Shown here piece by piece: positions 1-41,891 of a DNA stretch of 41,891 bases (its first letter is position 1; every line of letters starts with the position of its first letter). The translations under genes were made by a program, and so were the position numbers. The DNA lies in contig NW_001865042.1 in assembly GCF_000002865.3 (NCBI RefSeq), forward strand, positions 517,918 to 559,808, given 5' to 3'. The notes beneath the pieces were generated by a model. The model ran no database searches. It worked only from the letters and a program-made list of their open reading frames with translations, and was not told where the DNA came from. The DNA comes from Monosiga brevicollis MX1 (Eukaryota > Opisthokonta > Choanoflagellata > Craspedida > Salpingoecidae).

Positions 1-3000
1 CTGAGCTCTCTAATTCACCGGCCAGGTAAAATTTGATCTCCAACTGTGCTCCCCGAGTCCCACTGAGATCGACCTCCCGCGTAACCTTGGTTGAGCCTCC
101 ATAGAACTGCCGGGTCAATACGAGCGCGCCGTTGTAGATGAACACGTTACCAGAGGATGCACCACCATTGCCTGCATCGGTCTCAACCCAGGACGCAGCC
201 CAAGGCTTGCTTCCGTCGTTGTTGCTGTAACTGTTTTGTGAAAATGCGTCATGCACGGTTTGAGACACGCTGCAGGGTGTTGTCGTGGTCGTCGTGGTCG
301 TCGTGGTCGTCGTGGTCGTCGTGGTCGTCGTGGTCGTCGTGGTCGTCGTGGTCGTCGTTGAAGCACACGTTTGATATTCCACAGAGACTTGCTCGATCAT
401 TAGATATTCATCCGATGCATGTAAGTTTGCTTTGACACCAAAACCAACCCACACGTCTCTTTGACCCAGCAGTGCTGACAGGTCATACACGCGTTCCGTC
501 AAGCTCTTATAGTCTGTTGCCACAAACTCCTCCCCCACCATGGCACCGGACGCAGTCATGGCGCCAATGTACGCCACGTCAACATTCTCCACGTCACCAA
601 CAAACTTGAACGAAACGCGTAACGTTGCTGCAGACGCGTGCTCCAAAGAAATGGCGCGATAAACCTGGGTTTCACCGTATCCGTTACCACTACCCTTCAA
701 ATAGAGTTGCCCACCACTGATAAGCGCGTTTCCGCCTGCCGCACCGCTTCCGCCTGCATCTGCTTCGACCCAGTTGCTACCAAAAGCTATGCTTCCAGAG
801 TTGCCTGAATAGCCGCCAGATGCAAAGTTGTCGGCGTACTGTAGGTCTTGACACGACTGCTCACAGTCATCAAACGTGATCTTGACGTAATCGATAACAA
901 AGTACTCGCCTGGGCCCGCGAAGCCACTGTCAATGTACAGCTTCACGACGGTGTGGGATGATGCATATGCTGACAAATCATACGTCTTCGTGTTGTACGT
1001 GTTCTTGCCACAACGTGATGCTGTATACGAGTCCAACTTGTAGTGCGAGCCATCCTTAATAATCCATAGAGATGCCTCATCTGAGCTCTCTAATTCACCG
1101 GCCAGGTAAAATTTGATCTCCAACTGTGCTCCCCGAGTCCCACTGAGATCGACCTCCCGCGTAACCTTGGTTGAGCCTCCATAGAACTGCCGGGTCAATA
1201 CGAGCGCGCCGTTGTAGATGAACACGTTACCAGAGGATGCACCACCATTGCCTGCATCGGTCTCAACCCAGGACGCAGCCCAAGGCTTGCTTCCGTCGTT
1301 GTTGCTGTAACTGTTTTGTGAAAATGCGTCATGCACGGTTTGAGACACGCTGCAGGGTGTTGTCGTGGTCGTCGTGGTCGTCGTGGTCGTCGTGGTCGTC
1401 GTGGTCGTCGTTGAAGCACACGTTTGATATTCCACAGAGACTTGCTCGATCATTAGATATTCATCCGATGCATGTAAGTTTGCTTTGACACCAAAACCAA
1501 CCCACACGTCTCTTTGACCCAGCAGTGCTGACAGGTCATACACGCGTTCCGTCAAGCTCTTATAGTCTGTTGCCACAAACTCCTCCCCCACCATGGCACC
1601 GGACGCAGTCATGGCGCCAATGTACGCCACGTCAACATTCTCCACGTCACCAACAAACTTGAACGAAACGCGTAACGTTGCTGCAGACGCGTGCTCCAAA
1701 GAAATGGCGCGATAAACCTGGGTTTCACCGTATCCGTTACCACTACCCTTCAAATAGAGTTGCCCACCACTGATAAGCGCGTTTCCGCCTGCCGCACCGC
1801 TTCCGCCTGCATCTGCTTCGACCCAGTTGCTACCAAAAGCTATGCTTCCAGAGTTGCCTGAATAGCCGCCAGATGCAAAGTTGTCGGCGTACTGTAGGTC
1901 TTGACACGACTGCTCACAGTCATCAAACGTGATCTTGACGTAATCGATAACAAAGTACTCGCCTGGGCCCGCGAAGCCACTGTCAATGTACAGCTTAACG
2001 ACGGTGTGGGATGATGCATATGCTGACAAATCATACGTCTTCGTGTTGTACGTGTTCTTGCCACAACGTGATGCTGTATACGAGTCCAACTTGTAGTACG
2101 AGCCATCCTTAATAATCCATAGAGATGCCTCATCTGAGCTCTCTAATTCACCGGCCAAGTAAAATTTGATCTCCAACTGTGCTCCCCGAGTCCCACTGAG
2201 ATCGACCTCCCGCGTAACCTTGGTATGAGCCTCCATAGAACTGCTGGGTCAATACGAGCGCGCCGTTGTAGATGAACACGTTACCAGAGGATGCACCACC
2301 ATTGCCTGCATCGGTCTCAACCCAGGACGCAGCCCAAGGCTTGCTTCCGTCGTTGTTGCTGTAACTGTTTTGTGAAAATGCGTCATGCACGGTTTGAGAC
2401 ACGCTGCAGGGTGTTGTCGTGGTCGTCGTGGTCGTCGTGGTCGTCGTGGTCGTCGTGGTCGTCGTGGTCGTTGGTCGTCGTTGAAGCACACGTTTGATAT
2501 TCCACAGAGACTTGCTCGATCATTAGATATTCATCCGATGCATGTAAGTTTGCTTTGACACCAAAACCAACCCACACGTCTCTTTGACCCAGCAGTGCTG
2601 ACAGGTCATACACGCGTTCCGTCAAGCTCTTATAGTCTGTTGCCACAAACTCCTCCCCCACCATGGCACCGGACGCAGTCATGGCGCCAATGTACGCCAC
2701 GTCAACATTCTCCACGTCACCAACAAACTTGAACGAAACGCGTAACGTTGCTGCAGACGCGTGCTCCAAAGAAATGGCGCGATAAACCTGGGTTTCACCG
2801 TATCCGTTACCACTACCCTTCAAATAGAGTTGCCCACCACTGATAAGCGCGTTTCCGCCTGCCGCACCGCTTCCGCCTGCATCTGCTTCGACCCAGTTGC
2901 TACCAAAAGCTATGCTTCCAGAGTTGCCTGAATAGCCGCCAGATGCAAAGTTGTCGGCGTACTGTAGGTCTTGACACGACTGCTCACAGTCATCAAACGT

Positions 3001-3495
3001 GATCTTGACGTAATCGATAACAAAGTACTCGCCTGGGCCCGCGAAGCCACTGTCAATGTACAGCTTAACGACGGTGTGGGATGATGCATATGCTGACAAA
3101 TCATACGTCTTCGTGTTGTACGTGTTCTTGCCACAACGTGATGCTGTATACGAGTCCAACTTGTAGTACGAGCCATCCTTAATAATCCATAGAGATGCCT
3201 CATCTGAGCTCTCTAATTCACCGGCCAAGTAAAATTTGATCTCCAACTGTGCTCCCCGAGTCCCACTGAGATCGACCTCCCGCGTAACCTTGGTATAGCC
3301 GTTGTAAGACTGCTGGGTCAATACGAGCGCGCCGTTGTTGACAAACACGTTACCAGAGGATGCCCCGCCGTTGCCCGGGTCGGTCTCAACCCAGGACGCG
3401 GCCCAGGGCTTGCTGCCGTCGTTGTTGCTGTAACTATTTTGTGAAAACGCGTCATGCACCGATTGCGTACAATCCGACGTTCTTCTGATTCGCTC
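1..3495 (-). CDS. Tandem-repeat extracellular protein, partial, with two frame-breaking indels
   Basis: Each ~350-residue repeat unit has two related beta-rich domains. Domain A starts with VHDAFSQNSYSNNDGS and contains WVETD; domain B starts with DNFASGGYSGNSGS and contains WVEAD. Each unit ends in Cys-Ala-Ser plus a poly-Thr linker. The WVE-D/G-rich openings resemble secreted adhesin or carbohydrate-binding-like beta-sandwiches, but I cannot name the family. Reading from the right, domain A of the first unit follows an AG acceptor near 3496-3497 (first residues E-R-I-R-R-T-S-D-C). The frame is open to about 2477, where a 7-bp unit replaces a 9-bp one. A second indel (extra base near 2225) shifts it again. 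From about 2238 to base 1 the frame is open for ~745 codons without a stop. The indels could be real, making a pseudogene, or errors in a hard-to-assemble array. The C-terminus lies outside the window, and the 5' exon may be the signal-peptide ORF at 3665-4072. Confidence 0.6.
282..357. repeat. 9-bp minisatellite GTCGTGGTC, 8 units
   Basis: Eight perfect units of GTCGTGGTC plus a partial unit encode the Thr linker on the minus strand (ACC ACG ACG in frame). A 9-bp period preserves the reading frame whatever the copy number. The other five frames are also largely open here. Confidence 0.93.
1362..1411. repeat. 9-bp minisatellite GTCGTGGTC, 5 units
   Basis: Same linker array in the second large repeat, with five full units. 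The difference of three units from the first array accounts exactly for the 27-bp difference between the 1080- and 1053-bp periods. Confidence 0.93.
2416..2481. repeat. 9-bp minisatellite, 6 units plus one 7-bp defective unit
   Basis: Six GTCGTGGTC units are followed by GTTGGTC at 2470-2476, a unit missing two bases. This switches the minus-strand frame from poly-Thr to Asp-His-Asp and truncates the upstream reading frame. Confidence 0.92.
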
Positions 3496-3664
3496 CTACT
3501 CAAACCACAATTCGTGTGAATGTGTGCCAAATCCAAGTTGACCGTATCCATTGTCTTAACTGACCTTTTGCTGATTTGGGCGATTTACCTCGTTAGTTAG
3601 GCTAAATGTAGCGAGCCCGTGGCTCATCTAATCACAACAATAAAATCACGTGACGTCGTGTCTA

Positions 3665-4072
3665 TCACATCACTGACTTATTCACTTTTATGAGAGCGGT
3701 GCGCCGTACTTGTTTCGTGATGCATGTTGTGTTTTGAAAAACAAACTCCTCTTGATCGTCTTGTCCAGCAACTTTGCAGGTTGTTGTCTGTGACAAGCGC
3801 AGAAGTGAGTGATGCGTTGGTGCTTGTGCTTTCCCAGTTTTGTCGTCAACCCTTGGTTCTGAAAAAGCGGCTCGCTCGGCTTGCTCAACAACACGTGAAA
3901 CTTTTACCTGAGCATCACCATCAACGTAGCATTCAGCTTCCAGAACCTGCAAGCAGGTGACGTTATGCTGGCAGCTCTGCACCTCACAGAGCCTGAGAGA
4001 AAGAGTAGTTTCTGCAGCTTCTGTGACCTTGCTGACTGCAAGCAAAAACACCAAGGCCAAGAAAGCCTTCAT
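3665..4072 (-). CDS. Small secreted Cys-containing protein, or signal-peptide exon of the repeat protein
   Basis: An uninterrupted frame starts at MKAFLALVFLLAVSKVTEA, a good signal peptide likely cleaved after TEA. I chose the Met at 4072 over one nine codons upstream because it places the hydrophobic core directly at the N-terminus. The ~116-residue mature part has five cysteines, two N-glycosylation sequons (NVT, NTT) and no domain I recognise. The stop is at 3665-3667. The frame contains GT dinucleotides usable as donors, such as CAA|GTACGG near 3707 and CAG|GTAAAA near 3911. The first lies in the same phase as the AG acceptor at 3496-3497 that opens the repeat protein, so this could be its secretion-signal exon. 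Whether it is a stand-alone gene or a 5' exon is unresolved. Confidence 0.6.
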   Translation of the reverse strand: MKAFLALVFLLAVSKVTEAAETTLSLRLCEVQSCQHNVTCLQVLEAECYVDGDAQVKVSRVVEQAERAAFSEPRVDDKTGKAQAPTHHSLLRLSQTTTCKVAGQDDQEEFVFQNTTCITKQVRRTALIKVNKSVM

Positions 4073-4526
4073 CTTCTCACTCGCTTTGAGCAGCGTCAAG
4101 CGCTGCTCAATTTACGAAGGAGCAGAAGCGTGCCAATGCCGCACAGCCACCGGCTGTGCGATGGCACAGACACGCTTGTTGCGAGAAAAAATTACGATCA
4201 CGTCTGCCAGCCCTCTTTGAGATAGAAGATTGTATGGACCTATACGTGGTGGGTTACCTGAGCTGCCATTGCACCAAGGCTCAGCAGGTCTAAAATCTAG
4301 CAAGTCTATTTCATTGACTCACCTGAAGTGCCTTCCTTGCCGAGGGTTCCTCGTCCTTGGCCAGGCCACCCCTCTGCGCCTTGTCAACTAGCTGTCTTGG
4401 ATCGGCTTTTTGGCAATCCAAGGAATGTCCAGTTGCACAGCTGTACACATGCACAGGCGCGCATGCGCTCAAAGCAGGGTGTGACCGCAAGACTCACAGC
4501 GCGCACGGGTGTTCGAATGTCTCAGC

Positions 4527-4546
4527 AAAAAAAAAAAAAAAAAAAA
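4527..4546. repeat. A20 homopolymer
   Basis: Twenty consecutive A residues in an intergenic region. No retroelement body or target-site duplication is evident beside it. Confidence 0.9.
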
Positions 4547-4806
4547 CGTCGAGCCTGACAAGCCCCGCCCGGGATTGGTGCAAGCTTGGTTTCCTTTTTG
4601 TGTTGGTGGTGGTGATGGTGGGGGTTGTGGTTGGCGGCGCTGCCTGGTCTCTTGCTACCCGTAGATGGTCATCCAGAGGTGACGTCACGGCAAGTGCTGA
4701 AACAAATACACGTTGAAAGATGTGTTTTATTCTGGGTAGGTGTGTGACGTCAGGACCCAAAGCACGCTGTTGGTGTGAAAAAAAAAACGCGCTCTTTTCA
4801 AACGAG

Positions 4807-4808
<2 letters not shown>

Positions 4809-4837
<29 letters not shown>
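4809..4837. repeat. (GT)n microsatellite
   Basis: About 14 perfect GT dinucleotides in intergenic sequence. Confidence 0.95.
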
Positions 4838-4838
<1 letters not shown>

Positions 4839-5688
4839 AAGAGCCTCATCCTTATCAGGATATGTGTGAGTGTCACTTCACCGATCAAGGTCGACAAGCT
4901 CTACGAAGATGACATCGCAATGGTTGTCGTCGTCATGTGTCTTCGTGCTCACCAGCGAAGATGTGAAATTGTGTGAGGTGCAGTCGAAATTCCTATTAAC
5001 TAGTTTTTGTCAGACTCGAGAAACAGCTGTCTCTTTCCCAAACAAGCCAAAAACACCTGCAAACGACTTTTGAAGAGTTGGGTTTTGCGCATCTGATCAT
5101 TTAAATTTTTTTTTCTGGGCTTGATGTCTGAGACAAGTTATGGTTGTTTTATGCATGCGAGCTGTAAGGGGTAGTTGTCTCTGACTAAGCTGTAACTCGA
5201 GAACGCGAACGAAATGAAAATGTCAGACTTTTTGGCAGTCGTGGTGGCAGCGTCGTGGCGCGTCACAGGAAGGAGTACCCTATCAAGTTCGGGTTTTTTG
5301 GAGGCTGTGCGCACCTCACCAACGCTCATGGTCGTGCTGCTAACTCCATTCGTCAGAAAAACAAGTTGCTAGGAATTTTGACTGCGCCTCACACAATTGA
5401 CATTGCTCAATGCCTTTTATTTTTTTCGCGTGTTTTCAGTGGTGAAGTTAGAATCAGATGGAGAGAAAAAAATTTGATGAATCAACTCAGTTTTATTCTT
5501 GCTTGTTTAAGAGAGAAGGAAGAAGAACGCCTTGACGGCACATAACAAACACATCAGCTCCGAATGACATTGTACGAAGGCACGAAGAACGAGAGGCGGC
5601 CATTGCCATGCAGCTTTTTTTTTGAAAAAAAAGGCCCAAATTATGACTCAGGGAGCGCACAAATCAAGTTTGACTTTTGTAGCTTGAT

Positions 5689-6541
5689 TTAGTGAGCAGT
5701 AGTATTGAGTCCCTTCGACGAAACGAGGTTGACGTATTGAGTAAAGCTAGCAAAGTCTGAGGTCGAGTAGCCTGAGAGAAAAACAGGAAAAATGAGAAGG
5801 CACATGCATGTGACACTGCTGAACCTGTGTGGTGGAGTATTGAGAAAATAGCATGGCGCTCTGGCACGTACCAAGGTAGCTGATCATACCGGCCGCGCCC
5901 TGAAAGTTGCCAGACCCGCCAGTAATATCGGCCGTGGAGGTAAACGCCATGCTGTCGCCCATTTCATCATAGGTGCCAATGCGGCCAGAGTTCGAGAAGG
6001 TCGAGAAGTACCTAGCACAAAGACAACAGTGTGTAAGGCGAAGCTCGCATTCTGATGCGCCTCGCAACCATCCCACAGCCAGCATAACAGCAACAAGAGC
6101 AGTGGCAACCATCGATAACGAACAGAGTGTGGAAGGTGGACTGGTGAATTCCGAAAGAGATGTTGCCCTTCTCAGTGAAGGTGTTGTCGTCGTTGATCAC
6201 GATGTCTGATGAGATGAGGGCATCTGCAAAAAAAGCATAAGATCCGTGATTTGGGGTGAGCACACAAGAAAAACGAGAACCGTCTGGAACATTCAAAGAC
6301 CATGCTTGAACAGCTTACAAGATCCGATGAGTGGTGTCACCGTGAAGGAGACAGCGTCCGATTGGGAAATGTAGGCGGCCAAGTCCTGGGATGGGGCCTT
6401 GCTGGTGCAAGTCAATTTTGAAGGGCCACCAACTTGAGTGCATGAGCCCTTGAACTGCATCGTAAACTCATAGTCCACCTTCTCCTGGGCCGAGGCCAAC
6501 ATGGTCAAAGCCAATGCGGCAGCAATGATGGCAATCTTCAT
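5689..6541 (-). CDS. Secreted AOC/dirigent-barrel-like protein, 4 exons
   Basis: Exons on the minus strand: 6541-6319, 6223-6124, 6011-5872, 5771-5689, giving 181 aa. Introns of about 80-110 bp have GT-AG ends (donors GTAAGC, GTTCGT, GTACGT) and phases 1, 2, 1 that close perfectly. Residues 1-18 (MKIAIIAAALALTMLASA) are a clear signal peptide. Cys34 and Cys45 could form a disulfide. Residues 137-149 (DITGGSGNFQGAA) match the [IV]-T-G-G-[TS]-G-x-F-x-G-A signature of the allene-oxide-cyclase/dirigent barrel superfamily, preceded by a T-Y-D-E-M strand. Members bind small hydrophobic ligands in a beta-barrel, and some are enzymes or guide radical coupling. Substrate and activity cannot be inferred here, and the superfamily call rests on the motif and length. 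Confidence 0.78.
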
Positions 6542-6799
6542 GATGGCGGTAGTGGGTAGAGCTCGGCTGCCAAATGGAAACGCAAAGTTAAAAAAATAAC
6601 AACAAAGAGTTGAGCTGTGTGGCTGGTCGAAAAGAGGCTCTGGTACATCAAATGTGCCGTGTATACGGCCGCGAAGGATTTATCACAAAAAAAAAAAGAC
6701 CAGATCCAGCGTCACTGATGGAAGCCCTGACCTTGATGTAAGTTCAAGTTGGTGTTGATCAACTGCCAGCCGTCGAGAAAAATGAAGCGAATCTTCACT

Positions 6800-6830
6800 G
6801 ACACACACACACACTCAGACACACACACAC
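6800..6830. repeat. (CA)n microsatellite, interrupted
   Basis: Two CA runs separated by TCAGA, intergenic. Confidence 0.9.
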
Positions 6831-7109
6831 TGAACGAACGAACGAAAGAAACAAAAGGCGATTGGTGCAAGCACAAACCAGTCGCTTGCACAATCAAAGC
6901 AACAAAAGAAACATGTGGTGGGTCAATTTCGGTCATCACTTGTGGCTTAGAGCAAGAAGCGCCCCAGCGGCCCTTGACCACACACGTAGCGCTGGACGCT
7001 CGACTCTGTGATTGCGTCCAGAGCCAAGATAGTGATGGCTCTTGCGAATGAAAGGTTGAGCGCTAAAATTAGATTGGTGAATAACATAAGGTAGCGTTGC
7101 GGAAAAATT

Positions 7110-7115
7110 TTTATT
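7110..7115 (-). promoter_or_regulatory. Poly(A) signal AATAAA after MED7 stop
   Basis: The minus strand reads AATAAA six bases past the MED7 stop codon. Position and sequence fit a cleavage/polyadenylation signal. Confidence 0.5.
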
Positions 7116-7120
7116 TGCAC

Positions 7121-8567
7121 TCAGGCATTGATCGCCCTTGAGGCACCGAAGAGGAGGTCTGGGCCGGAAAAGAGGGCAGCGGTGTGAGGTACAGGCTCGA
7201 CTGCCTCCAAGCTGAGCAAGGCGGCGTCAATTTCTTTGGCTTTTGCTGCCAAACGATCCAGTGCCCTGCTCGAAGTGTAGGTCGGTAAAGTTAGTGGGCT
7301 CGGGTTGTCACTTTCAGCGAGGCGCGGCTCAAATTGGTCGCGTCCAGCAAGTCGATACGAGGGAGGCACTCAAAAACGCCAAACAACCGTGCAATGGTCT
7401 CACCGTTGCAGCTCAGCTGCTAGAGCTTGCTTCTGTTCGGCCTGGACTCGAAGCATGGCCTTGACCGTCTCTTGTGCCTGTCGAACGTTGATGCATAAGC
7501 CTCATATTCGGAAAGGAGAAGGATTCATAATAACCCGTGTCTTCAAGTTCAAGCTGGAGCAAACTCATGTGTGGGTTGAAGAACTTGCAAAAGCCAGCCC
7601 AAATGCCACCGGCATATTCAATCATGATCAAATCGATCACTCACTTGGTGAGGCCGAAAGCAGTTGAGAAGATGATGCTGGTTGATGAAGGTCAGGCGGA
7701 GCTGGTCAAGCAGCTCGTTTCGCTGTGAGAAGCAAAAAGAAGGGTACAAGTAAAGGCCAATCAAGATTGACAGGCGAATGAGGCAGTGGATGACTAGTCG
7801 AACGCGAAATGCGTCTGCACAGCACATTTGCCTTGGTGGCGACACAGCTCTGCACAGAAGACTCGCAACAGCCTGTTCACCCAGGAATGGCTTTGGTGGG
7901 AGGGGCGGTCTGGGATATTCCAGGATGTGACCGTGGGGCTGGCCCTGACACTCACTCGGGCAATGTCGTGATCGTTGCTCTGCAGTTCGTCAAGAAGGGC
8001 TAAAAAGGCCTTGGCCAGCGTGGTGACTAGCGTCCTTAGCTCACGAGCATGATCTGCGAGTGAGCCAGCGACAAGCCAGTGGCCATGAGCTACCCAAAAC
8101 ACGCCTCAAAAGCACAGTCAGGGTTGAGCGTTGAGACCAACCGAGAGTAGCATCTTCGCTGTAAAGCCGCTTGATGCCCTGCTCCTCTAGTGATGCCAAC
8201 GCCGAAGCACCCAGCTGTGACCAGTCCATGCAAAGACCTCAAGTCAGAGGACGGCCACCCAGCCAAATTGACAAGCAGCTCGCGTTGCAAGTGCTGCAGA
8301 TTGGCACGCAGGCATGTTGGTCGGCGAATGGAAAAGAGGGCCAGCGCGCTCTATCATACCTGGACAACCTGTCCGAAAATAATGGCCCGGCCATCGGCCG
8401 GCGGTTCGGGAGGCTTTGGCCAGTCATGTTCATCTTCACGAGCAACGAGCGGTTTGGCAATGAGAACTGCATTTCTGTCCATTTGAATCGGATACCCGCC
8501 AGCGAGGCATACCTTTGGCCGATGTGTAGGCCTGGTAAAACCTTGGAGGATGCACAAAATCGCCCAT
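7121..8567 (-). CDS. MED7: Mediator complex subunit 7, 7 exons
   Basis: Exons: 8567-8513, 8466-8360, 8214-8142, 8053-7956, 7722-7645, 7477-7404, 7265-7121, giving 209 aa (human MED7 is 233). The product is a middle-module subunit of Mediator, which links activators to RNA polymerase II in the nucleus. Family landmarks appear in order: an N-terminal P-P-x-F-Y-x-x-Y-T element (HPPRFYQAYT), PKPPEPP followed by FGQVVQ, LEEQGIKRLY, HARELRTL...FLALLDEL, and LRLTFINQHHLLNCFRPHQ joined to AQETVKAMLRVQ. The last matches the conserved MED7 helix that ends in R-P-H-Q-A-R-E-T. Phases 1,0,1,0,0,2 all close. Intron 1 is only 46 bp and its acceptor is the least certain; the other joins are strong. Confidence 0.93.
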
Positions 8568-8911
8568 GATGTCGTGTGGACCTGCAACCAAGAAACTGCG
8601 AAACAAAAAAAGGGTATTTTTTTTCTCTCTCTCTCGCTCTCTCCTTCGGTGTTTGTGTTTTGTTTTTTTGTTTTGACTGATTGGAGCTGAGGGAAGCCAA
8701 GTCGTGGATGACTACTGCTAGAGATAACTAGATAGGTACTAATTTGCCCGTGTGCGTGTCGCGCAAGCAATGCCGATCTTTCAACCAAAGAAGTAACCGA
8801 TCAACTTTTACATTCGTATGAACATCAGACACTCAAAACCCCCTTCTGATCCAGTAGTGGGGCGACCTAGAGAAAGAATGGATCAGCTTGGCCCACCCAA
8901 AACACGTGCGC
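8568..8911. other. Intergenic, CT-rich tract
   Basis: Promoter side of MED7 and 3' side of the tyrosine-motif gene. Contains a T/CT-rich tract at about 8616-8645. No gene recognised. Confidence 0.6.
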
Positions 8912-11391
8912 TTAAAACTGGTCATAGTATGCAGAATCCTGCAGATGCCGTGGCATGCCCATTTGCTGGGATGTTAAAATGGCAGGTGCCACGGCGCTGT
9001 AGGAAACACGGCGACCGGAATGTGAGGACGGTGCGGCTGCTGCTTGGTGCGGCTTGGCATCAAAGTAGCCATCCGACTCCTCGCCAGCGGAAGGCGCAGG
9101 CTTGGCATCAAAGTAGCCATCCGACTCCTCGCCAGCGGAAGGCGCAGGCTTGGCATCAAAGTAGCCATCCGACTCCTCGCCTGCGGATGGCGCAGGCTTG
9201 GCATCAAAGTAGCCATCCGACTCCTCGGCTGGGGCCGGAGCTGTATCAAAGTAGCCGGCTGTCTCTTGTGAACCAGGCACAACGTCTTGGTAGAACCCGT
9301 CGGCAAGCTCGGGCCCCTGCCGGGACCTAGCTTCTTGATAAGTTGGGCCCCGAGGTGCCGGCGCTGTATCAAAGTAGCCATCCGATTCCACAGCCCCTGC
9401 CGACGGTGCTGGTGCTGTGTCAAAGTAGCCATCCGATTCAACGGCTCCCGCGTTTTGGGCCTTGACGGTCTTGGACAGCATGGGCTGAGAAACCGAATCC
9501 ATTCGTAGGTCCCGCCCGGCATCAATGTAGTCGCCCCCCTCGTCATCACCCGTGCCTGCCGTGTCGAAGTACTGGCCAAATTCAACTGCACCGGCGGTCT
9601 CAAAGTACTGGCCATCATCACCAGCCCGACGGGACCCTTGGCTATGCATACCAGCTGGACCGGCTTCTAAATAATGCCCGTCGGCACCGTCTGCACCCGA
9701 AGTGGTGAAGTATTGACCGCCATCGACTGGGCCAAAGGCTTGACCTTGATCGCCTGAAGTACTGTGCTGTTTCTGTGCACGTGCATAAGCCGAGTCTTGG
9801 ATTCGCCCACCGCCCGAATAAGCATTATTCAAATGAACACTTCGCGGAGGGGCTTCGTGGTGGTCAATGTCTTCCGATACATCGAGATAATCATCGCCAT
9901 CGACCACATTATCTTGCGCGCTGCCGGACCTCTGCAAAGGTAGAAAGCAAGCGAGAAACATGTGAGGCCAACAGCAAAGCCGAGCGTTTGAAGCACTCTG
10001 ATTCGTTCAGCAACAAACCTGTGTGGCGCCAGCGCCAGCGCCAGTCATGGGTAGATAGCCGCCTGTACTCTGGCGACCGGGTTGGTTCGCGTCTGCCATG
10101 TCCACGTAGCCGTCCGTTTGCTGTGCCCCGCCGACTTCAGAGTATGCGTTGCCCGGCATGCCAGCAGCAATTTCTGAATAGGCGTTGGTGGGCAAGGTAG
10201 CATCGTAACCGGGGTTCGCAGTTGGCTGTGAGCGAAATGGAGCGGTGGCCTCGGAGCCCACTCCCACGTAAGCCACGTTGGTGCGCATGAAGTTATCCTG
10301 GCCCGAGCCACGAGATGACGCTCCCTCAATGTGATTGTACCCGTCACCCTTGCTCAAAGCTAAGAATGTGTCAGAGAGGAAAAACAAATGAGAAACGACC
10401 GAGCAGGACGTGCAACCAAGCAACTAGCGCGTCATCATCTGGAGCCAGAAAGGGCGTACTGCTGCGTCGGCCGCTGATATGAGTATATTGCCCACTTTGA
10501 GACGACATCATGTGCTCGTTGTAGGCCGGGTTGGCCACGACGCTAGACGGTGCTATGGAGAAAAAAAATATAAATGTTCGGTCAATCGAACGTAGGCTTC
10601 ACGATCAAACACGTGCGCACGGGGATGAAATGAATGCTGTGGGACGGGATGAGTGCCATGAGGGGCGAGAGGAAAAGCGTACCCTGATGGCCCGGGTTTG
10701 TGGCGGCAAAAATCTTTGGCTGGCGGCGGCGGCAACAGGCGCAACACCGACACCCGTCGCAGCCATCACGGCAACAACAGCGCCAAATGCAGCAGAGGAT
10801 GATGAGAAAAGCGACAATGGAAGCCGCAATGATGATCCAGAGCAGGTTGTCCTGGATGGTATCGGAAACCTGGTCGCCTGTTGATTTATCCTGCTTGTTT
10901 GTGCCGGTTTCATCGTCATCGTTGTCCAGATCACTTGCATCTCCGCACTCGCGGTCGCTGCTCATGGAGGAATTCTTAATCGTAACTTTGTTCAAGTCTT
11001 GGCAATTAGTTAGGGCCTCACATTTGCCATTGTCCCAATTATTGTAGTAAGCACCAGTTTGGTACTCGCGACAATCTTTCAAGCAGGAATCAGACGTCGT
11101 CAAAAAGTACCAGTCCGGGACGCTGCTGGAGCTAAAGCGCGTGTCGCTACCCACGCGTGTTGGATACCGTTCTGCAGTCGGATAATTAATACAAGCATCG
11201 CAGGTGACCTCGTCAGAGCAGACGGCACAGCCTTCAGCACATTCATTGCAAAAGGAATTGACAGCTTGCTTCTCGCAGTACTGGCCAATTGAGCATTCGT
11301 CGTCGCTATCACAGGCCAAGAAGACGGGCAACAAGACCAGGCCAATCAGGACCCCAGCCCGTCGCATGGTGATGGGTCTTGAGCCACTCAA
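8912..11391 (-). CDS. Single-pass receptor-like docking protein with ~29-Tyr tail, no kinase
   Basis: Exons: 11391-10683, 10552-10460, 10359-10019, 9931-8912, giving 720 aa (712 if the Met at 11367 is used, which puts the signal peptide first). Phases 1,1,0 close. Residues 9-26 are a signal peptide. Residues 27-150 are a Cys-rich ectodomain with closely spaced cysteines (CNECAEGCAVCSDEVTC), followed by an acidic stalk. Residues 183-203 are the membrane span (LLWIIIAASIVAFLIIL). Residues 200-220 hold 11 cysteines, likely palmitoylated. The tail has no kinase or other catalytic domain but about 29 tyrosines. Two are NPxY (NPAY, NPGY: PTB-type), two are YxxM (YVDM, YLPM: PI3-kinase p85 SH2-type), and many follow D-G-Y-F-D or G-Q-Y-F. 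A 16-residue ESDGYFDAKPAP-type repeat lies near the C-terminus. It looks like a phosphotyrosine assembly platform; binding and phosphorylation are inference. I know no named orthologue. Confidence 0.85.
9051..9233. repeat. 48-bp coding repeat, ~4 copies
   Basis: Period 48 bp (copies begin near 9051, 9099, 9147, 9195), encoding a 16-residue unit with core ESDGYFDAKPAP on the minus strand. Copies are nearly identical, so the tyrosine motif was amplified recently. More diverged relatives (DGYFDTAPAP, AGYFDTAPAP) lie at 9235-9440. Confidence 0.93.
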
Positions 11392-12464
11392 TCGTTAAGA
11401 CACGCGACCGTGGCTAAAGGTGAGCGCACGCTTGCTTGTGTGATATGAGGCCAGCACGCTGCTGCATTTGGAAACCAATATGCCGACGGCTCGCCTTCAG
11501 GAGCGCGGCGGAGATTGGGCAGAGCTGTAGCTCAAGGTCTCAAACGGAGCCGGATGGTGCTCCTTTCCCGACTGTTGCAAGTTTGAACACACCTGCAAAC
11601 ACACAAACACCTTTGAGTCAAAAGCCAAACAGCATGGAGAAGGCGCGAGGTACAACACGAGTGCACAAGAGTCTATCATTCCACAGCTCCCGCGTCTGAC
11701 CGCCGTTTGCCACAGACACACACACACACACACAGACAAGGAGAGAGGAGAGGAGGTCACCGCCAACCGCTGCACTTGACCAACCTCCCAAGCCTTTTTC
11801 CCGCTTATGGGTCAAAAGGGAGAAATGAACATACATGACAGAGAGAAACAAAAGAAAAGGAACAAAATAAAACCAAAAAAAACAAAAAAGATCAAGGAAT
11901 GACATTGTCATGGAGCCAATAGCACCCACAACGTGTTGACATGCTTGACGCTTGGCCAGCTGCCAGAGTTGGGGGGGATGCAAGGGGTGGCAAAGGGGCT
12001 CGAGCTCCGAGATCGGTAGGCAAACAACATGTTGTCAACTCCACACCAAACCTAAGTAAAGTGTAGCACTTGTCAGACCACTCGTGTTGGTTGCGAGGAC
12101 ATGAGCCCCACACGAGGAGGAGAGAATGGCGGTTTGTCACTGGCTTCGTCAACTGCGTTCGAATGGTAGCATTGTCAGCATTTTCAGGTCAATCGGGGGT
12201 TTTCACACACACACAGCGACGTACGGCACGACAACAAGACCCAGAAAGGCCTCCCGTCGAGGGTCGGAGGTTGACGCCGACACCGGGCTCGGACTAGAAG
12301 CAACTGCTTGGGTTATTAACCTGCTTGAGCTGTTTCTTTAGACTTCTGAGAAGGCTTGGCTTGTCTTTTCATGGACTGAAGGCAATCGTCTCGGCGCGAA
12401 GGGCGGCAGCTCAAGCCGCACATACCGACCATCAGGCACCAACTGGCTGCTTGCGTGTCCGAGA
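11392..12464. promoter_or_regulatory. Shared divergent upstream region
   Basis: This 1.07-kb stretch separates the starts of two head-to-head genes: the minus-strand docking protein and the plus-strand PDZ-WW protein. It contains a CA microsatellite (about 11714-11734), an A-rich stretch at 11840-11895 and no recognisable gene. I see no obvious TATA box. A bidirectional promoter is inferred from arrangement only. Confidence 0.45.
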
Positions 12465-15400
12465 ATGTCGCGGCTGCCGCGCACCATCACACTCGAGCCT
12501 GCCAAGCAAGGGCTGCAGTTTAGCATTCGCGGTGGCGCCGAACATGGGTTGCCCATCATCATCTCCAACGTCGACGTGGGCAGTGAGGCTGCACGCTTGG
12601 GCCTGCGCATAGGCTGCGAAATCCTTTCCGTCAACGGCGTTTCCTTTCGAAATATCGAGCACAGCGTCGCCGTTGCCCAACTCACAACAGAACCCACGCT
12701 TCGCATCACCTTTCGATCCAATCCTCTCATTGAACGTGCGTCGAATTAAATGCCCATCCCACTGTCTTGTTGAATTTTGTTTTGTTTGGCTTTGGCACTA
12801 CCTTTCTGCTCGCGCTCAGGCGCGGTCGAGCTGCACCCCTGCTGGTGAACAGCATCTTGCTTGCAACTGAACCACACCCGCCCCCCCCCTGCCTGTGCTT
12901 TTACACAGGTGCTTTCACAGGTCAAGGCCCGGATTGTGAACCCGATCTTGCTGTGGACGCACTGATTCCACCGCTAACTGCCTTGCCACATCCTCACTCT
13001 GAATCCTCGGTGAGCGTACAAGAGCAACCCGGGCCAGAGGATGACGCAGCTATCCGTTCCACCGTTATTCAGCCCACGCACATGGCTTTGCCCCCTGCTG
13101 CCGCTGCATTGGGTACGGAGAGTGTGCACCTCGATTTGCACGGTGGCCATGACGGAGATGACGCCTTTGATACATCAGGGGCTGGTTCCTTTGTCGAGAT
13201 TGACGAACCTAGCGACGCAGAAACCTTGTCATTGGCGAGCCTCTCCTCCTACGCCAGCACTGCTGCCACAGGCTGGTTTGCTGCCAATAAGCAAAACCAG
13301 TCGAGCGACGGCATCGAAGAGCGCCTCCGATCCCTCTTTCGCACACCCACGCGCCGTGCCTCTGAAGTTATCGTGCCCGCACACCCAGGCAGCCCCCGAA
13401 CACCCGCGATAACACCACCCCGATTTTCTTTTCCCGCCCAAACCCCACACCCGTCTGGCAACAGCTCTGCGGCCACAAAGACAGATAAACCGGCCTTTGA
13501 TCAGCGGCGCATGGAGGCTCGCCTCCGTAGTCTTTCTCATCTGGCCAGCACGCCCTCAACTCGCACCCGTGAGCTTGCCCGCCGACCACAGCCGTTCACT
13601 GCTCCAATACACACGCTGCACAATGAAGCAGACGATCGCGACCTGGCGCCTGGCTGGACGAGTCACGTGGATTCGCGCACGAACAGAATCTTTTACGCCA
13701 AGTAAGCCTGCGTTGGACCACGCAACGTGCACAACGCATGTGAATCACTTGCCATTCTGACCGCCCAACCCCGCCCATGCCCCTCCTGTTTTACCAGCGC
13801 GGCAACACGGCAGACGACCTGGATCAAACCCGGTCGCCGGCAAGGCATACCCAGTGATCCGCAACTCGTAGACTGGCGAGGTATGATGTGCACTCTTGCT
13901 CTTCACACCATCCCCCCGCACGCATGCACACACACACATATACGCGCGCGTGTGCGCCACTTCCATTGACCCGCCTCGTCACTTGACTTGTGTAGCCTTA
14001 CCACATGGATGGGACATCGCGACCCACAAAAACGGAGAACCTTACTACATAAAGTTTGTCTTAAAGCACCTGCCGAGGCTAGCCTTGCCCACCAGCACCT
14101 GCGTGGCTGCACAGCCCGCCCCAGCCTCCGTTTCACTTGGTTTGTTCCTTGGTCTTTCGCAACTCAATCGTGCTGCAGTCACCTCGAACGCTGCAATACT
14201 TGGCATCACCCGCGCTGTGGCCGAGAGCAACGTTTACTCGAGCAAGTGACACAACAGCTAAATGAACACAGCCTCAAGCTCCGAGTATGTATCAAGTCGC
14301 CCTGATGCGTGCGAGAGGGTGGCGCGTCATTGGGCCAGGCTGCGTGCTCCCTTGATGTGTACATGGCCTTTTTGGAATAGGAGCAAGAGGGTGTTTTGCA
14401 AAGCCGAAGGGCCGATGCAACAGAGATTCAACAACGTTTGAATCGCATGCAAGAGCGACGAGCGGCTCTGAGCATGACACTCGCCCAGACTGAGGGTCAA
14501 TCCGAAGTTGAGGCTCGTTTAGAAGGCCAGCTTGAAATGCTTTCGGAGCAGGTTAGCCCACCCAAAGCCACAGTGGTCTCAACACGACGTGTCGCTGATG
14601 CAAATTTCCAAATTCTTGTCATCGCGCCTAGATATCCGATGTGATTACCGCTCAGAAGAGCGCTGCTGAAGTTGTTGAAGCGCAGACACAAATTGTGCGT
14701 CGGCGAAGAGAGCGCATCGAAGCTGTGGCCGACGTTCTCAGCCAATGTCAACAGCGCAGTGCTAAAGTGCCTGAGGTGAGGCACGGTGGCGCCATTCCAA
14801 AAGCCCCACCGGGCTCGATTCGTGCACTTTGGTGCACTCTCACTGAGTGGATCTGTAGATCGACCGCTCCCGCCACGCAGCTAGCACTGGCATGCACTTG
14901 CTGCGCCGGCTCAAGGCGGATTTCGACACGGCCGTGCAAGAATTGGCAGCCCTTGTCGGTACGCCGTCACGCCCATTGTTGGTCAGGGGAGTGCAGGCGA
15001 GCCGAACAACGTTGACTTGAAGGACCCATGACCTTCCATGTGTTAGATGCAGTTCTGGAGCAGGCTGGTGTGGCCGAACCATTCGGTGAACAGAGCCTGA
15101 TGGAGCTCGAGCGGCATCGCGACCGTGAATGGCTGGTGCATGTCGACGCAGAGCAAAACTTGCGCAGCGACCTGGAGATGCAACTGATTTCACTAACGGT
15201 AGAGCTTGAGCTGGCCCCCAAGGTATGATTGTTGATCTTGAAGCTAAGAACATGCCCCGCGCCAATGCCCTCGCGTCGAGTCACTCGCCACATGCAAGTT
15301 GCGCTCATTCGGTGCTCTGCCCTATTGATCAAAACAACAGTTGCGACTGGCCTTGAGTGAGTTGGAGCAGCTGCGTCGGCAGGAAATGCTCCGCTCGAGC

Positions 15401-15577
15401 ATGGGGATCCGCGCTGCCGTGCATTTGCCGGACAAGGAGCGCGAAGTTGATCACCTTGCTCGGCGGCTCTTGAGCTGTGTGCCCCCATTCGAAAGCGCAG
15501 AGTGTGTGCAAATACTCTGTGGCAGCAGTGGGCTGGCCTTTCGCAACGAAACGAGTGGATCAGCGATTGAAGCTTAA
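12465..15577 (+). CDS. PDZ-WW-WW-coiled-coil scaffold protein, 10 exons
   Basis: Exons: 12465-12735, 12909-13701, 13798-13880, 13996-14053, 14179-14284, 14381-14551, 14632-14775, 14859-14958, 15047-15222, 15341-15577, giving 712 aa with all phases closing. Residues ~6-86 form a PDZ domain: carboxylate loop GLQFSIRGG, then EHGLPIIISNV, GSEAARLGL and GCEILSVNG, nearest the harmonin/whirlin style. Residues ~91-330 are low-complexity, Ser/Pro/Thr-rich. WW1 spans 336-366 (W340, W363, P366) and is split by an intron. WW2 spans 383-414 (W388, Y399-Y400, W410, P413). The 16-residue spacing resembles the tandem WW of KIBRA/YAP. Residues ~415-680 are Gln/Glu/Arg/Leu-rich coiled coil. PDZ binds C-terminal peptides and WW binds proline motifs such as PPxY, so this is probably a cortical adaptor. 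An upstream exon cannot be excluded, because the first Met sits immediately before the PDZ. Exon 2 could begin at 12909 or 12 bases later. Confidence 0.9.
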
Positions 15578-15955
15578 CGCCTATGATCTGATTCACTGGT
15601 GTGGGCGCGCTGCCCCAAAGAAACCCGCCTCGCTGTTTCTCAAGGGTATGCAGGTGAAGAGGATGAATGTTGTCGCGTTGTGAGTTGCCAGAATCAATCA
15701 ATTACAAGACCCATCGGAAGCCAAGAGACTGGCAACCGCTGGAATCGGCGGGTTCATTTAGGCGAATGGCACAGTTTGCCTCATCAGATTCCAGAAGCAG
15801 GAACAGAACAAGCAAAATCCAAACGTGAAAGCATGGACACGAGCCAAGGTGACAGGATGGCATCACGTTCTCGTGGAAAAAGATGGTGTGGGAATGCGAA
15901 AACAGAGTGGCTGCATGGCTCAGGAAGACGACGCAACAGCGCGCAGAATGCACCC
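15578..15955. other. Convergent intergenic region
   Basis: The 3' ends of the plus-strand PDZ-WW gene and minus-strand EXOSC6 face each other across 378 bp. No further gene or clear poly(A) signal seen. Confidence 0.6.
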
Positions 15956-17351
15956 TCAAGCGGACGCGTGCTCAAGTAAGGTGGAGCGGAGAGCACTGCC
16001 ATAGTTGGCCGCTGCTTCTAGAAGTGTGTGAGTGGCCTGTGACGGTCCAAAATCGGAGAAGGAGTGTGAAAAGGAAGGCCAGGGCACAAGAGCAAGAGGG
16101 TGCTTGCAGTTCATACCGCGGTTTGTGCCTTGAGCTGCATCTTGCCGTCATGAAGGAGGCCACACACCTCGCCCACGGAAGGCATAAGGGCCAGTACCAT
16201 GCGAGCGTCCTGGCATGTGTGCACGTTTGTTAGAGTCGAATATCGTTGGTACTGATCAAAATGAATAACTGCTGGCAACGAAGCTAGCCAGTTGGCACAC
16301 GAAGTAGGGGCACATGTCAGGTCCCTTACCGCCGACTCAAGTTCAGCACGATCTGGATCAACACGCAGCTGCCCCCCCACGTGTGCCTACCCGAAGATTC
16401 GAGGGTACAAGGTACGTGCACATGGTTCCACATAAATGTGAGTGAATGGGCACCACGGACACCCTCTCCAAGGTCGCGAGTGGTGCGCGCCGGGGACAAG
16501 GGGGCCCTCTTGATGTGAGAGCAAACAAAAGGACATACACCAGCAATGGCAGTGACGATATCCCGTAGCTCAATGCCAGCCTCCACCAAGGCAGTGCTAG
16601 AGGCCATCACAAGGGCTGGCAGGACTGGACAGCGTCGATAAAGAGTGAGGCAAGAGCAGACAGCCCACTGACACGGCGGGGTGCGGCCAAGGCAGAGCCA
16701 GAGCAACAAGAGGGGGAAAGAGCGAAGAGCGACCCAGGACATACCACCGCCGTCATCCTCGAGAATAGTCGCCTGCAAGGCAATGGTGGACTTTGGATAT
16801 TTTTCCAATAGAATGGCGGGTTTGATCATGGCATCCAGGTCGCGGCGCAACCCTCGGTCCGCATCCGTCTAATTCCATGAAGCAAGTGGGATGCGGAACG
16901 TGATTGAAGGCGAATGTCTGAGGAGATTGGGTCGGAGGCAGGAGCTGGTTGTCTCGAAACCAGCACTAAAGCCGATTGAGGCCGCACCTCCTGAAGCGTC
17001 GCACGTTTTTGCTCAGCAAAGGGTGCACGTGTGATGTGGCATTCAAGCACACCCATATCGCTAAATGTTCCTGCACGAGCGGCTTCTTCAGGACCGTAGC
17101 TACAGCAGTCAGGGCAGATGATGAGGTGGAGGGTGCGCGTGCGAGGCAATAAGGGGACAGACTGAAGGAGAGCATGGCAAGAGCGGACGACGAGGGACCT
17201 ACCAGGCCACCATCACCTTGGTGCGGCCCATCTCGAGAAAGCATGAGCCAGCAGCACGGGAGACAACGCCAGTCTGCAGAGCCAGCGACCGAGGCTCGCC
17301 GGCTTCGCGGCTCCGCTGGAAGGTGTTGAGGTTCGGGACACCACGACACAT
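15956..17351 (-). CDS. EXOSC6: Exosome complex RNase PH-like subunit MTR3/EXOSC6, 7 exons
   Basis: Exons: 17351-17203, 17099-16988, 16868-16745, 16615-16539, 16386-16330, 16209-16117, 16036-15956, giving 230 aa (human EXOSC6 is 272). It is one of six RNase PH-fold subunits of the exosome ring, which processes and degrades RNA. Landmarks: LALQTGVVSRAAGSCFLEMG followed by TKVMVACYGPEEA (compare G-S-A-Y-L-E-x-G-x-T-K-V), GVLECHITRAPFAEQKR, IKPAILLEKYP, ATILEDDGGA, STALVEAGIELRDIV, VDPDRAELESA, VLALMPSVGEVCGLL and a C-terminal helix LLEAAANYGSALRSTLLEHA. The D-P-x-R element and APFA favour MTR3 over RRP41. Like other eukaryotic ring subunits it is expected to be catalytically inactive. Phases 2,0,1,0,0,0 close. 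The start Met at 17351 is chosen as the first in frame; a short N-terminus is normal. Confidence 0.9.
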
Positions 17352-20300
17352 TTCAATGAGCAAGCGCGATGGCTACAGCAAGGGAGCAGAAAGATCGCTT
17401 GATGTTTCACCTGGGTACGTTCAACCGGGGAGCTGGTCGGTGGCAGGAGAGTTTGCTCGGGACCGGCCACCCGCAGGCTATCCGTCATGATTGCGGTCGC
17501 CATCCTGCTACACTGGCGCTCGTCTATGGGCATGGAGTTGAGCGATGGAGTTGAGCGTGAAAGGTGGAGTCGACCCGCCAGCCACCAGAGGTCGTGATCC
17601 AACACACGAGAGAGAGACCACCTGTGGCTGCGGAAGTGTGAGCAACAACACACTCAGGGCACTTTGTTCGAACAAGCTGTTGTTCGGGTGTTTTCTGATG
17701 TCAGATCGTATTGTCAGATGTTTCTTTTGACAGTCGCGTGTCATCATCACGGTCGTCATCACTCGCTACCAAAGGAAAGACGCATAAGAAGAACAAAGAA
17801 TGGCACATGTAACGTTTGATGGGGGTTTGTATTGCAGCAATAACAACAACCTGACGCCACCCTGCCTTCAAGAAGTGCCGTACCAGCAACAATAACTTCA
17901 TCTGCCCATACACTGCCTTATGCACCAACTTGGCAGCACCTCGACATCAACTCCACAATCAACTACCACAACCATGATCAACGCCACCCGCACCTCCCCC
18001 TTTCCCCAACAACCACCTCGAGGTTACGAGAAGCAAGGCATGACCGCAAGACGTAGACCGCTTGCTTCAGTCACACAACGGCTTGCTTCCGTTGAGAGCT
18101 GGCCCAAGTATAAGTAGAGGGCCAGGCGGTTTCAGTGGCATTTTACACCTCTTGGACTCGTAGAGTGACTGGTTGCTCTGCTGCTGGGGGACGTTGGGAG
18201 TCGTTGAGGGCAGTCGCCCTTCTCTCCCCTTTGCTTCTCCCCGTCGGCTGAATGCTGGGGAGTAGCAAAGGGGAGAGGCGTGTGATTGACTCACTCGTGG
18301 TGCTTTCCACTTCGCTTTTTTTTCTCTTCTCGACCCCTTTTTTTCTTCTTCGACTTCCAGGAAGAGTCACATCAAGAGCTTTTTTTTTCTTTTTTTGCGA
18401 TTTTGGCGACATGGAATGCAACAAGACAAAGACATCTTCGTTCGAGTTTGAGATTTTTTTTGCACTTGTGCCGCCCGTTCATCTGCATCGCACTTTGCCT
18501 GGCCGTCAAGTGTTGGAACAACCTTACCAGAATTGCTGTCATGATGCCGATATCGTTTGCACATTGTCGTTGCGAGGTTGAACCTTTGTGTTTTGGCTTG
18601 AGGATTGGCGGAACTTGGAAACTCGATTATGTACCATCATCAACATGAACATTTTGATCGTCTGAGAACGTGTCAGCATCGCCTGCTCGTATCGCGCCTG
18701 TATCGCGCCTTGACACCCGCTCGTCTGCACCACCACCTCGACCCGAGCTTGCCCTTTCTTCTTCTAGTTGGCCATGCATTTTTTTTCCGTTGCTGGACTT
18801 GTCTTGGTCTTGGGATTCTGCTTCCTTTCGATACGCCTCTTCTCGACACTTTGCAGTACTTGCTGTCTGTCTGCTACGTGCTGGATCATCGTCGCCGCCT
18901 TCTTTCTCTTTCCTTTTTTTCTTCTCCCTCTGGATTCCTCGCATAGCACATCATTTTGAAGCATCGTACTCTGTTGGCATGAGCAAGAACAAGCACTTCA
19001 CTTGCCTGCGTTTATTTTGTAAGCACAGCGTCCTCGACTGCCATGGACCGTTTTTGTCGTACTTCGTCTGCGAGGCTGTCTTCATAGCGGGTTGGATACC
19101 AAACGCCATGAGCTTGGGCACCACATCATCATCACGGCACCCACCAAGACAGGCTTCCAGGACCAGTATGTCTTTCAGTTCTCTCGCTTGAGCAGCACGT
19201 TGATCAGTTTGGATTGCCTACTTGCACATGCATTGCAACCAGATGTCGAGTCGTGTCACATGACCGTCAGCCCTGTGAAGCTTGTTCAAGATCACTGAAG
19301 TCACACACGGAATTGGTGCGCCACACGCAATACCACATCGCCATATACCCTTCCCCTGCTCCTTCGCAACACGGAAGCGCAGCCTGCACAGCGCTTGTCC
19401 ACAGCATTTTGACCATGGAGCTTTATGAAGAAGAGCGATCAGGACCTCAAAACCACCTGAGTCAGCAGCAACCAGAACTCCGGGAGTGAATGATCAAGGC
19501 AACGTCGCAATGTTCCTCCCCACGAACACTCATTTTGTCAAACCATGGCATGCGCGCACGCTTGCGGCACTTTCGATATGCTTGCTTTTGAACATGGCAG
19601 CAAACCCTTATCAGGGAGAGATACGAACCGTCATATTGGAAATGGAGGACATGCGCGCGGGATCGTCGAACTTCTATCACAGTTTGCAGTACACTCGCAC
19701 GGTCATGGGCTGGTTTTTGGTTGGCATCACATGGAACGTCGCCAAGCAAGCATGCGTGACATCTGACACCATCATCCTCTTGTGCCCCCACTATCCTTCT
19801 CTTCTCTTTTGATCAATTTTCCTCGACACTTCTTTCTAGCAGTCTCAACTGCCGCTTTTGGACAAATGTATCCTGGCTAAGTTTAAGCCAACTGCTACAT
19901 CGACTCGTGCTGTTTGCCTCCCTTGCTGTGCTTCCTCCCCCTACTGCTCTCGGGTTGTTCATTCCACGCGCCGCTAGAGGCCGTGATTGACATAATTATG
20001 GAGTCTCTCCCGTCACGCGCAAGTTCGGCAAGATGGCAAGTTTTTGCAAGTGTACCGCAAGGCATTCAAGCTTCTTTTCCTCCCTCCTTTTTTTTGCTGC
20101 TTGTTGTTTGCGCACGGCTACCCTAGTATGTGTGAACTATAGGTTGCAAGCGCAGCCAGAAGCTTTGAAGCTCTGCTGCTGGAACCCGTGGTTTTCACCA
20201 CGCTCATTCCTCTATCATCTATCCTTTGCGCACAAAGAGAAATCCCCTTTTTTTTTCATCGCGAAAAAGCAAAGCCGTGAGGTCGCAACAGATTCAACCC

Positions 20301-20705
20301 AGCACGAGAACCATCCCACAGCCTCTCGCCAAAACCCCTCGGAGTCAGTACAGTATATATTCAACACACACAAGAATGACTTGGTACATTACACATACAA
20401 CTCTGTTTTCGTGTCGAGCGAGCTAGCTGTTTGTGTGCATTGAGTGGCGCATCTTCCGCTGCTGCATGCACGTTGCAGGTCAGCTGGATTGGCCTTCTGC
20501 CGAGTTTGTGTGTGTGTGTGTGTGGTGAAGAATGTGACGGACTGACTCGCAAGAACTTTGAAGACCATAGGTCAATTATCATGATATTTTTATATTCACA
20601 GGCACGACACACGTCCAACAAACAGCAACTTGCTAATTCCATAGAAAGAGCAGAAACGCACAGCCATACTCAAAGCGTCATAGGGCCGACGCGGAAGAAG
20701 CACAA
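17352..20705. other. 3.35-kb region without a recognised gene
   Basis: The largest gap here, between the EXOSC6 start and the DNAH2 stop. Open frames up to ~170 codons exist on both strands (for example plus 18670-19191 and 19486-19812), but they are low-complexity, lack family resemblance and show no consistent exon chain. A TATA-like GTATAAGTAG lies at 18108-18117 (plus). T-rich tracts fill 18315-18470. I see no tRNA, U-snRNA or rRNA signature. It could hold a non-coding RNA or fast-evolving gene. Confidence 0.5.
20505..20524. repeat. (TG)n microsatellite
   Basis: About ten TG dinucleotides, some 180 bp beyond the DNAH2 stop codon. Confidence 0.9.
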
Positions 20706-23700
20706 CTAACTGTCCAAGCTCATCAGCAGTGCGGTGCCACGCTTGACCCAGTGTTCAGGGGGCAGATCACCGGTCTTGAGGTCCACCGAAATGACAAAGG
20801 ACCATGCAGACGCACCGCCTTCGCCCGTGCGGTTGGGATAGTAATAGCAGGGACAAGCATAGCTGCCTTTCTTGGCGACCTTCTTGTTCTCAACGGGTTT
20901 GAAGTGGATCGTGGGCATGCTGCTGACCAGCTGCATGGCCTCCGCCTCCACAAGGCAAGCATTGCGCTTATCCCACCCCGCACCCTCGAGGAAGAGTCCA
21001 CGCACGTAGACACCGTCCCTCGGCTCCTCCACAATGTTGACGTCATCGACGGTCATGACCGAAAACTCCCATGAGAGCGTGTCGATTGACACGCCGTTGG
21101 AGCGCGCCGCTTGCTGCAGCACAGCCGTGAGAAAGCCCGTCGGGAAGCTAAAGGCCGACATCCAGAAGATAAGGGGCTGGCGACCCGTGACTGCCCACTG
21201 CGTCAGAAATTCAATCCGCTCCACCAAGTCGCGCATCCACGAGGCCAACGGCTTTTGGGACGGGTACGTTGCTTTCCAAGCTACCGGCACCTCGCCCTGA
21301 TAGATGCACTCGAAAATCTGCTCCAGCTCGTGACTCATCACCACCAGTCCCTGGATACCGTGATCGAGGTCGACCAGGTTGACGCGCATCGCCTCCAGCA
21401 ATCGGTTGTATCGCTGGATCTCCTGCAGCAACACAATGTTCAACGGACGCGGATCAGCCGCCAAGAGCTTGGCCGTCGCCTCGTAATCGATGGTCTTGGG
21501 TAGCCGCGCCAGCATGTCCCGCGCCAGCTCCAAAACCTTGTCCTCCCGACTACCACCCTCTTTGGCGCTGACGGCTGGCTGCATGGACACCAGCGTGCCC
21601 AGCAACGTGCGGGCTTCCCGGATCATGCTTGAGATATCCGCGTTGGCATTTTGCCCAAAAGCGGTGGGGGGGTCCACGCCTGGCAGCGTGTTGATGTAAT
21701 CCTTGTATGACTGCAATGGGCCATCTGGAGGCACAAAGTAGAGCGGGCTGGCCGACACCGGGCACGCCTCCACCTGCAACACCTGATCACTGAACAGCTC
21801 GTTAATGTAGGTCAGCAAGAGGCGTCGATCCCAGTCATCTGTCACGTGGCCACCGTAGTTGATGCCCGCAATCAGGTACTTGAGTGACTCCCACGGTGTC
21901 TCCTCATACTCGTCCAGGAAGAGCGCCAGCAGGTTCTCCGAAACCTCAAAGTCCGAGTCGTTGAAGGGGTATTGCACGTTCCAGCCCAGCATTTGGAACT
22001 TGCGACGCTCGAGCAAGATGCTGTGGAAAAAGGTCAGGGAAAACATCAGTTTCTTGTACTTGGACGAAGCGTTGCAGCGCTCAAACTGCTCCTCGCTGAT
22101 GGTGTTGTACAGCCGCTTCATGTTCGCCTTGATACCATTTGGTGGTTCCGTTGTCATCTTGATACCCGCCTGCAAAATCGAAATCGGGAAGCGCGGGTCC
22201 GGCTTGGAGCTGAGCCACAGCCGAAAGTCGGGGTGCGGCTGCTGTGACTCCAGCAGCTCCACCAGCTTACTCAGGGAGGGCATCCAGCTCAAGGAGAGGT
22301 GACAATTCGCCAGGAACACCCAGTCACCACGCGAAGCACCCTCGGCAATGAGGCGCTCCGCAATTGGTGCCTGCCCTTGACCGAGAGACAGGCTGTGAAA
22401 GCGGTCGCTCATACCGGAGCGTTCAGCAAGATCCAGCAGCTGCTTCGTCGGATCCACGCCCACAGATAGAACAAAGATGAGTGGCGTCATGGCATTGGAA
22501 TCCGCCAACACGGCGTTCATGTCAAGTGGTGGTGGCTCCACGAAGCGCTGGCCCAGGTTGTTGACAATGTACTGGATGGCAACAATTGCCACGCGGTCCG
22601 GGCGCAGCGCCCGCACAATGCACATGCGCTGCAGCTCATTGCAGGTGGCCTGCCATTCCCCTGGCAGTGGCGCCGTCTCCGGTTCGGGATGCACATACCA
22701 CGCCTGCCAGTCGCGCAGCTGCTGCTCAAACGAAGCCGTCAGTCCTGCAAACTTGGGTAGCAGCCGCTCCATTTCCGTCACGTTGTCCCAAGCCTCTGAA
22801 GTAATCCAGCCGGGCGCGGGGTTGGGCACCTGCGCGTCGCGATCGAGCACCTGACCGCCGCGTAGAAAGAAGTTGTACTCGCCCAAGGCAATCTTGTTCT
22901 GGCTCTCCAAGATCTTGGCATTCATGTGCAGCGCAAAGAGTAGTTTGTGCTTCTCAAACAGACCTCGGCAGGTGTAACGGTACACCGCATAGTTGTGATA
23001 CTCGTTGATGCTCTCGATGCGCTGGTCGAGCGCTGGCGCCTTGGCGCTGTTGTCGATGCTGAGCGTGTACAGATTGATGTAAGCATCGAGCGAAAATTGG
23101 TACATAGGGTCAATCTTGGACACATCATCAAGCACAAAGAAGAGCACCGACGCTCGTGACGCGGACGGACGGTAACCCTCACGTGCCGCATCAATCTCTT
23201 TCTCCGTTGCTTCCGCCACCACAAGTTGCTCCGACACCTCCACCGAGGTGACCTTGGAGGTGTTCAGCGTGTTGACCAGCTCCTCGTCGTCCAGAAGCGA
23301 GCCCTTGGCCGAGCTCAGAAGCTGCAGGATCTTATCTTCCAAGTCCACCAGCTTCTTCTTGCCCGCGGCAATGTTCAGAACGAGCTCATTCTTTTGCTTT
23401 TCCAGCTCCGGGCGCTCCTTGGACACGACAATGCCGAGCAGCTGCGCCTCCAAGCCCTGTTGGACGACCGCAAAGTTGACGATCGTGGTCTTGGTCGAGA
23501 TCTCGGGAGTGTAGTGAGGGTTGCTCATCTTGGTCGTCAAGTAGAAGCGAAAGTCTGGATTGTACTCAATCTCCTTATCCCCGAGCTTGAGCATCAAGCG
23601 CCCGCCCACCTTGGTAAAGGCTTTGTTCAGCACGGGGGCCAAGGATGGGTCCAGCTCCTCGCCCACATTCTGCATCAGCACCGGCGTACCAAACTGGATG

Positions 23701-26700
23701 GCGTTTTCGAGCGTGCGAATGTAGTCAGGTTGTTGCATGTCCACCACCTGCAGCTTGCGGTCGCGCTCCATGTTTTTGATCCATTTGATGGCCTGTCCCT
23801 GAGGGTCAATCATCAGTGGCCAGCGCCGGCCGCGTGTCACAATCACACCGTTCTCCGTGCTGAATTGGTCGGACGGCAGGCCTTGAATGTTCCAGAAGCG
23901 CACGTCTGTTGCCTTCGCCAACAGAGTTGTCATGCTGAAATCGGGATCGGAAGGGATGTTGTTGTCCCGAATGTGGCGCCGCCACTGCTCGACAATGCGA
24001 GCACGGTACTCGCTGATAAAGGGACCCAGGTATGAGAGAAAGCCAGCACACATGAGGCAATCACCCACCAAGAATTTGATGCCGCGTCGCAGCTCGCCAA
24101 CGCTCTGCTCCCAGCGCGAGCGCTCGCCGGCCAAGCCCGACACCAGTTTGGCGGCACGCTCAAGCTTGATCTCTGTCTGTTCACTCTTGATGCGCAGCTC
24201 TTCCTTGGTCTGAAGCTTGCTCTCGTAATCAGACTGCAGCTTGGCCACCTTCTCCGTCACCTCGCGCAGCTTGGCCTCGGCCTCTGCCAACGAGTCTTCC
24301 TTGGCCTTGAGGGCCGTTTGCGCCGCTTGCAAGGCCTGGCGCTTGGGTTCCACGACCTTGAAGATGCGGCCATATACATCCATGGCCCGAACCCACATGC
24401 AGAGCGAGCGTGCCGCATTCGAAACGCGACCCACCACATCTGGATCAAACTCTGGGCGCACAACGTAGGTGCGTACCTTTTTCAGCGTCTTCTCAGACAT
24501 GTTGTCCTTGTCAAACTCAATCAGTTGGTTGATAAAATTGGTGTCACCCAGTTGACGCTTGGCTTCCGCCCAGTCTGGCTTGGATTTGCGCAAAACCATG
24601 ACAGCCTCCATGACCATGGCCACGAGATCGGGCGGCTTGCTGTACGACTTGATCTCCGTGATGTCGCCCTTATTAAGCGAGTTGAGTGCCTCCATAGCGC
24701 TCTCCAGAGCCGGCAGGGCCTCGTCAAGGTCGGCCTGCGCATCCGAAGCCAACTTCTGACACTGTTTGGCCTCCACGCTAATCTTCTCGCTGCGCTGGGA
24801 CACGGCCATCTGCTGATCGTCGGCCTCGCGCTTCTGCTGTACAATGATGACGAGGTACTCCTCACACTCGCGCTGAAACTCGGCCACTTGCTTCTTCGTC
24901 TCAACCAGCTCGATGGACATTTGCTCTACCTTGGCACTTGTCTCGTCAATCTTGCCCAAGCCATTGGCAAGCTTGTCGGCAGCATCGCCCAGCTCGCGGC
25001 GCTTCTCCGCCAGGAGCTGCTTGTAGCCCATGACGAGCTCGAGGTAGTTGGTTGGTGTCACATAGTTGTGTCGCTTGAGTTCCTCCAGCATCTGGGCCGA
25101 AGAGCTCAGGACCGACTGCTGAATAACGGCAAAGGTGGATGAGACGGCCTTGCGGACGGCCTCGCCGTCCTCCCCAGTGCCAAAGTCCACATCGTGCATG
25201 TATCGGTGTGCCACGGCGAGTAGGGCATCTTCGGGCCATGCATGAAAGTAGTCGATGGTGGTACAGTTGACAAGGCCGGGGTACATGCGCAGGCGGTTGC
25301 GGAAAGCCTCGCCGACGGGGCTCATGCACAGGACAACGCGCAGGTTGTTGCGAACACGGCTGATGAAATACTTGTACAGGCCCACCGGCGACTCGTCAAG
25401 ACCTTGCTTGCGCGCCAGCGGTGCCAGCTCATTGCGAATTTCCTCCAACTCATCCGGTGCAAACAAGTTGGGAACCTCGCCGGAACTCAAAATGTTGTTG
25501 ATATCCTCCAAAAAGTCTTCAATGACAATTTGTGTGTCAGTAAAGAGGAAGACTGTCGGCTTGTTCTCAAGACCGGCTTGTCGATACAGCGTCTTGAGGT
25601 CCTCGCGAAATTCGTTGATGCGGTACTGCCGCGTGACCTCAATTTGGAACACCTTAAACTCGAGCACGTACGAGGCGAGGCGCGTGAGCGACTGCCGCCC
25701 AGACCCACCGACACCAATGAGCAGCATGTTGCCACGCTCACACCGCACGACACGGACGACACGGCACACGTGTTCAATGGCATCACGGAACAGAACCAGG
25801 TCCATGGGAACAAAGCCCGATTCATTGTACTCGTCCAAACGCTCCTGCAGCACGCGTCGCAGCACTTGGGGATCGCGCACATCCTCGTACACGGGATTGT
25901 CTTCGGCTTTCAGAAAGTCCGCAAAGACGGGCACCACGCGATTGGGGCAAAGGGTCGAGTAGGAGATGTTGAAAAGCTCGTGCAGCTTGTCCTCAATAAG
26001 CTTGGTGAATTCAGCCACGTCCGAAGAGCTGATGAGGCGATCGCAGAAGACGCGAAAGCACTCGTGCACCCACAGGCGCGACAGCGCATCGGTGGTGTCG
26101 TGTACGTCCTTGTGAGCGCGCAAAAGACCCTGGAAAACCTTGGAAATATCGCGCAAGTTGAAGAGGTAGTGGATTTTGGCCGGCGTAGGCAGCATGCGCG
26201 TAGACATGTACTCATAAACGTCAATGGTGCCATTGGTCACCATGTCACCCACCGGCTTGCACGCCTCATCAAAATCCTGTAGCTTTTGGTTGATCATGGT
26301 TCCAAAGATGCGTTGAATCTGCGACCGGCTGGGAAAGGTCATGTTGATGACGTTAAAGCGGCTCTGAAGGCGCCGGCTGATGACAGAGCGGCCGCCCCCG
26401 GGCGGACCCATGGCCGCCACGACTCGCATGTCCTTGATGTGTTTCAACACCTGTTTCTGCCGGTCGTACATGAACCCGTACTCCATGAGCTGGCGCAGCA
26501 ATTCAAGCGGGGGCTGGCTTCCAAAAGTATCCTTGGCCGGCATGTTCAGGTCGTCCAGGAAGGTGAGCAACTGCTTGCCCCCAAGGGGCACAAACACACC
26601 CTTGGTACGCTTCTCCACCTGGCCCTCAATGATCTCTTGCACGTTGTTTGAGCTGGTTTGCGAGGACATGTTGATGGTTAGGCGATTAAACTGCGCTGCA

Positions 26701-29700
26701 TCGAGCTTGGCCATGACAAGCTCGACCACCGAAGTCTTGCCCGTTCCAACTGGACCCACCATCAACGTCGGGCGCTGATGTGCAATCAAGTTGGACAGCA
26801 GAAACTCGTAGCGCACTGTGTCCACCGTGGGCACTTGAATTGAGTGATAACTTGCATCAGGGGCGTACTTCCACCCCGCCGAAAGCTCCTTCTCCCAATG
26901 AGCCCAAGTGTGATTCTTCACGTCCACAAAGTACTCGTACACGGTGTCCTTGGCTGGGAATTGACCCTCAATCTCACGGATGAAATTGTCAACCAACTTG
27001 CGACCTGCCTCGTTCACGCCCGCGCAAAGGGACCACACACAAGCAAAGAGGAACCACTGTTCCAGAAGACGCGCAAAGTGGGCCTTGTCCGCGGGGTCGA
27101 TGCCATTCTCGGGCACCAAAAAGGCGTCGAGCAGGTTGCACAGGGACGTCACCCGACTCAGGAGGGAGGTTTCCACGAGTTCTTCGCATTTGTGGCGAAC
27201 AAAATCAAGAAGGCGTTCGACATACTTCTCGAAAAGGGCCTGCAGCGGGCCGCGATAGGCTTCAAAGCGCGGATTACTGAGCCACGAAGTGACATAGGGT
27301 TGCCAGCCGAGGTCAGCCGTGTCGTGGTACACCATGCCGCAACGTGACACGGTTGCCGGCGACGCAACGGCCAGATCCTCAACCTCAAAGAGCAGCGAAA
27401 CTTGCGCCGGCATGGAAATGCGATCACCGTTGATGAGGGTCAGGATCTTGTTGTCGTCCATGACCGAATTCATGCTCTCAATCCACAGCGTATCAACGGG
27501 ACCATCAAACACAATCCACTTCTGATCTGGCTTCTCATCGGAGCAGACGTTGCGCATCACCGAGGAGAGCACGCCATCCGTCCACTCGTTGGTGGCAATG
27601 TTGAACTCGCCATACAGCTCAGCCAAGGAAAGCGCCTTGGGATTGAGCGGGTACTCCCGCACAGGTACAAAGCCCTCCACGTTGTCGCGTGCACACTGCG
27701 TCATTGCACGCTGCAGCGTGTGCCAAGCAACACTCTTGCCTGAGCCAGTGCGCCCGACAATCATGACGGAGTGGCGCGAGTTTTTCGTCTCAAAGAGCTG
27801 AATGGCTTTGGTGATCATCCAGGGGGTGGCTTGATAGCCCTGCTTGACCAGATCCGCCTTGATGGCCTCGCGGAAGGCTCCATACTCCACCTCCATCGTC
27901 TCCACGCCTGGGAAGAGGTCGGACATCATGTGTTGGAGCAGAGGCAGGTCAGCGCCCGTCATCTTGGCCACGTTCATGTCCTTCATGGCAAGCAGCAGCA
28001 CCTCCTCATGCGGCATTTCGGGCATCGCCTCACGCTTGCGTCCAGCATACAACAGAGTTGAGACCATGGCGCGAAGACCATAGTCATAGTGGTCTTGCTT
28101 GGACAGCTGCTGAGCTGCAAGCTTGTACAGAGTGTCAGCCTTCTTGGCGAGCACGCGCGTGTTGTTGAAACCCTGGCCAAAGAGGATGATCTCGGCGATA
28201 AGTTGCGTGTCTGGCTTCATCATGGAGATTGGACGGAACATGGACTTGAGGTTATCTGGCAACTCGGTGCGCCCGGCATAGCCAGGGTTCATGGTGATGA
28301 AGATGCCGCAAGACCAAAGCAGGTTGATGTCCATGCCCTCGAACGTGAAGCGTGTCTTCGGGTTCTCTGGCGAGAGCGGAATCTGAGCCGAGAGGATGGA
28401 GAGGATCTGCTGGGCCACGACGGAAAGCACTTCGATGTTGATGCGGTTGAACTCATCAAAACAACCCCAGGCGCCAGTCTGTGCTAGACCGCGGAACATG
28501 ACGCCAAGCGACTTGTAGTCCATGCCGTCAGAGCAGTTAATGACAATGACGTAATCACCCAGTGACTTGCCAAGATCCTTGACCGTCTCCGTCTTGCCGG
28601 TACCAGCTGGACCCTTGGGCGAGCCACCGCGCTTCAAGTGCAAGGCCGTCGTCAGGGTCATGTAGCAGCGGTCCGTCAAAGGCGTAATGACCAGGCGGCC
28701 GCTGTTGCCGGAATACTCGTACCCATAGCTGAAATGGGTGTTGGTTTGGCGGATGATGCACTCCCCCTCGCTGGGACCGGTTTCAGGCTTTTCCCAGTAA
28801 AACCGCAGCTGCATCAGCCACTCAAACGCATTTTGGTCGATGTTCGCCACTTTCAAGAGGCGATCGATAACGTCGCGGGAATGCACTTCGATGGTGATGA
28901 GTGCCACAAGCTTTTTGCGTTGCGTCTTGTTCTTGACGGCTCGCACAGCCTCAGTCAGCTTGTTGAGGAGTGAGACCTGCTTCTTCTTGATAGCTTTCAG
29001 GCCAGCTTTGGCCCCGTGTTTCTTGTCAGAGATGGCCTTGAAGCACTCAGATGTCCAAGCCATTTGACTCACAGTGAGAACAAGCTGGCCGGGCCATTCC
29101 TTAAGCCACTTGTCGCGCTTTTGCTTTCGATGCGCGACCATGCATTCCTGAAGCAGCTGCTTAAGAGTGTGCCGCATCTCTGTCTCCACAGAGGTCAGCC
29201 AGACCTCAACTGGCCCATCCAGGGCAACAGCGGTCTTAAACGGCACGTACTCTGCATCTGCAGAGGTCATGCCCAGCGCTTGAACCTGGCTGCGCCCAAC
29301 GGCATTGTGCAACTCCAGACTCTTGACATTGTCAAAGCATTTCAGCAAGTGCGGCTGCACGGCAGGCGGATTTTTGGACTGCCCAAGAATCTCGAGAAGG
29401 TCATCATTGGATACAAAATAGAAGCGAGGAAAGGCTTGACGCTTGGTCTCGAGATATTCATCCAGTGACTTTTGAATTTGCTCGAGTACGCCATTCATGG
29501 CGACAAGCTGTGCGAGCAAGCCGTCGCGGTGGGTCGCGCGACAAGCGTGGCAGTCCTTGTGCAGGTGCACACCAATATCCTTAAACTGGGCATCCATGAG
29601 GTCAAATTGCTTGGTTTCTTCGGGCAGTTGCTGCCGAATGTCCTCGCCAAGGAAGATGTTCTCCAAGTAGATCCACTGACGCTGCACGGTCAGCAACATG

Positions 29701-32700
29701 TCCACCACCTCCAAAACCGTTCCCAAGGTCTTCTCCCAGCGGTCCACGTCTGCCTCAAACGCCTTGACAAAAGGACTGGCCTTCATGGTGGCCAACTTGA
29801 TCTGATCATCTTCGAGCAGCTGGTAAATGTCGTCCGTTCCCTTGAGAATGAAGTGGCCACGTTCCTTGTGGGCCGCTGCCTCGAGCTCAACCGTGGCCCA
29901 CACCTCGGTGATGCCGGCCAATGTTTGCTCGATGCTCAGTTCCTTGCTAGCAGCCCGCGAGATGTCGCCCACTTCTTCGTTGAAGCGGTCAAAGCCGAGC
30001 TCGATCATGCGGCCAAGGGTAAACTCTTCTGACGTATGGCTGAAGTTCTCGCCGACGTGGCCTTGAAGGCGGCTCCAGTGGCGCTCACGGAGCGCTGGAT
30101 TCTTCAGATCCTCAATGAGAGGCATGGTGCGTCGGAATTGATCGATTTTGTTGCGATAGGCGGCGGTCATTTCCCAGTCCTTGTCCTTAACCTCACGCAA
30201 CATTTTGAGAAGCCGTTTGTTGAAGCTGGTCGCAGTTTGCGCGAGATCGTCCGTAACAATGTCAGCAAACTGTGTGTCTCGCCAAGAGATGAAATTGTTG
30301 TCCCACTCCTCCGCCAGACGCCAGAGCTGCTCAAGGTGGCCCAAATCTTTGACCGTGTCCAAGATCTCCTGAAATGGCTCTTGAGTGATGTCAAAGACTT
30401 GCAGGCCATTCTTCAAGGCTTGCTCCGCCTGGCGCGTCGTCTCCACCTTGGCCTTGAAGGTATCAATGGCCTTGAGGGCCTGTTCGGGTGTGAGGGATCC
30501 CGAGGTCGGGCCATCCTCGAGGAACTGGGAGCGCAACCCGGCAGCGTTGCGCGCGAGCTCGTCCAAGGATGCCAAGAGGCCTGACTTGCATTCGGATTTG
30601 GCCTCCTCGATGAGAGCAGCGCCCTCGCGGAGGGCGTCGTTGAACGAGGTCCAGGCGGCAGCCAGGTTGAGGTGAGACTGCTCCACCTGAGCACTTATGC
30701 TGACATCATACTTGTGAAGAATCTCAAATCGCTCCTTGAGTGGAGCAAAGCGCTGTTGAGTTGACTCACGGCGCTTACGAGCCTCGTCGTACAGGGCGAC
30801 GGACGCAATGACGGCATCGAGGCCCTCGGGGCGCTGGCGCAGCAAGCGGGCCTGTTCCTCGAGATAGGCGTGCAGATCAGCCAACTCCTGCACCGTTTGA
30901 TCATGTAGAACCTGGCTCAATCGGGTCTGCCATTCCTTGCAATGGTCCAAGAGAGCAAACTTGAGCAACGACGTGTCCAGGTGCAGAAACTGTAGGATAA
31001 CGAAAGTCTCCTCCTTCTGCACGTTGTGAGAGACCTCCCCATACCGGGCAATGTCGCCATCAAACTTGGCCAGGGAAGGCTGCATCTCGATGTATCGCTC
31101 AATGAAGCGTGCTTTATCGGTAGCCCAGATTTCGTAATAACGGTCACGCCAGCCCTGCGCAAAGGCCTCGGCCTCTGGGCGGCACTTGTCCATATCCCGC
31201 GCAATACGGTCCAAGAGCACGCGAACATCGCGGTCGGCGCGGGCAGCAGCCTCGTAGGATGGCAGATCCTTGACCTCACGCTGGCTCACGGCCGCCAACA
31301 GCCGCGGGATGACCACGAGACCAGCCATGATGCGATCGGCAACGGTGTTGACCAAGCGATAGGTGAAATCGAAGCTCGGCTGGAGAAGGAGCGAAGAAGA
31401 TGCATCATCCAAAAGGACGCCGACCTTGAAAAGAGGCGCATTGAGCGTCTTGCCGTCACCATGCAAAGCTCGATTAAGCTCGCTGAGAGAGCGACGCGCC
31501 ACGGTCACCAGAGCATTTTGAAGCCGCTCATCAATGCCGGCCACGTACAGCTTCCAGGCCGATTGCACGGCGCTGGGGTCACCACTAAAATCCTTGTAAG
31601 TAGCCCGCAAGGCTGCCACGATCTTTTGGTGAATGGTGCCCAGTCGGCTGAGAACGCGTGCCACGTAGCGCTCCTGTTGTTGCGCAAACTCCGTGGGCTC
31701 GTACATGGTCTTGGCATCGTAGACGAAAAGAGATCGCTGAGCGGCCGTGTCGCACAAAGCGCGCACGTAGGCCTTAGAAGCGAGGTAGTTGTCAACTTGC
31801 TTGCGCACGGTCGCAGCATTGGCGCGCACCGTGTTCACGTACTCCTTGATGAACTTGGCCTTGTCCCAAGTTAACTTTGTCAAGCCGTTGTGCACCTTGT
31901 TGTCAAGCAGCTGAATGCGTCGGCTGAAAAGCTGCTGCTCGTCGTCCGCCAAAAGATCGTAGATGCGGTTGTAGTCTCGCACCACCAGCATGGTCATGTC
32001 ACGTAGACAGCGCAGCTCCTCCGATCGATGGAAAATATCCCGCGCCGGTGCTGGAATGCTCATGCCCAACTTGTCAAAGTACTGGATCTCGCGAAAGAGA
32101 CGCTCGAGGGAAGGATCAAAGTTGAGGGCGAGTCGACGATCAGGGCGGCGCTTCATGAGACTGATTTCCAGCAGTGCCTTGAGGTCGGTGCCTAGTTGCG
32201 CGACCCAAGCGGCATGGGTCTTGTTGGCAAAGTCTGCAAGTGCATTGCTGAGCAATGAATGGCTATGCAGCACTTCGTTGCTAAAGGTCGCCTCGTCACC
32301 GCGGTGGCCCGCATCGGACGTGGCATGCAGCTGACGCGAAGTCAGCAGTTGCTGAGATTGATCGATGTTGGTGCGCAGCGCCAGCGCCCACATGCAAGCA
32401 CCAGCATACTTGGGCATCGTGGGTCCTACTGGAGGCGCGTCGCGCTGCTTGGAGAAGACTTGCTTGACATGCTCGAGCTCGTCGTTGAAACGCTTAAAAA
32501 CGCTGTCCGTGTGGCGGTTCAGCGCTCGGCGCAGCGTCTCTCGAGCTCGCAAAGGTGCAAAGATGGTCAGGAGCTCGACACCCTGCTCCACTGAGGTGGC
32601 TGTCTCAAATGCAGTGCCGATGATGCCCTGCATGAGCACTTCCAGCTCCTTCAGCGAGGCCTTGAACTGGACAAACTCGTGCTGAAACTTGTTGGACTTG

Positions 32701-34747
32701 ACATCGAATACGAGATCCTGAACCTGTCGCAGTTGTTGTAGGCTCGCGGCAAAGTTGGCCTCGAGCTGCTCGAGGCTGCGGCTGAGCTCCGGACCTCGGG
32801 TGCCAGCCAGAAGTGGGGGTGGTCGAGTACCAGCGCCCTGACGCCGAGCAAAGTGCTTTTGACTGACGCACACTTCAAGGAGATCGCGGCAGCGCTGAAT
32901 GAAGGCATCAATGTGAGCAAAGAAGCTGCTATGATTGACGTCCCAGCCTCGATTGGAGCAGGTCAGGTGAATTTTCTTGCGGTGCCGATATGTGGCCTTC
33001 CAGGCCTCGCAACAAGCGATGGCATCACGGATGACACGAGATGAATCATCGACATCTCCTTCAAAGATTTCGTCCACAGCAATGCATTCACAACAGCGCG
33101 AAATGATGGCGTTGCTCAGCTTCTGGAAGAGACTGGTGATTTGCTCGCGCGAGTTGTAATGCTGAGAGTGCAGCCAGATCATGCGCACGAGGTCGACCAA
33201 CTCAGGCAGGCGCTCCGGGATCGCATTGAGACCCAGCGTGTTGAGACGAGTGCAAGGATCAGCCAGCACGGAGAGAAACTTGAAATTGCTTTCCGACTAC
33301 GTCATTGGGGGAACAGGATCAGGGGATGAACAGCAAGGGACGACACGTTGATGGTAATTGCATATAATCGATCACACATTGCCCAGATCACCGAGGTAAC
33401 GGGCGCGGGCAGGGAAGACTTACCACGCTCATGCCCTCAGCAATCTTAGAGGCCCAGGACTCAAATTGGGAGACGTAGGAAGAGTTGGCAGCCTAGAAGG
33501 CGTGTAATGATCGCGCAAATGAGGGACGGTTAAAAAAAAAAATGAGAGTAGAAACAAATGAGGGAAACAACAAATGCTCGAGCCATACCCTCGGGGGTGA
33601 GGCACGACAGCAAGACACGAAAAGAAGCGGACCTTGAGCAGAGACAAAATACGTTGAGCTTTTGGTTGATCGAGTTGAGCGTGAATGCCGCTCATGTCTG
33701 CTTGGCGCTGGCGCCAGTAGGCAATTTCGTCGAGGGGCATGTCGATGGCGGCCACGCCCTCGACGCTCGTGCTGCTGAGCACCTGTCGCAGGAGGCGAGT
33801 CCATTGAATGACGGTTGAATCAAGACGCTGAAGGAGGTCTCGGTCTTGGATGGCAGCATCAGACAGCTCTTCATTGGGGATGTAGAGCACGGTTTTTCCG
33901 GCAGAGCGATTGCTGGCTTCGGTGAGCGCAGACATGAAGCGGTTGAGGCCAGCAGAAAATTCATTGCGCACAGAATCGGGCCAGGAGCCACCGGTGGTAA
34001 GGAGTGGTGCATAAATGTCACTCATGACCCGCAAGAGACTGGCCAAGTAGTCACCATGCAGAGCGCCGCAACGGACGTTCGCGTCAAAATCGAGCCAGGG
34101 GTACAGGTAGGTGTCATTGGTCCGCAGGAAGTAGTTGATACTACCCACAAGCTCTGTTGGGACTTGGTGGGTCACTTGCAGCACGCCGTCCTCGACGAAA
34201 ATGATGAGAGCAGGAACTTGTCGCTGGGTAAAGAACTCATACACCGCGTGAAAATGACCCTCCTCACCCCACTTGGCATCGCCCAGAGAAATGGTGATGC
34301 GCTCTTGGATGGTTTTGAGCTAGAACCAAGGGAGGCAGTCAGAAGCACGCGTTGAGAGGCAATTTATTGAGCAGACGACACAATCAAACACGCATGCACC
34401 AGGAGAGACTGGAAAGATAGATGTTAACGAACCATGTATTCACGCATATCCATCATGGGCATAGATGCCGGAGGCTCCGAGTCTGGGGTTGGGTCGACCA
34501 ACACCTCGCGCACCAACGGCTCTGCTGGGCCATCTTCTTCAACAAGATCATTCCCATTTGTGGCCGCCTTGGCTTCAATGTCTGCAGCTGGTTCAGTCGG
34601 AGACGATGGGGAAGGATCCTCAGCCGAAGGCACAACGGCCACCTCGGCTTTGACACTATTCACGGGCTCTGGGTCCAATGACCCGGTAGTGGTGGCGCCA
34701 CCATTGCCACCATCATCGGCGCTGGTGGTACCCGCGGCACCGTTCAT
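20706..34747 (-). CDS. DNAH2: Axonemal inner-arm dynein heavy chain DNAH2 (I1/f, 1-beta type), complete
   Basis: Exons: 34747-34433, 34319-33633, 33492-33424, 33296-20706, all joins phase 0, giving 4553 aa (human DNAH2 is 4427). The product is the ATP-driven motor of the two-headed inner arm I1/f, which bends the cilium. Tail residues 106-1700 include VLYIPNEELSD, NVQKEETFVILQF and WIYLENIFLGEDIR. Motor P-loops: AAA1 GPAGTGKT near residue 1917 with Walker B GCFDEFNRI, AAA2 GRTGSGKS near 2203, AAA3 GPVGTGKT near 2537, AAA4 GVGGSGRQ near 2884. The stalk coiled coil with microtubule-binding tip follows (plus coordinates ~24.2-25.1 kb). The C-terminal domain ends PTIHFKPVE, YSCP-like ACPCYYYPNR, WVKRGTALLMSLDS. 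That ending and the tail are characteristic of DNAH2 rather than DNAH5/9/10. Residues 1-100 are low-complexity and acidic. No frameshift or stop interrupts the 12.6-kb last exon. Confidence 0.95.
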
Positions 34748-35237
34748 GTGGTTTGTTTTGGGAAGAAGACTTGCTTGAACACTATGAACAAGTCTTTCTA
34801 ATTTTTCTTGCAGGGTAAAAGCGGGGGCGCCGGGGCACCTGGATAACGAAAGCTACGAGCTGCTCAACGCGATGTTCAAGCGAAAGAAATCAGCCAAGAT
34901 GCCACCAACGAGCCAAATGCCAAAGGTAAATCCCGAGCCCAATTGAAAAACACACACAAGACACGCACAAGACACGCACAAGACACGTCAAGCCCTTGAC
35001 CCTGCCACCACAACCGCCTTTCCAGCGACTTGACCAGGGGACGTACCTCGATCGATGCTCACTCGCGCTCGTTGAAATGAAACCCCCCCCCTTTTTTTTT
35101 TCCCAAATACGCGTCGTCAACTGTTTAAAACTATAGTTTATCGATTTTTCACACCGTCATTGTTTCAATTTGAAGGATAAGATTTTATTTTAGACTGACA
35201 CAACTTTCTACCGTCGCCCGTTGAGCATCTGCAGTCG
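34748..35237. other. Intergenic between DNAH2 start and GCNA stop
   Basis: 490 bp upstream of DNAH2, so it should contain the ciliary gene's promoter. It holds a C9/T10 tract at 35082-35101 and an ACACGCACAAG repeat around 34961-34990. I do not see a convincing RFX X-box inverted repeat by eye. Confidence 0.5.
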
Positions 35238-37170
35238 TCAGTTGAGCGTCTGCGCTTTGAACTGGGCAGCCAGGGTGCGCATGATGGCGGCATGCTCCAA
35301 GCCGGGCTCAGCCTGTTTGACCGCGCCAAAATTTTCTTTGACAAACAGGGAAAAGGCTGTTGGGGCGCGTTTCTTGCGGGGAGTGCCATCGGCCTTGAGC
35401 TGTGGCTGCAAGATTAACCGACTGTGGCAGCGACCGCAGACCTGACGATCGACGTTGATGGACTTGGAGTGACGACCAAAGACATGCCCACACTCAGCAT
35501 TCGTGCACTGATAACGATAACGGAATTCAATCTCATAGCTGTGACACGTCGTGATATTGAGGTGGCGGTATCGGCGCATGGCCCGCGCAGCCCATCCCTT
35601 GAACACGCGGCCATGCGGAGGCTTGTTAACACCATTGATGAGCCAGGCCGCAACATGGCACAACTCGTGACACAAGGTGTTTTCAAGCTTCTCCTTGGAA
35701 TCTACAACCTAAAAGCGATGTTGACCAGGCAAGCGGGCGCCGAGGGTGGTGTGAGCACACGAGGAGTCAAAGAGGAGGGTGCGGGATGGCTGATTTCAAG
35801 CCCAGCTTGGTTCACCTAAAGGCGGCCGAAGCAAGCCTTCGGATCGCCTCACCTTAGTGGAGAGCTCAATTGACGCTGTGCGATGACCTGTAGCCCGCTG
35901 CAACCGCAGTACGGCTCGCCCGGCGGTGGTATTGAGGCGATTGCTCCATTTCAGCTCAAGGTCCTGAGGAAGCTGGCGGTCAAAAACCTGAACATTATAC
36001 TCTTGAAAGAGTTGACTAGCCAGGTGCTCGCGGCTTCGTCGAAACATAGACTGGGACTGTCGAAAAGCGACCTTGCTCTTGTTGGTTTTGGCATTTGATC
36101 GGGACACGGTTGGCGTCGTCGGTGTGCAAGGGGTGCGCGAGGTGGAGCCTGTATCAAATTCATAAAATTGACCCGTGGGCGCCTCGCACAATGGACGCAG
36201 TGGCGAACGCTCTTGCTGCACGCTTTCTCGGTGGCGTCGGCGTGGTGTACGAGGGGTCATGCCTCGGAGATTCTCGCCCTTCCACGGTGATGGTACGCTT
36301 GAAGGCGGCGAAGCATACCCTGGGCCATCTTCGAGATTCTCATCAGTATCCTCCGCACCCATTCCGTCGTTGTCTTCCGCAGCGTCATCTTCAGTGACAT
36401 TATCAGAGTCTTGTGCTTCTTCCTCATCGTCGTCCTCACTCTCATCTTCATCGCCGTCGTCGTCATCGACAATAAAGTCACTGAGGTCACGATCCCAATC
36501 GTCATCCGAAACCTCATCGCCCGAACGCAGCTCCGAGTCGGCCAGACTGACACCACTCCCCTCGCTGGATGGCGTGGGAGATGCTGCCCCAGGGCTCTGT
36601 GCCTCAATTGCCTCTTGATCCGACAATGGTCCCTCCTGGCCATCATCGTCATCTCCATCGCTGTCTGAGAGCAGCACAGCACGAGCCGGCTTCGCGCCCG
36701 ATCGAGGGCGGCGGCGACGAGTCACAAATGGCAAATCATCCTCGGCGTCAGAGACTGATCCGTTGAGCCTGGTGGCAATCGTAGCAGAGGCAAGATGGTG
36801 GCTCTGTGATTGGCCAAGCCGGGGTGACGACGCCGCGGTATCAGCTGGCCTGGGGGAAATGGCACTTGTGACAACAAATTCAGGACTGGTGACATTTGGT
36901 GACGGCATGGAATCCAGCAAGGATGTGTCTTGAGGCATTTCCAACATGGCGGCTACCTAAAGGCGTGTCACGAAGCATCATCATCAAGGAAACGTGAAAG
37001 GTCGCAACCCGAGCACAAGCCAACCCCTGGTACGGCCATTCATGCCACCCACAAAGGCACAGTTGCAAGTGGAAGGAACCTACCGCTTCAATAGCTGCCT
37101 GCAATGATCCAAATTGATCCCATCCATACATTCGGGCGGCTTGAGGCCAAGCCGCCATGTTCCCCGCCAT
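35238..37170 (-). CDS. GCNA: GCNA: acidic SprT-domain metalloprotease with HMG-like tail
   Basis: Exons: 37170-37084, 36956-35853, 35708-35238 (both joins phase 0), giving 553 aa. GCNA/ACRC proteins act in germ or proliferating cells on DNA-protein crosslinks and chromosome stability. The N-terminal half is disordered and strongly acidic (about residues 177-240). It carries two SUMO-interaction-like motifs, VLLSDSD (123-129) and FIVDDDD (190-196), as in other GCNA proteins. The SprT domain starts near LFQEYNVQVFDRQLP with W-S-x-R-L-N-T-T-A-G. It has the zinc-protease motif HELCH (411-415), third ligand H429 in NKPPHGRVFKGW, and a zinc ribbon (CTNAEC...CGRC). The C-terminus RKKRAPTAFSLFVKENF is the start of an HMG box, present in non-mammalian GCNAs. 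All catalytic residues are intact. Exon 1 (29 aa) is supported by phase and splice sites only; a start at 36947 is the alternative. Confidence 0.93.
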
Positions 37171-37317
37171 GTTTTTGGTTGAATGAGCAAGTCACGCCCT
37201 CTGCCGACAATCATTGATGGGAATGAGACGTTGTCGTTGCGGTTTTTGTTCACAAGGAAATACTCATATTTAAATTTTGGCGGGAAGATTCAGTCACAAG
37301 ACATTCATTGGGTTTTG

Positions 37318-38935
37318 TCAGGCTTGCTTGATGGGGGTTTTGCGATAGCTGCAAGTTCGGGTTCGGGGCCAGCGAGGCAGCGGCAACGATCCCAGAGCCA
37401 CAAGGCATATGAGCCCCGTTAAGAGGCACAGGCAGATGGCTGCGACCCCACCCAGGCTCTTTTGGAGGGGCACCAATTTCCCTAGTGCCGCCGGATTCTC
37501 AATATAAGTGTTGACATGTAAGATGAGCTGAGCGTCCCACGCATGCCACGAGTTACCGGGCAGATGACGAATGTGAAAGCCCAACTCGTCTACCACTGCC
37601 ACGGTGCCGGCACAGGTGGCCGAATTCGGTAATGGCCGAGACGCTGGCCCCTGGGCCTCGGCTCGAGCCTTGGCTTTGGCCATGAAGGGGAATCGCTTCA
37701 CGAGTTCTCGATGGGCTGTCGACATGGTTCGCGGTGTCGGGGTTGGATCTCCCGCGGGTGGCGAAAGCACTGACGCCGCATCGGCCTCCTGGGCTAGCTG
37801 AACAGTAGTCAGGCGTCGACTGTACTCGATGGGCCAGTGTTCGGACCAGGCGCACGCGCCGTCGATACCGGATGACAGAGGGTGGGCGTGATGACAAGCT
37901 TGTTTGTAGGCGGCCAGGCTGGCCGTGCAGAATAGAGATCCCGCCGAGAGAAGCGTTGTAAGGTACGGAACAAGATAATCCCGAGCGTGGGGCCTAAGGC
38001 GTTCCAACAGAAAGGCCAAAAATGGGTGTCCGGGTGGTGCCAGCATCATGTCATTGGAGACGCCCGCCGTCATGCCCTGGTTGAAGAGCATGCGACCACG
38101 AGCTCGTTCCAGGAGAGGGTCGTGACGTGCCGTAGCCACGATGTCAAGATCCACGTAAATGCCACCATAACGATGCAGAATCATATAACGAGCGGCATCG
38201 ACGCGCTGGATCACGCGTGGATACCCTTCAAAGGTGGCTAACAGTGATGGATAATGCGTGGCCACGAGTCGGTGCAGACGGGTATCACTCCAGAAAACGT
38301 AGCGACAGGCTGAGTGGTTGTGCAAGCGCTGCCACGACTGCGCACTCTTGCGCCAGCGGTTTGGGATGGAGCCGTAGTCTTTGTAGGTTTGATGAATCCA
38401 ACAGGGCACAGCCACTGATCCCTCGATTGACGGACTCACGTCTGGTAGCTCATCACCCGTATCCATCACGATGGAGCCAGTCATGAAAGACCCGACGGCT
38501 CGAAAAGCGCTACACCAATCACAAACAAGGCCGTCATCAGGCAAGGTGAGACGACGAGCGAAGGAAGAGGTGCCCCGTCTCAAGGGAACGCCAACACCAC
38601 CAAGATGATTGCGGTGCGCACCTGGCATTTGTAGCGTGAACGCGTTTCATCCACTGCGATGCTGCAGAGCAAGGCTCAGCACCCAGCTCGGCGCGAATTT
38701 CCAGATCTATACCGCACGCCCCCGGATCAGCCAGCAAAAGCGAGAGACGAGGGTATTGCTGACGGAAATTGTGACTCCTCGCTCAGTTTTCGGCCAACTC
38801 ACCAGATTCATAGTACGTGATTCCCAGCTGCAGGAACAAGTATGCCAAGAGTGTCAGTAGAATCCCAAGTCCAGGAAGCACGAGGCCGCAGCAACACCGG
38901 CGGGTGCCTCGTCGCAAGTAAGCCAGCATCGGCAT
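37318..38935 (-). CDS. GT32-family DXD glycosyltransferase, two membrane spans
   Basis: Exons: 38935-38803, 38706-38622, 38509-37318 (phases 1 and 2 close), giving 469 aa. Residues 15-39 are a signal anchor (GLVLPGLGILLTLLAYLFLQ) preceded by an Arg/Cys cluster, typical of a Golgi type II enzyme. The catalytic part begins IHQTYKDYGSIPNRW and continues with YVFWSD and VDAARYMILHRYGGIYVDLDI. D193-x-D195 is the metal/nucleotide-sugar DXD motif of the Gly_transf_sug family (OCH1, SUR1/CSG1, lactosylceramide galactosyltransferase). A second hydrophobic segment at about 426-446, before a basic tail, is like yeast SUR1/CSG1, which mannosylates inositol-phosphoceramide. The acceptor cannot be told from sequence. 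The exon 1-2 join uses donor GTGAGT and acceptor TATAG. A 42-bp intron (38816-38775) is a weaker alternative. Confidence 0.88.
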
Positions 38936-39446
38936 GGCGTGGGCCACCAGCAAATCCCAAGTGCCCAAAGAACGTTCGACCCTCAAAGGCAAGTGTGTAC
39001 AGCAGCAGCCCAACTAAGACCGCCATCAAAGCAACTCCATGCACATGGCCGGTGTACATTCAAGAATGGCGACAAGACTACCAACAAGAATCAACAACTG
39101 GGGAGAGATTGTGCCGCCATGCTCGGGTGTGCTGTCCCCCCTCAAAACCAAAGTGTTCAATGCCAATTACGCATGAAATTGTGGTGTTGAAATGCTTTTT
39201 TTTTTTTTTTTTTTGTCACGCGAATCCATCAACACGTTCTATGCTATTCGTTCTATGCTATTCTTCTTGCGATCGCTGAGCTGCAGCAGCACTGTGACGA
39301 GAGCGACCGATGGAGGAACAATCAAGCCACAGTCTAGGACGTTGCTGACACCAGTGTCGCTGCTGTGGCTCCACTCAAAACCATCAAGTCGAGAAAGAAT
39401 GAAAAAAAAAAAACGAAATCTCAAGAGCACAATCTTTGCGCTGCGT
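38936..39446. other. Intergenic with T19 tract
   Basis: Upstream of the GT32 gene and downstream of SCCPDH. No additional gene recognised. It should hold the SCCPDH 3'UTR and the GT32 promoter. Confidence 0.55.
39196..39214. repeat. T19 homopolymer
   Basis: Nineteen T residues, which is poly-A on the transcribed sense of SCCPDH, about 230 bp past its stop. Confidence 0.9.
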
Positions 39447-41632
39447 TTACACTGAGGCACCAGGGCCCTGAAGACGGAATTGAACGCCGGCTTTCTGCGT
39501 GGTGGAATCAACCCAGCAAAACGCGACGTGCCAGTGGAAGACTCGCATGAGAAAAGGTTGAGCAGACACGTGCCCAAGTGCAACCTGCGTATGCATATTG
39601 CAAACAATCTAGACAGCAAAAACTTACATCAAGGCGAGAGATGATGTCGGTATTGCGGAATGCGGAAGCCGTGGTAAGGACACCAGTTGGGACCTGATCC
39701 TTGTTCTGAAGAACTGGATATCAGCATGCGAAGCAGGCGGGGAGGCGCTTCAGATCAGATGTCGGACGAGCCGAAATGGCCTCGGAGCGCATGACCATTG
39801 TCAAAGTTACTGGCATTGAAGCAAGGGTATCCATAACTTACGCGTCAGGGCCGACGTCACAATGCAGATGGGTGTGGTGACATAGCCAGGCTCGGGTCCA
39901 GACACAATCGCGCTCACCTGTTGAAATTGACATGTTGGAAAGGTTAGAAATGGAGACTGCAGCTAATCAAGCCAAGACGTAACACCAGGTTGCCAACGAG
40001 TGGTGCATTGAGCAAACATCGATAGGTCAGACGTACGTGGACATCGGGCTTATTCTTGCCCTGAGCCAGATCAGGCGATGAATAGCCCTGGGCGAAAAAG
40101 GTCATGCTGAACGCAGTCTCCGCCATCTGCTCTTCCGTTGGGCCTTCGTGAGAAAAGCTAAATTGCATAAGCCGAGTAGATAGACCATGAGCGTTTTAAG
40201 ATGAAGGGGTAACTTGAAGGAGAAAGGAGTTGAATGATCCGTTCATCGGGGCGCTCAGAGGGAAGGCAAAGGCCCTTCCTTTGCTCCGAGTTACGTACAC
40301 GCCCATGGAAAAGACTTTTGGGTACTTCAACAAAAAGGAGCGACCCCACTCAAAGCTGGCAAGAAGGCCAAACACGGTGCCACAAGCCTACGTTTTGCCT
40401 CCAAAGACAAGGAGAACCGTGAGCATTGGGGACGGCAGGCAGAAGACACAACCCGGGCCCGGCAAGGTGCAGCGCAAAGATGGCTCTGACCCACCACAAA
40501 GATGCTGGTCCACAAGAGCTGGGAGATGGTGAAAAAGGCCGAGTACTGAACGGGCGACACGGGTGACTCTGTCAGACACCAGAATCAAAAAGGAGATTGA
40601 GCAATTTCATGTGCCAGTCCCAGGGCAGCAAATCTAAAACTAAACTACCAATTGGGGGGCCACACCAGTTTGGGCGAGATAGCGCTGAGAGCGACGGACG
40701 ATTGAGGCATCCGAGCCCGGGAAGGGCAGGGCGTAGGCGTTTACGCGCTGATCAAAGCGGGGCAAGCTTGATTTGGGGCCGCGAGGGCCCACGACAGGCA
40801 CGTTGACCTTTGGCATGCGCTTGCGCAGGGCGCGGAGCTCTTCGGCACTGCCAAAGCCGTGGACAGCGCTCTCGTAGGTGGCATAATGCACGGCGCAGCC
40901 CTTCTCGCCAGCGTGGAGTTGGAGGTAGGACTCGACTGAGGCAGGACGAGAGCCTTCCGGAAACTGGGATACGGTGAAGAGCGTGCCCAGATCTGCGGGG
41001 ATGGAGTCAAAGCCGCAGGCACTGATGATGGTGATGCCCTTGGCCTTGGCTTGCTCATTGTACTCCACCTCGATGCGCTCGATAAATTCGGGTTCACCAG
41101 AGATGTCCAAGTAGTTGGTGCCAGTGTTGACGCAAGCCTGTGCAAATGGATGGTTTCGTTTCCAATGGAGGAGGGGTTACGATCAGAAACAAAGCTGGGC
41201 CAAAAGAGGAGGGTTCACAGGGCAAAGGCGACGAGCACAAACCTTGACAACTTGCTCGCCGAAGAAGCGGTAAGGGCCCACACAGTTCAGCAAGATGGTG
41301 GCCTGGCTACTGATGGCCTCGAGCGAGGCGGCATCGTTGACATCGCCGACCAAAACATCAAAGTTGGCGCCAAAACGCTCGTTGACGGCCTGCACCTTGG
41401 ACTGGCTGCGCCCTGGCACGTGACAAGCGATGCGAAAGGTGAGGGCGGATCGCCATGACGAGTCGCCAAAGCTGGGCACAGCGGCAGAGTGGCAACGAGG
41501 ACAGTCCCCAGGCGTACCAGCAATAGCCACGCGCAGGCTTTGGCAGGCATCATCCGTATGCAAAAACTTGACGACGTATTGGCCGGTAAAGCCCGATGCG
41601 CCAAAGACGACGAGATCATAGGGACGAGCCAT
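39447..41632 (-). CDS. SCCPDH: Saccharopine dehydrogenase-like oxidoreductase SCCPDH, 9 exons
   Basis: Exons: 41632-41518, 41412-41243, 41137-40649, 40566-40495, 40387-40299, 40157-40037, 39917-39842, 39713-39628, 39494-39447, giving 421 aa (human SCCPDH is 429). All phases close. The N-terminus is a Rossmann fold (VVFGASGFTGQYVVKFL, then AIAGRSQSK after the first splice). Next come LLNCVGPYRFFGEQVVKACV, NYLDISGE and ACGFDSIPADLG. A hydrophobic segment spans exons 4-5 (LLWTSIFVACGTVFGLLAS), then FLLKYPKVFSMGVFSHEGPT, EEQMAETAFSMTFFAQGY, SGPEPGYVTTPI and a short C-terminal exon. The family is membrane- and lipid-droplet-associated. The substrate is not established, and it should not be called lysine-pathway saccharopine dehydrogenase. 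The exon 4 acceptor could also lie two bases upstream, but only the chosen one keeps phase. Confidence 0.94.
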
Positions 41633-41820
41633 GGTGCTGTCGATAATTCAAAAGCTGTGGGATCGAGTCCAACCAAACAGACCGCAAGAATCCAGGCAAT
41701 AGGAGACGCAGCAACGTGTAAGCCTCACCACACACGGATCAACCCGGAACCAGTAAAAAGGCAGATCAGGGCACGTAGATCAAGCCGACAGCAGCGCGCA
41801 CAAAGACGGAAACTGCCACC

Positions 41821-41828
41821 GAGAGAGA

Positions 41829-41891
<63 letters not shown>
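41821..41891. repeat. (GA)n microsatellite at right edge
   Basis: Nearly perfect GA dinucleotides (one GAGTGA interruption and one GAAAGA) run to the end of the window, upstream of SCCPDH. This may be why the contig ends here. Confidence 0.95.

Follow-up and report, generated by a model that had tools for sequence, protein, structure and literature searches.

What kind of protein is encoded by a tyrosine-rich gene of the choanoflagellate Monosiga brevicollis whose predicted product crosses the membrane once and has no recognizable enzyme domain? The gene lies on the minus strand of the stretch of DNA analysed here (41,891 nucleotides, hereafter the window). A first-pass annotation had proposed that it encodes a kinase-less membrane platform for phosphotyrosine docking. 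We consider it probable that the product is such a platform. This is the best reading of its non-random tyrosine contexts, its predicted topology and the matches to SH2, PTB and kinase domains in the same genome. Three additions of that annotation, namely the link to p85, the likeness to LAT, IRS or FRS2 and the isolation of the design, have to be corrected.

Gene model and protein layout

An independent rebuild places the gene at 11367-8912 of the minus strand, in four exons with 712 codons; the spliced model thus stands, with a product of 712 rather than 720 residues. The three introns that had been claimed (130, 100 and 87 bp) all have GT-AG ends, their phases (1, 1 and 0) fit, and keeping any single one of them would bring in a stop codon at residue 262, 289 or 377. 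Since the start codon begins at 11367, positions 11368-11391 are 5' flank. Exon 1 (10683..11367; all features given here and below are on the minus strand) carries a predicted signal peptide, a Cys-rich ectodomain, the membrane span and a Cys cluster. Exon 2 (10460..10552) contains the first NPxY, and exon 3 (10019..10359) the second NPxY, a pair YSEI/YSEV, YVDMADAN and YLPM. Exon 4 (8912..9931) contains a repetitive tail dominated by Y-x-[D/E] and ends with the stop codon at 8912-8914. A crude codon score lends the model little support, since it is near zero for exons 1, 2 and 4 and positive for exon 3 only. No RNA family was found at gathering threshold within the window.

Hydropathy predicts a signal peptide at residues 1-18 (11314..11367) and a membrane span at about residues 174-194 (10786..10848; best 19-residue mean 3.1). 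Between them lies an ectodomain of about 155 residues (residues 19-172; 10852..11313), with 14 Cys in residues 19-141. At and right after the end of the span there is a basic juxtamembrane cluster in which 11 Cys are accompanied by six Arg (residues 192-212; 10732..10794), a candidate site of palmitoylation or metal binding. An acidic stretch flanks the span on its outer side (DDDETGTNKQDKSTGDQVSDTIQD) and a basic one on its inner side (WRCCCRDGCDGCRCCACCRRRQPKIF), and the tail is therefore predicted to be cytosolic. From hydropathy and charge, then, the product is predicted to be a type I membrane protein whose cytosolic tail is long and enzyme-free; every element of the layout first described (signal peptide, Cys-rich ectodomain, single span, 11 juxtamembrane Cys) is present in the rebuilt model.

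A Pfam search with the 712 residues gave no family at cut-off and, specifically, no kinase, PH or PTB domain. When the ectodomain was compared with the proteins of its own genome at E up to 1, nothing was found beyond itself, including no ectodomain related to that of a receptor tyrosine kinase. As far as these searches go, the protein is not a receptor tyrosine kinase, on both counts, nor a docking protein of the IRS, FRS2 or Dok type, for want of a PH or PTB match. The top PDB sequence match for residues 1-215, EstA, has an E of 0.066 and is not meaningful. An AlphaFold2 model of the ectodomain from the single sequence has a mean pLDDT of 36.

Two readings would undo this layout. If the gene model were wrong, ectodomain and tail could come from two genes or two isoforms. 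Their join is predicted from the DNA sequence, the donor of intron 2 is weak (4/9 of the consensus), and exons 1, 2 and 4 have codon scores near zero. However, the donor that follows exon 2 is the same GTACGC as that of intron 1, each of the three junctions is consistent in phase, and across the junction of exons 1 and 2 the protein passes from the span through the basic anchor to the first NPxY; we regard such an error as very improbable. The other reading holds that the acidic tyrosines are extracellular and sulfated, which requires the reverse topology. DGYFD and DDYLD do look like sulfation contexts. Yet a start resembling a signal peptide and a Cys-rich N-terminal side both put the tail inside, as does the sole span with its acidic outer and strongly basic inner flank, and sulfation is hardly credible to us.

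Tyrosine contexts of the tail

From residue 226 the tail runs for 487 residues, rich in Ala, Gly, Ser, Asp and Pro, with 29 of the 36 tyrosines of the protein, 44 Asp, 24 Glu, 8 Lys and neither Cys nor Trp. An enzyme-free tail of about 480 residues and 29 tyrosines had been reported, and with no Pfam family at cut-off this description is accurate. For tyrosine content we used 38 coding-like segments (20,884 residues, 2.57% Tyr), a rough yardstick and not a null, because the segments are non-random and biased to loci of kinase genes. One overlapping pair (L015 and L018) is among them. Excluded were eight loci because they duplicate the target or overlap with other loci, as well as frames with a crude codon score below 0.05. 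At least five tyrosines are held by 5 of the 70 low-hydrophobic 100-residue windows of this background, all of them kinase tails (L003, L008), and 5-7 tyrosines by nine of nine such windows of the target tail. The Tyr-rich tail of a Hedgling-like gene, described below, is absent from the top windows of the background.

The contexts of the tyrosines were compared with 5000 shuffles of the tail. Nineteen of the 29 have an acidic residue at +2 (shuffle mean 3.9) and ten have Phe at +1 (mean 0.97), values that no shuffle reaches; an acid within +1 to +3 accompanies 21 tyrosines (reached by one shuffle). Upstream, at -3 to -1, acids are weakly enriched (15 tyrosines; 249 shuffles reach this). The rule of the tail is Y-x-[D/E], in the forms YFD, YFE, YVD, YLD, YID, YSE, YLE, YQD, YQE, YNE and YYD. 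The acidic DGYF[D/E] sites singled out by the first-pass annotation are indeed there, six in number, as are its two NPxY: NPAY at residues 236-239 (Tyr 239; 10521..10532) and NPGY at residues 308-311 (Tyr 311; 10205..10216), both within the third of the tail nearest the membrane. Two NPxY are above chance (mean 0.06; 14 shuffles reach two), so that the protein has what is expected of an NPxY receptor, NPxY above chance in a predicted cytosolic tail. Yxx[ILVM] occurs ten times (mean 2.95; three shuffles reach ten). The two YxxM (Tyr 344 and 361) are ordinary (mean 0.64; 670 shuffles reach two). When two near-identical 16-residue repeats are dropped, 27 tyrosines remain and every verdict on enrichment is unchanged. 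The consensus for an ITAM is Yxx[IL]-x6-8-Yxx[IL]. This strict form is not found in the tail, and a form relaxed to V occurs once (YSEI-x8-YSEV, residues 320-335; 10133..10180), which is weak, as 133 of the 5000 shuffles contain one; an ITAM receptor was thus rejected.

The two halves of the tail differ in grammar. In exons 2-3, Yxx[ILVM] is found at 7/9 tyrosines and Y-x-[D/E] at 4/9; in exon 4 the corresponding figures are 3/20 and 15/20, with YFD[T/A] at 8/20. Part of exon 4, at 9051..9227, is evidently a recent tandem duplication: Tandem Repeats Finder reports a 48-bp array that encodes the unit DGYFDAKPAPSAGEES, with 3.7 copies and a 98% match. Among the repeat units, third codon positions carry 272 of the 551 differences, that is more than one third, which supports coding in the frame of the gene, although the units are not independent of one another.

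Several suggestions can be made regarding what such a tail might do other than dock readers of phosphotyrosine. It could belong to an endocytic or sorting receptor, whose unphosphorylated NPxY and YxxPhi would bind clathrin adaptors while the Cys-rich ectodomain carries cargo. Both motifs are above chance, Yxx[ILVM] prevails in exons 2-3, and several sites (GYNHI, GYVDM, GGYLPM) have the form GYxxPhi, which resembles lysosomal signals. In known cargo receptors, though, one or two signals suffice, and the 20 tyrosines of exon 4 would be left unexplained: few of them are in Yxx[ILVM], and the acid at +2 that most of them have is not known as a preference of AP-2. The membrane-near half of the tail could serve both sorting and docking. 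We consider a sorting receptor unlikely. Alternatively, the tail could be a low-complexity tract that arose by tandem duplication, its tyrosines having no function. The 48-bp array would fit this, as would the Ala/Gly/Ser/Asp/Pro-rich composition and the codon differences among repeat units (202 nonsynonymous versus 104 synonymous). Against it, acid at +2 is also found outside exon 4, third positions show the excess just mentioned, and both NPxY and YVDMADAN lie in exons 2-3, the latter belonging to a pattern that is common to one other gene and, searched as exact DNA, was not found elsewhere in the genome. Repeat drift as the whole explanation is in our opinion improbable.

Genes and proteins of related design

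The docking platform being the preferred reading, does anything else look like it? The genome-wide searches covered the 39.5-Mb assembly of 57 contigs, in which 89 residues of the RTKC8 kinase of Monosiga brevicollis, a protein of solved structure (PDB 8e4t; PMC10263333), are matched at 100%. With the protein as query, its own genome returned itself and three weak matches (E 2e-4, 0.003 and 0.04), two of them informative; the one at 0.04 (L015), judged by eye, is a chance match. Residues 220-366 of the tail found the gene itself alone at E up to 10.

One of the two informative matches is a gene (L013 and L016) that encodes VWA, cadherin and EGF domains, an architecture in keeping with that described for Hedgling in the excerpts of PMC4054682; its HH_signal match is sub-threshold (20.0 bits against a Pfam cut-off of 22.1). 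The tail that follows its span and a GTAAGT intron resembles that of the window protein in being kinase-less, rich in tyrosine (32 in 459 residues), free of Trp and equipped with NPx[Y/F], here five of them (NPTF, NPFY, NPMY, which is made by splicing, and NPGY twice). It ends in a stop codon without a kinase, and Pfam finds nothing in the tail frame at E 0.01; against its own genome, at E up to 0.01, it finds itself alone. Unlike the window protein, this cadherin has a large ectodomain and a different grammar, with 23 YD, 14 YD[S/T]A and Y-x-[D/E] at 2/32 tyrosines. The other informative match, a gene on C45 (L014 and L017), shares with the window gene one span (by eye), a Cys cluster (CCCCGRCGRC) and the pattern YVxMxDA[N/H], and it has an NPLF. 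It differs in having six tyrosines in the pieces of its tail that were read and an SH2 domain downstream; this domain and a SAM-like match below cut-off probably belong to the same gene via plausible introns.

The pattern in question is present in the window protein as part of YVDMADANQP (residues 344-353; 10079..10108) and in the L014 gene as three copies of YVTM[E/D]DA[N/H]. As an exact DNA pattern, which misses copies split by introns, YVxMxDA[N/H] occurs at four places in the whole genome, one in the window gene and three in the L014 gene, and the reversed control at none. DDYxDV, present in the tail as DDYLDV (residues 386-391; 9878..9895), occurs at two places, the other being the C-terminal tail of a kinase with a PTB domain (L008); the control gave one, and this pattern is weak on its own. 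Both resemblances had caught the eye before any pattern was searched, so that only their absence elsewhere is new information. DGYF[D/E] is found at six other places in the genome, two of them without an open frame of at least 40 residues; the four open frames show no comparable-looking tail, one being an acidic tract. Two further membrane genes, the Hedgling-like cadherin and the L014 gene, thus share parts of a design for which no precedent had been named, and the window gene is not isolated in that respect.

Kinase-less membrane docking proteins are already known in animals. New here are the NPxY near the membrane, the runs of one motif, the unicellular host and the likely partners among kinases with PTB domains. 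The transmembrane adaptors LAT, NTAL and PAG have a single span, membrane-near Cys and an enzyme-free tail with multiple tyrosines; in adaptors of the LAT type the extracellular part is very short and the membrane-near Cys are palmitoylated. The window protein is like them in its span, in having membrane-near Cys (11 candidates for palmitoylation) and in its tail. It is unlike them in its ectodomain, which has about 155 residues and 14 Cys where theirs has just a few residues, in its NPxY near the membrane and in using Y-x-[D/E] where they use YxN. No relationship to them was found in Pfam and PDB searches. The p130Cas substrate domain, IRS, FRS2 and Gab represent cytosolic docking proteins that are recruited to the membrane by SH3, PH or PTB domains. 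They too have many docking tyrosines without an enzyme, in p130Cas with one motif in many copies, but Pfam finds no SH3, PH or PTB domain in the window protein. The proposed likeness to LAT/NTAL or IRS/FRS2 is hence no more than a resemblance. Within the same organism, repeated acidic tyrosine sites are known from the tail of RTKB2, which has six RM2 repeats; RTKB2, however, has a kinase domain of its own, and its RM2 units are about 80 residues long and reported, in the excerpted text, in RTKB proteins only (PMC3584944). A literature search gave, among the matches listed, no title or abstract on the window protein or on Tyr-rich kinase-less tails of choanoflagellates; Manning 2008 and Pincus 2008 lie outside its coverage.

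Candidate kinases and a possible two-part receptor

If the tail is a docking platform, which proteins write and read its sites? That this organism is rich in tyrosine kinases agrees with what the genome contains: PF07714, a model for Tyr/Ser-Thr kinases, has at least 169 matches (not all of them tyrosine kinases) and SH2 has 114. PTB matches number 15, a lower bound, because 31 PTB domains are counted in Monosiga brevicollis by a review (PMC3507883, in excerpt). Seven of the 15 lie at most 2 kb upstream of a kinase match on the same strand; two of these seven kinase matches (on C37 and at C56:1125534) come from the weaker match list only. The HMD catalytic loop that gives the HMTK family its name is present in the three PTB-kinase loci read (L004, L008 and L028), while for a fourth (L029) the reading covered the strand opposite the match. 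For the YxxM sites the first-pass annotation had suggested p85. The sites exist, but their number follows from composition, and an exon-by-exon search of the genome for the p85 inter-SH2 domain, which could miss a split domain, gave at best 23.5 bits against a cut-off of 31.5; such weak matches mean nothing, because 8 of 14 control genomes give them too. A p85 reader was therefore rejected.

According to the excerpts of PMC3082566, PTB domains are present in 10 of 15 HMTKs, and the third PTB domain of HMTK1 binds an NPVpY peptide. With the phosphotyrosine in place, the Km for an attached acidic tyrosine site was about 15-fold lower (33 versus 450 uM). The ligand tested (NFTNPVpYATLG) had to be phosphorylated beforehand, and so a priming kinase would be needed on the HMTK route. 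The same excerpts (PMC3082566) state that HMTK1 also recognised and favoured a pYEEI peptide, that some array peptides were bound regardless of phosphorylation and that HMTK1 was inactive in mammalian cells. With NPxY near the membrane and many acidic tyrosines, the tail fits what an HMTK-type kinase would need. It departs from the test ligand in having NPAY and NPGY instead of NPVpY, with Val, a hydrophobic residue, at -5 of NPAY and Thr at -5 of NPGY. Nearly all of its candidate acceptor tyrosines are C-terminal of NPxY, whereas the acceptor in the test ligand was N-terminal (PMC3082566, in part). On the side of the readers, an isolated, disordered tyrosine repeat of the RTKB2 tail was phosphorylated in vitro and then bound the SH2 domain of MbSrc1; in mammalian cells the RTKB2 tail was weakly phosphorylated and, as far as the excerpts of PMC3584944 go, no complex with MbSrc1 was detected.

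The following mechanism can be imagined. As a type I receptor or co-receptor in the membrane, the protein would have no kinase and would act as a multivalent platform for phosphotyrosine docking. A ligand might cluster its ectodomain, or the Cys-rich juxtamembrane region might keep it in a lipid domain. Its NPxY would then be phosphorylated by a receptor tyrosine kinase, a Src-type kinase or an HMTK, and bound by the PTB domain of an HMTK. The tethered HMTK would phosphorylate the many acidic tyrosine sites of the tail, on which SH2 proteins would gather, the repeats offering many copies of one docking site. The window protein would in this case provide the receptor part of a tyrosine-kinase receptor that is split in two. 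Taken alone, the HMTK step is tentative, and we would give it slightly less than an even chance for this protein. Bolder still is the suggestion of a whole class of two-part receptors in choanoflagellates, kinase-less and including Hedgling, in which NPx[Y/F] recruits a PTB-tethered HMTK and the tail is a long run of a single docking motif, different from receptor to receptor, that selects one set of SH2 readers; this we hold to be possible, though on balance unlikely.

Why would it matter? Tyrosine kinases as writers, and SH2 and PTB domains as readers, are known in large numbers from Monosiga, and confirmed substrates are few. The study of HMTK1 ends, in its excerpts, without a confirmed natural target (PMC3082566). 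The window gene offers a concrete candidate substrate, a receptor that lacks a kinase and has some 30 ordered sites. If this is correct, a unicellular relative of animals would also have arrived at the split between receptor and kinase that is found in immune receptors, and its tether would be a PTB domain in place of an SH2 domain. If the class exists as well, it would amount to a counterpart of antigen-receptor and cytokine-receptor signalling that arose independently and before animals, and the HMTK family would gain its missing upstream partners. A genome search with the best HMTK1 peptides gave partial matches only, to a membrane protein with cadherin and SH2 domains, another SH2 protein and RTKB8 (PMC3082566, in excerpt). 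All 15 of the 15 HMTKs are said, in the excerpts of PMC4054682, to be conserved in Salpingoeca rosetta.

Tyrosine-site genes elsewhere in the genome

A single-span gene on contig C45 of the M. brevicollis assembly (L017:4114-7777), which shares a motif with the window gene, has three sites of the EEEYVTMEDANRP type as well as NPLF and a cluster of Cys. SAM-like and SH2 domains are probably the continuation of this gene; if it is continuous, its product would be an SH2 adaptor anchored in the membrane with docking sites of its own. Sites resembling in style the Tyr sites of the window gene are also found in the C-tail of a PTB-kinase (L008:2449-2997, contig C40), which carries GQYF, DDYVDV, LYLDV, SYIEL, SYMQI and NPLF. 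Elsewhere in this genome, a kinase-model match (G000:C7:86555-87166) lies inside an open frame given as 29,192 aa.

Genes adjoining the proposed platforms

The Hedgling-like frame (L016:1136-7391, or G000:C28:223135-229390) encodes VWA, cadherin, EGF and a sub-threshold Hedgehog domain. It is continued by a kinase-less tail of 459 aa, in which there are 32 Tyr and five NPx[Y/F] sites. No description of such a tail came up in the portion of the literature consulted. Converging on this gene is another (L016:8588-9364) that encodes an SH2 domain (PF00017, 38 bits). Such closeness of a platform gene to the gene of an SH2 reader may be a coincidence.

The divergent neighbour of the window gene encodes a PDZ domain (PF00595, 40 bits; window 12342-12749, plus strand). 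The window protein itself ends in D-Q-F, which would match a class III PDZ ligand.

Other frames within the window

On the minus strand, an open frame of 4196 aa without interruption (20706-34319) looks by eye like a dynein heavy chain, and there is a DHC_N1 match in the frame immediately upstream. Another minus-strand frame (2383-3495) contains a DHD run and two repeats that, judged by eye from the sequence, look like MAM/jelly-roll; Pfam at cut-off gave no match for it. Arrays of the 9-bp unit GTCGTGGTC occur at 282, 1362 and 2416.
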